DNA from: Anaerolineae bacterium
Lineage (GTDB): Bacteria; Chloroflexota; Anaerolineae; J102
Direction: 5' to 3'
NCBI GenBank assembly: GCA_026991225.1
Contig: JALXCB010000158.1
Coordinates: forward strand, 1 to 40,057
DNA length: 40,057 bases
Shown here: positions 1 to 40,057 of the stretch, piece after piece
Layout: every line of letters starts with the position of its first letter
Position numbering within the stretch: the first letter of the stretch is position 1
Translations under genes and position numbers: made by a program
The notes under the pieces: generated by a model
The model's input: only the letters and a program-made list of their open reading frames with translations
Told to the model about the DNA's origin: nothing
Databases searched by the model: none

Positions 1-2
1 GT

Positions 3-467
3 GCGCTGCGCATGACACGCGCCTTGTTTCCACATCATCAGCTTTGCTTCGTCATGGATGGCGGCGGCGATGATCAGAAGTTTTTCCAATGGGTGCATCA
101 GATGCAAGGGGAGTTCATTGTCACGGTTGCACACAAAAACCGGCAGGTGGAGGTCTGGAATCCCCGCCGCCATCGTTGGGAGCCTCTGTCCATCGAGGAA
201 CTGATGGCGCTGGTCTTATGGGAAGGCACATTTCGCACCCGTTTCCTCCGAGCCGGGCGGGTCAAAGAGCGAACAATACGCCTGGGATGGTTCCAAATTC
301 GCCTGCCCCAGCATCCCGAACGTAAGTATTGTGCAATCAGAGCCAGAAACGGCTCAGAAATGCGATTTTTGAAAGTTGAAAAGGGGCAAGGGAAGCTGGA
401 AAGCGCCTTGCCCCAGCCGGATCATCAAAGAGCGGCCAGCATAGAGACTTTGCTCAGTGAACTTTAA
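3..467 (+). pseudogene. Transposase remnant, cut by the window edge and by an IS insertion
   Basis: The frame is open to the left edge, so the 5' part lies outside the window. The translation contains FVMDGGGDD followed by an FIVTVAHKNR block, which resembles the strand around the second catalytic Asp and the following beta strand of IS4-like DDE transposases. Similarity to transposase stops near base 318, where the sequence AACGTAAG...CAATCAGAGCC begins; this matches the end of another IS seen again at 702. From there to the stop at 467 the frame is antisense to that IS's transposase, so the last ~45 residues are not native. Family assignment is tentative; that it is a broken mobile-element gene is fairly secure. 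Confidence 0.5.
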
Positions 468-698
468 TAACCAGACATTCCCTTGAAGCCACACATGGGC
501 GGAGGTGTTGCCAACGACCTGCACCATCTGTTTCACGGAGGATATAGCGATCTCCGAGAAGTCGTGTTGCTGCTGCGTAAACCAGTAGGCGGCAAGGCGA
601 ACAAAGTTGGCGGCGAAGCAGGCCAGGGATTCTTGCAATTGCAAAGCGGGCGCAGAGCGGACTTTGAGATGGTGCATTTTGAAAACGTTTTTGCCTTC
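354..698 (-). pseudogene. C-terminal part of IS-X transposase
   Basis: On the minus strand this reads GKNVFKMHHLKVRS followed by a Leu/Ala-rich block with ACFAANFVRLAAYW. That is the usual C-terminal pattern of IS4-like transposases, where the element's protein ends in a hydrophobic AhN-type helix and a short beta-rich tail. The open frame continues upstream to 719 only by reading into the neighbouring MITE end, so 698 is taken as the break. It stops at 354, about 35 bp before the IS end at 319. No start codon belongs to it; it is a fragment. Confidence 0.5.
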
Positions 699-1024
699 CT
701 TAACGTAACTTTTGCACAATCAGAGCCGATTTGAGAAAAGACTGCGAAAAATGAATGGTTCGACTGAGCCGAATCTCAACGACACCGCCCGAGAGTGCTG
801 CAAATAACTTGGGTTGGACTGAAATCAACCGATCCGTCGACGAAATTGCTGCAAACTCGGCAGCCCTAATCCGAGATTGACGAACTTTATCAGGTGATTC
901 GCAGATCAGGACGCCATTTTCGCTATTGCATTGGCAAATATGCCGTCTGGGGGACAGATTTGGACATTCATTTTTAACGATTTTTCGGCTGATCGCCCTC
1001 CAGTTGCACAAAAGTTACGTTAAG
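699..1024. mobile_element. MITE-like element with IS-X type terminal inverted repeats
   Basis: The 326-bp segment begins CTTAACGTAACTTTTG (699-714) and ends with its reverse complement at 1009-1024. The similarity of the two ends continues a few bases further with mismatches. Its right end, read inward on the minus strand, also resembles the IS-X end at 2933: GTGCAA, then GATCAGCCGAAAAA against GATAGCCGAAAAA. No convincing gene lies inside. It is best explained as an internally deleted, non-autonomous copy of the same IS family, mobilisable only in trans. Confidence 0.55.
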
Positions 1025-1132
1025 CCTACATTTCGCACCTTGAGGACCGAATAAAGAGACAAAGATGACGAAGATGCTCCTTTGTGGCAAAGTATAGGGT
1101 GATACAAACCCGATTTGCCGGAGCATCTTCCC

Positions 1133-2734
1133 ATGAATTTTGCCACGAAATCGACATATACACGAATTTGGGTCTGGCTGGTCTGGGCCTTGCTTGTCCT
1201 GGCGTTACTGACTGCGCCCCAAACGGTGTTGCAAGAGGGCCATCCTATCCAAGCTGCTGGCGTCGTGTTGCAGACCGAGGACATGCAGACGCTTTATCCG
1301 TGGTTGTCGCGAGAACGCTGGCGGAAATGGGCGTGGCGGCAGTATCAGCAGTGGCGTCGTCGCTATCGTGAGGCGGTGCGCAAGGCCCGCAAGGTGCGCG
1401 TGCTCTTGTGGGGGGCTCGCTCTCTGGCGGCGGTGTTCGAGGTGCTGACGCGACGGCAGATAAGCTTGCAGGTGGGTTCCTTGCCCCTTCTGTATGCGCT
1501 GCTGGAGCAATTGCAGGTGCGGCGCATTATCAACCAACATGTGAAGAGTCGAGCGGAAGTGGATATCGGCACGGTGGCATTGGTGCTGATCCTGAACCGA
1601 ATGCAGGCGCCGCAGCCCCTCTATCGCATTGCCGACTGGATGAGTCGCACGGTGCTGGTGCATCAGCTGGGCGTTGATGCGGCCAAATTCAATGACGACC
1701 GCCTGGCCCGGGCCCTGGACGCTATCGCCCCGCATATCGAAGCCATCTGGGAGGCGGTGTTGGCCGAGGCGATGCATCAGGGCGGGGTCGAACTCACGGC
1801 CGTGTTCTACGATCTCACCGCTTACGTTTTTCATGGACGCTATCAAGAGAGCGAACTGGTGGACTTCGGCTTTGCGCATAACACGCCCAGCAACAAACGC
1901 AAGGTCAAATTGGGTTTGAATGTGCTGGCGGGCAGCCTGTTGCCCGGCCCCTTTCAGATTTGGGCAGGCCGCACCGCCGACCAGGCCACGGTCGCTTCCA
2001 ATATCGAGAGGTTGGGCGCCTGGCTCCGGGGTGTCGCCTCGTCGGAGACCACTCCTCTGGTGGTGACCGACCGGGCCATGCTCAATGACAAACTGGTCTT
2101 CCTCTATGAGGATGCCGAGTTGGGCTTTCTTTCCGGCCTATCGAGTTCAAGAAAGGAGGTGAAACGGCTCTTGTATCAAGGGGATGAGGCGGAATTCCGA
2201 AAACTGCCATTGGAAACAGGGCCGGATCCGCACTACTGGGGGCGGCCCTGCACCATCACCTTTCAGCATCAGGGGCGACGCATGGAAGCCAAAGCTCTGG
2301 TGGTGCTTTCCGACCCCATGCGTCAACAATGGCGGGAGAGTCGGCAACGGCAGATGGAAGCCCTGGAGCAGGCATTACAAGCGCTGTAAGCCCGCATCGG
2401 CGAACCCCGCCTACGCACGCCTCGCATCGTCGCCCGCCGCGCCCAAGCCTGCCTGAACCGTTCGCCCGTAGGCAAGTTCTATCACATCGAGGTGCGGGAA
2501 GTGGCGGGGCATGTCCTGCTCCATTGGGAGCGAGATGAGGCCGCCCTGGCCCAGGCCGAACGTCTGGATGGTCGCTATCTGCTGGTGACCAACCAATGGC
2601 GCCTTTCCTATCAGGAGATGTTCCAACTCTATCGGGACAAGGATGCTGTGGAAAAAGCCTTCCGTATCAGCAAACAGGAACTGTGCGTGGCGCCCCTCTA
2701 TTTGCACAAAGACCAGCGCATTCAGGCCAGCAAA
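1133..2734 (+). pseudogene. IS1634-family transposase with an in-frame stop and lost C-terminus
   Basis: Start taken at ATG 1133; an upstream ATG at 1115 is also in frame. The protein has the layout of IS1634/IS1549 transposases: an LQVGSLPLLYALLEQL helix, a VLNRMQAPQPL-type segment, VFYDLTAYVFHG with the first catalytic Asp, a VVTDRAML block with the second Asp, and YRDKDAVEKAFRISK with the catalytic Glu. A TAA at 2387-2389 interrupts the frame after about 418 residues, and the same frame continues without a shift to the Glu motif. Homology ends near LHKDQRIQA (about 2734), where IS-X sequence in the opposite orientation begins. Two lesions make a functional product unlikely. Confidence 0.75.
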
Positions 2735-2812
2735 CAGGCCCCATGCCACCAGCATGGCGTGTTGGGTGAGGATGCCTTGCGGCAATTCAAGAGATGTTTG
2801 GGGTTGGCTCAT
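2732..2812 (-). pseudogene. N-terminal start of IS-X transposase
   Basis: The minus-strand ATG at 2812 is preceded by a strong AAGGAGG ribosome site and a TATAAT-like box (GGCTTATAATG). It encodes MSQPQTSLELPQGILTQHAM and then VAWGLFA, a typical opening of IS4-like transposases. After about 27 residues the frame runs into the antisense of the IS1634 gene, so the protein is truncated. The IS end at 2933 lies 121 bp upstream, giving the normal spacing from IS end to promoter to gene. Confidence 0.5.
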
Positions 2813-2914
2813 GGTAATTCCTCCTTATGTTTTCATTATAAGCCAACCACATCCTGAGCAAATTGTTAAAGTGCAGCTTTCATTTTTTGCAGTTTTTCGG
2901 CTATCAGGCCGTCA

Positions 2915-2933
2915 ATTGCACAAAAGTTACGTT
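2915..2933 (-). repeat. Terminal inverted repeat of IS-X
   Basis: TTGCACAAAAGTTACGTT recurs at 1004-1021 and, inverted with two mismatches, at 702-719. A diverged inverted copy is present near 319. Four related ends within 3 kb mark the outer ends of IS-X and of the MITE-like unit. Confidence 0.65.
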
Positions 2934-2994
2934 CGCTCCTTCGAGCCTTCGTGGCAGAGCATTTTGCTGGATACCTGTATAGTCACACATGGGC

Positions 2995-3024
2995 TTTCCA
3001 AGATCTGACGCGGGCGGGTACAAT
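2995..3024 (+). promoter_or_regulatory. Probable leaderless promoter of the YfhO gene
   Basis: TACAAT at 3019-3024 lies so close to the ATG at 3031 that transcription would start at or next to the A of the start codon. TTTCCA at 2995-3000, 18 bp upstream, is a possible -35 box (4 of 6). No Shine-Dalgarno sequence fits between the -10 box and the ATG, which supports leaderless translation. The -35 is weak. Confidence 0.4.
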
Positions 3025-3030
3025 AATCCC

Positions 3031-6000
3031 ATGAACTGCCGTTTACTCCGCGACGTTCTGGCCCTGGCGCTGTTGGCTCTAGCCGTGCTGGTCGTCTACG
3101 CCCGCGTCCTGCTGACGCCTCTCATCCCAGCCAGCGGCGACTTCCTGGCCTATTTCACGCCCTACTGGCAGCAGTTGAACCAAGCCCTGCGCGCGGGCCG
3201 CCTGCCCCTGTGGAACGACCTCATCTTCGGCGGCGCGCCCTTCCTGGCCAATCCCCAAACCGCGGTCTTCTATCCCTTGCGCTGGCCCATGATCTTCCTC
3301 AGCGCGGAGAAGGGGATTTTGCTCACGGGGGCGCTGCACGCCTGGTTGGCGGGCGCGTTCGGCTATCTGCTGGTGCGGGGGCTGCTGGCGGGGGGAGACA
3401 GGGAGGAGGGGCGAAGGCCGGGCATGGCCGCGTGGCTGGCCGGGCTGACTGCGGGACTGATCCTGGCGCTGAACGGCTGGGCCACGGGCCTGCTGCTCCA
3501 TCCCAACCAGTTCAGCGTTTATCCCTGGCTCATCGCGGCCATCGCGCTGTGGGAAAAGCGGGCGCGGCCCGGACGTTGGCCCCGCTGGGACGGGACGACG
3601 CGGCGCTGGCTGGCGGGCATGACGCTGGTCTGGGCGCTGGCGTTTCTGGCCGGGCACACGCAGTCGTTTTACAACGCGGTCGTCGCATTCGGTTTGTGGG
3701 TGCTGGGGGATGTGGGATGGCGGGCGGTGAGAGGAAGTCATCAGTATTCCGTGATCAGTGATCAGTTTTCGGGAGGGGTGCGATGGCGGAGATGGGTGAG
3801 GCGAGTGGCGGATGGGTGGCCGCTGGCGCTGGCCGCGCTGGCGCTGGCGGGCCTGGTCGTGGCCGTGCAGATGCTTCCCACGCTGGAATTGTCGGCGCTG
3901 TCCCACCGACAGGGCGGGCTGCCCTATCGGGATCACGCCGCGCTGAGCCTGCCGCCCTGGCGACTGGGCTTTACCCTGCTGCCACACTACGCCCGGGACC
4001 TGGGCATGGCCCTGGGCACGGAAGCCTATGGCGAATGGGTGGGATATGTGGGCGTGGCCGGGTTGCTGTTGGCCCTGCTGGGGCTGCGCAGTTCCCGACG
4101 CCGTTTGCGCTGGCTGGGCCTCTTCCTCGCGCTGATGGGGCTGATGCTGGCCTTTGGGCCGTATGGCCTGCTGGATATCCTCCTCTACCGCCTCATGCCC
4201 GGCTGGGACTTGTTCCGCGTGCCCGCCCGCTTTCTCGTGGCTGTCATGCTGGGGATCGCCATTCTGGCCGCGTTGGGGGTGGAAGGGTTGATGATGAAAG
4301 ATCAAGGACTAAAGATTAAAAGGTGGGATGGCGCGTTGATGGCCGTGGGCGGAGGGGCGTTGGTCTTGCTTGCCGCCCTCACCCGCCCCAATTTGCCCAC
4401 GCTGCTGGGATGGCTGGCCGTCCTCCTGGTTTTCGCGTTCGTCCTCTGGAGACGAGCCGCCAGCCCAATCCCAATCCCCATCCTGATCCTGATCCCCGTT
4501 CTGTTTTCCGAACTCTACCTGGCCAGCTACGTCCTGCCCATCCAGCATCCCACCGCGCCGCAGGCCCTGCGCTCCTGGCGCACTGCGCCCGCGCGCATCG
4601 CCGCGGAGATGGGCTCGGAGCCACGCGCGGGGGCCTGCCGCGCGCTCAGTCTTAGCCCCACCACCTGGGACCCGGGCGATCTGGATGATCTCAAGCGCAT
4701 CTACGGGCCCTATCTCGATGATTGGGCCTTCACCGACCTGGTCAACGCCACCAAAGCGAAGGAGGTCGTTGCTCCCAATCTGGGCATGGTCTTCGATATC
4801 CCTTCCCTGGACGGGTTCGGCGGCGGCGTGCTGCCCACGGCCCGCTTCGTCCAGGCCATGGAGCTCTTTCTGCCCCCCGATCAGATCGTGGCGGACGGGC
4901 GGCTGCGGGAGCAGTTGAGCCGCATCCCCGACGCCGATCTGCTCTCCCTGTTCCATGTCTGCTACGTTATCGCCGGCAAGAATTTCGACGTGTGGCATGA
5001 TGACATTTATTACGACCTCGCGTTTGGCGAGACCCTGGACGCGACTCATCCCGACCTGCTCATCCACGACATGCCCGGGTTCCCCGCCAGCGGCGTGGGC
5101 GTGGTCAGCCATCTGGGGCGGAAGGCCGCGGGTCTGCCCGCGGGGACGCCGGTGGCTCAGGTCATCGTGCATTTCGTGGACGGCTCCAGCCTGGGCATGT
5201 CGGTGGAGGCGGGGAAGGAGACCGCGGTGGGGGAGGATGCGGCCCGGCCCGCATCGCAGAAGGATTTGCCCGCGGTGCGCTGGCCCTATGACGTGGCGGG
5301 CCAGGATGTCATCGCCGAACTCGATTTCCCGCCCGAAGTCCTGTCCGGAAAGCCTCTCGCCGACCGGCGGTTGGAGAGCGTGCAGATCGAGTTGATGCGG
5401 GAGAATGTGAGCCTGTTCGTGCGGGGGATGGCGGTGTATGACCGGGCCAGCGGTGCGCACGCCACGCCCCTGGTCACCCGCTGGCCCTGGCGACGCATCC
5501 ACTCGGGCGATGTGAAGATCTACCGCAACGATGACGTCTTTCCCCGGGCTTTCGCGGTGGAGGCGGTGAAGGCGGTCGGGTCTCAGGATGAGGCTCTGGC
5601 CTTCATGCAGTCGGACGCATTCGACCCGTGGCGGATGGCGGTGGTGGATGTCCCCGCCGAGGTTCCCGCCCCCCTCGCGCCGGCGCAGGTCGAGGTGGTG
5701 GGCCATGACCCCGGTCGGGTGCGGCTGCGCTATCGGGCCGAGGGCGACGCGTTCCTGGTCCTGGCCGACGCCTGGCATCCCGGTTGGCGGGCCACGCTTG
5801 ACCCGGAGCGCCATCCCCAACCTCTGGAGCTTCTCCCCGCCGATCTCTTCCTATGCGGGGTCGCCGTCCCCGCAGGCGAACACGAACTCCTGCTGGTTTT
5901 CGCTCCCCGCAGCCTGAAGGCAGGCGCGGTCATCAGCCTGCTGGCTCTGGCGGGCCTGGCCGCGCTGGCGCTGTGGCGATCCTCGCCCAAGGATGAGTAA
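3031..6000 (+). CDS. YfhO-family polytopic membrane protein
   Basis: 989-residue integral membrane protein. The N-terminal half has about a dozen hydrophobic segments, starting with DVLALALLALAVLVVYARVLL, and the early GDFLAYFTPYW...LPLWNDLIFGGAPFLANPQTAVFYPL block typical of YfhO and related GT-C-like proteins, where the acidic residues face the outside. The C-terminal third is extracytoplasmic and ends with DAWHPGWRATLD...VAVPAGEHELLLVFAPRSLKAGAVIS and a last membrane helix, as in YfhO. In Firmicutes YfhO is linked to glycosylation of cell-wall polymers; the substrate here is unknown. The ATG at 3031 is preferred over an in-frame codon at 2989 because a -10 box abuts it. Three low-complexity stretches (3738-3770, 4291-4321, 4466-4500) look like intergenic repeats absorbed into the frame. 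Confidence 0.8.
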   Translation: MNCRLLRDVLALALLALAVLVVYARVLLTPLIPASGDFLAYFTPYWQQLNQALRAGRLPLWNDLIFGGAPFLANPQTAVFYPLRWPMIFLSAEKGILLTGALHAWLAGAFGYLLVRGLLAGGDREEGRRPGMAAWLAGLTAGLILALNGWATGLLLHPNQFSVYPWLIAAIALWEKRARPGRWPRWDGTTRRWLAGMTLVWALAFLAGHTQSFYNAVVAFGLWVLGDVGWRAVRGSHQYSVISDQFSGGVRWRRWVRRVADGWPLALAALALAGLVVAVQMLPTLELSALSHRQGGLPYRDHAALSLPPWRLGFTLLPHYARDLGMALGTEAYGEWVGYVGVAGLLLALLGLRSSRRRLRWLGLFLALMGLMLAFGPYGLLDILLYRLMPGWDLFRVPARFLVAVMLGIAILAALGVEGLMMKDQGLKIKRWDGALMAVGGGALVLLAALTRPNLPTLLGWLAVLLVFAFVLWRRAASPIPIPILILIPVLFSELYLASYVLPIQHPTAPQALRSWRTAPARIAAEMGSEPRAGACRALSLSPTTWDPGDLDDLKRIYGPYLDDWAFTDLVNATKAKEVVAPNLGMVFDIPSLDGFGGGVLPTARFVQAMELFLPPDQIVADGRLREQLSRIPDADLLSLFHVCYVIAGKNFDVWHDDIYYDLAFGETLDATHPDLLIHDMPGFPASGVGVVSHLGRKAAGLPAGTPVAQVIVHFVDGSSLGMSVEAGKETAVGEDAARPASQKDLPAVRWPYDVAGQDVIAELDFPPEVLSGKPLADRRLESVQIELMRENVSLFVRGMAVYDRASGAHATPLVTRWPWRRIHSGDVKIYRNDDVFPRAFAVEAVKAVGSQDEALAFMQSDAFDPWRMAVVDVPAEVPAPLAPAQVEVVGHDPGRVRLRYRAEGDAFLVLADAWHPGWRATLDPERHPQPLELLPADLFLCGVAVPAGEHELLLVFAPRSLKAGAVISLLALAGLAALALWRSSPKDE

Positions 6001-6013
6001 GCTGCTGAAGACT

Positions 6014-6037
6014 TCGTAGGTCTGCGCAGACCTACGA
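6014..6037. repeat. 24-bp perfect palindrome downstream of YfhO gene
   Basis: The perfect palindrome is centred between 6025 and 6026 and built on GTAGGTCTGCGCAGACCTAC, with partial pairing a few bases beyond. It lies 13 bp after the YfhO stop. It could act as a transcription-ending hairpin, but there is no T-run. Its style is that of dispersed palindromic repeats. Confidence 0.6.
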
Positions 6038-6203
6038 GGTCTGGGGGAAGCGCGCCAACGCCCTCTAATTTGGGAATTGCTGGTTGTTTACGCAACACGA
6101 ATACGAGAAAACGGGGATGATTGTTGACACCATCGCCGTAATCCATTACCATTCACTCATCCCACTGAACACCGAACACTGATTCCTGTCTACTGGACTC
6201 CTC

Positions 6204-6761
6204 ATGAACGTCATCAACCGCATCATCGCTTTCCTCATCTTCCTCATCGCCTTCATCCTTCTGGTCTTCCTGGCCGTCGCGCCCTTCGACGCCCTGGCCT
6301 GGATGCAGACCCAATTGGGCAGCCTTAGTCATTGGGCGTCGAATTATCAACACAGCCGTCCTCTGTTCTTCACCCTGGGGCGGATCGCGCTGGGAGCGAT
6401 TGCGTTTCTGGTGGTCATCCCCCTGATGATCGCGGAGATCCCTCGTCGCAAGAAAGAGAAATCGGTCAAGATCCGCACCGAACAGGGCGAGGTGCAGGTG
6501 ACTGCGGACAGTATCGCCAAGCGCCTGGCCTGGCATCTGGATCAGCTAGCGGATGTGATTTCGGTCGCGCCCGTGGTGGACCCGCGCGGGGACAAGGTCA
6601 ACGTCACCCTGGATGTGGAGACCTCCCCCGAGATCGATGTGCCCATGAAGACCGAGGAGATCATGCTGGTCACGCGGGAGATCATCGAGAAGGATATGGG
6701 CCTGAAACTGGGCAAGCTCAATGTGAATATCCGCCACGCGCCCTATCCACAGGGGTTGTAG
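6204..6761 (+). CDS. AmaP-like alkaline shock response membrane anchor protein
   Basis: 185 residues. Two N-terminal membrane helices (about residues 5-27 and 58-80) are followed by a basic RRKKEK cytoplasmic junction and an Asp23-like domain (about 95-180). The latter has the alternating beta/alpha pattern GEVQVTADSIAKRLAW, then VNVTLDVETSPEIDVP, then TREIIEKDMGLKLGKLNVNI. In Firmicutes AmaP anchors the abundant Asp23 protein at the membrane during envelope stress. No separate asp23 gene is in the window, so the Asp23-like tail may be self-contained here. Directly upstream is a short GTTCAGT-type repeat (6163-6182). Confidence 0.7.
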   Translation: MNVINRIIAFLIFLIAFILLVFLAVAPFDALAWMQTQLGSLSHWASNYQHSRPLFFTLGRIALGAIAFLVVIPLMIAEIPRRKKEKSVKIRTEQGEVQVTADSIAKRLAWHLDQLADVISVAPVVDPRGDKVNVTLDVETSPEIDVPMKTEEIMLVTREIIEKDMGLKLGKLNVNIRHAPYPQGL

Positions 6762-6775
6762 GGTTTTGTCAGGAA

Positions 6776-6812
6776 CACAGAGCTCACAGAGGGTTCACAG
6801 AGAGACACAGAG
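6776..6812 (+). repeat. Four CACAGAG repeats spaced 9-11 bp
   Basis: CACAGAG occurs at 6776, 6785, 6796 and 6806 in the gap before scpB. The period of about one helical turn is notable, but this kind of low-complexity repeat is scattered between genes elsewhere in such genomes. No function is assigned. Confidence 0.5.
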
Positions 6813-6871
6813 GACAATGCAGGCGGCGGGTTGATCTGACCCCCGCCCCTTGCGCTCCATGACGCGTCACT

Positions 6872-7549
6872 ATGGTATCATCCGAACTTCCGCAATCCCC
6901 CCCCGAACTTGCAGCGCCCGAGACGGAGGCTTCTCCACCCGAGGAATCCCTCGCCCCCGAAGCGCCCGCGTCCGATTACGAGCAGCTTGCCCGGATGCTG
7001 GAAAGCCTGCTCTTCGTGGCGGGCGAACCCGCGCCCATCGAACGGCTGGCCGCAGCCCTGGACCAGTCGGTGGAGGATATCGAGCTGGCCCTGTTGCTGC
7101 TGGCCGAGCGGCTGAACGACCGCGGCATCCGCCTGCAGCGCCATCTGGACACGGTGCAGCTTGTGACCATGCCCGAGGCAGTGGACGTGATCGAGGCCTA
7201 TCTGGGCCTGGACCTGACCACGAAGCTCTCCCGGGCGGCGTTGGAGACCCTGGCCATCATCGCCTATCGTCAGCCCATCACCCGGCCGCAGATCGAAGCC
7301 ATTCGCGGGGTGAGCAGCGACGGCGTCATCCGCACGCTGCTGCATCGGGGCTTGGTGCAGGAGGTGGGGCGGTTGGAGACCGCGGGCCGGCCCGTGCTCT
7401 TCGGCACCACGCCCGATTTCCTCAATTATTTCGGCATCAGCAGCCTGGATGAGCTGCCGCCGCTGGAGGATGAGGATATGGACGCGCTGACCGAGCGCAT
7501 CGAGATGCGGGAGCGAGGGGAAGCGGGGACGGTCGAGACTTCTAACTGA
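6872..7549 (+). CDS. scpB: Segregation and condensation protein B
   Basis: 225 residues. After a Pro/Glu-rich N-terminal tail of about 45 residues come the two winged-helix domains of ScpB: YEQLARMLESLLFVAGEPAPIERLAAAL, then LSRAALETLAIIAYRQPITRPQIEAIRGV, which is the family signature, then GRPVLFGTTPDFLNYFGI. ScpB dimers join ScpA and the SMC protein in the condensin complex that organises and segregates the chromosome. scpA is not next to it in this window. Start ATG 6872; the next in-frame ATG lies far inside the domain. The disordered N-terminus is longer than in many homologues. Confidence 0.92.
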   Translation: MVSSELPQSPPELAAPETEASPPEESLAPEAPASDYEQLARMLESLLFVAGEPAPIERLAAALDQSVEDIELALLLLAERLNDRGIRLQRHLDTVQLVTMPEAVDVIEAYLGLDLTTKLSRAALETLAIIAYRQPITRPQIEAIRGVSSDGVIRTLLHRGLVQEVGRLETAGRPVLFGTTPDFLNYFGISSLDELPPLEDEDMDALTERIEMRERGEAGTVETSN

Positions 7550-7613
7550 ACGCACCAGCCAACGCATCCGGATTGCTCACCACAGAAGAAGACGGAAGAC
7601 CACGGTTGAAATG

Positions 7614-8003
7614 TCATGGCAATGAGATCATGCTCTCGATTCCACGAAGAACGGCGGCCAGGTCAGGGGCCGGTGAGGCGATCACATTATCCTCACTGCC
7701 CTCATGCTTGTGATGTGGAAATGTTGGAAGGTTCAGTTTCTTATGGTGTCCCGTGTTATCGTAGCGGAATATCAATTGTGAAGCCGGGCTCATGTATTGA
7801 TAGACATAAGTTTATCGGTCGATGTCGGTTTCCGCATCGACAAACTCTCGTAAATGGAGTATCGAGCCGTCGACAAAGTAGATCTCGCCACGAATGAACC
7901 CTTCGTAGGTGCTTCGCTTGTCATAAGTTATCCTGGAAGACAGCACGAACGGACAGGCTTCAACGATTTCAGCTACGTGTTGAAAATAGTCCTCAATTCG
8001 CAA
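7614..8003 (-). pseudogene. TumE-type (DUF6516) toxin gene with in-frame stop
   Basis: Minus strand, TTG start at 8003 with GAGG upstream, overlapping the antitoxin stop by 11 bases. The first part reads RIEDYFQHVAEIVEACPFV...IRGEIYFVDGSILHLREFVDAETDIDR. A TAA then occurs at 7814-7812 (minus strand), after which the same frame continues TYVYQYMSPASQLIFRYDNT and then a HHKKL...FPHHKHEG segment to the stop at 7616-7614. FRYDN...PHHKH is the C-terminal signature of TumE-like toxins of type II toxin-antitoxin modules. A single base change would restore a 129-residue protein, so this is a recent nonsense mutation, a sequencing error or read-through. I call it a pseudogene. Confidence 0.75.
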
Positions 8004-8283
8004 AACGAATACCTCGCAGCGTTTCCGCCTTTTCTTGTAGCCTTTCCAGTAAACGATATTCTCCGATCCATTCGTCGAAATCCAGCATTTCGACAAATTC
8101 ATCGTTTTCGTAGCGCTGGATGAATTCCTGGGTAGAAAGACCATAACGCATTTCGAAGTCTTTCAGTCGCTGTTCTGTACGCCGGATGCCAGCCTCAATG
8201 AGACGCAGTTCGTTGTTTAGCGCCGCCTCCACCAGAGGCCGTAAGGGGCGTTGCAGAGAGGACGTCAGCACAAGGGTGGACAT
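7993..8283 (-). CDS. Putative antitoxin paired with the TumE-like gene
   Basis: 96 residues, mostly helical and charged. The ATG at 8283 is preceded by AGGAGG at good spacing; an upstream ATG at 8343 lacks one. Recognisable blocks are NNELRLIEAGIRRTEQRLKD followed by FEMRYGLSTQEFIQRYEN and an acidic FVEMLDFDEWIGEYRLLERL segment. Small proteins of this pattern are commonly found directly upstream of DUF6516 toxins and are presumed to neutralise them. No Xre helix-turn-helix, the antitoxin type of classical TumA, is visible. With the toxin interrupted this may now be an orphan antitoxin. Confidence 0.65.
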   Translation of the reverse strand: MSTLVLTSSLQRPLRPLVEAALNNELRLIEAGIRRTEQRLKDFEMRYGLSTQEFIQRYENDEFVEMLDFDEWIGEYRLLERLQEKAETLRGIRFAN

Positions 8284-8380
8284 AGACAACCTCCTGGAAT
8301 GTCCTTTGTCGAGATTGTAGCTGAGGATGACGGAGAAAGTCAAACAGGAAACGCTGATTCTTCGCTAGCCACTTCCGCCC

Positions 8381-9283
8381 ATGCCCTTACTCGGCCCCCT
8401 CGCCGCTCTCGGCGCCTCCTTCTGCTGGTCCTTTACGTCCACCTTCTTCACCCTGGCCGGACGCCGGGTGGGGTCGATGGTGGTCAACCGCACCCGCCTC
8501 GTGCTGGCCGTCATCTTCCTGATTTTCACCCATTGGGTCATGCTGGGGACGCCCTTCCCCTGGCACGCGCCGCCCGAGCGTTGGTTCTGGCTGGGGTTGT
8601 CGGGCGTGTTGGGGCTGGTCATCGGCGACGCCATGCTGTTCCAGAGCTTCATTTGGCTGGGGCCACGGCTTTCGATGCTGATCATGAGCCTGGTTCCCGT
8701 GATCAGCACGCTGTTCGCCTGGGTGCTGTTGGGCGAGCGGTTGTCCGCCTGGCAGATCACGGCGATTTTGATCACGGTGGGGGGCGGGGCCTCGGTGATC
8801 CTGGATCAGAAGGGCAACAATGCCGCCATCGTGGAGGGGAAGGCGTACTTGATCGGGGTGTTGTTTGGATTGGGGGGCGCGATGGGGCAGGCGACCGGGT
8901 TGATCGCGGCCAAGAAAGGGCTGGCGGGCGATTTCTCCGCGCTGTCAGGCACGCTCATCCGTATGTTCGTGGCGATGATTGTGTTGTGGGCCGTCACCAT
9001 CCTCATGCGTCGGGGACAAGAGACGCTGCGCAAGCTCAAGGAAGACCGCAAAGCGTTCAAGTATCTGCTCGCCGGCGCGTTCTTCGGGCCGTTCCTGGGC
9101 GTCTATCTCTCCCTGGTGGCGGTGCAGGCCACGCAGGTGGGCATCGTCAGCACGCTTATGTCTCTCCCTCCCGTCTTTCTTCTCCCCATCAGTCATTTCG
9201 TCTTTGGCGAGCGCATCGGCTTGCGCGCGGTGATCGGCACGCTGGTGGCCATAACGGGCGTGGCCATGCTGTTGTTGATGTGA
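8381..9283 (+). CDS. EamA/DMT-family transporter
   Basis: 300 residues with ten predicted membrane helices in two EamA repeats of five. The first repeat ends around LVPVISTLFAWVLLGERLSAWQITAILITVGGGASVIL. The second ends LMSLPPVFLLPISHFVFGERIGLRAVIGTLVAITGVAMLLLM. The GERL/GERIG motif after helices 4 and 9 is the hallmark of drug/metabolite transporters. Substrate cannot be told. It is divergent from the toxin-antitoxin pair and converges on korB. Confidence 0.85.
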   Translation: MPLLGPLAALGASFCWSFTSTFFTLAGRRVGSMVVNRTRLVLAVIFLIFTHWVMLGTPFPWHAPPERWFWLGLSGVLGLVIGDAMLFQSFIWLGPRLSMLIMSLVPVISTLFAWVLLGERLSAWQITAILITVGGGASVILDQKGNNAAIVEGKAYLIGVLFGLGGAMGQATGLIAAKKGLAGDFSALSGTLIRMFVAMIVLWAVTILMRRGQETLRKLKEDRKAFKYLLAGAFFGPFLGVYLSLVAVQATQVGIVSTLMSLPPVFLLPISHFVFGERIGLRAVIGTLVAITGVAMLLLM

Positions 9284-9316
9284 CCGCCCGGCGGGCGGCG
9301 CAGGAGGACGCGTAAA

Positions 9317-9486
9317 CGCCGGGCCCGATGATCCCGGGTTGGATCAAAGGACCCGGCGGTGGAGGCAAACGGGGTCGGTTTGCGGTAACCTGACAGGTTC
9401 CCGACCGCCGACGCGGCCAACAGCCCGCGCACTCGTCTGATGACGCGATGACCAACGCGATCGTCGCGCAAGGAACCTGTCAGGTT
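9317..9486. repeat. Palindromic repeat cluster between convergent genes
   Basis: A hairpin can form between CGCCGGG (9317-9323) and CCCGGCG (9352-9358). Further on, AACCTGACAGGTTCC (9387-9401) and its exact reverse complement (9472-9486) bracket about 70 bp; each arm is itself nearly palindromic. The cluster fills the 208-bp gap between the EamA gene and korB and may serve as a two-way transcription barrier, though T-runs are lacking. Confidence 0.5.
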
Positions 9487-9491
9487 GGCGA

Positions 9492-11003
9492 TTACAGGTG
9501 TTTGATCAAGAATTCAGCCAGGTCGCGGGAGGAGATGACGCCCACAGGGTGTAGGTTCTCATCCACGACGGGCAGGTGGCGGAAGCGACGTTGGGTCATG
9601 AAATGGACTGCTTCCAGCACGGAGGCGTAGAGAGGCAGGGCCACGGGCTCGGTGGTCATGAACTCCTGAACGGTGACCTGATGCAGGTCGATATCCTTGC
9701 CCGCAACCCGGTCCAGGATATCCGCCTCGGTGATGATGCCCATGAGATGGCGGTCGGGACTGACCACCAGCAGGGCGCCGATGCCATGCTCTCGCATCAG
9801 GTGCAACGCGTGGTCCATGAGCGCATCGGGCCGGATGGTGATGGGGGCCTTGGGCTTGAGATCATGCAAGGTCATGCTCGCAAGCTGCTCGGCCAGATCC
9901 GCCTCGGGCGCTTCTACACCCAGCAACTCGTCGATGTAAGCCTCGTCCAGGCTGGCGTCCACCTGGCCGCGCACCTCCGCCTTGATCTCCTCCTCTTCCG
10001 CGGTCACTTCCCATGTGTCGGCGTTGAAGTAAAGATCGTGGAGGTCGCCTTCGCCCTTTTGGGCCTTGACCTGCTGGATCTGGCCCCACATGCCCTCGCA
10101 ATAGGTGGGCTTGGTCACCTGATAAATGATGCCCAGGGGCATGGGATAATCGAGCTGACTGAGGAGGAAGGCGTTTTCCAGAGACGTGGGGTCGTGGATG
10201 GTGATATCCTCGATGCTGTACTCTTCGCCGATCTCCACCACCTTGAAACCGCCCTGCTCTTCATCGAGAACGAGCCCCTTGTCCCTATTCTTGCCGAAGA
10301 CCATGGGCTTGCCCGCCTCCAGGAAGAGGTCATTATCCGCCCGCTTCTTGCGGTCGGAATAATCGAACCAGGCGCCATTGTTGAAGATAACGCAGTTCTG
10401 CATGATCTCGATGAAGGCGAGCCCCTTATGCAGCGCGGCCTGATACATGATCTCGCCCATCTCCTTCTGCAAGACGTCGATGGTGCGGGCCACAAAGGTG
10501 GCACCGGAGGCCAGGGCCACTTCCACCGGATAGAGGGGGCGTTCGATGCTACCGTAGGGCGAAGATTTCGTCTTGGTGCCCACGGGCGAGGTGGGAGAAA
10601 GCTGGCCCTTGGTCAGGCCGTAGATGCGGTTGTTGAACAGGAGGATGTTCAGGTCCACATTGCGTCGCCCCGCGTGCAGGATGTGGTTGCCGCCGATGGA
10701 GAGGGCGTCGCCGTCGCCGGTGATCACCCACACGCTGAGGTCGGGATTGGAGAGCTTGATGCCCGTGGCCAGCGTGGGCGCGCGGCCGTGGATGCTGTGG
10801 ATGCCGTAGGTGTCCATGTAGTAGGGAAAACGGCTGGAGCAACCGATGCCGGACACGAACACGAACTTCTCTTTAGGGATGCCCAGCCGCGGCAGGGTCT
10901 TCTGCACCGTGGCCAGGATGGCATAGTCGCCACAGCCGGGGCACCAGCGCACGGTCTGATCGGACATGAAGTCCTTGCGGGTAAGTTTGATTTCTGTAGC
11001 CAT
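9492..11003 (-). CDS. korB: 2-oxoacid:ferredoxin oxidoreductase beta subunit fused to a CBS pair
   Basis: 503 residues, against roughly 280-350 for ordinary KorB. Residues 1 to about 350 are the thiamine-diphosphate-binding beta subunit: VRWCPGCGDY near residue 19, SGIGCSSRFPYY, ITGDGDALSIGGNH with the ThDP/Mg motif, and NNRIYGLTKGQLSPTS. After an acidic linker, residues 384-503 form two CBS motifs, MDHALHLMREHGIGALLVV...GIITEADILDRV and VLEAVHFMTQRRFRHLPVV...GVISSRDLAEFL. KorAB converts 2-oxoglutarate (or a related oxoacid) and CoA to acyl-CoA with reduction of ferredoxin. The CBS pair probably binds adenine nucleotides and could tune the enzyme (inference). It starts 2 bp after korA ends. 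Confidence 0.88.
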   Translation of the reverse strand: MATEIKLTRKDFMSDQTVRWCPGCGDYAILATVQKTLPRLGIPKEKFVFVSGIGCSSRFPYYMDTYGIHSIHGRAPTLATGIKLSNPDLSVWVITGDGDALSIGGNHILHAGRRNVDLNILLFNNRIYGLTKGQLSPTSPVGTKTKSSPYGSIERPLYPVEVALASGATFVARTIDVLQKEMGEIMYQAALHKGLAFIEIMQNCVIFNNGAWFDYSDRKKRADNDLFLEAGKPMVFGKNRDKGLVLDEEQGGFKVVEIGEEYSIEDITIHDPTSLENAFLLSQLDYPMPLGIIYQVTKPTYCEGMWGQIQQVKAQKGEGDLHDLYFNADTWEVTAEEEEIKAEVRGQVDASLDEAYIDELLGVEAPEADLAEQLASMTLHDLKPKAPITIRPDALMDHALHLMREHGIGALLVVSPDRHLMGIITEADILDRVAGKDIDLHQVTVQEFMTTEPVALPLYASVLEAVHFMTQRRFRHLPVVDENLHPVGVISSRDLAEFLIKHL

Positions 11004-11005
11004 GA

Positions 11006-12871
11006 TTATTCTCCAGCCAGTAATTCGTCGATTTTAGCGCTGATTTCGCTGACTTTGAAGGGACGGCCTTGCACCTTGTTCAGGGAGATGACGTCCACCA
11101 GATAACGATCCCGTAGCAACATGGCCAGCTGGCCCATGTTCAGTTCGGGAACCAGGATCTTGTCGTAGTTTTGCAGGATGAAGCCCAGGTTGCGGGGGAA
11201 GGGATTGAGATAGCGGATGTGCACCTGCGCCACCGACTGGCCCTTGGCCTGCGCCTGCGACACCGCGGCGTGGATGGCGCCATAGGTGCCGCCCCAACCC
11301 ACCACCAGCAATTCCGCCTCCTCGGGCCCGAAAACCTCCTGCTCGGGGATGATGTCGGCCAGGCGGGCGACCTTGGCGGCCCGTTCGTTGACCATGCGCT
11401 GATGATGTTCGGGCGCATAGGAGACATTGCCATACTCGGGCGATTTCTCCAGACCACCCACGCGATGCTCCAGACCCGGCGTGCCCGGAATGGCCCAGGG
11501 CCGCCCCAAGGTGACCGGGTCTCGCTTGTAGGGCAGGAATTTGCCGTCGGGGCCGTTGGGCTCGGTGGGGTGCTCGATGACGATGGGCTCGATGGTGTCG
11601 GGATCGGGGATGCGCCAGGGCTCCGAGCTATTGGCCAGATAGCCGTCCATCATGACGGCCACAGGCGCCATGGCTCGCACGGCCAGGCGATAGGCCTCGA
11701 TGACCGTGTCGAAACAATCCGCGGGGGACGAGGCGGCCAGCACGGGCATGGGGCTTTCGCCATTGCGCCCGAACATGATCTGCAACAGGTCCGACTGCTC
11801 CACCTTGGTGGGCAGGCCGGTGCTGGGACCGCCGCGCTGGACGTCGATGACGACCAGAGGCAGCTCCAGCATCACCGCCAGGTTCATGGCCTCGCTTTTG
11901 AGGGCGATGCCCGGACCGCTGGTGCCGGTGACGGCCATGGCTCCGGCGAAAGCCGCGCCCACGGTCGCACCCATGGCCGCGATCTCATCCTCGGCCTGGA
12001 AGGTGATGACGTCGAAGTTGCGCAGAGGAGCCAAATTGTGCAGGATGTCGCTGGCCGGGGTGATGGGATACGCGCCGTAGAACAGGGGCTTGTTCGCCTT
12101 GCGGGCGGCGGTGACCAGCCCGATGGCCGCGGCCTCGCTGCCCGAGATCTTGCGATAGGTGCCGGGGGGCAGCTTCGCGGGCTTGATGCGGAATCGGGTC
12201 TGGAAGATCTCCGCGGTCTCGCCATAAAAATAGCCCGCCTGCAGGGCCTTGATATTGGCTTCCGCCACCGCGGGAGCGCGCTTCCCGAACTTCTTCTTCA
12301 CCCATTCGATGGAAGGCTCCAGCGGGCGGTCGAACATCCAGTAGATAAGGCCCAGGGCGAAGAAGTTCTTACTGCGGTCAATGCTCTTCTTGTCCAGCCC
12401 CTCCACATCCTGCACTGCATTACGATTGAGCGTGGTGATGGGCACCGGGATGACCTGGAACTGATTGAGGGAGCCATCCTCCAGGGGATTGCTCTCATAC
12501 CCGGCCTTCTTCAGATTCCCTGGCGTAAACGCATCGGTGTTGACGATGATGATGGCGCCTGGCTCCAGATCGGGCAGGCTCACCTTGAGCGCAGCCGGAT
12601 TCATCGCCACCAGCACATGAGGCGAATCCCCCGGCGTCCAGATATCATGCTCGGCCAGATGCACCTGGAAGCCGCTGACGCCGCCCAGGGTGCCGGCAGG
12701 GGCCCGGATTTCCGCCGGGTAGTCGGGGAAGGTGCTGATGTCGTTGCCTACGATGGCAGCCGTGTTCGTGAATTGACTACCCGTGAGCTGCATGCCGTCG
12801 CCCGAATCGCCTGCAAAGCGAATGACGACATCCTCCAGCTCCTTGACGGGCACATGCTTTTGTTCGGTCAT
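11006..12871 (-). CDS. korA: 2-oxoacid:acceptor oxidoreductase alpha subunit (gamma-alpha fusion)
   Basis: 621 residues. The N-terminal gamma domain (about 10-190) reads VVIRFAGDSGDGMQLTGSQF...FPDYPAEIRAPAGTLGGVSGFQVH. The alpha pyrimidine-binding domain follows, with PLFYGAYPITPASDILHNLA, FQAEDEIAAMGATVGAAFAG and TGTSGPGIALKSEAMNLA. The C-terminal transketolase-like domain has ELLVVGWGGTYGAIHAAV. This order is that of KorA with fused gamma subunit, acting with KorB in the cytoplasm on 2-oxoglutarate or a related oxoacid. Gene order CBS protein, korA, korB with gaps of 69 and 2 bp indicates an operon. Substrate specificity is inferred from family resemblance only. Confidence 0.88.
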   Translation of the reverse strand: MTEQKHVPVKELEDVVIRFAGDSGDGMQLTGSQFTNTAAIVGNDISTFPDYPAEIRAPAGTLGGVSGFQVHLAEHDIWTPGDSPHVLVAMNPAALKVSLPDLEPGAIIIVNTDAFTPGNLKKAGYESNPLEDGSLNQFQVIPVPITTLNRNAVQDVEGLDKKSIDRSKNFFALGLIYWMFDRPLEPSIEWVKKKFGKRAPAVAEANIKALQAGYFYGETAEIFQTRFRIKPAKLPPGTYRKISGSEAAAIGLVTAARKANKPLFYGAYPITPASDILHNLAPLRNFDVITFQAEDEIAAMGATVGAAFAGAMAVTGTSGPGIALKSEAMNLAVMLELPLVVIDVQRGGPSTGLPTKVEQSDLLQIMFGRNGESPMPVLAASSPADCFDTVIEAYRLAVRAMAPVAVMMDGYLANSSEPWRIPDPDTIEPIVIEHPTEPNGPDGKFLPYKRDPVTLGRPWAIPGTPGLEHRVGGLEKSPEYGNVSYAPEHHQRMVNERAAKVARLADIIPEQEVFGPEEAELLVVGWGGTYGAIHAAVSQAQAKGQSVAQVHIRYLNPFPRNLGFILQNYDKILVPELNMGQLAMLLRDRYLVDVISLNKVQGRPFKVSEISAKIDELLAGE

Positions 12872-12940
12872 TGCATTTTCTCCTTATAATCGTCCAGGGC
12901 CAATGTCCATATCAATGAACTTGACCTCAGACCTCTGAAA

Positions 12941-13411
12941 TCATCCGCCATGACGACGCCGGGAGAACCGACGGGGATAGACGGGATAGCTATCGAGAGG
13001 GATATCGGGGAACTGCTCGGCCAGGAAGTCCAGCACCGAAAAATGCGTGAAATTCCCAACTACCGAGCCGTCATCTTCCACGATGGGCACATTGCGGATG
13101 TGTTTGCGCGCCATCACAGCCAGAGCGTCCGCTGCTGTCGCCGCTTTAGAGAGGGTGACGGGGTCGGGCGTCATGAGATCGGTGATAGGTTTGTCCAGCG
13201 CGTCTTTATTGTCTGCGACCTTCATCAACACATCCCGATCGGTGAAAATGCCCACCAACTTGCCTTCCTGCAGGACGAGCGCGTTGCGACAATGCGTTAC
13301 CTGCATCTGCGTCAGCACATCCCGAACGGATGCGCTCGCGTCCACAGTACAATAATCGGATAGATCCATCTCGGTGACGGATTCTTGTTTGAGACCGGCT
13401 AACAGGTCCAT
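12941..13411 (-). CDS. Stand-alone CBS-domain protein
   Basis: 156 residues made almost entirely of one CBS pair: ASVRDVLTQMQVTHCRNALVLQ...GIFTDRDVLMKV, then TPDPVTLSKAATAADALAVM...KHIRNVPIVEDDGSVVGNFTHFSVLDFL. The C-terminal tail is basic (RRFSRRRHGG). CBS pairs bind AMP, ATP or SAM and regulate partner proteins. It is 69 bp upstream of korA on the same strand, and korB carries its own CBS pair, so a joint role in regulating the oxidoreductase is plausible but inferred. The 147-bp gap upstream has a TAAAAT box on the minus strand that could be its promoter. Confidence 0.8.
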   Translation of the reverse strand: MDLLAGLKQESVTEMDLSDYCTVDASASVRDVLTQMQVTHCRNALVLQEGKLVGIFTDRDVLMKVADNKDALDKPITDLMTPDPVTLSKAATAADALAVMARKHIRNVPIVEDDGSVVGNFTHFSVLDFLAEQFPDIPLDSYPVYPRRFSRRRHGG

Positions 13412-13558
13412 GGATCGTCTTCCTCGACTTTGAGAAAAGGTTGGTTGTTGAAAATCATCTTGCTCCTATTTTACATGCCCCTGCCCCCAAACATAAAGAA
13501 CCGAGGCCCAAAAAATGGAGGTATGACAGGTTTTTTCGCATCGCGTCATGGGGTCTGT

Positions 13559-14167
13559 TCAATCGTAATCTTCGAGAATATCGCTGTTGATGCGAATCTG
13601 TTGGGCGATGCGCTTGAGAGAGATATCCTCCTGTTCATCGAGCTGTCCGACCAGGTCATGGCGGATGGCGACGGTCAATTTGGCCAGCTCCCGCATCAGC
13701 ACATCCTCATCCTCTTCGCTGATCTCCGATTCCTCTCCCTCCTCCGGGCTTTCCACCCGCCGGGTGAAGGCGCGGATGAAATCCTCGAACTGCATCAGCA
13801 CCTCGGGGTCGGCCACCAGAGCCAGTTTGTGATTCAGGAATTTGAGGGTGATGATATCGGCTTCGGTGGCCTCTCCCGCCAGGAAGATTTTCTGCAGATG
13901 ATCGAGCAAATCCATATAGATGGCGCTCTTCAGGTCCAGATACTTGATGCTTTCTTCCTTTTTCAGCTCCACTTCCGTCTGCTTGTTCAATAGGACGGCG
14001 GTGATGAGGATGGTGATGATGGCCCCGACGAAGGCCAGGATGATCTCTTGGGAGAAGGGCCAGCCGTCCGCGAAGTCATAGGCGTAGCGGAAGAAAAGGT
14101 AGCTGAGGACGATAAGCAGGATGCTCAACGTCAGGAAAAGGAGCGTGTCCCGTCGCACCCGGCTCAT
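13559..14167 (-). CDS. Two-helix membrane protein of unknown function
   Basis: 202 residues. Two N-terminal hydrophobic helices (about 8-27 and 42-60) form a hairpin with a short external loop, FRYAYDFADGWPFSQ. The remaining 140 residues are cytoplasmic, helical and highly acidic in the middle (SPEEGEESEISEEDEDV). I do not recognise the family. Its start codon overlaps the stop of the upstream aminotransferase gene by ATGA, so the two are probably translated together, but no functional link is obvious. Confidence 0.65.
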   Translation of the reverse strand: MSRVRRDTLLFLTLSILLIVLSYLFFRYAYDFADGWPFSQEIILAFVGAIITILITAVLLNKQTEVELKKEESIKYLDLKSAIYMDLLDHLQKIFLAGEATEADIITLKFLNHKLALVADPEVLMQFEDFIRAFTRRVESPEEGEESEISEEDEDVLMRELAKLTVAIRHDLVGQLDEQEDISLKRIAQQIRINSDILEDYD

Positions 14168-15276
14168 GCGCCCAAAGCCTCCTGTAATGTCTCCACCACG
14201 AAGTCCTGCTGTTCGTCGGTGAGTTCTGCATAGATGGGGAGGGAGAGGACGTGGTTGGCCATGTGTTCGGAGACGGGAAAATCGCCCGGCTCCAGTTCCA
14301 GAAAGCGGTAGGCGGGCTGCAGGTGCAGGGGAATGGGGTAGTGGACGCCCACGCCCACACCCTGAGCCTTGAGATGGCTGACGACTTGATCCCGGTCGAC
14401 GTCTTCCTCCAGGCGGATGGTGTAGCAGTGATAGACGGGTTCGACGTTGGGCAGGTGCTCGGGCGTGGTGACGGGCAGGTCGGCCAGCAGTTCGGCATAG
14501 CGCGCGGCCCGATCCCGTCGGCCTGCATTCCAGTCATCCAGATGAGGCAGCTTCGCGCTCAGAATTGCGGCCTGGATGCCGTCCAGACGCAGGCCATAGC
14601 CCAGTTCTTCATGCTCATATTTGCTGACCCGGCCATGATCCCGCAGCCTGGCCACTTTCTCCGCAAGTTTGGGGTCATTGGTGACCACCGCGCCGCCGTC
14701 GCCGTAGCAGCCCAGGTTCTTGCTGGGGTAGAAGGAGAAGCAGGCGGAGTGGCCCAGGGAGCCCGCGCGTTGGCCGTTGTAACGGCTGCCGTGGGCCTGG
14801 GCTGCGTCCTCGATGACGATGAGGCCGTGCTTTTCGGCGATGGCGTTGATAGCGTCCATGTCCGCGGGCTGGCCATAGAGATGCACGGGCATGATAGCTT
14901 TTGTGTAGGGCGTGATGGCCGCTTCGATGCGGTTGGGATCGATGTTGTAGGTGACGGGGTCGATGTCCACGAAGACGGGCTTTGCGCCCACCTGGGAGAT
15001 GGCCTCGCCGGTGGCGAAGAAGGTGAAGGGCGTGGTAATCACCTCGTCGCCCGGGCCGATGCCGTGGGCCAGCAGGGCCAGGAACAGGGCGGCCGTGCCG
15101 CTGGCCACGCCCACCGCGTAATCCACGCCACAATACTCGGCGAAGGCTTCTTCGAACTGGGCGACTTCCTTGCCCATGATGAAGGCGGTGTTGTCGATGA
15201 CGCGCTGGATCGCGGCGTCGATTTCGGGTTTAATAGAAAGGTATTGGGCTTTGAGGTCGACAAGGGGAACGTTCAT
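14164..15276 (-). CDS. DegT/DnrJ/EryC1/StrS-family aminotransferase
   Basis: 370 residues. The start ATG at 15276 follows an AAGGAG site; the frame extends further upstream without one. Family features are VPLVDLKAQYLSIKPEIDAA at the N-terminus, GVASGTAALFLALLAHGIGPGDEVITTPFTFFA, VIEDAAQAHGSRYNG with the PLP-contacting Asp, and FSFYPSKNLGCYGDGG with the PLP-binding Lys. The C-terminus has GVHYPIPLHLQPAYRFL. Members transaminate keto-sugars linked to nucleotides to make amino sugars for surface polysaccharides. Substrate is unknown; the nearest sugar-related genes (YfhO type, PfkB, GH2) are not in the same operon. Confidence 0.85.
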   Translation of the reverse strand: MNVPLVDLKAQYLSIKPEIDAAIQRVIDNTAFIMGKEVAQFEEAFAEYCGVDYAVGVASGTAALFLALLAHGIGPGDEVITTPFTFFATGEAISQVGAKPVFVDIDPVTYNIDPNRIEAAITPYTKAIMPVHLYGQPADMDAINAIAEKHGLIVIEDAAQAHGSRYNGQRAGSLGHSACFSFYPSKNLGCYGDGGAVVTNDPKLAEKVARLRDHGRVSKYEHEELGYGLRLDGIQAAILSAKLPHLDDWNAGRRDRAARYAELLADLPVTTPEHLPNVEPVYHCYTIRLEEDVDRDQVVSHLKAQGVGVGVHYPIPLHLQPAYRFLELEPGDFPVSEHMANHVLSLPIYAELTDEQQDFVVETLQEALGA

Positions 15277-15353
15277 GGGACTCCTTATTGGAAACAGTGT
15301 TGGGTGGTTTGCAAGAGATTCGCCAGACCGACTTGGGTCGCGTCTGCCACGGG

Positions 15354-15413
15354 CGTGATGCGTGAAAATGTGAAACGTGAGGGCTTTACGCATCACGCAT
15401 CACGGTTCACGTC
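15354..15413. repeat. Inverted GTGATGCGTGA-type repeat
   Basis: Between hisD and the aminotransferase gene, CGTGATGCGTGAAAATGTGA is followed a few bases later by the complementary series ACGCATCACGCATCACGGTT, which would form an imperfect long hairpin. It is one of several low-complexity palindromic repeats in the intergenic spaces here. Confidence 0.5.
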
Positions 15414-15489
15414 ATTGGCTTCCCGCGCCACCCTGGCCGCGAGGCGCTTTCGCCCGTATTGGCGGGGCGTGGCTCGTGCCGCCTGCCGC

Positions 15490-16818
15490 TTATCCTATGC
15501 GCTCGCGGGCGGAGGCGGCGTGCGCGTCCAGGCCCTCGGCGTCGGCGATGCGGGCGGCGATGGCGCTGAGCGCGGCCCCGGCTTCGGGCGTCAGCGCAAT
15601 GAGGCTGATGCGCTTGACGAAATCCTCCACATTGACGGGGGAAGCGTAGCGGGCCGTGCCCTCGGTGGGCATGATGTGGCTGGGCCCGGCGATGTAGTCG
15701 CCCAGCACCTCGAAGCTGCTTTCGCCCACGAAAACGCCCCCGGTGTGACGCACCAGAGGGACGAGGGACCAGGGATCGGCTACGGAGAGGCAGAGATGCT
15801 CGGGCGCGTAGCGGTTGGCTTCCTCCACCGCGGTCGCCAGGTCAGGCGTGATGACCGCGCCCCCGCGGGCGGGGAGGGATTGGGCGATGATCTGCGCCCG
15901 GCTCAGGGTCGTCACCCGCTCAGTCACCTCATCCCGCACGGCCTCCGCCAGCTCCCGGCTGGGTGTGAGGAGGATGGCGGTGGCCAGGATGTCATGTTCG
16001 GCCTGGGCCAACAGGTCGGCCGCGACCATGCCGGGATGGGCGCTGGCGTCCGCGATGACGATGGTCTCGGTGGGCCCGGGCAGTCCATCGATGCCCACGA
16101 CGCCGAAGACCTGGCGTTTGGCCAGGGTGACGAACAATCCGCCCGGCCCCACGATTTTATCCACCGGCGCGATGCTTTCCGTGCCGAAGGCCATGGCGCC
16201 GATGGCCTGGGCTCCGCCCAGGGCGTAGAGTTCGTCGATCTCGGCGATGGCGGCCGCGGCCAGGATGACGTCGGGGATGCGGCCAGTCTTGCGGTTGGGC
16301 GGGGTCATGGCGATGACGCGCTGGACGCCAGCGACGCGGGCGACGACCGCGGCCATGAGCAGGGAGGAGGGCAAGGGCGCGCTGCCGCCGGGAACGTAGA
16401 CGCCCACCGAATCCAGCGGGCGCACGAGCTGCCCCAGCGTGCCGTCCTCATCCTGATGAATCCAGGAATGCGCGGGCTGGCGGCGGTGGAAGGCGGCGAT
16501 GCGGTCGGCCGCGGCCCACAGAGCCTCCCGCAGGTCGGGGTCGATGCGCTCCAGGGCCGCGTCCCACTGGTGGGAGGGGACGGCGACGCTCTCGGCCCGG
16601 ACGCCGTCGATGCGCTCCATCCAATGGCGCAGCCCCGCGTCGCCCTGCTCCCGGATATCGGCCAGGACCCGGGCGACGGCCTGCTCGGGCGTGAGGCGCT
16701 GGCCGAAGATGCGCTCGATGCCGTCCAGCAGGCTGTCGGGATAGTCGGTTTCGGACCAGCCCCGGCGCTGGAGGATGGTTCGTCGGGCGGTTTCGAGGTC
16801 GTAGATGGGGAAGTTCAT
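15490..16818 (-). CDS. hisD: Histidinol dehydrogenase
   Basis: 442 residues, the normal size. It oxidises L-histidinol to L-histidine with two NAD+ in the last two steps of histidine synthesis, using a Zn2+ site. Family blocks are LDSVGVYVPGGSAPLPSSLL, ALGGAQAIGAMAFGTESI, VDKIVGPGGLFVTLAKR, GPTETIVIADASAHP, LLAQAEHD, and YAPEHLCLSV with the catalytic Glu-His pair. The start ATG at 16818 fits the family N-terminus. No other his gene is in the window. It is transcribed away from serS across a repeat-filled 950-bp gap. Confidence 0.93.
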   Translation of the reverse strand: MNFPIYDLETARRTILQRRGWSETDYPDSLLDGIERIFGQRLTPEQAVARVLADIREQGDAGLRHWMERIDGVRAESVAVPSHQWDAALERIDPDLREALWAAADRIAAFHRRQPAHSWIHQDEDGTLGQLVRPLDSVGVYVPGGSAPLPSSLLMAAVVARVAGVQRVIAMTPPNRKTGRIPDVILAAAAIAEIDELYALGGAQAIGAMAFGTESIAPVDKIVGPGGLFVTLAKRQVFGVVGIDGLPGPTETIVIADASAHPGMVAADLLAQAEHDILATAILLTPSRELAEAVRDEVTERVTTLSRAQIIAQSLPARGGAVITPDLATAVEEANRYAPEHLCLSVADPWSLVPLVRHTGGVFVGESSFEVLGDYIAGPSHIMPTEGTARYASPVNVEDFVKRISLIALTPEAGAALSAIAARIADAEGLDAHAASARERIG

Positions 16819-16823
16819 AGGGA

Positions 16824-17297
16824 GTGTTCGGTGTTCAGTAAGCAGTGTTCAGTGGGGGGCGAGTGGTCGTGCAGTCGTGCGTTTCGACTTCGGCCATGAA
16901 AATAAGAGTTTGGTAGACCGGGAAACCGATAGACCGGTAGACCAGTAGACCGGGCGGGTGAGCGACGTGGCCCGGTTTTCCTGGTTTCCTGGTTTACCGG
17001 GCTACGAGGCTACGTAGCCTGCCATTTTTGTTCTTATTAGCGAAGTGCCGCTCGGGCCAACTAAACTGAACGCATTTTGAAATCAGACATTTTTCGGCCT
17101 CGGCCACCCGGAGCTGAAGCTCCGGGCTACGAAACGACGCCGGCTGAACCCGGCTTTCGCCGGCCCGCGACATGCGCCGAAGCCCCATTATGGAGTTTTA
17201 CAAATTAAACGGGTCATAGGCTTCATTCTATTACCGGATTGTTTTGTAAACGTTCATTATGGGGCGTCGTTTTTAGCCCGCAGGTGAACCTGCGGGC
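16824..17297. repeat. Repeat-filled gap between hisD and serS
   Basis: No gene is seen here. From left to right: GTTCAGT-type units (16824-16853); a tandem run of TAGACCGG-like units (about 16912-16952) followed by the opposite-strand version CTGGTTTCCTGGTTTACCGG; a hairpin CCCGGAGCT/AGCTCCGGG (17107-17126, 2-nt apparent loop); a CCGGC-rich dyad (17139-17164); and a hairpin GCCCGCAGGT/ACCTGCGGGC (17276-17297). The two exact hairpins share the same plan with a central GA. Confidence 0.6.
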
Positions 17298-17409
17298 GGC
17301 TTTGCGGCCAGAGAATCACCTTTTACTCATGATCCAATACAAGCCAAAAGCTTTTGTTTCAATTTGCTGTCAGTTTAGCTTCCAGCTATTATCGCGGATT
17401 CAGGGATGG

Positions 17410-17438
17410 TTGACAAAAAAGCGGGGCTGTGCTAATCT
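17410..17438 (+). promoter_or_regulatory. Promoter of the serS T-box leader
   Basis: TTGACA at 17410-17415 and TAATCT at 17433-17438 are separated by exactly 17 bp. The predicted start near 17445 lies just before the first conserved bases of the T-box stem I. This is a clear housekeeping-sigma promoter. Confidence 0.75.
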
Positions 17439-17444
17439 TCCTGC

Positions 17445-17740
17445 AAGTGCATATCCCAAAGACGATGACGGAGACGAGTAGTCCGTGACCGGGTCTCAGA
17501 GAGCTGCCGGGTGGTGCAAGGCAGTGACGCCGGACGGATGAAATCCCCTCCCGAGTCGCCCGTCCGAACCGCTTTCTGCGCAGTAAGTCGGGTCGGTTGG
17601 CCGCCGTTAGAGGCCGGTATTCAGTAATCAGTGCTGAAGGCTGGATGCTGAATCATGGAGGTCGCGGTCGCGAGGCCGCGGCGAATCCAGGTGGCACCAC
17701 GAGCGCCCCCTCGTCCTGGAACGAGCGGGCGTTTTTTCTT
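17445..17740 (+). ncRNA. T-box leader upstream of serS
   Basis: The ~330-nt untranslated leader has T-box landmarks: a stem I region with GACGGAGACGAG and CTCAGAGAGCTGCCGGGTGG, a TGAAATCCCCTCCCGAG segment that would hold the specifier loop, and the T-box sequence AATCCAGGTGGCACCACG at 17684-17701, complementary to the tRNA acceptor end. A terminator stem follows (CGCCCCCTCGT 17704-17714 with ACGAGCGGGCG 17721-17731, then six T). Uncharged tRNA should favour anti-termination and serS expression. A TCC (Ser) triplet at 17544-17546 is the likely specifier, though an overlapping ATC cannot be excluded without folding. T-box control of aminoacyl-tRNA synthetases is established knowledge; the specifier call is inference. 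Confidence 0.82.
17704..17737 (+). terminator. Regulated intrinsic terminator of the T-box
   Basis: An 11-bp stem with one mismatch, a loop of CCTGGA and a following run of six T. The 5' side starts directly after the T-box sequence, which is the normal arrangement in which the anti-terminator competes for the same bases. Confidence 0.8.
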
Positions 17741-17775
17741 TCGAGGCATTTTGAAGCAATCGGAGGTTTCTTGTC

Positions 17776-19053
17776 ATGATCGACATCAAACTGCTGCGAG
17801 AACAGCCCGACATGGTTCGGGAAGCCATGAAGAAGCTGGGCGCGGAGGATGCGCCCGTGGATGAAGCCATCGCCCTGGACAAGCGCCGCCGGGAGATCCT
17901 GGTGAAGCTGGAGGCGCTGAAGGCGGAGCGCAATAAGGGATCGAAGCAGGTCGGTCAGCTTATGCGCGAGGGCAAACGCGAGGAGGCGGAGGCCCTCAAA
18001 GCCCGCATGGCCGAGTTGGGCAAGGAAATCGACGCGCTGCAGGAGGAGCTTCGACAGGTGGAGAAAGACCTGGAATGGGCTATGCTCAATATCCCCAACC
18101 TGCCCCTGCCCGAAGTGCCCGTGGGCAAGGATGAGAGCGAAAATGTGGTCGTGCGGGTGGAGGGCGAGCTGCGCGAGTTCGATTTTCCGCCCAAACCGCA
18201 TTGGGAGATCGGCGAGGCCCTGGACATCATTGACTTCGAGCGAGGCGTGAAGATCTCGGGCAGTCGGTTTTATATTATGAAAGGCCTGGGCGCGAAGCTG
18301 CAGCGGGCCCTGATCCAGTGGATGCTGGACGTGCATATCGAGCAGCATGGCTATACCGAGGTCTATCCCCCCTTCATGGTGCGCAGTCACGCGCTGGTGG
18401 GCACGGGCAATCTGCCCAAGTTCGCGGACAACCTCTACAAGGATCACGAGGAGGACCTGTGGCTCATTCCCACCGCGGAAGTGCCGGTGACGAATATGTA
18501 TCGGGACGAGATTTTGGAGGCGGAGCAGTTGCCCATCTATCACGTGGCCTACACCCCGTGCTTCCGCCGGGAGAAGTTCAGCGCGGGTAAGGACACCCGG
18601 GGCATCAAGCGCGGGCATCAGTTCGACAAGGTGGAGATGGTCAAGTTCGTGACCCCGGAGACGGGCCGGGCGGAGCTGGACAGCCTCATCGAGAACGCAG
18701 CCGACATCGCCCGCATGTTGAAGCTCCCCTTCCGCATCGTGCAGATGTGCACGGGCGACCTCAGCTTCGTCGCCGCCATCAAATTCGACATCGAGTTGTG
18801 GGCTCCGGGCGTGGAGGAATGGCTGGAGGTGAGTTCCTGTTCGCTGTTCACCGACTTCCAGGCCCGACGGGCGAACATCCGCTATCGTCCCGAACCGGGC
18901 GCGAAGCCGCGCTATGTGTACACGCTCAATGGTTCGGGCCTGGCTCTGCCCCGGCTGGTCATCGCCATTCTTGAGAATTATCAGCAGGAGGATGGCACCG
19001 TGATCGTGCCCGAAGCGTTGCGGCCTTACATGGGCGTGGATGTCATCAAATAG
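17776..19053 (+). CDS. serS: Seryl-tRNA synthetase
   Basis: 425 residues, the usual length. It charges tRNA-Ser with serine and tRNA-Sec where present. The N-terminal coiled-coil arm (about 30-100) reaches the long variable arm of tRNA-Ser. The class II catalytic core shows [63 protein letters not shown] (motif 2) and [19 protein letters not shown] (motif 3). GGAGG precedes the ATG at a suitable distance. It is controlled by the T-box leader. Confidence 0.95.
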
Positions 19054-19111
19054 TTCGAGGGCCGGAAACGCTGGCGCGTCCCCGCGCTCGAACGCCCAAA
19101 GGGCCCTTGCC

Positions 19112-20212
19112 ATGTCCAAACGACGCGTCTTCTTTTTCTTTGCTCTCCTGGTCATTGTGGCGTTGGCGGGATGGTGGGGCTGGTCGCGGTTGAACCGCAA
19201 TTTCGTCCCCCTGGGACCGCAGCGCATCGTGCAGACCACGAATTCCAAAGCGGGCGTGCATACGCGGCTGGATAACGAAGTGGAGGCGTGGAAGATCGAG
19301 AAGACGCTGGAGATGGTGCGGGAGCTGGGGACGCCGTGGATCGTGGAGTATTTCCCCTGGGCGTACAGCGAGCCGCGCCAGGGGAAATACAATTTCGATC
19401 ACGCGGATCTGGTGGTGGACCATGCCAACCGCCAGGGGCTGACCGTCATCGCCCGGTTGGGCATGGTTCCAGACTGGGCCCGGCCCAAGGACGCCATCGC
19501 CAACTACCTGCCTGAAGACAGTTACGATGACTTCGCAGCCTATGCAGCCGCATTCGTGACCCATTTCCAGGGCCGGGTGAAGTACGTCATCATCTGGAAT
19601 GAGCCGAATCTGGCCCTGGAATGGGGCTATCGTCGGCCCGACGCCGTGGCTTACACCGACCTGTTGCGGGTGACCAGCCGGGCTATTCGCGCGGCCAATC
19701 CCGATGTCGTGATCCTGGCGGGGGCGCTGGCTCCCACCCTGGGCGATCCCGCGGGCGATCTGGGCCAGAGTGACCTCGATTATCTCCAGGCCATGTATGA
19801 CGCGGGCGCGGCTCTCTATTTCGACGCGCTGGCGGTCCATTCCTACGGTCTCACTTTCCCCCCTGACGACCCGCCCGATCCCGAGGTCATCAACTTTCGC
19901 CGCGTGGAATTGCTGCGCGAGATCATGATCGCCAACGGTGACGGCGATAAGCCCATCCACATCACCGAGGCTGGCTGGAACGATCATCCCCGCTGGACCC
20001 GGGCCGTGCGCCCGGCCCAGAGGATTCGGTATACGATTCGGGCCTATGAGATGGCCCTGGATTGGCCCTGGCTCGATTCGCTGAGCATGTGGGCCTTTCG
20101 CTACCCTGCCCCTGAAAAAAGTTACCGCGATTACTTTACTTTCGTAACTGCGGATTTTCAACCCAAGCCTATCTATCTGGAGGTGCAGAAGGCGCTGCGG
20201 GGCTGGGATTAG
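19112..20212 (+). CDS. Membrane-anchored or secreted glycoside hydrolase (clan GH-A-like)
   Basis: 366 residues. A basic start MSKRR and one hydrophobic helix (about 6-24) give a signal peptide or signal anchor. The rest looks like a TIM barrel of the GH5/GH39 type. The acid/base Glu is E164 in VIIWNEPNLALEWGY, and the nucleophile is probably E286 in IHITEAGWNDHPRW. Both lie at the ends of predicted beta strands 4 and 7, as expected for clan GH-A. The sugar substrate is unknown. An upstream in-frame start at 19040 would overlap serS and lacks a signal sequence, so 19112 is chosen. The stop overlaps that of the convergent response regulator gene. Confidence 0.75.
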   Translation: MSKRRVFFFFALLVIVALAGWWGWSRLNRNFVPLGPQRIVQTTNSKAGVHTRLDNEVEAWKIEKTLEMVRELGTPWIVEYFPWAYSEPRQGKYNFDHADLVVDHANRQGLTVIARLGMVPDWARPKDAIANYLPEDSYDDFAAYAAAFVTHFQGRVKYVIIWNEPNLALEWGYRRPDAVAYTDLLRVTSRAIRAANPDVVILAGALAPTLGDPAGDLGQSDLDYLQAMYDAGAALYFDALAVHSYGLTFPPDDPPDPEVINFRRVELLREIMIANGDGDKPIHITEAGWNDHPRWTRAVRPAQRIRYTIRAYEMALDWPWLDSLSMWAFRYPAPEKSYRDYFTFVTADFQPKPIYLEVQKALRGWD

Positions 20213-20916
20213 GTCGTGTCGGGCAGGAGGGGCTCGCCGCCGAATTGAGGCTTGCCCGAGAGTGCAAAGACGTATCCCTGGTTGCGGAAAACGGTTTTCA
20301 GGAATTGAGGATGCGAGGGGTCGGGCTCGATGAGTTCGCGCAGCCAGCGGATATGCACATGGAGCGTGCGGATATCTTGCAAGGTGTTCAGGTTCCAGAC
20401 CGCTTTCATCAAAACGAGTTGATTGAGGGTCTGGTTGGGGTGCAGCATGAACACCTCCATGAGCTTAGCCAGTTTGGGATTCAGCCGGACTTTGCCTCTG
20501 GGCCCTACCAGCACTTGTGTGCGTCGATCCAAAATGAAGGGTGGCAGTTTGACGACATATTGCTGTCGGGAGGCCAGAAGATCGTCAATGGTGTTTTGCA
20601 GTCTGGAGAAGATGAATGGTTTTACCAGGACTTCATCGAAAAACAACGATCGATCGGGCGTCGCCCGCCCGCTTTTCAGCAACACAACAAACGGTCGGCT
20701 GAAATGCGCTCTCGCCGCCTGGGTGATGCGCTTCACTTTGCCCGCGGTGTTCGCATCGACATCCAATAAGATGACTTCAGGATCGAAACTCTTGATTAAG
20801 TGCAAGGTGGGTCTCAATGTGTGGGCGAATTGCACCTCATAGTCAGCCTGTTGCAACTCATCGCACACACTGCATTCATTCGGATCCACCACTGCCAGAA
20901 TACGGTGGGTTGTCAT
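20209..20916 (-). CDS. Response regulator with OmpR-type winged helix
   Basis: 235 residues. The receiver domain (about 1-115) begins ILAVVDPNE, has the phospho-acceptor Asp in PEVILLDVD and the conserved Lys in EVLVKPF. The acidic pocket is thinner than usual, so phosphorylation is uncertain. The C-terminal winged helix (about 130-225) reads LNPKLAKLMEVFMLHPNQTLNQLVLMKAVW...RTLHVHIRWLRELIEPDPSHPQFLKTVFRNQGYVF, the OmpR/PhoB pattern. No histidine kinase gene is adjacent. ATG 20916 is chosen over 20982, which would run into the divergent promoter region. Confidence 0.8.
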   Translation of the reverse strand: MTTHRILAVVDPNECSVCDELQQADYEVQFAHTLRPTLHLIKSFDPEVILLDVDANTAGKVKRITQAARAHFSRPFVVLLKSGRATPDRSLFFDEVLVKPFIFSRLQNTIDDLLASRQQYVVKLPPFILDRRTQVLVGPRGKVRLNPKLAKLMEVFMLHPNQTLNQLVLMKAVWNLNTLQDIRTLHVHIRWLRELIEPDPSHPQFLKTVFRNQGYVFALSGKPQFGGEPLLPDTT

Positions 20917-21100
20917 TATGCTTTTTCGGTGGCCTTGAGTGGTTAGAATTTGGGAAATAACACCCTCAGAGAAATTATACATTTATTTTTACAAGATGCA
21001 AAATATCAGAATGGAAATTGAGAAATGCGACAGGTTTGAGATATACTTTGTGCGTTTTGATATATTTTTATACGCTTGTTCATCGAAGAGAGCGTCTGCC
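20917..21100. other. AT-rich divergent regulatory gap
   Basis: This 184-bp gap separates the response regulator (minus strand) from the PfkB gene (plus strand). It is markedly AT-rich, with several TATA-like boxes, for example GATATACTTTG and GATATATTTTTATAC. It probably holds both promoters; no single pair of boxes stands out. Confidence 0.4.
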
Positions 21101-22039
21101 ATGCCTGTGCTTGCTGTAATTGGCTCCATTGTGATGGATATCATCGTCGAAACGCCGCGTATTCCCGCCAGCGGCGAGAATCTCCATGCCCGCGCGGTCA
21201 CTCCAGCGACCGGTGGGAAGGCGGCGAATGCGGCGGTGGCGTTCACCCGTCTGGGGGGCCGCGCACATCTCATCGCCAATGTGGGAGGGGATATGTTTGG
21301 GGATCAGGCGCTGGAGGATCTGAGAAGGGAAGGGGTGGGGTTGGAGGGGGTTGGCCGCGTGGCAGATGCGCCGACGGGCGCGGGCGCGCTGCTGGTGGAG
21401 CCCGATGGGCAGACTGCGTTCATCATTGCGCCGGGCGCGAATCTGACGCTGACGCCTGAGGATATGGACGTGCGGTTGGGGAAGATCATGACAGGGATGG
21501 ATGGATTGCTGTTCAATTTCGAAGCGCCCGAGGATGCGCTGATGCGGGCGGTCGAGCTGGCCCGAGCGGCTCATGCGCCCATTTTCGTAGACGCCGGTCC
21601 CGCGCGGCCGTATGGTCAGGACCTGTGGCGAGACGCGGCGGTGCTGTCTCCGAATCGACCGGAGACGGAGGCGCTGGTGGGATTCGCGATCGATTCGGAT
21701 GCGGCGGCGCGGGCGGCGGCCAGCGCCCTGCTTTCGCAGGGCCCACGGGCCGTCGTGCTCAAGCTGGGCGCCCGCGGCGCGCTGCTGGCCACGCCCGACA
21801 TGATGCAATTCTTCCCCGCCTTCCCCATCCGGCCCGTGGACACCGCAGGCGCTGGCGATGCGTTCACGGCCGGGCTGGCGTGGGCGCGGCTGCAGGGTTG
21901 GGGGTGGGAGCGGAGTATGCGTTGGGCCAGCGCCTGCGGCGCGCTGGCCGCCGCCCGCCTCGGCGCCATGGCCGGAGCCCCCGATCGCGTTCAGGTGGAA
22001 GCGTTCCTTTCGACCACGGCCAGATCATGCCACGGATAA
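21101..22039 (+). CDS. PfkB-family carbohydrate kinase, ribokinase-like
   Basis: 312 residues. It phosphorylates a sugar or nucleoside with ATP. The PfkB signatures are present: VIGSIVMDIIVETPRIPASGE at the N-terminus, ATGGKAANAAVAFTRLGG (signature 1), FIIAPGANLTLTPEDMD, LSPNRPETEALVG, and DTAGAGDAFTAGLAWA (signature 2), where GAGD holds the anion hole and catalytic Asp. The pattern is closest to ribokinase, but the substrate is not certain. ATG 21101 matches the family N-terminus; the longer frame from 20939 reads through AT-rich promoter sequence. ribA starts 5 bp downstream. Confidence 0.85.
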   Translation: MPVLAVIGSIVMDIIVETPRIPASGENLHARAVTPATGGKAANAAVAFTRLGGRAHLIANVGGDMFGDQALEDLRREGVGLEGVGRVADAPTGAGALLVEPDGQTAFIIAPGANLTLTPEDMDVRLGKIMTGMDGLLFNFEAPEDALMRAVELARAAHAPIFVDAGPARPYGQDLWRDAAVLSPNRPETEALVGFAIDSDAAARAAASALLSQGPRAVVLKLGARGALLATPDMMQFFPAFPIRPVDTAGAGDAFTAGLAWARLQGWGWERSMRWASACGALAAARLGAMAGAPDRVQVEAFLSTTARSCHG

Positions 22040-22043
22040 CCTG

Positions 22044-22691
22044 ATGCCTCAACCCACCGTCCTAAACGTTCAACAACTGGCCTGCGCCCGCATCCCCACC
22101 GACTACGGCGAATTCCAGCTTTGCCTTTACGCCAACAGCAAGGACGACAAGGATCATCTCGCCCTGGTCATGGGCGTTGTGCGGGATCAGGAGAATGTTC
22201 TGGTTCGGCTCCATTCCGAATGCTTCACCGGCGACGTGCTTGGCTCCCGCCGTTGCGACTGCGGCGATCAGCTCCATGGAGCCATGCGCATCATCGGCGA
22301 AGCGGGCCAGGGCGTCATTGTCTATCTAAGGCAGGAAGGCCGCGGCATCGGCTTGCTGGACAAGTTGCGGGCCTATAATCTGCAAGATGAGGGCTACGAC
22401 ACGGTCGATGCCAACCTCATGCTGGGACATCAGGCGGACGAGCGGGAATATGACATCGCCGCCGCGATCCTCGCGGATCTGGGCGTGCGCTCCATCCGTC
22501 TGCTCACCAACAATCCCGACAAGGTGGCGAGTTTGAAGGCGCTGGGGGTGGATGTGCGCCAGCGGATGCCCATCCAGGCGCCCGTGCATCCTGAAAACGC
22601 CTTTTATCTCTCCACAAAAGCCATCCGCATGCACCATCAGCTCGATTTGAGTCAAGTGGATAGCCATCCCAAAGGTAACGGCTCCAGCTGA
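22044..22691 (+). CDS. ribA: GTP cyclohydrolase II
   Basis: 215 residues, typical for stand-alone RibA without the RibB domain. It opens GTP to 2,5-diamino-6-ribosylamino-pyrimidinone 5'-phosphate, formate and pyrophosphate, the first step of riboflavin synthesis. It shows RLHSECFTGDVLGSRRCDCGDQL with the three zinc Cys, VYLRQEGRGIGL with the catalytic Arg region, and LLTNNPDKVASLKALGV. Its 5' end follows the PfkB stop by 4 bp, so the two are co-transcribed. No other rib gene or FMN riboswitch is nearby. Confidence 0.92.
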   Translation: MPQPTVLNVQQLACARIPTDYGEFQLCLYANSKDDKDHLALVMGVVRDQENVLVRLHSECFTGDVLGSRRCDCGDQLHGAMRIIGEAGQGVIVYLRQEGRGIGLLDKLRAYNLQDEGYDTVDANLMLGHQADEREYDIAAAILADLGVRSIRLLTNNPDKVASLKALGVDVRQRMPIQAPVHPENAFYLSTKAIRMHHQLDLSQVDSHPKGNGSS

Positions 22692-22733
22692 TTCCTTCGA
22701 ATCCCCTGGACATTCTCCACCTTATCCATGCAC

Positions 22734-24953
22734 TCACCAATGTAAAAGCCATCGCAAAACCAGGCCCGCCAGCCATGCCCGCGGGCGCAAACGTTTGGCC
22801 GGAAGGAAGGGCCAGGGCAGGGGATAGTCGTTGGTCGCGTCCTGCCCCTCGCCTTTCAGCTGCAGGACGAGATGGCCCGGCCCCGGCGGCATGGGCAGCG
22901 TTTGGATGAGCAGCCGCGCTCCGGAGGGGACGTTCACCTCGCCCGACCATAGAAGTCGGTCCCCCAGCCGCGCTTCCAGAAGGCGCCCCTCGCAGGGCTG
23001 GAGGGAATCGTTGACCACCCACAGCTCGATGCGGTCGGAATGCAGCCGGGCGACGGGCGCGATGGGCGCGTAGGATCGAGCGATCTGAGAAAACGCCCGT
23101 TTGGCGGAACCGAGATAGGGCCAGACGCTCCACGAAATGGCTGGCCAGGGCTCGTTCCATTGCCAGAGGAAGGTCCCCACTGCGTCTTCGCGCAGCCGAT
23201 AGACTTCGATGCCCTGCTGCAAGCCCCGGGCCTGCGCCGCTTGACTGGCGGCAATCCAGGTCTTCAGGTCGGGTTCGGCATCGGGCGAGAGGAAGTAGCG
23301 GACGTAGTGCGCCAGCTTTTCCACTTCCGCCTTCCTCGCCCGCCAGCCGTCGCCCGGCGGCCACAGCGCATCAGCAGGCAGCATGGCTTGTAGCGACTGC
23401 GCATCGGGCGGCGCGGCCAGTCCGAATTCACTGAGCAGGGGGGCAGGGTCGCGCGCATAAGCCGCGGGCGAAGCCTTTTCGTGCCACACCAGCCAGTTGT
23501 GGCTGTCGTGCGGGCCAGGCGACGCGGGCAGCCACCGCCGCGAGGGGTCTTCCCGGGCCGCGACCTCGCCCATGGCCCGCGCCACCCGCTTGAATCGCCC
23601 CGGTCCCCATTCGTTGCCTCCGCCCCACATGAACACGCTGGGGTGATGCCGCAGCGCCCGGATGATCCCCCGGGCTTCCTGCCGCACCAGCGCGATGAAG
23701 GCGTCATCCTGGGGCAGGCGGTCCAGGAACACGCAGGCGATGGGCATTTCCTGCCACACCAGCAGGCCGAGCTCGTCGCACAGGTCGTAGAAGATGGGGC
23801 GCTCGCGGCCGCCGCCGCCGCCCCACACCCGGATCGCGTTGACGCCCGCGTCCACCGCGGCCTGTAGCAGCCTGCGGTAGCGGGCCTCCTCCTCGGGATC
23901 GCCGGGCAGCAAATCCAGGGGAACCCAGTTGACGCCGCGGAAACGGATGGGTTCTCCGTTGAGGATGGGATGGTGAACGCCTTTTTCGATGCGCCAGCCG
24001 AATCGGCGAGCGCCGATCACCTGCGACCGCCTGTCCAGCACGTTGTCCTGGGCGTCGAGCAGGGTGGCGTTCAGGCGATAGCGGTGGGGCGCGCCCCGAT
24101 CGTGGGTTGTCCAGGGTTTGAGGCGGGCGTCGGGCCAGCAAATGTGTTGTGTGGAATGGTTTGCGCGTAGCCAAAGGCTATACTCGGCTCGCTGCACCCC
24201 CGCACCTTCGAACAATCCCACCAATTCCAACACGAGTCTAACCTTCATCTCGGCCAGGGCGTCCAGTTCGAGTCGCACCACCAGACCGAATTCGGGGCCC
24301 CAATCGGCCCGCGCCCACAGGTCGGTAATGGCGACCGCGCCCGAAATGTGCAGATGCGCGTCATCCCACACGCCCGCGGTCATCAACCGCGGTGCGAAAT
24401 CCCAGCCAAAGTGAACGGGCGCCTTCAGGGTGAGCAGGCGGTCGGAGAAGGGCTCCAGACCTCCGCCCTGGAGTTTCCGAGCCAGCCATTTCTGCAAACG
24501 GAAGGCGAGTGTGCGAGGCCATCTTGGCAAGGCCCACGCGCCCCAGATGCGCACCCCCAGCGTGGCCGGTCTCTGCAGCAGCCTTTCGGTGATCTCATAC
24601 CGCCGACGGCTGTACATACCCGCCCGCCGTTCCAATTCCCGGCCATCGAGGGTCACCGCGGCCAGGTAATCGATGCCGCCGAAGTCGATCCACGCCCGCT
24701 TTTCCCCTTCGATGCCGGGCAGATCTCGTTGCAACCACCAATCGCTCTCCTCCACCCAGCGCAGGGCCTCATCCAGCTCGAGAAGTGCGTAGAGGTCGGG
24801 CAGGCGGCCCGCGGCCATGAGGTCGCGCTGGATGGCGCCGGGGACGCGGGCGGGCAGCCAGTCGCTCAGCCGGGCGGGATCGTCCAGGGGCGCGTCGGGG
24901 GGGATGGGCGCGGCTCGGGCCAGCCGCCAGCCGTCGTGAAGAGGAATGCGCAT
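22734..24953 (-). CDS. GH2-family glycoside hydrolase, beta-mannosidase-like
   Basis: 739 residues. The domain order of GH2 beta-mannosidases is visible: an N-terminal sugar-binding domain (IPLHDGWRLARA...VPGAIQRDLMAAG...LPGIEGEKRAWIDFGGIDYLAAVTLDGREL), an Ig-like middle region, and a TIM barrel with RFRGVNWVPLDLL and NAIRVWGGG. The acid/base is E448 in WGGGNEWGPG and the nucleophile is probably E509 in LLSEFGLAA. No signal peptide is seen with ATG 24953, so it should act in the cytoplasm. The longer frame to 25067 runs into the tRNA promoter and is not used. Family is clear; mannoside specificity is inferred. Confidence 0.82.
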   Translation of the reverse strand: MRIPLHDGWRLARAAPIPPDAPLDDPARLSDWLPARVPGAIQRDLMAAGRLPDLYALLELDEALRWVEESDWWLQRDLPGIEGEKRAWIDFGGIDYLAAVTLDGRELERRAGMYSRRRYEITERLLQRPATLGVRIWGAWALPRWPRTLAFRLQKWLARKLQGGGLEPFSDRLLTLKAPVHFGWDFAPRLMTAGVWDDAHLHISGAVAITDLWARADWGPEFGLVVRLELDALAEMKVRLVLELVGLFEGAGVQRAEYSLWLRANHSTQHICWPDARLKPWTTHDRGAPHRYRLNATLLDAQDNVLDRRSQVIGARRFGWRIEKGVHHPILNGEPIRFRGVNWVPLDLLPGDPEEEARYRRLLQAAVDAGVNAIRVWGGGGGRERPIFYDLCDELGLLVWQEMPIACVFLDRLPQDDAFIALVRQEARGIIRALRHHPSVFMWGGGNEWGPGRFKRVARAMGEVAAREDPSRRWLPASPGPHDSHNWLVWHEKASPAAYARDPAPLLSEFGLAAPPDAQSLQAMLPADALWPPGDGWRARKAEVEKLAHYVRYFLSPDAEPDLKTWIAASQAAQARGLQQGIEVYRLREDAVGTFLWQWNEPWPAISWSVWPYLGSAKRAFSQIARSYAPIAPVARLHSDRIELWVVNDSLQPCEGRLLEARLGDRLLWSGEVNVPSGARLLIQTLPMPPGPGHLVLQLKGEGQDATNDYPLPWPFLPAKRLRPRAWLAGLVLRWLLHW

Positions 24954-25020
24954 GGTTGGGGAATGGGCAGGGGGCGAGTTTGCGGGAACTCGGGTCTTCT
25001 GTCTTTCTGGCCTTCTGAAT

Positions 25021-25049
25021 TTGGCAGACGGGGCGGAAATCGCTATAAT
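25021..25049 (+). promoter_or_regulatory. Promoter of the left tRNA-Thr gene
   Basis: TTGGCA (25021-25026), a 17-bp spacer and TATAAT (25044-25049) lie just upstream of the left tRNA copy and outside the 80-bp repeat, so this is host DNA. No terminator follows the left tRNA, so transcription can continue into the integrase gene at 25216. Confidence 0.75.
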
Positions 25050-25058
25050 TATACATGC

Positions 25059-25138
25059 AAACGCCACCCTAGCTCAGCCGGTAGAGCAACGCACTCGTAA
25101 TGCGTCGGTCGCCGGTTCGAATCCGGCGGGTGGCTCCT
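25059..25138 (+). repeat. Left attachment repeat (attL)
   Basis: Identical over 80 bp to 35800-35879; the match ends at 25058 (C versus A) and 25139 (T versus G). It contains the entire tRNA gene plus 4 bp upstream and 3 bp downstream. The strand-exchange point lies somewhere inside it and cannot be placed more exactly from sequence. Confidence 0.92.
25063..25135 (+). tRNA. tRNA-Thr(CGT), left copy
   Basis: 73 nt folds as a full cloverleaf: acceptor GCCACCC/GGGTGGC, D stem GCTC/GAGC, anticodon stem ACGCA/TGCGT with loop CTCGTAA (anticodon CGT at 25096-25098), variable loop CGGTC, T stem GCCGG/CCGGC with loop TTCGAAT, discriminator T. CCA is not encoded. It has the host promoter upstream and the element's integrase downstream, and is probably the functional copy. 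Confidence 0.95.
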
Positions 25139-25140
25139 TT

Positions 25141-25187
25141 GCACAACATGTTGGGGTTGGGTGCAAATAAGCCACAAGGTGTAGTGG
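25141..25187. promoter_or_regulatory. Two 16-bp palindromic sites, left end (P1, P2)
   Basis: P1 GCACAACATGTTGGGG (25141-25156) and P2 CCACAAGGTGTAGTGG (25172-25187) match the right-end site CCACAACATGTTGTGG at 14 and 13 of 16 positions. Their centres are 31 bp apart, as for the right-end pair. The pair starts 2 bp inside the tRNA repeat. Probable binding sites for a recombinase or directionality factor; the role is inferred. Confidence 0.7.
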
Positions 25188-25189
25188 GT

Positions 25190-25214
25190 GCGCCTCTCGA
25201 ACCGCCGGAGGCGC
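25190..25214 (+). promoter_or_regulatory. Hairpin covering the integrase ribosome site
   Basis: GCGCCTC (25190-25196) is complementary to GAGGCGC (25208-25214), and the second arm contains most of the GGAGG Shine-Dalgarno sequence of the GTG start at 25216. An 11-nt loop separates the arms. If formed, it would hide the ribosome site and lower integrase translation. Confidence 0.5.
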
Positions 25215-25215
25215 T

Positions 25216-26157
25216 GTGGCCAAAAACCACCGAACCCAAAACGCCCAACTGTCCTTGATGGAGGCCGTTGAAGCCTTCATCTTGGATGGTTTGGCGCGCC
25301 GTCTATCACCGCATACGTTAGGGATTTATCGGGAAAAGCTATCGCATTTCATCACATGGGCCGAGTCGCAGCAAATCGAGACGATGGCCCATGTGGACGC
25401 GCGCGCCCTACGCCTTTATCTTGTCCACCTGCAAGAGACGGGCCATAACGCCGGTGGACAGCACACCCACGCCCGCATCCTTCGGGCCTGGCTCAATTTC
25501 CTGGAAGCGGAAGGGCTCATCATGGATTCGCCCATGCGCCGGGTGAAAATGCCGCGATTGCCGAAGCCCCAGCCGGACGTGTTGACGCGGGAGGAGGTGC
25601 AAAAGCTGCTGGATGCTGCGCAGAACAACCGGGACAAGGCGCTGATTCTGGCCCTGCTGGACACGGGCGCGCGTGTGTCTGAATTCGTGGCCCTGAACGT
25701 GGGCGACGTGGACGCGTCTGGGGCTGTGCAAATCCATCATGGCAAGGGAGATAAGGCCCGCACTGTCTATCTTGGCTACAAGGCCCTGAAGGCGCTCAGA
25801 CGTTGGCTGTGGGAGCGTGAGGACGCCTACACGCTCGATTCTCCCTTGTGGACGTCCCTTCACCACCCTGAGCGCGGCGTGAGGCTCACCACCAACGCCG
25901 TGCGCCTCATCCTTGTCCGCCTGGGGCAACGGGCGAAGTTGACACGCCGCATCTCGCCCCACATGTTCCGCCGCACGTTTGCGCTGTGGTGTCTGCGCGA
26001 TGGGATGGATATCTACACCCTGGCCCGCCTCATGGGCCATGCCGACATTGCCACCTTACGCCATTATCTGGCCCTGGCCGAGATGGACGCCGCGGCCGCG
26101 CACCGACGACATGGGCCAGTGAACGGCTATCTTAGCTCACAGGAGGGAGACTCATGA
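25216..26157 (+). CDS. Tyrosine recombinase, left integrase
   Basis: 313 residues, GTG start with GGAGG 5 bp upstream. The N-terminal SAM-like DNA-binding domain (about 12-100) reads AFILDGLARRLSPHTLGIYREKLSHF. The catalytic domain has the full set R153 (DTGARVSEF), K177 (HGKGDKART), H249 and R252 (SPHMFRRTF), H275 (MGHADIATL) and the nucleophile Y284. It resembles XerC/D-type integrases and should act on the tRNA-Thr attachment site. It lies 77 bp after the left tRNA and overlaps the next gene by ATGA. In the integrated state it can be read from the tRNA promoter; in the circle, from the right-end promoter. Confidence 0.93.
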   Translation: MAKNHRTQNAQLSLMEAVEAFILDGLARRLSPHTLGIYREKLSHFITWAESQQIETMAHVDARALRLYLVHLQETGHNAGGQHTHARILRAWLNFLEAEGLIMDSPMRRVKMPRLPKPQPDVLTREEVQKLLDAAQNNRDKALILALLDTGARVSEFVALNVGDVDASGAVQIHHGKGDKARTVYLGYKALKALRRWLWEREDAYTLDSPLWTSLHHPERGVRLTTNAVRLILVRLGQRAKLTRRISPHMFRRTFALWCLRDGMDIYTLARLMGHADIATLRHYLALAEMDAAAAHRRHGPVNGYLSSQEGDS

Positions 26158-26630
26158 GCCGATGGCGCAACACAACCGACGTCCTGCCCCCTGAGGGCGT
26201 GCCTATCATTGCCCGCTGGCCCGATGGCGCAACGCACCACGCCATCCTTCACCAGACGCCCGAGGCTGTCATCTGGGAGGTGGAAGGGGACAAAGAGACG
26301 CCGCCCGAGGCGTGGCGTTACGCGGGCCATGAGGCCGCCGGACTCATGAAAGCCAATCTCGCCAAGTCCTGGTGGTATCCCGCTATGGGGTTGTTTGTGG
26401 GCGGCCTGATTGCCATGGCCGCGCCCCTGGGCGGACTGCTCCTCATCGGGGGCGTGCTGGCTGTGTGGATTCTCTTTTCAGCCTTCCAGAGCGCCGGGGA
26501 GGCTGTGGCCGCCCGCCGCGGGGGCCTGTCCGGCCTGCTGCTGGGCGCGTTTGTGGCCCTGGCCCCGATGGCCACCATCATTGCCGCGTGTCTGGCCTTT
26601 GTCGTGCACCTATGGAGGTTTTACCAATGA
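26154..26630 (+). CDS. Membrane protein of unknown function, translationally coupled to integrase
   Basis: 158 residues. The soluble N-terminal half reads RWRNTTDVLPPEGVPIIARW...HHAILHQTPEAVIWEVEGD, a small beta-rich fold loosely like domains that begin W...LPPEG. The second half has three or four hydrophobic segments, including YPAMGLFVGGLIAMAAPLGG and then LLLIGGVLAVWILFSAF, and ends at FVVHLWRFYQ. Its ATG overlaps the integrase stop by 4 bases, and its own stop overlaps the next gene by 4 bases. The coupling puts two membrane proteins in the integrase operon; a role in surface exclusion or membrane anchoring is only a guess. Confidence 0.7.
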   Translation: MSRWRNTTDVLPPEGVPIIARWPDGATHHAILHQTPEAVIWEVEGDKETPPEAWRYAGHEAAGLMKANLAKSWWYPAMGLFVGGLIAMAAPLGGLLLIGGVLAVWILFSAFQSAGEAVAARRGGLSGLLLGAFVALAPMATIIAACLAFVVHLWRFYQ

Positions 26631-27109
26631 GCAAGCGCAAGTCCACCATCATCGAATTGAAGCCCGTTTCATCCCTGGATGACCCCAACGCGCCCCAAAC
26701 CTATGTCCCCGTGCGCGCCCCCGACGCCGGGCCGGGCGACTTGGCAACGGTGGACGCGGCCGCGTTGGCGGAACGGCAAATGACAGCCCAGCCCGTGGTG
26801 GAAAAGCTGGTTGGCAGTTATCAAGACCGCGCCATCGGCTTCTCTATCAAGACGTGGCAGGTGTCGCTTTTGTTTGGCGTCATCGCCTGGCTGTTGGCCC
26901 GCGTGGGCGCGGGCGTGCCCCTGTTCAGCGTGCGGGCACTGCTCATCCTTGCCCTGGGCGCGGGCGTGGTGTGGTTTGCCGCGTTCGCCTTGGACTTGCT
27001 GCTATCGCCCGCGGGGGTGGCGTGGTACAAGGCCCGTCGCTTCTGGAATTACATGGACAGGGAGCAGAAGGAACGCTTCGACTACTGGCGCAGCCTGCGC
27101 CGGGACTAA
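26627..27109 (+). CDS. Membrane protein of unknown function
   Basis: 160 residues, with GGAGG before the ATG and a 4-base overlap with the previous gene. A polar, partly disordered N-terminal part (about 1-75) contains LKPVSSLDDPNAPQTYVPVR. Two hydrophobic helices follow (about 85-103 and 108-130, with LFGVIAWLLARVGAGVPL and LLILALGAGVVWFAAFALDLLL). A basic and aromatic tail, WYKARRFWNYMDREQKERFDYW, comes last. I do not recognise a family. Together with the previous gene it may form one membrane complex. Confidence 0.65.
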   Translation: MSKRKSTIIELKPVSSLDDPNAPQTYVPVRAPDAGPGDLATVDAAALAERQMTAQPVVEKLVGSYQDRAIGFSIKTWQVSLLFGVIAWLLARVGAGVPLFSVRALLILALGAGVVWFAAFALDLLLSPAGVAWYKARRFWNYMDREQKERFDYWRSLRRD

Positions 27110-27140
27110 ACCCATCTCTCACCCAAGGAGGCTTTTTCTC

Positions 27141-27446
27141 ATGGAACGCATCCAAATGCAACGCATCATCGACGGCATCCGCTACGACACCGAGAAGGCG
27201 ACTCTCATCGCTCACAATGTCTTTTGGGACGGCCACAACTTCGAGCGACATGGGCGCAACACGTGGCTTTATCGCACGCCCAACGGGCGTTACTTCACCG
27301 TGACGGGCACCCTGTGGCAGGGGGAGCGGGACACGCTGCGCCCTGTGGACGAAGAAGAAGCCCGCCGTCTGTACGAAACCATGTTGCCCGAGCATGAAGT
27401 GCCCTACGAAGAGGCGTTTCCCCATATCACCATCCAAGACGCGTGA
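27141..27446 (+). CDS. Small hypothetical protein, phage/plasmid type
   Basis: 101 residues with a strong AAGGAGG site. The sequence IIDGIRYDTEKATLIAHN...NTWLYRTPNGRYFTVTGTLW resembles small proteins often seen in phages and plasmids (pattern GxxYdTekA...LYrTpxGxyF). Their function is unknown. A C-terminal acidic helix follows. It is the first of three small unknown genes before the gap at 28379. Confidence 0.65.
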   Translation: MERIQMQRIIDGIRYDTEKATLIAHNVFWDGHNFERHGRNTWLYRTPNGRYFTVTGTLWQGERDTLRPVDEEEARRLYETMLPEHEVPYEEAFPHITIQDA

Positions 27447-27454
27447 GGTGAATC

Positions 27455-27775
27455 ATGAACCGAATGATGGTTTCTTGCTACAAAGGATTGGCCCCGGTAT
27501 CGTTTCCCGCGGATTGGATTGAGGGAATCGACTATGAGCATAGTTTTGCCGCCGCGGGAGGACGGGCGCAGATACGTTTCCCTAATGGCAAGGCGTTTGA
27601 GGTTTGGGTGACATCACCGCCCGACTTCGGCAAAGTGGAGCGCCATGTCCGACGCCTGTCTGATGAGGAGATTGCCCGCATTCCCTGGGGGCCTTTCTGT
27701 CCGCCGTGGGAGAGCTACCAAACGGCCAAGCTGTTTGGCCACGCTGCGCCCATCGAGTTGGATAAGGTGGATTGA
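27455..27775 (+). CDS. Small hypothetical protein
   Basis: 106 residues; GAGGTG precedes the ATG. The protein looks like a compact beta-rich fold (VSFPADWIEGIDYEHSF...RAQIRFPNGKAFEVWV) followed by a helix VERHVRRLSDEEIARIPWG. It starts 8 bp after the previous gene, so it is in the same transcript. No family recognised. Confidence 0.6.
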   Translation: MNRMMVSCYKGLAPVSFPADWIEGIDYEHSFAAAGGRAQIRFPNGKAFEVWVTSPPDFGKVERHVRRLSDEEIARIPWGPFCPPWESYQTAKLFGHAAPIELDKVD

Positions 27776-27835
27776 CAACCCCTCTCGCCGCCGCCGTGGC
27801 CCCGAGGCGGACAAAGTATCGGGGCGGAGAATGTC

Positions 27836-28378
27836 ATGGACAGACAAATCAGCGCCTTCTACGCCCGCAAGCCCGAGGTGCGCCGGGAGAGCCGCACGGT
27901 GTACCGCAAGGCCCACCAGCGGGCCAAGAAAAAGGCGGAGAGCCTTTCGCGATTGGCCAAGGCGAGGGCCGCCGCGGAACTCGCCCACGAAGCCCTGCAC
28001 GCGGTGGCCGTGTTGGCCTATGAAACTTTGAAGGATGGCACGCCCGTGAACGTGGACCCAGTGACGGGCGATTTGCTGGTAGTCGCGCCCTGGAGCTCGA
28101 AACGATATCACGAGTATGGGCTGCGCCGTTCTGAGGCGGACGTGCTACGGGCCTATCTGCTGCAATTGCAAGCCCTGGCGCGAAAGGGGAAGACGGCCCT
28201 TCCGCCCCTGTTTACCTTCGACGTGGTGAGCCGCCGTTGGGCCGTGAACAAAGCCGACTATCCCACCTTCGAGGCTGCGGAGCGCTGGCTGGCCAGATAC
28301 CAGCTCACGCCCGAAGCGTGGCTTCAGTGGCGCGACCATATCCGCAAGAAGCGCCGGAAGTGGCGGAAGAAGGGGTGA
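27836..28378 (+). CDS. Hypothetical basic protein
   Basis: 180 residues, strongly basic at both ends (RKAHQRAKKKAESLSRLAKA near the N-terminus; RDHIRKKRRKWRKKG at the C-terminus), with a helical centre. The charge suggests nucleic-acid contact, but no known domain is visible. GGAG lies upstream of the ATG. It closes the integrase-proximal gene series; the next gene has its own promoter. Confidence 0.55.
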   Translation: MDRQISAFYARKPEVRRESRTVYRKAHQRAKKKAESLSRLAKARAAAELAHEALHAVAVLAYETLKDGTPVNVDPVTGDLLVVAPWSSKRYHEYGLRRSEADVLRAYLLQLQALARKGKTALPPLFTFDVVSRRWAVNKADYPTFEAAERWLARYQLTPEAWLQWRDHIRKKRRKWRKKG

Positions 28379-28482
28379 ACCACGCCGCGCACGGTGTGAA
28401 CCAACCCCCGCGCCCCACCGGGCAAAGGGTGGACTAAACCCGCCCACAACGAAACGCAATCCGACCCGTTCCCTTTTTTAGC

Positions 28483-28491
28483 TGATATAAT
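28483..28491 (+). promoter_or_regulatory. Extended -10 promoter before the 231-residue gene
   Basis: TGATATAAT at 28483-28491 is a perfect -10 box with the extended TGN motif; the -35 region is weak, as is usual for this type. It stands in the 168-bp gap 28379-28546, which otherwise holds nothing recognisable. Confidence 0.6.
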
Positions 28492-28546
28492 AGACTTCTC
28501 TAGCCAAATCTGGGCAACATAATCAATACTGAAAGGAGAACCTGCC

Positions 28547-29242
28547 ATGCCAAACAAGCAAAGGATATTCCCCGATTATCACGAGGTGAAGGCAATGTAC
28601 AACCGTGGCGAGCCCGATGGATGGGAGCCCGTGAAGGGCAAAAAAGCGTTCGTTAAAAAATGCTTCGCAAGAGAATTGCGAGCAGCCGGTTATGAATTGC
28701 CGCCCACATTTTCGGACGATGATTTGGTGGAATTGGAAACGTCTATAGAGACTTATGTTTTTCGTTTCGAAGACGAAGTCATTGACCCAGAACAAAATAA
28801 GGTTGTTTCCAGAATAGAAATCGAGGGGCCTCAAGAGATATTGCCCAGAGTCATTGAGGAAGAATTTGGCGGCCTTATTCAAGTACTGAAAAGTACGTAT
28901 GTTGACCCTATGAAAAGCATCGGACAGGCAATAAAAGACATGAGCCAAAGCTTGAAAAGGGACATTGTTGTACGTCTCAGGAAAAGCCCCAGCAATCTAT
29001 GGGAGATTAAAGCGATACCCAAAAAGCGTCCTGGGGGTAGACCGCCCTTAAAACACATTACGAAAGGACTTGAACTTGTCGATAATGGCATGACACCCCC
29101 CGAGGCATTCGCGAAGCTGGTGGAGAATGGCGACATCTCAATAGAGGGAGCAACGAACTTCGAGTATCAGCGCAATTACGAAGAAGAAGAAAGAAAATTC
29201 AGCGAATCCATTAAAAAAAGAAAGTCTAGACGCGGCGTGTGA
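28547..29242 (+). CDS. Hypothetical protein with AT-hook-like motif
   Basis: 231 residues, AAGGAG before the ATG. Base composition is clearly more AT-rich than the flanking genes, which suggests separate acquisition. The N-terminal two thirds is acidic and helical. Near residue 165 comes IPKKRPGGRPPLK, similar to an AT-hook (K/R-P-x-G-R-P). A helix KHITKGLELVDNGMTPPEAF and a very charged tail EEEERKFSESIKKRKSRRG follow. Minor-groove DNA binding is plausible; the function is otherwise unknown. It lies upstream of the copy-control module and might be an element regulator or cargo. Confidence 0.6.
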   Translation: MPNKQRIFPDYHEVKAMYNRGEPDGWEPVKGKKAFVKKCFARELRAAGYELPPTFSDDDLVELETSIETYVFRFEDEVIDPEQNKVVSRIEIEGPQEILPRVIEEEFGGLIQVLKSTYVDPMKSIGQAIKDMSQSLKRDIVVRLRKSPSNLWEIKAIPKKRPGGRPPLKHITKGLELVDNGMTPPEAFAKLVENGDISIEGATNFEYQRNYEEEERKFSESIKKRKSRRGV

Positions 29243-29291
29243 TAATGTTCTTCTGATTTGAGTTTGTCCCCTTTTTGTCCCCCTTTCATTT

Positions 29292-29313
29292 TGCGATAAT
29301 GAGTGTAACACAC
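29292..29313 (+). promoter_or_regulatory. Promoter and possible operator of the RHH gene
   Basis: TGCGATAAT (29292-29300) is an extended -10 box. Directly downstream, at the expected start of transcription, is GTGTAACAC (29303-29311), a symmetric site followed by ACTGTAT. A small ribbon-helix-helix repressor acting on its own promoter would bind a site like this. Upstream lie two similar TTTGTCCCC tracts. Confidence 0.45.
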
Positions 29314-29354
29314 TGTATTTTTCAATCCACCCTTTCATTTTTGGAGAAGCGTCC

Positions 29355-29513
29355 ATGTCCACCCCGATTAAAACTGTACGCATTCCCCCGTCTCTACGCG
29401 AGGCCATCCGCATCGAAGCACAGAAGCAAGGTAGCAATGAGAGTGACATTATCCGCCGGGCGCTGCGCGAACACTTGCGCACCCAATCCCAACACAAGGA
29501 GAACTCCCAATGA
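29355..29513 (+). CDS. Small ribbon-helix-helix repressor, CopG-like
   Basis: 52 residues with GGAGA upstream of ATG 29355. The beta strand PIKTVRIPPSLREAIRIEAQ, a turn KQGSNES and the helix DIIRRALREHLRTQ form the Arc/MetJ/CopG ribbon-helix-helix fold. Such proteins dimerise and bind short palindromes. Its position before an antisense RNA and the replication gene is that of CopG in pLS1/pMV158-type plasmids, where CopG represses the joint copG-rep promoter. The stop overlaps the next start by ATGA. Assignment as a copy-number repressor is inference from layout and fold. Confidence 0.8.
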   Translation: MSTPIKTVRIPPSLREAIRIEAQKQGSNESDIIRRALREHLRTQSQHKENSQ

Positions 29514-30043
29514 ACGCCACAAAAAAAGCCCCGTGGGCAGACGGGGCGACACTAAGAGGGGCAATGCGAAGCTTTGCTTCTGCCCCCATTGTAGCAGATG
29601 ACGCGCGCGGCGTCAAGGGTCGCGGCGTGCCCATCTACGTGAACGGGCGCGCTGTGGGCCATGTCGAGGGCGACACGTTCTACAAGACGCTGCGGGCGTC
29701 TGTCCACTTCCTGAAGCGCCCGCCCGCTATCGCCTTCGACGTGTCCAGCCTTTTCGACGCCCAGGACGCGGGCGCAACAAAGGTGCATATCACTGACCAG
29801 GAGACGGGGCGCGTGTATGTAGCCCGCATCGCCGACATTCTGCGGGATGGTCGCCGGTTCAACCGGGGCTTTGGCGACCAGGTTTACTATCTGCTGACCC
29901 GCTGGCGACACCCCGACGCACCGCAGCAAATGACCCTCTTCGACGCCCTCGAATGTGGGGAGGCCCGGCCCGGTCGCCAAACTAGAACGGGCCTCCCCCG
30001 AGGCGAAAGCCTCCTCTCGCGAGAGAAGGAGGTAGCCTCATGA
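29510..30043 (+). CDS. Hypothetical protein between copy control and primase
   Basis: 177 residues from ATG 29510, which overlaps the RHH stop; an in-frame ATG at 29564 with AAGAGG upstream would give 159 residues and better avoids the low-quality N-terminus. The core reads GVPIYVNGRAVGHVEGDTFYKTLRASVHFLKRPPAIAFDVSSLFDAQDAGATKVHITDQETGRVYVARI, a mixed alpha/beta domain. I recognise no family. The antisense RNA at 29521-29581 covers its 5' end including the second ribosome site. Its stop overlaps the primase start by ATGA, so its translation probably controls primase translation. Confidence 0.65.
   Translation: MNATKKAPWADGATLRGAMRSFASAPIVADDARGVKGRGVPIYVNGRAVGHVEGDTFYKTLRASVHFLKRPPAIAFDVSSLFDAQDAGATKVHITDQETGRVYVARIADILRDGRRFNRGFGDQVYYLLTRWRHPDAPQQMTLFDALECGEARPGRQTRTGLPRGESLLSREKEVAS
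29521..29581 (-). ncRNA. Predicted ~61-nt antisense RNA, copy-number control type
   Basis: On the minus strand a start near 29581 (7 bp after a TACAAT box) leads to a perfect intrinsic terminator at 29547-29521: GCCCCGT, loop CTGCCC, ACGGGGC, then seven T. The 5' part has a second hairpin GAAGC-AAA-GCTTC. The RNA is fully complementary to the 5' end of the gene at 29510, including the ATG at 29564 and its ribosome site, and to the + strand hairpin 29558-29586. Size, two-hairpin form and position next to a CopG-like gene are those of plasmid counter-transcribed RNAs. Not experimentally known. Confidence 0.65.
29588..29616 (-). promoter_or_regulatory. Promoter of the antisense RNA
   Basis: On the minus strand, TTGACG (29616-29611), a 17-bp spacer and TACAAT (29593-29588). 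Both boxes match the consensus at 5 of 6 bases with optimal spacing. It lies inside the coding sequence of the 177-residue gene, pointing towards the RHH gene. Confidence 0.65.
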
Positions 30044-32184
30044 TTGTATCACAGAGTGTGTTGCAACGCATCCCCAGCGAATTGCGCGAGCTGCGCCGCT
30101 GGATTGTGCATCGGGACAAAAAGCCCTGGAACGTGACCACCGACCGTCCCCTTGCGGGATGGCAGAAACCGGGGGCGTGGATGGGCTTCAAGGAAGCCAT
30201 TCCCCTTGTCGCCCAGGGGTTGGCCGATGGCCTGGGTTTTGTCTTCGCTGGCAACAACACGCCTTTTGTGGGCCTCGATTTGGATGATTGCGTGAGTTGG
30301 GAAGGCGGTGAGGCCACCCTGAACGCGTGCGCGTCGGGGATGCTTGACCTTTTCCCCGTCGCCTACTGGGAGTACTCGCCCAGCGGGAAGGGCCTGCATT
30401 GCATCGTGAAAGCCGCCCCGAGCGCCTGGGAGGGCGTGTCGAAGCTGAAGGTGCAAAACTTCGAGGATTGCACCAATGTTGAGATTTTCGCCAACGCCGG
30501 GTATCTCACCTTCACGGGCAACACGTGGCAGGATGAGGTCAGCTTCGAGGATTACACCGGGGAACTGGCCGAGCTGATTCGCGTTCTGGGGGCGCATAAG
30601 CGCCGGGGGCAGGTGAAACCTATCCCGGCATCCAATAACGGCCACAGAGCGCCTGAGAGCGCCCTAGAGGACGCCCTGACGCCCGAGGACGTGCGGGCCT
30701 GCCTGGACGTCATCCCAGCGGATGATTATGACGTTTGGATTAAGGTCGGGGCCGCGCTCAAAACCGAGCTGGGAGACGCGGGCTTCACGCTGTGGGATGA
30801 TTGGAGCGCCAAGAGTCCCAACTACGGGGACACCGTGGACAAATGGCCGCGGCTGCCCACCGGGGCGACCTACGGAAGCCTTATCGCCCTGGCCCGCGAC
30901 TTCCAACCTGGCTTTCTGACGCCCAGCGCCCAGGCCCTGAAGGCGCGAGCCAACGGAAACCGGCACATGACCAGGGGCAACAAGGGGGAACGCACAGAGA
31001 GAGAGCCGCCGCCTTGGCTGGGCCACCCGAAAGCTGAAGAGGCGCAGGCGTTACCCCCCGAACCGGCTATCTGGGAGCGCTGGGCCGCGGGAGCCCTGGG
31101 GTTGGCGCAGGCGTTGGAGGGGCGGGAATCGCCGCCCTGGGTGGTGGATAGATTCATTCGCGCTGGAAGCCTGAACATTGTCTATGGCGCGCCTGGCAGC
31201 ATGAAGTCCATGCTCCTGGCCGACCTGGCCCTTTGTGTGGCCGCGGGCCGTTCCTGGCTGGAAGGAAAACGCCTGAAAGACTGGATGAAAGCGGACGAAA
31301 CCCCCGGCATTCCCACCCTGGCCCGTCCTGTCATTTGGCTTGACCTGGACAATGGACGTCTGACCACCCTCGACCGGTTTGGGGCGCTGGCCCGCGGGCA
31401 TGGCGCGGCCCCGGACGCGCCACTGCATATCCTGGCCATGCCGCAGCCCTGGCCCACATTGGACAATGATGACAACGCCCGAGCGTTGGAACTTCTGACA
31501 TTAGCCTATAATGCCGGGCTAATCGTCATCGACAATCTAGGGTTGGTGGCCGGGCAAATCGAAGAAAACAACGCCCGCATGGCCTCAGTGATGGGCCGTC
31601 TTCGCAACCTGGCGGAGGAGACCGGGGCCGCGGTCGTGGTCATCCATCACCAGCGCAAAGCGGGCGTTTTGGGGCCAGGCGTGCGCCGTGGGGAGAGCCT
31701 GCGCGGGCATTCCAGTATCGAGGCGAGCCTGGACAGCGCCTTTCTAATCGAGCGGGAGGAGGGAAGCGATAAAGTGCAGCTAATTCCCACGAAAATTAGA
31801 AATGGGCCTTGGCCCAAGCCGCTGGTCGCCATCTTCACCTACACACATAAGCCTGATGGGAATGATTTGCAGGAAGCCCGTTTCTTCCAAACGGAGCCAG
31901 ATAAGGCGAACACAGAGACACGTTTGACCCTGGAAATCCTGCGCCATGCCGATGAGGCTGAAGGTAAAACGAAGCTGGTGGCCATGGTCCAAGTTGCATG
32001 GGGAGATGATGCTACCAGACCGGGCGAAAAGACCATTCGCGCCCATATCGAAAAGCTGGTAGCCAAGGGCCTTTTAGAGGAGGAGCCGCCACCGCCTGGA
32101 AAGGGTGCGCGGGCGGGAAAACGCTATCGTTTGACGCCAGATGGATGGCATTTTTTGAACGCCAACGGAGGCGAAAATGGCTGA
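30040..32184 (+). CDS. Primase-polymerase/helicase replication protein
   Basis: 714 residues. Residues 1-165 form an archaeo-eukaryotic-type primase-polymerase domain: metal ligands D80 and D82 in FVGLDLDDC, the SxH-type motif SPSGKGLH with H120, and a later VEIF...GYLTFTG. Residues 211-288 form a PriCT-2 domain (DVRACLDVIPADDYDVWIKVGAALK). Residues 375-600 are a RepA-like AAA ATPase with Walker A GAPGSMKS (383-390), LIVIDNLGLV as Walker B, and AVVVIHHQRKAG as sensor. The C-terminus is a winged helix (TIRAHIEKLVAKGLL). It should unwind and prime the element's own origin. ATGA overlap with the gene before; an iteron array follows. Confidence 0.88.
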   Translation: MIVSQSVLQRIPSELRELRRWIVHRDKKPWNVTTDRPLAGWQKPGAWMGFKEAIPLVAQGLADGLGFVFAGNNTPFVGLDLDDCVSWEGGEATLNACASGMLDLFPVAYWEYSPSGKGLHCIVKAAPSAWEGVSKLKVQNFEDCTNVEIFANAGYLTFTGNTWQDEVSFEDYTGELAELIRVLGAHKRRGQVKPIPASNNGHRAPESALEDALTPEDVRACLDVIPADDYDVWIKVGAALKTELGDAGFTLWDDWSAKSPNYGDTVDKWPRLPTGATYGSLIALARDFQPGFLTPSAQALKARANGNRHMTRGNKGERTEREPPPWLGHPKAEEAQALPPEPAIWERWAAGALGLAQALEGRESPPWVVDRFIRAGSLNIVYGAPGSMKSMLLADLALCVAAGRSWLEGKRLKDWMKADETPGIPTLARPVIWLDLDNGRLTTLDRFGALARGHGAAPDAPLHILAMPQPWPTLDNDDNARALELLTLAYNAGLIVIDNLGLVAGQIEENNARMASVMGRLRNLAEETGAAVVVIHHQRKAGVLGPGVRRGESLRGHSSIEASLDSAFLIEREEGSDKVQLIPTKIRNGPWPKPLVAIFTYTHKPDGNDLQEARFFQTEPDKANTETRLTLEILRHADEAEGKTKLVAMVQVAWGDDATRPGEKTIRAHIEKLVAKGLLEEEPPPPGKGARAGKRYRLTPDGWHFLNANGGENG

Positions 32185-32193
32185 TTTTTTGCC

Positions 32194-32366
32194 TGCCAAA
32201 CGGGGGGGCCGTTTGGCAACGGCTTGCCAAACGGGAATTGAGGGCCGTTTGGCACGTTTGGCAGCCGTTTGGTCACCGTTTGGCAGCGTTTGGCAAGCCG
32301 TCTTCCGTAGTGCGCAGACCCCGTTTGGCATTTGGCACACACTATATAGGTGTGTGTGCCAAACGG
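32194..32366. repeat. Iteron array with central dyad, candidate replication origin
   Basis: TGCCAAACGG or its complement occurs at 32194, 32209, 32225, 32245, 32255, 32265 (one change), 32276, 32287, 32321 and 32357, in both orientations, within 173 bp. The unit is 9-10 bp with about ten copies. Around the last two, TTTGGCACACAC (32331-32342) and GTGTGTGCCAAA (32352-32363) form a perfect 12-bp inverted repeat around TATATAGGT. The array follows the replication gene by 10 bp. Iterons plus an AT-rich dyad next to rep are typical of plasmid origins. A putative 76-codon frame through it is an artefact. Confidence 0.78.
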
Positions 32367-32411
32367 GAAACGCAACGCCCCCTTTTTTGTTGACCAAACC
32401 CACCTAGAGCA

Positions 32412-32630
32412 ATGGACGTGAGAGCACAAGTCGCGAAGGTGGACGCGCTTCTTGCCGAACTGCATCGCGAAGCATGGCGCACCCGTCCCCGTACCGAGCG
32501 ATTGCGCACCCTCGCCGAAGATTTGGCGTGGGAAATCGAGCCTTTGCGGGCGCGATTGTTGAACGAAGACCCCCTTCCTGACCTGCGGGCCTTGTCCCGC
32601 ACCCACAGAATAGGAGAGACCTACCCATGA
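32412..32630 (+). CDS. Small helical hypothetical protein
   Basis: 72 residues, ATG 32412, entirely helical and charged (DVRAQVAKVDALLAELHREA...RTERLRTLAEDLAWEIEPLR). It lies directly after the iteron array and overlaps the next gene by ATGA. Function unknown; there is no recognisable DNA-binding motif. Confidence 0.55.
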   Translation: MDVRAQVAKVDALLAELHREAWRTRPRTERLRTLAEDLAWEIEPLRARLLNEDPLPDLRALSRTHRIGETYP

Positions 32631-33295
32631 CCACCGAAGCACAACCCATCACCGAAGCCGAAGCCGAGGCCCTGCTGGCCCGTGTGGTCCGCGAGAAGGC
32701 CGCCACCGAAGCGCGCCTGAGCAAGACGCGCACCGAACTGGGAGAGCCGCTATACAAGCCCGAGCGACAAGCGCAAGCCGAAGCCAACGCCCGCGCACCC
32801 TTCGAGGCTGCCCTGAGCGCAACGCTGGCCCGGGCCCGCGCCGTAGAGGATGCGGCAACCGACGAACTGCGAAAGTTGGATGATATGCCCATCGCCCCAC
32901 TGCTGGACACCGACACGCTGCAACGCGCCGCCGCTATGCGCCCGTTTGCCGAAGATGAAGCCGAGCGCCTGGACGCTAAGCGCCTGGCTGCCCGTCTGGC
33001 CGCGCTGGACGGAAGCGACAAGGCCGCCGTGCTGGCATGGCGCACCGCTGCAGAAAAGCGCCTGGCTGTCATGATGGGCGACCTGGCAGAAAATCCGGCA
33101 CATGTAAGCCTGCGCCTCGCAATCAATGACTTGAAATCTGCGATTGCTAATCTGCGATTGCCGGAAGAGCGCGAGCTGGACGCCAGGCGCCGCAAGCTGA
33201 CAGACCAAAAACTATTGGCCCGGCAATTGCGCCTGCAGGCCGAAGCGCTGTCACCGGAAAAGCAAAAAGAAATCCTACAACGCTATGGAGTTTGA
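32627..33295 (+). CDS. Coiled-coil hypothetical protein
   Basis: 222 residues, very rich in Ala, Glu, Arg and Leu, and predicted to be almost wholly alpha-helical with coiled-coil character (ITEAEAEALLARVVREKAAT; AVEDAATDELRKLDDM; LTDQKLLARQLRLQAEAL). Such proteins near an HTH of terminase small-subunit type occur in phages and phage-derived elements, but no specific family is recognised. It is preceded by an ATGA overlap and followed directly by the HTH gene, so the genes 32412-34234 form one transcript. Confidence 0.6.
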   Translation: MTTEAQPITEAEAEALLARVVREKAATEARLSKTRTELGEPLYKPERQAQAEANARAPFEAALSATLARARAVEDAATDELRKLDDMPIAPLLDTDTLQRAAAMRPFAEDEAERLDAKRLAARLAALDGSDKAAVLAWRTAAEKRLAVMMGDLAENPAHVSLRLAINDLKSAIANLRLPEERELDARRRKLTDQKLLARQLRLQAEALSPEKQKEILQRYGV

Positions 33296-33296
33296 C

Positions 33297-33677
33297 ATGA
33301 CCGCGCAAAAGAAGACACAGCGAAAATTGTCAACAAAGCAACGAAAGGCTATTCGCGCCCTGCTGGCCGGAATGAACGTGAGCGACGCCGCAGACGCCGC
33401 AGACGTGGCCCGTGGTACGCTATACACCTGGTTTGACAATCCCGACTTTATGGCGGAACTGCGAGCCGCAGAGCAAAAGGCGCTAGATGACGTGGCGCGC
33501 CGTATGGCGGGATTGACAGATAAGGCCGTTAACGTGCTGAAAGCGCAGATGGAAGACGAGCGAAGCGCCCAGGCATTAAGGGCTGCCCGCACTGTCATAG
33601 ACGCCGCCTTGAGGCTGCGCGAGGCCGTGGCCCTGGAAGAGCGCATCGCCGCCCTTGAGGCCCAGGTGGAAAAATGA
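33297..33677 (+). CDS. HTH protein resembling phage terminase small-subunit-like (phBC6A51-type) proteins
   Basis: 126 residues from ATG 33297; an alternative ATG lies 12 bp upstream. A helix-turn-helix LSTKQRKAIRALLAGMNVSDAADAADVARGTLYTWFDNPDFMAELR is followed by a long helix with DDVARRMAGLTDKAVNVLKAQM and RAARTVIDAALRLREAVALEERIAALE. This pattern is found in small phage HTH proteins sometimes called terminase small-subunit-like. No terminase large subunit exists here, so it may be a regulator or partition factor, or help a helper phage package the element. ATGA overlap with the next gene. Confidence 0.65.
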   Translation: MTAQKKTQRKLSTKQRKAIRALLAGMNVSDAADAADVARGTLYTWFDNPDFMAELRAAEQKALDDVARRMAGLTDKAVNVLKAQMEDERSAQALRAARTVIDAALRLREAVALEERIAALEAQVEK

Positions 33678-34234
33678 GCATCTTAGCACGCCTGCGCCGC
33701 CTGGAAGCCGCCATCACGCCAATTGACGCGGGCCCATTCTACTATGCCGTAGAGGATGAGGCCGGCATCACGCCCGAGATGGCCGGGGCAAAGGTTTACA
33801 TCGGCATAAGCCCCCGAGACTGGGATGACACGCCGGAAGATGATGAGGAGGCCATGAGCATCAAAGCACGTCTGAAAACGATAGAAAAAAGCCTGGCAAG
33901 GCGCGCAAAGAAAGACACCCATCTTGTCATGGTCTGGCCGGAAGAGGCATCGGAAGATGAAGATATGCAACACATAAAAATGACCTGGGGCGACACGCCG
34001 GAAGATGACGAAGACGCCGTCACCTTGCGCGTGGTATATGACACGCCGCCCCAGGCCACTGAGACGCCCCAGAAGGCCACACAGACGCCTGAGACGCTTC
34101 CTAAGCCATCACCGCAGCCGTGGCAGCCGCCACAGAAGACGCGGGCCGAACTGCTAGAAGCAGAACTGGCAGCCGAAGAGCGCCGCATGAGACGTCACAA
34201 CATAGAAATGCAAAAGCGTTTGAGGCACCGCTAG
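33674..34234 (+). CDS. Hypothetical protein with tandem internal duplication
   Basis: 186 residues. The opening MSILARLRRLEAA recurs at residue 61 as MSIKARLKTIEKS, and the segment WDDTPEDDEEA recurs as WGDTPEDDEDA, so the protein is a tandem duplication. The second unit starts with an in-frame ATG at 33854 preceded by GAGGAGG, so a shorter product may also be made. A Pro/Gln/Thr linker (TPPQATETPQKATQTPETLP) and a charged helix follow. The function is unknown. Confidence 0.6.
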   Translation: MSILARLRRLEAAITPIDAGPFYYAVEDEAGITPEMAGAKVYIGISPRDWDDTPEDDEEAMSIKARLKTIEKSLARRAKKDTHLVMVWPEEASEDEDMQHIKMTWGDTPEDDEDAVTLRVVYDTPPQATETPQKATQTPETLPKPSPQPWQPPQKTRAELLEAELAAEERRMRRHNIEMQKRLRHR

Positions 34235-34446
34235 CCAAGCGCGCCGAAGGCTGGACTTACCAGCGGATTGCAGACGCCGCGGGCGTGAGCACAAAAACGG
34301 CCCAGCGGGTTGCCGGTGATGTAACTTTGTCACATGACAAAGTTGTTGGCCGCGACGGCAAGGCCCGCCCCGCCCGCTACGAGCGCCGGGCGCAAGCAAA
34401 GAACGCGCAAAGATTCGCGAATGGGTTTAGGGCATCGGGAGCTTGA
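34120..34446 (+). CDS. Putative ParB-type HTH DNA-binding protein
   Basis: 108 residues from GTG 34120, but only the part from about residue 36 looks conserved: LAKRAEGWTYQRIADAAGVSTKTAQRVAGDVTLSHDKVVGRDGKARPARYERRAQAK. EGWTYQRIADAAGVSTKTAQR is a helix-turn-helix, and VVGRDGKARPA is a common sequence after such domains in ParB-like and element regulators. The start is uncertain: the frame overlaps the preceding gene by 115 bp and has no good ribosome site, so a frameshifted fusion with the 186-residue protein is possible. A perfect 9-bp inverted repeat AACTTTGTC/GACAAAGTT (34323-34344) lies within it. Confidence 0.55.
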   Translation: MAAATEDAGRTARSRTGSRRAPHETSQHRNAKAFEAPLAKRAEGWTYQRIADAAGVSTKTAQRVAGDVTLSHDKVVGRDGKARPARYERRAQAKNAQRFANGFRASGA

Positions 34447-34495
34447 CAAACCCCGTTTTGAGGTGTATAATAGCTTATGAAAATGTATCTTTTCA
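34443..34495 (+). promoter_or_regulatory. Consensus promoter of the right integrase with dyad at +1
   Basis: TTGACA (34443-34448), a 17-bp spacer and TATAAT (34466-34471): a perfect consensus promoter. At the start point lies TGAAAA-N6-TTTTCA (34478-34495), a symmetric site that could be an operator. A promoter this strong would need repression in the quiescent state. Confidence 0.75.
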
Positions 34496-34520
34496 AAATC
34501 TATTGCACTGAGAGGACGCC

Positions 34521-35468
34521 ATGACGCACCTGCCCATCCCCACCCAAACCGCCGCCATCGAGCCGCACCGCGAGACGGCCAACCCCGCCCTTGTCTATCT
34601 CGCTTCCCTGCCCTCGCCCGAGTCCCGCCGCGTCATGCGCAGCGCGCTTGACGCCATCGCCCGCATGGTGAACCCCGAAGCCGCGGTGGAAACTTTCCCG
34701 TGGGCCTCGCTGCGTTTTGAGCATGTGGCCGCCATCCGCAGCGTCCTCATGGAACGCTACGCACCCGCCACCGCCAACCGTCATCTGTCCGCCCTCAAGG
34801 GCGTGCTCAAGGCCGCGTGGCAATTGGGCCTCATGTCCGACGCCGACTATATGCGGGCCGTGGACGTGAAAGGCGTCAAAGGCGAAACCTTGCCCACAGG
34901 CCGCATGTTGGACGCGTCCGAGGTGGCCGCGGTGGTGGCCGCGTGCAAAGCCGATAGCACCCCCGCGGGCGCGCGCGACGCCGCCCTGTTGGCCGTCATG
35001 CTGGCGGGAGGGCTGCGCCGGGCCGAAGTGGTGGGCCTCGACGTTGACGACTACAACCCTGAAACGGGCGAGCTCACCGTGCGGCATGGCAAAGGCCGCA
35101 AGGAGCGCATCGTGTGGCTCACCAACGGCGCCCGCCGGGCGCTGAACGCCTGGCTGGACGTGCGAGGCCGCGAACCCGGCCCGCTGTTCATGCCCATCAA
35201 TAAGGGCGGGCGCATCATTCCCAAACGGATGACTTCCCAAGCTGTTTACAACGTCCTGCGCAAGCGGGCCGAACAGGCGGGCGTCAAACCCTTCACACCC
35301 CACGACATGCGCCGCACTTTTGCCTCCACCCTTCTGGACAATGGCGCGGATTTGGCCGTGGTGTCCAAACTCATGGGCCATGCGAATATCACCACCACCG
35401 CCCGCTACGACAGGCGAGGCGAAGAGGCCAAGCGGGCCGCCGCGAGCCTGTTCCACTTCCCCTACTGA
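34521..35468 (+). CDS. Tyrosine recombinase, right integrase
   Basis: 315 residues, ATG 34521 with GAGAGG upstream. The N-terminal SAM-like domain (about 20-110) has RYAPATANRHLSALKGVLKA. The catalytic residues are complete: R166 (GGLRRAEVVGL), K191 (HGKGRKERI), H261 and R264 (TPHDMRRTF), H287 (LMGHANITTT) and the nucleophile Y296. It differs in sequence from the left integrase throughout, so the two are not a recent duplication. It ends 331 bp before the right repeat. It may serve integration, excision or resolution of replicated multimers. Confidence 0.93.
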   Translation: MTHLPIPTQTAAIEPHRETANPALVYLASLPSPESRRVMRSALDAIARMVNPEAAVETFPWASLRFEHVAAIRSVLMERYAPATANRHLSALKGVLKAAWQLGLMSDADYMRAVDVKGVKGETLPTGRMLDASEVAAVVAACKADSTPAGARDAALLAVMLAGGLRRAEVVGLDVDDYNPETGELTVRHGKGRKERIVWLTNGARRALNAWLDVRGREPGPLFMPINKGGRIIPKRMTSQAVYNVLRKRAEQAGVKPFTPHDMRRTFASTLLDNGADLAVVSKLMGHANITTTARYDRRGEEAKRAAASLFHFPY

Positions 35469-35474
35469 GCGCGT

Positions 35475-35503
35475 TTGACACCCGCGCGCGGGTGTGATAC
35501 AAT
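35475..35503 (+). promoter_or_regulatory. Outward promoter with an 18-bp palindrome
   Basis: TTGACA (35475-35480), a 17-bp spacer and TACAAT (35498-35503) with TGA just before it. The spacer and part of the -35 box form the perfect palindrome ACACCCGCGCGCGGGTGT (35478-35495), an obvious operator candidate. It points to the right end of the element. Confidence 0.75.
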
Positions 35504-35509
35504 CGAGCC

Positions 35510-35656
35510 ACGACATACAAAACGCCCCCGAGCGACGCCGAGAACGTCACCCGAGGGCTAACCCCAACCGCTGTGGGCGCAGCGGAGGGGCTACGAGAAT
35601 TCTAACAGAACTCGAAGCCAATCCCAAGCCCACAGCGAAGCCGCGGTGGGCTTTTC
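35510..35656 (+). ncRNA. Predicted structured leader or small RNA ending in a terminator
   Basis: From the predicted start near 35510 to the terminator is about 147 nt without a convincing gene. A hairpin CCGCTG/CAGCGG (35568-35585) is extended by CCCC/GGGG (35562-35565, 35587-35590). A terminator AGCCCAC...GTGGGCT (35627-35652) is followed by TTTT. CGCTGTGGGC (35569-35578) is also exactly complementary to GCCCACAGCG (35628-35637), which is the 5' side of the terminator. The three helices exclude one another, as in an attenuator or riboswitch. It could instead be a stable small RNA. Ligand or trigger unknown. Confidence 0.55.
35627..35656 (+). terminator. Intrinsic terminator of the right-end transcript
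   Basis: Seven base pairs AGCCCAC/GTGGGCT, one mismatch, three further inner pairs and a small loop, followed by TTTT. Its 5' side can alternatively pair with 35569-35578. Confidence 0.65.
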
Positions 35657-35749
35657 TGTATCAATGGCCTACCGTTTTCGGGCCTTGTTTTTCATGCGAT
35701 TTTGAACAGCGAACCACCCTAAAAAAGCCTTAACACCTACTTGACGCAC

Positions 35750-35796
35750 CTACTACATGTAGTGGTTTTATGAAGTCAAACCACAACATGTTGTGG
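35750..35796. promoter_or_regulatory. Two 16-bp palindromic sites, right end (P3, P4)
   Basis: P4 CCACAACATGTTGTGG (35781-35796) is a perfect palindrome; P3 CTACTACATGTAGTGG (35750-35765) is nearly so. Centres are 31 bp apart and P4 ends 3 bp before the repeat. This mirrors P1/P2 at the left end, so the four sites are arranged symmetrically about the element. Confidence 0.75.
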
Positions 35797-35799
35797 TAA

Positions 35800-35879
35800 A
35801 AACGCCACCCTAGCTCAGCCGGTAGAGCAACGCACTCGTAATGCGTCGGTCGCCGGTTCGAATCCGGCGGGTGGCTCCT
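35800..35879 (+). repeat. Right attachment repeat (attR)
   Basis: Identical copy of 25059-25138, offset 10,741 bp. It is followed by the host terminator at 35882, so the chromosome resumes here. Confidence 0.92.
35804..35876 (+). tRNA. tRNA-Thr(CGT), right copy
   Basis: Identical in all 73 positions to the left copy, anticodon CGT at 35837-35839. It lacks the host promoter; a poor TTGACG/TTTTAT pair (35741-35771, spacer 19) or read-through from the 35475 promoter are the only visible sources of transcription. It has the native terminator just downstream. Confidence 0.93.
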
Positions 35880-35881
35880 GC

Positions 35882-35908
35882 ATCCCGGCCCAATGGGTCG
35901 GGATTTTT
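35882..35908 (+). terminator. Intrinsic terminator of the host tRNA-Thr gene
   Basis: ATCCCGGCCC, loop AAT, GGGTCGGGAT and then T5: a 10-bp stem with one G-T pair. It starts 5 bp after the right tRNA copy, outside the element, and would end both tRNA and right-end element transcripts. Confidence 0.8.
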
Positions 35909-36024
35909 GTTTTGGGCGGTTGGAACGGCGACTTGACAGAGCCCTCGCAAGTGGTGAAAATGCTACGCATGCGGGAGCGAGACCCCTTGCAAAACCCATG
36001 ACCTGAAGGTTTCAAACCTGGATA

Positions 36025-39000
36025 ATGACCGATTCAGCGTCCCTGTTGGAATTCCGTCTGCTGGGCGGCTTGACGATTCGGCGCGAGGGCCAGCGCATTC
36101 CCCCGCCCGCCAGCCAAAAAGCGCGGGCGTTGCTGGCCTATCTGCTCGTGCATCCGGACGTGGCCCACGAACGCCCGCGCCTGGCTGGCCTGTTCTGGCT
36201 CGATTTGCCCGAACCCTCGGCCCGGCGTCGGTTGAGCCAGGCGCTGTGGCAGGTCCGGCAGGTGTGTCCCCATATAGAGGCCACCCGCACCACCGTCCGT
36301 TTGCTGGAGATGGATGGCTGTTGGGTGGACGTGGCGGCCTTTCGGGCAGCCCTGGCCCGGGCCGCGGGCGACGACGACCCTCTCCCAACCCTGCAGGAGG
36401 CGGTGGACCTGTATCAAGGGGATTTCCTGCCCGGTTTCTATGACGAATGGGCGCTGGTGCAGCGAGAGCAATTGCGGCAGCAGTATGTGTTGGCCTTGCA
36501 AAAGCTGGTGCAGGGCTATTTTCGGTTGGGAGCCTATGACCAGGCGCTGGATGCTGGCCAACGGCTGATCCGCGAGGAGCCGCTGAACGAATGGGCCTAT
36601 GAGCAGGTGATTCGGCTCTGCGCCCTCCTGGGCAGGCGGGACGACGCCCTGCGCTATTACGCCCGATTGCGGCGGAACCTGGCCGAAGCCCTGGGCGCGC
36701 GTCCGGGCCCGGCCATCGAGCAATTGATGGAGCGCGTCCGGTCGGGCGCGGGCGTGCAGCCGGAACGCCGCGCCCCGCTCTTTCATGAGGACATCGCCCT
36801 GCCCATGATCGGGCGGGAAAGAACCTGGGAACGCGCCCGCGACATGGTGGACGCCTTGCGGCGGGAACAAGGGGGCGCGTGCATCGTGCGGGGCGAAGCG
36901 GGCATCGGCAAAACCCGTTTGCTGATGGAGCTGGCCCAATATGCCGAGGGCTGGGGGTTTCCCCTCTGGATGAGTAAAGCCGTTCAGGAAAGCGCAGCGG
37001 CTCCCTATCAGGCCCTGCGGCAGGCCATCGTCCCCCATCTCTCTCCCCTGCTGGTGGAACGGCTGCGCCTGGAGATGGACCCCGTCTGGCTGGCGTCCCT
37101 GGCCCAGGTCATTCCCGAAATCCGGGCATGGGCCATCGATATCGCCACCCCGCCGCCCCTGAAAAAGGGAGAAGCCCGCTCTCGCTTCCATCAGGCGCTG
37201 ATCCACCTGTTTCGCGTGGTCACTGCCCGAACGCCCCTGGTCCTGATCTTCGATGACATGCAATGGGCCGACGCGGCCAGCTTCGACGCCCTGGTCGCCA
37301 TCATCGAAGCGACCCAACGGCTGCCGCTGCTGGTGGCCGTGAGCTTTCGGGATGATGCGCCCGAGCATCGCCGCCGGCTGGAGGCCTTTTTGGACTCGCT
37401 GCCCGCGTCCGCGGCCATCCTCCGGTTGGGATTGCTCTCATCCGACGACGCGGGGCGCCTGGTGTGCGCGGCATTGGGCCTCAACCAACCCGCCCCCCGC
37501 TTTGAACAGCGCCTCTACCAGACCACCCAGGGGCATCCCATGTTCATCATCGAGACGCTGCGCGCCCTCCATGACCGGGGCGCGCTCTTTCAGGATGCGG
37601 CGGGCCAGTGGCGCACGCCCTGGGATGACATCACCGAAGACTACCGGGAATTGCCTCTGACCTCCCGCCTGCAAGAGCTCTTTTCGCAACGGCTGGCGCA
37701 GATTACGCCCCTGGCCCGAGCCGCGTTGCAGGGCGTGGCCCTGGCCTCTCGTCCCGTCAGCTTCGAGTTCCTGCAGCGGCTTCTCGACGCCCCCTCCCAG
37801 GCCCTTTTCCGCGCCCTCGATGAGCTGGTTTACTACCATCTTCTGACTTTCGAAGGCAAAGAGGTGCGCCTGGTGCATGACGCGTTGGCCGATTCCGCCT
37901 GCCAACTGCTCACGCCCGAGGAAACCGAGGCATGGCACGCCAACATCGCCAAGACCCTCATCGCCCTGGGGGATGCCAGCCCCGCCATCCTCGCCAATCA
38001 CTGCACCCGGGGCGCGCTCTGGGCCGAGGCGCTTCATTTCCATCAGCTTGCCGCCCGGCAGGCGCTGGAATTGAGCGCCTTTCAGGACGCGTTGGAGCAT
38101 CTCGATCAGGCCATTGCTATTGCTGAACGGAGTCACGCCTCCCCGGCTACCCGGTTTGATCTGGTGCGGCAGCGGGAGATGGTGCTGGACGTGTTGGGGG
38201 ATCGGGACCGTCAGGCCGCGGACCTGGATCTGCTCCTGGCCTTGGCGGATGCGCCCGAAAGGAAGGCCTGGGTGCATTTGCGACGCACCAAGTTCTTTAC
38301 GGACACGGGCCAATTCGACCGGGCGGAACAGTCCGCCCAGCAAGGATTGGCCGAAGTCCGGGCGGCGGGGCTGCCTCATCTCGAGTTGCAGATTCGTCTG
38401 GCGGAAAATCAGTTGTTCATTCAGGCGTCCAAACACGCCCGGGCGTGGGAAAACGCCCAGGCGTTGGTGGCATTGGCGCAAGCTCAGGAGGACCCCATCG
38501 CCCTGGCCGAAGCCTATCGCATCCAGGGGGATGCGCTTCTGGGGCTGGGGCGTCATGCCGAGGTCGAGCCCTATCTGCAACAGGCGCTGGCCATCTACCG
38601 GCAACGCCAGCGCCGCCGCGAGGAAGTGGAGATCCTGCATCTGATGGCCATCCTCGCCACCGAACAGGGGCGCATCGCCCAGGCCCGATCCCTCTACAAC
38701 GAGGCGCTGACCATCGCCCGCGACATCGGTTTCCTGCAGGGCGAAGCCAAGGCCCTGTTCAATCTGGGCAATCTCGAATACCTGGAAGGACGCTATTATC
38801 ACGCCCTGGCAAATTACGATGCGGCCGGCGACCTCTTCCGGCGTCTGCAAAATCGCCGTGGCATCGGCATCGCCTCCCTCAATCGCTGCGCCATCATCCT
38901 GGACCTGCTGGGCGGTGACGAGGAAGCATTGCAAAATATCCAGGAAGGGCTGCGCATCGCCCAGGAAATCGGCGATCCCATCAGCGAGGCCCACGCCAAA

Positions 39001-39849
39001 AGCCAGTTGGGCGCTTATTTGTATCATGTGGACCGCGATCTGGCCGCGGCGGAAACCCATTACAGGAAAGCCGTCGACATCCTCTTGGAAAACCGCCAGT
39101 TGTGGATGGCCCAGCAAGACCTTCTGGCCCTGGCGCAGGTGTTTCTCGACCAGGGAAGGTATGACGAAGCCATGGCCGCGCTGGATCAGGCGGACGCTTT
39201 GGCGGGGGAATTGGGGAAAGCGGAGCCCGAGTGGTTGTCCCTGACTTTGCGGGCGGAGCTTCATCTCAAGATGGGCGAGTTGACGCAGGCGTTGAACAAG
39301 ACCGAGCAGGCCGTGGCTGTGCTTGAGCAGGGCCGCGCCCAGGGCGGCTACCATGCGACGTACGTCCACGCTCGCGTATTGCAGGCCCTGGGGCGGGATC
39401 AGGAGGCGGCGCAGGCGTTCGCGCGGGCCTGGGAGCTGCTGCAGGAGGCTTTGGCCGACTTCCCGGCGGACCTCAAGGCCCAGAGCCTGGAGCGCATCGC
39501 ACTGCATCGGGACATCGCCCGGGCGTATCGCGGGTTGGGGCGGGCCATCCAGATGCGATTGGCCCGCGCGGATGCGCCCACGGGCAGGCCCCTGCGCGAG
39601 GAGGAGTGGGTGACGGTGCGCTGGACGGTTTACGCCCCGGAGGATGATGCCATCGAGCACAAAGTGGCGCGGCGACGGCATCGGCTGCAACGACTGCTGA
39701 CCGAGGCGGAGGCACAGGGGGCCACGCCCACGGTGGATGATTTGGCCCGGGCGTTGGGGGTGAGTCGGGCCACCGTCAAGCGCGATCTGGCGGCATTGCG
39801 ACAGGCGGGAATGGCGGTGCGCACCCGGGGCGCGCGAAATGTGCGGTGA
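36025..39849 (+). CDS. AfsR/SARP-like regulator: winged helix, BTAD, AAA, TPR and C-terminal HTH
   Basis: 1274 residues. Order: an OmpR-type winged helix (about 5-105; LEFRLLGGLTIRREGQRI...RARLLAYLL-like), a BTAD helical domain (about 110-255), and a STAND/AAA ATPase with Walker A GEAGIGKTRLL (from residue 290) and LVLIFDDMQWAD as Walker B. A long series of TPR-like repeats (about 640-1180) follows, and then a second HTH at about 1235-1262 (PTVDDLARALGVSRATVKRDLAALRQAG). Such proteins are signal-dependent transcription activators. DNA-binding units at both ends are unusual outside this kind of bacterium. The TTGACA at 35933 may belong to its promoter. Target genes are unknown. Confidence 0.85.
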   Translation: MTDSASLLEFRLLGGLTIRREGQRIPPPASQKARALLAYLLVHPDVAHERPRLAGLFWLDLPEPSARRRLSQALWQVRQVCPHIEATRTTVRLLEMDGCWVDVAAFRAALARAAGDDDPLPTLQEAVDLYQGDFLPGFYDEWALVQREQLRQQYVLALQKLVQGYFRLGAYDQALDAGQRLIREEPLNEWAYEQVIRLCALLGRRDDALRYYARLRRNLAEALGARPGPAIEQLMERVRSGAGVQPERRAPLFHEDIALPMIGRERTWERARDMVDALRREQGGACIVRGEAGIGKTRLLMELAQYAEGWGFPLWMSKAVQESAAAPYQALRQAIVPHLSPLLVERLRLEMDPVWLASLAQVIPEIRAWAIDIATPPPLKKGEARSRFHQALIHLFRVVTARTPLVLIFDDMQWADAASFDALVAIIEATQRLPLLVAVSFRDDAPEHRRRLEAFLDSLPASAAILRLGLLSSDDAGRLVCAALGLNQPAPRFEQRLYQTTQGHPMFIIETLRALHDRGALFQDAAGQWRTPWDDITEDYRELPLTSRLQELFSQRLAQITPLARAALQGVALASRPVSFEFLQRLLDAPSQALFRALDELVYYHLLTFEGKEVRLVHDALADSACQLLTPEETEAWHANIAKTLIALGDASPAILANHCTRGALWAEALHFHQLAARQALELSAFQDALEHLDQAIAIAERSHASPATRFDLVRQREMVLDVLGDRDRQAADLDLLLALADAPERKAWVHLRRTKFFTDTGQFDRAEQSAQQGLAEVRAAGLPHLELQIRLAENQLFIQASKHARAWENAQALVALAQAQEDPIALAEAYRIQGDALLGLGRHAEVEPYLQQALAIYRQRQRRREEVEILHLMAILATEQGRIAQARSLYNEALTIARDIGFLQGEAKALFNLGNLEYLEGRYYHALANYDAAGDLFRRLQNRRGIGIASLNRCAIILDLLGGDEEALQNIQEGLRIAQEIGDPISEAHAKSQLGAYLYHVDRDLAAAETHYRKAVDILLENRQLWMAQQDLLALAQVFLDQGRYDEAMAALDQADALAGELGKAEPEWLSLTLRAELHLKMGELTQALNKTEQAVAVLEQGRAQGGYHATYVHARVLQALGRDQEAAQAFARAWELLQEALADFPADLKAQSLERIALHRDIARAYRGLGRAIQMRLARADAPTGRPLREEEWVTVRWTVYAPEDDAIEHKVARRRHRLQRLLTEAEAQGATPTVDDLARALGVSRATVKRDLAALRQAGMAVRTRGARNVR

Positions 39850-40057
39850 AAATCGATCTCACGCAAAGGCGCAAAGTCGCTAAGACAGGTTTGCAAGTCG
39901 CAGGTGGCAGGTGGCAAGTCGAACTACGCATGTCAAGTCCTGAAATATGTTTATATCAGGAAGAGGAAGGAACTTTACCATAAGAAGAGTTGGATGCTGA
40001 GGCGCCGTCACCCACGGGCCAGTCTATCCGTCGGCCAGAGGCTGTCAAGGGCTGCGC
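39850..40057. other. Intergenic sequence without recognisable feature
   Basis: The stretch contains short direct repeats (GCAAGTCGCAGGTGGCAGGTGGCAAGTCG region, about 39892-39921) and an AT-richer part. I see no gene, RNA or clear promoter. Confidence 0.4.

Follow-up and report, generated by a model that had tools for sequence, protein, structure and literature searches.

Gene content and boundaries of the element at tRNA-Thr

A 10.7-kb element (GC 60%) was found in the window, the whole 40,057-nucleotide stretch of DNA analysed here, bounded by perfect 80-bp direct repeats that each hold a complete tRNA-Thr(CGT) gene (Table 1), as an earlier note on this DNA had described. The left tRNA gene retains a native-looking promoter (TTGGCA-17-TATAAT, 25021-25049), and a terminator (35882-35904) directly follows the right repeat. 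The spacing of the left arm sites is identical in the related element L016, and the right arm sites are also present in L016 and L126. The earlier note had named two outcomes that would speak against its reading, a lack of empty tRNA-Thr sites in relatives and homologues scattered without conserved order, and both were looked for. An empty tRNA-Thr site was found in a genome of the same genus (G004), and in another Anaerolineae genome of this genus the same tRNA-Thr is occupied by a sister element, which keeps the gene order of the left half and the primase-helicase, mostly at 78-89% amino acid identity.

The element encodes two complete tyrosine recombinases, as previously noted. Int1 is 86% identical to the copy in the sister element, and its homologues adjoin many different tRNA genes across Anaerolineae; no relatives of Int1 were found in viral contigs. 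Int1 is likely the integrase and excisase of the element. Int2 is not orthologous to the Int2 of the sister element (36% identity over the catalytic domain) and might, as a guess, resolve multimers or help with excision. The presence of one integrase at either end, together with the non-orthologous Int2 of the sister element, could indicate two nested elements, one of Int1 and one of Int2, at a single tRNA site. Such nesting is very improbable given that the att repeats form a single pair, that one type of arm motif with equal spacing occurs at both ends, and that a second recombinase at the right end is seen again in the G017 and G002 elements.

Among the remaining genes, the two likely membrane proteins had no family match in the Pfam scan, the first of the three small conserved ORFs matches phrog_38278 (2.5e-11), and the AT-rich cargo ORF was not found in the sister element. 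The G002 element contains a homologue (58%) of the first ORF of the pair upstream of terS. Ten proteins, including nine encoded in the window, gave no PADLOC match to defence-island cargo. The structured RNA at the right end has its own promoter (TTGACA-17-TACAAT, 35475-35503) and is 95% identical to L016 and 87% to G002:C46; it had no match in an Rfam search and was not found in viral contigs.

Table 1 Features of the element at tRNA-Thr, with the evidence for each.
Feature	Position	Strand	Evidence
attL repeat with complete tRNA-Thr(CGT) 25063-25137	25059-25138	+	repeat comparison, tRNA calls
Left arm sites GCACAACATGTTGGGG (25141) and CCACAAGGTGTAGTGG (25172)	25141-25187		consensus CCACAACATGTTGTGG, spacing 31 bp
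Int1, tyrosine recombinase adjoining tRNA	25216-26157	+	PF00589 1.9e-34, SAM_1 3e-9
Two small ORFs, likely membrane proteins	26154-26630, 26627-27109	+	43% and 78% in sister element
Three small conserved ORFs	27141-27446, 27455-27775, 27836-28378	+	87-89% to sister element
AT-rich cargo ORF	28547-29242	+	GC 45.5% against 60% for the element
CopG-like ribbon-helix-helix (RHH) repressor	29355-29513	+	RHH_1 3e-6
o7, conserved rep-operon protein, predicted antisense RNA target	29510-30043	+	conservation in relatives
Predicted antisense RNA over start of rep operon	29520-29616	-	promoter and terminator prediction
Primase-helicase, replication initiator	30040-32184	+	PriCT_2 2.6e-13, AAA_25 1.5e-28, PHROG DNA primase 2e-25
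Predicted iteron origin: nine exact CGTTTGGCA copies and palindrome TTTGGCACACACTATATAGGTGTGTGTGCCAAA (32331-32363)	32194-32365		repeat search
Two ORFs upstream of terS	32412-32630, 32627-33295	+	sequence comparison
Predicted small terminase (TerS), N-terminal HTH and long helical hairpin	33285-33677	+	phrog_2538, fold, neighbourhood of relatives
o10, overlapping terS stop by 4 bp	33674-34234	+	sequence
Small HTH ORF overlapping o10 (weak)	34120-34446	+	HTH_23 0.0018, below cut-off
Int2, second tyrosine recombinase, right end	34521-35468	+	PF00589 1.5e-35
Structured noncoding RNA with own promoter and terminator	35475-35660	+	conservation, fold z -5.2
Right arm sites CTACTACATGTAGTGG (35750) and CCACAACATGTTGTGG (35781)	35750-35796		spacing 31 bp
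attR repeat with complete tRNA-Thr(CGT) 35804-35878	35800-35879	+	repeat comparison, tRNA calls

Replication module and its plasmid-like control

The PrimPol-helicase and the iterons reported in the earlier note were both recovered. The primase-helicase is 84% identical in the sister element; its matches in phages and plasmids are partial and below 40% identity, and PrimPol-AAA relatives are also present in a phage of Chloroflexota whose record calls it plasmid III. The iteron copies fall in about 170 bp, and the array is conserved in the sister element (L016, 9392-9563). The RHH gene and its antisense RNA were likewise borne out, and in both L016 and L092 an RHH homologue precedes Rep. The predicted antisense RNA has a sigma-70-like promoter on the minus strand (TTGACG-17-TACAAT, 29616-29588) and an intrinsic terminator stem (29547-29528), and it overlies the start of the next ORF after the RHH gene; under strict criteria this promoter and terminator placement is repeated in two further relatives, L016 and L094. 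The fold of o7 gave a weak viral-nuclease resemblance only (2W8M, E 0.018, TM 0.34), too weak to be taken as a function call. Across the family the Rep modules vary (AAA_25, DUF3987, P4/D5-type) around one common framework, and replication modules are thus swapped between its members. The analysis supports the reading of the DNA as an integrative element that has a plasmid-like replication control of its own, in a probable Chloroflexota host.

In pMV158/pLS1-type control, CopG and an antisense RNA act over a rolling-circle RepB. The element resembles this arrangement in that its RHH repressor gene precedes a predicted antisense RNA lying across the beginning of the rep operon, but here the control would act on a primase-helicase/iteron replicon. 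Actinomycete AICEs combine tRNA integration with autonomous replication, some through a prim-pol type Rep, and the element shares both properties; it differs in having a TerS and no TraB/FtsK-type transfer gene, and for want of such a transfer gene the comparison with AICEs drawn in the earlier note fails. The Pfam scan of the 16 ORFs gave neither an FtsK/TraB translocase nor a relaxase; AICE and conjugative readings were rejected, and the scan does not support an ICE/IME.

A predicted small terminase gene without accompanying structural genes

The best PHROG match of the putative terS gene was phrog_2538 (terminase small subunit, 2.2e-10), with more TerS families below it, and the top eight PDB matches of its AlphaFold model were all to 2AO9, the phage protein phBC6A51 (E 0.07). 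In the viral contigs L132 and L133, the genes for relatives of this protein immediately precede those for TerL and portal, and in L134 such a gene immediately precedes a TerL-sized ORF. Its Pfam matches were HTH_Tnp_1_2 and similar families, and because this class of HTH is common to transposase and regulator families, the TerS assignment draws on the fold, the neighbourhood and the sister element. Near the same end, the sister element carries an unambiguous P27-type TerS (PF05119 3e-16, phrog_83 1e-22) that is unrelated to the TerS of the window, and only two PF05119 matches were found in 19 genomes, both inside Int1 elements. As judged from sequence and structural model, the ORF is a predicted member of a phage TerS family. 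The downstream gene o10 sits where phages have TerL, and in L096 and L105 a comparable small ORF comes after terS.

No capsid, portal or TerL gene was detected among the 16 window ORFs in the Pfam and PHROG scans, and no phrog_2-type TerL, the type used for the genome-wide check, in the host genome. The earlier statement that capsid and transfer genes are missing holds for the 16 ORFs scanned, and the packaging gene terS had been overlooked.

Relatives of the element in other Anaerolineae, mostly from draft MAGs and several ending at contig ends, show similar gene content, and several are flanked by duplicated tRNA genes. The G121 element (75-bp tRNA-Arg repeats, 6.4 kb) carries Int1, a resolvase, a TerS and an HTH_17/excisionase-like protein, and the G047 element (78-bp tRNA-Arg repeats, 8.2 kb) a prohead protease-HK97 capsid fusion. 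TerS is also carried by G044, G053 and G002, the last with a D5/P4-type helicase, and the G011 element has a bona fide P27 TerS unrelated to that of the window; in some Int1 elements, such as G107, TerS was not seen. TerL, portal and tail genes were not found in the tRNA-bounded elements examined, nor among the 25 commonest families listed when 57 ORFs of six elements were screened against PHROG.

Two further explanations were weighed against this gene content. A self-replicating integrative plasmid, AICE-like or other, mobilised by conjugation in trans or by transformation and with the HTH protein as a regulator of incidental terminase likeness, would agree with the plasmid-like control (RHH, antisense RNA, iterons) and with a primase-helicase in the absence of structural genes. 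It would have no need, however, for a P27 TerS (sister element, G011) or a capsid fusion (G047), the TerS relatives adjoin TerL in phages, and relaxase, FtsK/TraB and other transfer genes are absent from the 16 ORFs; we consider this explanation unlikely. A prophage remnant that has lost its structural and TerL genes is less likely still. Its integrase, primase and TerS would all be of phage type, with primase relatives in the Chloroflexota phage mentioned above, yet several small elements in different genera have long tRNA repeats and intact ORFs, with no TerL, portal or tail gene found in them, and in two species the core agrees mostly at 78-89%, which is not what random decay would produce.

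Comparison with phage satellites and proposed life cycle

We conclude that the element is probably a phage satellite whose replication is controlled in a plasmid-like manner. The satellite hallmarks found in the window are an integrase with att repeats at a specific site, an own replication module, and a TerS without TerL, portal or tail genes. Since the element has a phage TerS and the family has TerS or capsid genes, phage packaging by a helper is the leading explanation of movement between cells, which sharpens the earlier suggestion that packaging was one option for an otherwise unexplained movement.

The closest likeness is to TerS-encoding SaPIs/PICIs, which share an integrase, a primase/replication module with an adjacent iteron-type origin, an own TerS, a length of about 10 kb and the absence of TerL, capsid and tail genes. 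SaPIs with TerS turn packaging toward their own pac site (PMC10690885), and the TerS studied here is best read, by analogy, as working in a similar mode. The element differs in its tRNA site with whole-tRNA duplication, its two tyrosine recombinases, its CopG-like RHH with antisense RNA and its Chloroflexota host. No Stl/AlpA or capsid-remodelling gene was recognised in it, the scan for such a master regulator giving only the RHH and one weak HTH; no capsid-size gene, interference gene or pac/cos site was identified in the element, and no helper phage was found.

P4-like satellites integrate at tRNA sites, a likeness that extends to the D5/P4-type helicase of the G002 member. They are described as helper-packaged and either plasmid or integrated (PMC7552001); P4 is packaged at a cos site by the P2 terminase and encodes Sid (PMC10690885). 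The window element differs in encoding its own TerS, and no family match to Sid, Psu or Delta was seen in its ORFs in the Pfam and PHROG scans. The protease and HK97 capsid protein of G047 recall cf-PICIs, whose genes cover the whole head and packaging machinery, with portal and both subunits of the terminase (PMC10690885), but no portal or TerL was found in the G047 element, and no capsid, portal or TerL in the window element. Tycheposons, which reviews connect with phage satellites (PMC11389934, PMC10872708), are described as 4-200 kb cargo carriers of marine bacteria (PMC10872708); compared by description only, they are likewise tRNA-bounded with a tyrosine recombinase. The element is best read as belonging to a Chloroflexota family of TerS-type phage satellites that is new and lies outside the defined satellite families.

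In the proposed life cycle, Int1 would integrate and excise the element at tRNA-Thr(CGT), probably via the CCACAACATGTTGTGG arm sites that flank the tRNA core, and integration would duplicate the whole tRNA, in keeping with the repeats, the empty site and the arms observed. The excised circle would replicate from the iteron array by its own primase-helicase, restrained by the CopG-like repressor and the antisense RNA at the start of the rep operon, an arrangement that is conserved. With a helper phage present, the gene content suggests that TerS would recognise a packaging site on the satellite DNA and recruit the TerL of the helper, so that helper capsids would be filled with satellite DNA.

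More speculatively, the elements may form a widespread Anaerolineae family of tRNA-seeking, copy-controlled satellite-plasmids, in which RHH proteins and fast-diverging antisense RNAs would set incompatibility groups, TerS and capsid genes would be swapped to suit helpers, and the conserved right-end RNA would have a regulatory role in the life cycle or at the tRNA/int junction; we regard this as a tentative possibility. The satellite types named in a review come from well-studied bacteria and lately also from Cyanobacteria and Actinobacteria (PMC11389934), and our literature search found no paper linking phage-inducible chromosomal islands with Chloroflexi. If true, an Anaerolineae satellite family in which sister elements at one tRNA site exchange TerS, and in which copy control is of plasmid type, would carry molecular piracy into another phylum, and its TerS genes would help to track down helper phages of the mostly uncultured Anaerolineae.

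Integration at tRNA-Thr

Two tRNA-Thr(CGT) genes in the window each lie within an 80-bp perfect direct repeat. The repeats are 10,741 bp apart and enclose 16 plausible genes, every one of which is encoded on the plus strand. When these were scanned against protein families, two proved to encode tyrosine recombinases, one a primase-helicase (PriCT_2 + AAA_25) and one a ribbon-helix-helix (RHH) protein; the scans brought up no structural, transfer or relaxase gene. The earlier note had described the recombinases, a PrimPol-helicase, the RHH gene and the lack of capsid and transfer genes; the packaging gene terS had been overlooked there.

An empty site in a related genome, for which that note had called, is present in G004 of the same genus, where an identical tRNA-Thr occurs without the element. 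The gene to its left is a glycosyl hydrolase as in the window (75% identical), the gene to its right is the thioredoxin gene that follows a sister element in G005, and a joined window flank aligns to G004 across the tRNA. The 13.7-kb sister (JALWZT010000153), inserted at the same tRNA, likewise bore out the expected gene order: it keeps Int1 (the left-end recombinase), the next five genes and the primase in the order of the window, and most of these proteins share 78-89% amino-acid identity, although the small ORF directly following int1 reaches only 43%. Its right half is mostly different. The window tRNA core is flanked on either side by two copies of a 16-bp palindrome, CCACAACATGTTGTGG, with 31-bp spacing. 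The sister retains this motif (31-32 bp), as does the right end of a third same-genus element, which lies at tRNA-Arg in G002; this is the pattern expected of recombinase arm sites. These sequence comparisons show that integration at tRNA-Thr is real. An AT-rich ORF that was not found in the sister is read as a putative recent insertion or cargo gene.

Features of the window and of compared loci
Feature	Locus	Coordinates	Remark
T-box leader	window	17456-17721	RF00230, 108.9 bits; outside element
AT-rich ORF	window	28547-29242	45.5% GC vs 60% GC element
terS	window	33285-33677	PHROG, 2e-10
Small ORF after terS	window	33674-34234	overlaps terS by 4 bp
Right-end RNA	window	35475-35660	conserved, structured, noncoding; span includes its promoter
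Prohead protease-HK97 major capsid fusion	L095 (G047)	7134-8726 (-)	8.2-kb element
360-385 aa ORF	L105	10915-12072	adjoins replication module
360-385 aa ORF	L103	11960-13048	adjoins replication module

Predicted replication control and the right-end RNA

The layout of RHH gene, antisense promoter/terminator pair and rep operon is kept in the window, the sister and a distant element in G035, with the antisense -10 ending 79, 82 and 83 nt, and the predicted terminator 17-19 nt, into the first rep ORF. Three other relatives fell below the strict antisense-promoter criteria, some having similar sequences by eye. The sister has lost the o7 gene (first rep ORF of the window), but the o7 start and antisense module are fused in frame to its primase. 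The antisense core has diverged between the sisters while its architecture is retained, which would resemble plasmid incompatibility control. Behind the primase, nine exact CGTTTGGCA copies form an iteron array of about 170 bp, conserved in the sister.

The 150-nt right-end RNA region, which has a promoter and a terminator of its own, shows stronger conservation than the genes, matching the sister at 95% and G002 at 87%; it occurs in three same-genus genomes, and elsewhere as one partial match of 29 bp. It folds much better than shuffles (z -5.2) and has no match in Rfam. Three pairs with changes on both sides in the three-sequence comparison are suggestive only. By eye, the GCTGTGGGC:GCCCACAGC stem and the terminator stem are mutually exclusive. 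The region lies upstream of attR and, in the predicted circular form, would lie upstream of int1.

Packaging genes

The predicted structure of the window TerS (terminase small subunit) comprises an HTH and a helical hairpin, and every top match in the PDB is to 2AO9, phage protein phBC6A51 (E 0.07, probability 1.0). Its family recurs in elements of G121, G044, G053 and G002. On independent viral contigs, relatives lie directly upstream of large terminase (TerL) and portal genes (L132 and L133; PHROG-confirmed for L132) or of a TerL-sized ORF (L134). The sister and the G011 element carry P27-type TerS (PF05119) instead, the only PF05119 matches across the 19 genomes searched, both within Int1 elements. 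A capsid fusion lies in the tRNA-Arg-bounded G047 element, in which neither portal nor TerL was detected. TerL of phrog_2 type had no match in the window's own genome, and its matches in relatives' genomes are all on contigs other than the element's.

The best explanation of this pattern is a satellite able to divert the terminase of a helper. According to a review, terminase genes within a mobile element suggest mobilisation by phage (PMC11389934), and SaPIs with TerS redirect packaging in this manner (PMC10690885). On paper the element behaves as a phage satellite of the TerS type under plasmid-like control; we consider this best-supported reading likely and infer that a helper packages the element. 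PICI, P4-like, cf-PICI and AICE labels were withheld because not all of their defining features could be demonstrated. The small ORF after terS sits at the phage TerL position and has a short motif at its N-terminus, xRLxxLE, that is seen again after terS in loci L096 and L105; it could be a TerS-binding TerL mimic.

A family in Anaerolineae

Of 396 Anaerolineae genomes, 48 carry Int1 homologues (E <= 1e-40), and most of the homologues whose surroundings were fetched adjoin a tRNA gene, of many kinds. Long tRNA repeats enclose elements in G121 (75 bp, 6.4 kb) and G047 (tRNA-Arg, 78 bp, 8.2 kb), and an element in G107 has a 42-bp repeat. Replication genes differ: AAA_25 primase-helicase (window), AAA_25 alone (G047, G053), DUF3987 (G121) and a P4/D5-type helicase (G002); RusA-like resolvases occur in several elements. 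The tabulated 360-385 aa ORFs, which have no assigned family and lie in two tRNA-bounded elements, resemble each other by eye only. The closest plasmid match to the window primase-helicase is an AAA protein of plasmid III of Candidatus Promineifilum breve (NZ_LN890657.1), which is probably a phage or phage-plasmid because it carries capsid, minor-head and terminase genes. The data are compatible with a family of satellite-plasmids that may swap TerS modules between helpers, an idea we hold tentatively and at rather low probability.

Follow-up and report, generated by a model that had tools for sequence, protein, structure and literature searches.

Several arrangements of small cis-antisense RNAs have been described in mobile DNA. 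Plasmids pT181 and pIP501 serve as models for antisense attenuation, in type I toxin-antitoxin systems a small RNA encoded in cis lies antisense to the start of a small gene, and the OOP RNA of phage lambda opposes the 3' part of cII. To our knowledge, the known antisense copy-number controls are each bound to one initiator family. The countertranscript RNAII of plasmid pMV158 is given in PMC4485353 as 48 nt long with a 17-nt single-stranded 5' tail, and the satellites P4 and PLE carry regulatory non-coding RNAs, described in PMC7567579 as matching the leaders of several genes. Here we examine a locus in an Anaerolineae genome of 3.87 Mb, where the window, that is, the whole 40,057-nucleotide stretch of DNA analysed, lies within one contig. 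A sequence-only reading had proposed that a CopG-like repressor and an antisense RNA exert dual control over a primase operon. From the signals reported below we consider it likely (probability about 0.7) that the locus is the control head of a replication operon, combining an RHH repressor with a cis-antisense RNA and acting as a copy-number brake. In the literature on antisense RNA in integrative or satellite elements, copy-number control and Chloroflexota, the arrangement was absent by title and abstract, with subscription journals thinly covered.

Results

The element and its replication operon

The operon belongs to an integrated element, as the sequence-only reading had supposed, which spans ~10.7 kb between two identical tRNA-Thr copies (table 1). 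A tyrosine integrase stands at either end, and besides the replication genes and a terminase-small-subunit-like (TerS-like) gene the remaining cargo consists of small genes without assigned function. In a same-genus genome (G260:C209), a lone tRNA-Thr directly joins the left flank to 34 bp of the right flank, a junction consistent with an empty site, although little of the right flank is matched. In another genome of this genus, ~13.7 kb separates two tRNA-Thr copies (G189:C153, ~2198-16014; L076 and L081), which suggests another insertion at the same tRNA-Thr site with a different interior and no P0002. Outside the element, the window also bears a T-box leader at 17456-17721 (RF00230, 108.9 bits).

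The RHH gene is the first of the operon. The start of the next gene, P0002, overlaps its stop by ATGA (29510-29513), and the stop of P0002 overlaps the primase-helicase start in the same way (30040-30043). The sequence signals and the ATGA overlaps agree with the proposed order, in which an RHH gene and then a gene for a cis-antisense RNA head a replication operon with coupled translation. Upstream, at 29286-29325, an extended -10 in TGCGATAAT is followed by AGTGTAACACACT, a small inverted repeat without a score from the repeat finder; the two form a possible sense promoter and RHH operator. Downstream of the primase gene there are ~10 copies of the CCGTTTGGCA-like repeat, and the 9-mer CGTTTGGCA occurs nine times in this region and nowhere else in the window, which makes it a plausible origin.

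Table 1. Features of the element and its replication operon, in window coordinates.
Feature	Position	Strand	Basis or remark
Presumed attL, left tRNA-Thr(CGT) direct repeat copy	25059..25138	+	ARAGORN, exact 80-bp repeat
Tyrosine integrase, element left end	25216..26157	+	PF00589 E=1.9e-34
P0001, 52-aa RHH (CopG-type) putative repressor	29355..29513	+	PF01402 RHH_1 E=3.1e-6, above gathering score
AAGGAG Shine-Dalgarno match for upstream P0002 start 29510	29496..29501	+	sequence, SD scan
P0002, 177 aa, undescribed family	29510..30043	+	
Predicted ~61-nt antisense RNA	29521..29581	-	start point inferred, ~7 nt after -10
Intrinsic terminator hairpin	29528..29547	-	U tract 29521-29527
AAGAGG (29554-29559) and in-frame ATG 29564, alternative P0002 start, beneath predicted RNA	29554..29566	+	
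Antisense promoter -10 TACAAT, TGn extension	29588..29593	-	
Antisense promoter -35 TTGACG	29611..29616	-	
QMTLF, sliding-clamp-binding-motif-like, P0002 residues 140-144	29927..29941	+	
P0003 primase-helicase	30040..32184	+	PriCT_2 + AAA_25, N-terminal DNA primase PHROG
Iteron-like CCGTTTGGCA repeats, putative origin	32194..32367	both	directly 3' of primase gene
Terminase-small-subunit-like (TerS-like) gene	33285..33677	+	phrog_2538 E=2.2e-10
Second tyrosine integrase, element right end	34521..35468	+	PF00589 E=1.5e-35
Presumed attR, right tRNA-Thr direct repeat copy	35800..35879	+	ARAGORN, exact 80-bp repeat

A predicted antisense RNA at the start of P0002

The minus-strand promoter and terminator reported earlier are both present within the first 36 codons of P0002. 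The promoter shows 10 of 12 consensus matches with a 17-nt spacer and a TG one base before the -10, and the terminator, 41-60 nt downstream of the -10, has a perfect 7-bp stem, a loop of 6 and seven T. The predicted fold of the 61-nt RNA consists of the terminator and two small hairpins (-20.7 kcal/mol, z -2.75); if transcription starts at 29581, the first hairpin would lack its outer 5' arm. Either signal alone is weak, because similar sites are common both in the region 25000-36000 and in its shuffles (8 promoter-like sites vs. 2.6 in shuffles; 20 terminator-like sites vs. 13.7). When P0002 was recoded 1000 times with its own codons and the protein kept, none of the recodings carried an equally good promoter-terminator pair (P = 0.001), with P = 0.0075 to 0.009 for the promoter alone and P = 0.072 for the terminator alone. 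Rfam gave no family at gathering score near the antisense site. The best sub-threshold Rfam matches (E = 0.25 and 0.42) were taken as chance.

The in-frame ATG and the AAGAGG site named in the sequence-only reading do lie beneath the predicted RNA, and the RNA carries CCCCUCU, complementary to AAGAGG, in a predicted loop. This internal ATG may be the start of P0002, yet it does not stand out as such: all seven other relatives in which the RNA lies within the reading frame start upstream of the RNA with a Shine-Dalgarno (SD) match, like 29510 here. The SD of that upstream start is outside the predicted window RNA.

The P0002 family

No Pfam model matches the family of P0002. Against PHROG its members gave weak matches only (phrog_13033 in 7 of 41, best 0.0016), no match was found in GenBank phages or PLSDB plasmids, viral scans with the queries P0002, A3 and A4 returned no relative, and a PDB sequence search with the family profile gave chance-level matches only. 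With P0002 as query, matches were found in 28 of 298 genomes sampled from its class, and with A1 in 10 of 400 in a phylum-wide sample; an order-level search gave 2 of 20; the named relatives are Anaerolineae, Promineifilum and other Chloroflexi. Conservation in the family does not extend to the first ~40 residues, which are encoded opposite the predicted antisense RNA. AlphaFold gives a confident folded domain of about 100-110 residues (block means 89-98) and a floppy tail. Among the matches listed, the domain weakly resembles PD-(D/E)XK nucleases and resolvases, below kinship level (Foldseek best E = 0.021 to D212; VIA Z 5.8, rmsd 3.8, 90 aligned). The tail bears QMTLF 33 residues from the C-terminal end, and QLxLF is the bacterial sliding-clamp-binding consensus according to PMC4549789. 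Such a motif occurs in the tails of 30 of 50 members (18 of 33 cellular, 12 of 17 viral), and the 18 observed in cellular tails compare with a mean of 0.22 in shuffled tails. P0002 is probably an accessory factor of replication that would contact the sliding clamp of the host through its tail.

Replication-type genes directly follow P0002 homologs in 25 of the 31 cellular loci examined with Pfam, and these are of at least six types (the families found are AAA_25, Prim-Pol, CHC2 zinc-ribbon primase, D5_N, VapE-like, NrS-1-type and G2P-type); in the other six the next gene is HTH_36 (two), a zinc ribbon, IstB or of no family (two). The next start overlaps or touches the stop of the P0002 homolog in 22 of 33 loci and lies at most 40 nt away in 30 of 33. 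An RHH or RHH-like gene is located upstream in 21 of 33, as counted by two profiles whose seeds came mostly from these same loci (profile-profile match probability 87%). Wide flanks were retrieved for 12 loci; a tyrosine integrase is found in 10, two by weak matches, and a TerS-like gene in three.

The antisense pair in relatives

Removal of duplicates left 50 of the 68 loci with a P0002 domain; cellular genomes account for 33 of these and IMG/VR contigs for 17. A pair was scored where a minus-strand promoter of at least 8.5, with its -10 between -160 and +60 of the domain start, had a terminator of at least 13 located 35-130 nt downstream. By locus, the pair is present at the 5' end of the family gene in 18 of 33 cellular vs. 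2 of 17 viral loci; the tally for this bin is 20/49, since L008 is cut off. The 15 cellular loci that lack it by this definition include some without a U run or with a truncated contig. Other minus-strand bins mostly hold 1-6 matches per 29-50 loci, and plus-strand bins hold 0-5. Minus-strand pairs are also raised in two bins 0.9-1.7 kb upstream of P0002 homologs (13/45 and 10/29), where they perhaps belong to leftward genes or further small RNAs. At L036, the antisense pair 1.3 kb left of the match overlies an ORF whose frame differs from that of the P0002 homolog, as if the gene start were frameshifted or misassembled.

The enrichment recurred in a held-out set of 17 new loci from three family-level searches (one of which yielded none), with bin window, thresholds and RNA length range unchanged: 11 of the 17, duplicates kept and several from the single genus g35, bear the pair vs. 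22 of 201 other minus-strand bins (P ~ 1×10−6 to 2×10−7). The loss of promoter and terminator in related elements, which the sequence-only reading had named as grounds for rejection, is therefore not the general rule in either cellular set. Moreover, in 8 of 12 relatives sharing the window layout the pair exceeds synonymous recodings at P ≤ 0.016 (combined P = 1.7×10−11), and for the promoter alone 14 of 32 cellular loci reach P ≤ 0.05 (combined P = 1.1×10−12) vs. none of 17 viral loci. Because the pair is found in only 2 of the 17 viral-contig relatives and the synonymous test gives 0 of 17 there, the antisense RNA is not universal to the family. A short MGRKQKQKGNRIERKIV-type gene, which by eye looks like a Holliday-junction resolvase, lies near the P0002 relative in five IMG/VR contigs (L042-L044, L046, L048) that have no antisense RNA.

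Among 28 cellular loci with the pair, 26 had an SD-supported start, chosen mechanically, so that single loci may be wrong. The predicted RNA covers the SD in 18 of these 26, and in 14 of the 18 it covers the start codon as well. In the other eight, the window included, the hairpin ends 14-21 nt past the start codon's first base and the U tract lies nearer to it. On general knowledge, either position would obstruct an initiating ribosome. The hairpin covariation that the sequence-only reading had looked to is seen for the terminator stem in four relatives (L010, L014, L020 and L070), where 92% of cells are paired vs. 30-42% in slid controls and 4 of 13 pairs have changed on both sides; this count comes from the four-sequence alignment A7 only, as the 11-sequence alignment A8 gave shifted stems and was left out. 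Ten predicted RNAs fold better than shuffles (z -1.05 to -6.65), in part because they were picked for having a terminator.

Alternative explanations

The same stems exist on the sense strand by symmetry, and what looks like a minus-strand terminator could arise from an A-rich stretch past the start codon with a GC-rich hairpin behind it. The hairpins could thus be sense-strand mRNA elements, either start-codon-proximal structure or a slowing signal, next to incidental look-alikes of a minus-strand promoter. We regard this as quite unlikely, because a separate minus-strand -10/-35 recurs at constant spacing and outscores synonymous recodings, the same bin holds plus-strand pairs in just 1/49 and, in the held-out loci, 2/17, and the hairpin of many relatives is situated within an untranslated leader. 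A real antisense RNA might act in a way other than blocking translation: by priming replication, or by attenuating or interfering with transcription in the manner of pT181 and pIP501. In favor of this are the orientation of its promoter, from which transcription would run against the operon and might disturb it, and the iteron-like repeats nearby; on the other side, the RNA ends within ~60 nt, it covers the SD in most SD-classified loci, and plus-strand promoter-terminator pairs (pairs were scanned, not lone attenuators) are not enriched downstream of it, which leaves such modes of action rather unlikely.

A type I toxin-antitoxin pair would have this same layout, with P0002 as a harmful product and the RNA as its antitoxin. 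P0002 is, however, a folded domain of ~110 residues with a clamp-like tail rather than a small membrane peptide, it is locked to replication genes, and PADLOC matched neither P0001 nor P0002, with a single weak match to P0003. We hold this explanation to be very improbable, and a translational brake on P0002 is the reading that we follow below.

Discussion

We propose that this locus would be the replication control head of a ~10.7-kb integrative, phage-satellite-like element. The minus-strand promoter in P0002 would give a short cis-antisense RNA terminating a few codons past the P0002 start, which would pair with the nascent RHH-P0002-primase mRNA and block translation initiation of P0002. 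Translation of the primase-helicase would be blocked too, because the genes overlap by ATGA. The RHH protein may be a second, transcriptional brake, if it represses the operon as its position suggests. Since the dose of antisense RNA would follow the copy number of the element, such a system could set the copy number of the excised, replicating form, and the same pair might keep the integrated element quiet. The dual control of a PrimPol operon proposed earlier stands in that an RHH gene and a predicted antisense gene head the operon, and needs amending in that the predicted RNA is opposite the start of P0002, not the primase gene. Nor is the pairing special to a primase-helicase, because the same head of P0002 plus antisense RNA also stands before several types of primase, helicase and initiator gene.

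The best reading of this distribution is that the brake would act on a factor that putatively binds the clamp, not on the initiator itself, and would be portable between the initiators of satellite-like integrative elements. If the RNA meters a clamp-recruiting factor and not the initiator, the brake would fit primases, helicases, D5/P4-type and rolling-circle-type initiators alike. More tentatively, and at somewhat less than even odds, P0002 and its antisense RNA may form a portable, initiator-independent governor of mobile-element replication that meters a sliding-clamp-recruiting factor, with the brake acquired or kept in Anaerolineae integrative elements and absent from most viral-contig relatives of P0002. 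The sequence evidence points to a single leader gene, putatively under antisense control, that has been joined to six or more kinds of replication protein, in a phylum whose mobile elements have been little described. The host sliding clamp is thereby suggested as a new control point, and the P0002 family may serve as a marker for finding satellite-like elements in Anaerolineae.

Among known systems, the OOP RNA of lambda is similar in being short, terminated and antisense, and in its place at the border of a phage replication operon; it differs in that the RNA here opposes the 5' end of a gene heading replication genes. The element resembles PICI, P4 and PLE in its size class (10-20 kb), integrase, tRNA-type attachment repeats, replication primase and TerS-like gene, and differs from these phage satellites in having two integrases and no known helper phage. 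The closest likeness is with copG-rnaII-repB of pMV158/pLS1, where an RHH gene is also first in the operon and a countertranscript with its own promoter and terminator (here as signals only) lies over the start of the next, coupled gene. The predicted RNAs of two relatives with the hairpin in a leader (L010 and L014) also have a single-stranded 5' tail and a terminator hairpin, as RNAII does, whereas the window RNA is predicted to be folded throughout, with no single-stranded tail plus one hairpin. No RNA homology was detected by Rfam (best E = 0.25). The window RNA lies inside the reading frame just past the start codon, not in an untranslated gap, its target is a protein without a Pfam match and not an initiator, the replication genes are primases and helicases (PriCT_2 and AAA_25 in the window) instead of a RepB rolling-circle initiator, and the elements are chromosomally integrated. 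Because the controlled gene and the RNA shape differ, the system of the window is an analog of pMV158 rather than a member of its kind, and it is best read as a pMV158-like double brake, probably of independent origin.

Follow-up and report, generated by a model that had tools for sequence, protein, structure and literature searches.

A mixed-orientation iteron array directly behind a PrimPol-helicase gene as a probable replication origin of a satellite-like island in Chloroflexota

The window, a stretch of 40,057 nucleotides from an Anaerolineae bacterium (contig JALXCB010000158.1), contains an array of short repeats that is likely to serve an integrative satellite-like island as its replication origin, with the protein encoded directly upstream as the initiator. 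We base this reading on features of the sequence i.e. the array, the order of its sites, its joint passage with the gene, the domains predicted for the protein and the recurrence of the same layout in relatives. It is the best supported reading because two islands have the gene and the array in common as a block while the DNA around this block differs, and because homologs in a free phage-plasmid and in many other elements carry an array at the same 3' place.

The array occupies 173 bp (32194-32366) and contains 11 sites resembling TGCCAAACGG, of which seven are exact (32194+, 32209-, 32225+, 32245-, 32276-, 32321- and 32357+), two have one mismatch (32254- and 32286-) and two have two mismatches (32265- and 32328-). 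Three sites lie on the plus strand and eight on the minus strand, in good agreement with an earlier note on this DNA, which had counted about ten copies in both orientations. The first part (32194-32234) runs plus, minus, plus, with iterons at 32194, 32209 and 32225; the second (32245-32295) consists of five direct iterons on the minus strand (32245, 32254, 32265, 32276 and 32286) at a pitch of 9-11 bp i.e. about one helical turn; and the third (32321-32366) holds two minus copies (32321 and a partial one at 32328) and a final plus copy (32357), which are the building blocks of a terminal palindrome. The inverted repeat that had been called perfect is indeed exact, with 12-bp arms, TTTGGCACACAC at 32331-32342 and GTGTGTGCCAAA at 32352-32363, on either side of the AT core TATATAGGT at 32343-32351, and the arms are the iterons themselves. 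The AT element amounts to only about 6 bp inside this palindrome, and from -20 to +330 relative to the stop codon of the PrimPol-helicase gene the richest 20 bp contain 13 A/T. The earlier proposal that iterons and an AT-rich element together form an origin is therefore best supported as regards an iteron-type origin beside an initiator gene, whereas a classical unwinding region is absent.

Within these 173 bp there are 19 core 7-mers (TGCCAAA or CCAAACG, either strand), compared with at most three when the window was shuffled 30 times under a first-order Markov model. The frequency of the motif over the whole window was rejected as evidence, since 55 sites with up to two mismatches were found against a shuffle mean of 51, which is not significant; it is therefore the clustering alone that is special. 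Seven of the ten exact copies of TGCCAAACGG in the 3.87-Mb genome lie inside the array and the other three are single (the reversed control pattern occurs three times), which shows that the array is not an ordinary dispersed repeat, a possibility that the earlier note had raised against itself. The single-strand folding of the array was strong (z -6.5), although this carries little weight because any inverted repeats would give it. Open reading frames cross the array (32145-32393 and others), an Rfam scan of 30000-34000 returned no family, and the GC skew, in which a shift had been anticipated, gave no consistent origin signal and was uninformative.

The gene that the array adjoins (30040-32184, plus strand, 714 aa) encodes a PrimPol-type protein, which bears out its earlier description as a replication gene. 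Residues ∼18-169 matched the PDB primase entries 6k9a and 6a9w (E 6.5e-10 for 6k9a), which we take to be the primase of phage NrS-1; this phage was also matched by tblastn. Pfam assigned PriCT_2 to residues 219-285 (E 2.6e-13) and AAA_25 to residues 361-542 (E 1.5e-28), the latter being a RecA-fold helicase domain whose profile (A1, eight homologs) had RSF1010 RepA as its best PDB match (1g8y, E 1.9e-10). Foldseek likewise placed DnaB and RepA (1nlf/1olo/1g8y) at the top when run on the AlphaFold2 model, which was built from 20 sequences and had a mean pLDDT of 63.8, being good from about residue 350 and poor in the N-terminal half. In this model residues 622-710 form a helix-helix-helix-strand-strand-helix arrangement; folded alone, the C-terminal domain reached a mean pLDDT of 79.9 and was matched by Foldseek, though weakly, to regulators of the winged-helix type (PadR and MarR; lowest E 0.007). 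Residues 622-710 are thus predicted to be a C-terminal winged helix, which would be the natural candidate for reading the iterons. Across 42 arrays, motif similarity followed winged-helix similarity with a Mantel r of 0.15 and helicase-core similarity with an r of 0.19, i.e. the link to the winged helix is weak and no stronger than that to the helicase core, so this comparison does not single out the reader of the iterons.

Gene and array lie in an island of 10.7 kb between two identical 80-bp copies (100% identity) of tRNA-Thr(CGT). The attL-like copy (25059-25138, tRNA at 25063-25137) and the attR-like copy (35800-35879, tRNA at 35804-35878) form a direct repeat on the plus strand (tRNAs called by ARAGORN). 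The plus strand also encodes a XerC/D-like tyrosine recombinase (25216-26157; NCBIfam XerC, E 1.2e-53; phrog_1 integrase), a small-terminase-like protein (33285-33677; phrog_2538 terminase small subunit, E 2.2e-10) and a second tyrosine recombinase (34521-35468; Pfam Phage_integrase, E 1.5e-35), while the remaining island genes scanned encode proteins of unknown function. Among 13 island proteins compared with PHROGs there was no significant match to capsid, portal, tail or large terminase and one weak match to a connector (E 0.07). No recognised regulator of the stl/alpA type was found among the upstream proteins scanned, and no plasmid DNA matched at the nucleotide level. Elsewhere in the window, a near-perfect 34-bp palindrome lies between genes at 6009-6042.

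A sister species of the same genus carries a second island, L002 (MAG contig JALWZT010000153.1), which spans 13.6 kb between 82-bp copies of the same tRNA and encodes an SSB, a RusA-like resolvase and a small terminase (Terminase_4, E 3.1e-16). The two islands have in common the first integrase gene (82% DNA identity), 26772-28473, 30079-32377 (85%) and the att region. The block 30079-32377 starts in the PrimPol-helicase gene and stops directly past the array, and the genes beyond it are unrelated. The L002 array has the same copy number, orientation order and palindrome as that of the window, including the five direct iterons in the same number and order; one copy of this middle row is shifted by 1 bp with its motif kept, and the palindrome differs by a single change, in the spacer. 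With ten mixed columns set aside, 73 of 78 iteron columns were kept compared with 89 of 106 spacer columns, which is slightly better by raw count. At the sequence level, then, the array travels with the PrimPol-helicase gene. Both islands look like phage satellites and may depend on a helper. The shared stretch 26772-28473 holds unknown genes, 85% identical to L002, with differing DNA on either side. The small terminases occupy a like position before the second integrase (33285-33677 in the window, 13327-13731 in L002) and belong to different families, which in otherwise related islands points to module exchange.

We determined how often arrays follow related helicase genes by counting the commonest 7-mer, both strands taken together, in the first 200 bp behind each gene, with a threshold of at least five copies. 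Of 47 homologous genes whose 3' region was usable, 16 had such an array directly 3', compared with 5 of 299 other 500-bp windows at the same loci and 4 of 329 other genes of comparable contigs (3 of 328 once the window array, reached from the opposite strand, was left out). The Fisher values (∼1e-11 or smaller) are indicative only, as the controls have contigs in common and some of the loci are related to each other. Of 26 homologs in viral contigs, 24 were usable (one gene ran off and one region was too short), and after removal of the duplicates L111, L122, L124 and L126, 15 of 20 had at least four copies and 6 of 20 at least five. The arrays mostly start within ∼20 bp of the stop codon, and 20 of the 22 with at least five copies were of mixed orientation (15 of 16 in the first homolog set and 5 of 6 in the viral set). 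Mixed orientation therefore marks the geometry of the family: the earlier suggestion of a different initiator geometry stands, but as a family-wide feature and not as an oddity of the window element. As for conservation of the motif in homologous elements, it is kept in L002, whereas other relatives carry unrelated repeats that vary by element (AATCCCA, GGTTTTA, GTTGTGA, AGACTTA and others). Three or fewer copies were present in 26 of the 47 homologs, mostly weak ones, and the array was absent from the annotated phage relatives L170 and L171. Pairs of the TTTGGCA type were present in 8 of 200 relative genomes and equalled the window array only in G000 and G189; 34 viral stretches with such pairs contained no mixed cluster of the size of the window array and no helicase of this family. 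The largest cluster there (L079, 390-486) comprises eight direct TTTGGCA copies, mostly 12 bp apart, and is unlike the mixed array of the window.

These comparisons bear on the possibility that the chief role of the array is that of an operator or autoregulation site, through which the replication protein or another regulator controls the operon that follows. The array does sit between two co-directional gene groups, and dimeric repressors would fit inverted repeats. However, it is kept even though the following genes differ between the islands, at least ten sites far exceed what an operator needs, and the layout recurs behind helicase genes in varied contexts, so we regard this function as unlikely.

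The design of the palindrome also recurs. Several arrays end with one or more iterons, a pyrimidine tract, a short AT core, a purine tract and one or more inverted iterons, e.g. CCCCCCCTTTAAGGGGGG in L010 and CCCCTCCTTATAGGGG in L116. With five duplicate loci dropped beforehand, a strict AT-core palindrome rule picked out 21 of 79 genes, or 14 of 72 when seven genes found via the palindrome itself were excluded, compared with 0 of 323 controls; the window palindrome falls outside this rule because its spacer is 9 nt long and asymmetric. When ACCCCCCTTTAAGGGG alone was sought in viral contigs, 29 stretches were found, and at seven of these loci (L143/L151, counted once, L144, L152, L157, L160, L161 and L163, with only three repeats in L157) repeats flank ACCCCCCTTTAAGGGG and a helicase gene of the same family ends ∼30-215 bp upstream. 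Repeats surround ACCCCCCTTTAAGGGG without such a gene in L142/L150, and in L164 the helicase gene is 1.7 kb away from the palindrome. The window-type palindrome CACACACTATATANGTGTGTG occurred once in the viral contigs, 195 bp behind a homologous helicase gene. The N-termini of these helicases vary, with DnaB-N in L117, Toprim in L144 and, as a match below the curated cut-off, a DnaG zinc ribbon in L163, and Pfam found no further primase family at the N-terminus in L152. Many of the 29 stretches, with L137, L140, L145, L148, L153, L158 and L162 among them, are near-identical ACCCCCCTTTAAGGGG hairpins without iterons, and these are probably transcription terminators of related phages.

The layout is also seen on a free replicon and in NrS-1. 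The contig of the homolog L013 corresponds in length and match position to NZ_LN890657.1, which is plasmid III of Candidatus Promineifilum breve; in this circular phage-plasmid of 40.8 kb, a PriCT-2 gene and a helicase gene are followed by an array and palindromes. In NrS-1 (L169), eleven AAGTGTA repeats in mixed orientation start directly behind the primase gene, and this array contains the published primase start site, the 8-mer TTTGGTTA; no description of it was found in the literature searched, outside which the 2017 enzyme paper lies. By analogy, the iterons of the window could serve the PrimPol domain for priming and not the winged helix for binding, in which case the array would still be an origin but the primase would recognise opened DNA. 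The PDB entries closest to this domain are those that we take to be the NrS-1 primase. The available part of one report has NrS-1 PrimPol starting at TTTGGTTA (PMC8718748), which has TTTGG in common with TTTGGCA, and an excerpt of another gives two copies of this site in the NrS-1 genome (PMC7102993). Nevertheless, the same kind of palindrome or array accompanies helicase-winged-helix homologs that have DnaB-N (L117), Toprim (L144) or no Pfam primase domain (L152) in place of PrimPol, and the duplex geometry of the array would be needless for single-strand priming, which makes priming sites an improbable account of the iterons.

If the small terminase read the array as a packaging (pac/cos) site, this would fit the small-terminase-like protein of the window island and Terminase_4 of L002, and satellites may carry packaging sites, according to the portion of the review available (PMC6092414); but the two terminases are of different families while the arrays are almost identical, and the arrays lie behind the helicase gene and not a terminase gene, which renders this function very unlikely. 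Least probable of all is that the terminal palindrome does no more than terminate transcription and that the remaining sites are a decayed repeat, for although the iteron-free C-tract/TTTAA/G-tract hairpins of the viral set resemble terminators, no T-run directly follows the window palindrome, its arms are iterons, and copy number and orientation are kept between species.

If the array is the origin of the island, we infer that replication could proceed as follows. After excision of the island, copies of the PrimPol-helicase would bind the iterons via the C-terminal winged helix, and the central direct iterons, with their one-turn spacing, would gather the protein along a single side of the helix. 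In the terminal palindrome, iterons face inwards across the short AT core, and this would be the site of DNA opening, where helicases would be loaded in opposite directions and PrimPol would start DNA.

An origin of this kind is already known from PICI/SaPI elements. In the portion of the review available, PICI origins directly follow rep on its 3' side and comprise an AT-rich region flanked by two sets of iterons (PMC6092414). The window array, as a candidate origin, is in the matching position directly 3' of a primase/rep gene, and the island shares with these elements the iterons, the combination of integrase and terS and the lack of structural genes. The integrase and duplicated attachment site of PICIs have their counterpart in two tyrosine recombinases and the 80-bp tRNA-Thr copies; as in PICIs, phage structural and lytic genes were lacking among the 13 window-island proteins scanned, with the small terminase as the sole significant packaging match; and sizes of 10.7 kb (window) and 13.6 kb (L002) compare with a typical 12-15 kb. 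The island differs in having a ∼6-bp AT core within a palindrome whose arms are iterons, together with a block of direct repeats, instead of an AT-rich region between two iteron sets, and in its RecA-fold (RepA/DnaB-like) helicase and Chloroflexota host. What is new is thus that a RecA-fold helicase is combined with short iterons of mixed orientation and with a palindrome that has iterons as arms and a very short AT core, a layout of which no description was found in the literature searched (most subscription papers lie outside it).

Other systems share single elements of this layout. Classical iteron origins also have repeats adjoining the rep gene, but these are all direct (3 plus and 8 minus here) and are accompanied by an extended AT-rich unwinding region (at most 13 A/T per 20 bp here). 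NrS-1 has a homologous PrimPol and a mixed array directly 3' of its gene that holds TTTGGTTA, but its repeat is AAGTGTA and its own helicase domain is AAA+-like in the part of the report available (PMC7102993). By sequence profile, no solved structure is closer to the helicase domain than that of RSF1010 RepA (1g8y), which makes the window protein a putative hexamer; RepA, RepB' and RepC are separate proteins in the available text (PMC4234260), whereas the window protein fuses primase, helicase and winged helix, and its iterons are short and of mixed orientation compared with RSF1010 oriV. The same text places a stem-loop origin of pRN1 downstream of a primase-helicase-winged-helix gene (PMC4234260). 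PrimQH-type proteins combine a primase, PriCT, a RepA/DnaB-type ATPase and a C-terminal winged helix for which origin recognition has already been suggested (PMC5862659, in part); the window protein shares this order of AEP primase, PriCT, P-loop helicase and winged helix. The accessible part of that paper proposes no origin sequence (PMC5862659), and array and palindrome are the addition made here. In SaPI and SCCmec initiator helicases the C-terminal domain acts on short downstream repeats, those of SCCmec Cch2 lying just past the operon (PMC7581432, in part), and the window protein would bind similarly. Unlike the window protein, Cch2 is described there as a 3'-5' helicase that binds AAGTG direct repeats, with inverted repeats dispensable (PMC7581432).

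A much broader reading is tentative, and we think it rather doubtful as a whole: RecA-fold helicases with a C-terminal winged helix may be widespread self-sufficient initiators of bacterial mobile elements and phages, with the origin directly behind the gene and following a common plan irrespective of the repeat sequence i.e. a mixed array and a terminal palindrome of iteron pairs facing each other across a pyrimidine tract, a short AT core and a purine tract. Opening of this palindrome would let two helicases be loaded back to back, the pyrimidine tracts would be start sites of the diverging leading strands, and the N-terminal primases (PrimPol, DnaG-type or none) would be interchangeable.

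If the origin reading of the array is right, the origins of many uncultured mobile elements would be predictable from sequence, directly behind an AAA_25 helicase gene ending in a winged helix, and a compact fused primase-helicase-initiator with its own origin would be useful for testing how RecA-fold rings are loaded onto closed duplex DNA. Satellite-like islands with a PICI-like layout would also be extended to Chloroflexota; no paper on Chloroflexi and a phage satellite was found in the literature searched.

Some elements have more than one array. Behind its helicase gene, L083 (G405:C488) carries the whole array and palindrome twice, the second copy being slightly diverged and lying ∼225 bp beyond the first. 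L004 (Paludibacterium denitrificans) has two GGGAACA arrays in both orientations ∼2 kb apart (8984-9225 and 10920-11024), a pair that resembles the ori/crr pair of phage P4. One viral contig (IMGVR_UViG_3300029202_000233; L113 and L115) carries two related helicase genes, each followed by an AAACTAA array and a C-tract/AT/G-tract palindrome.
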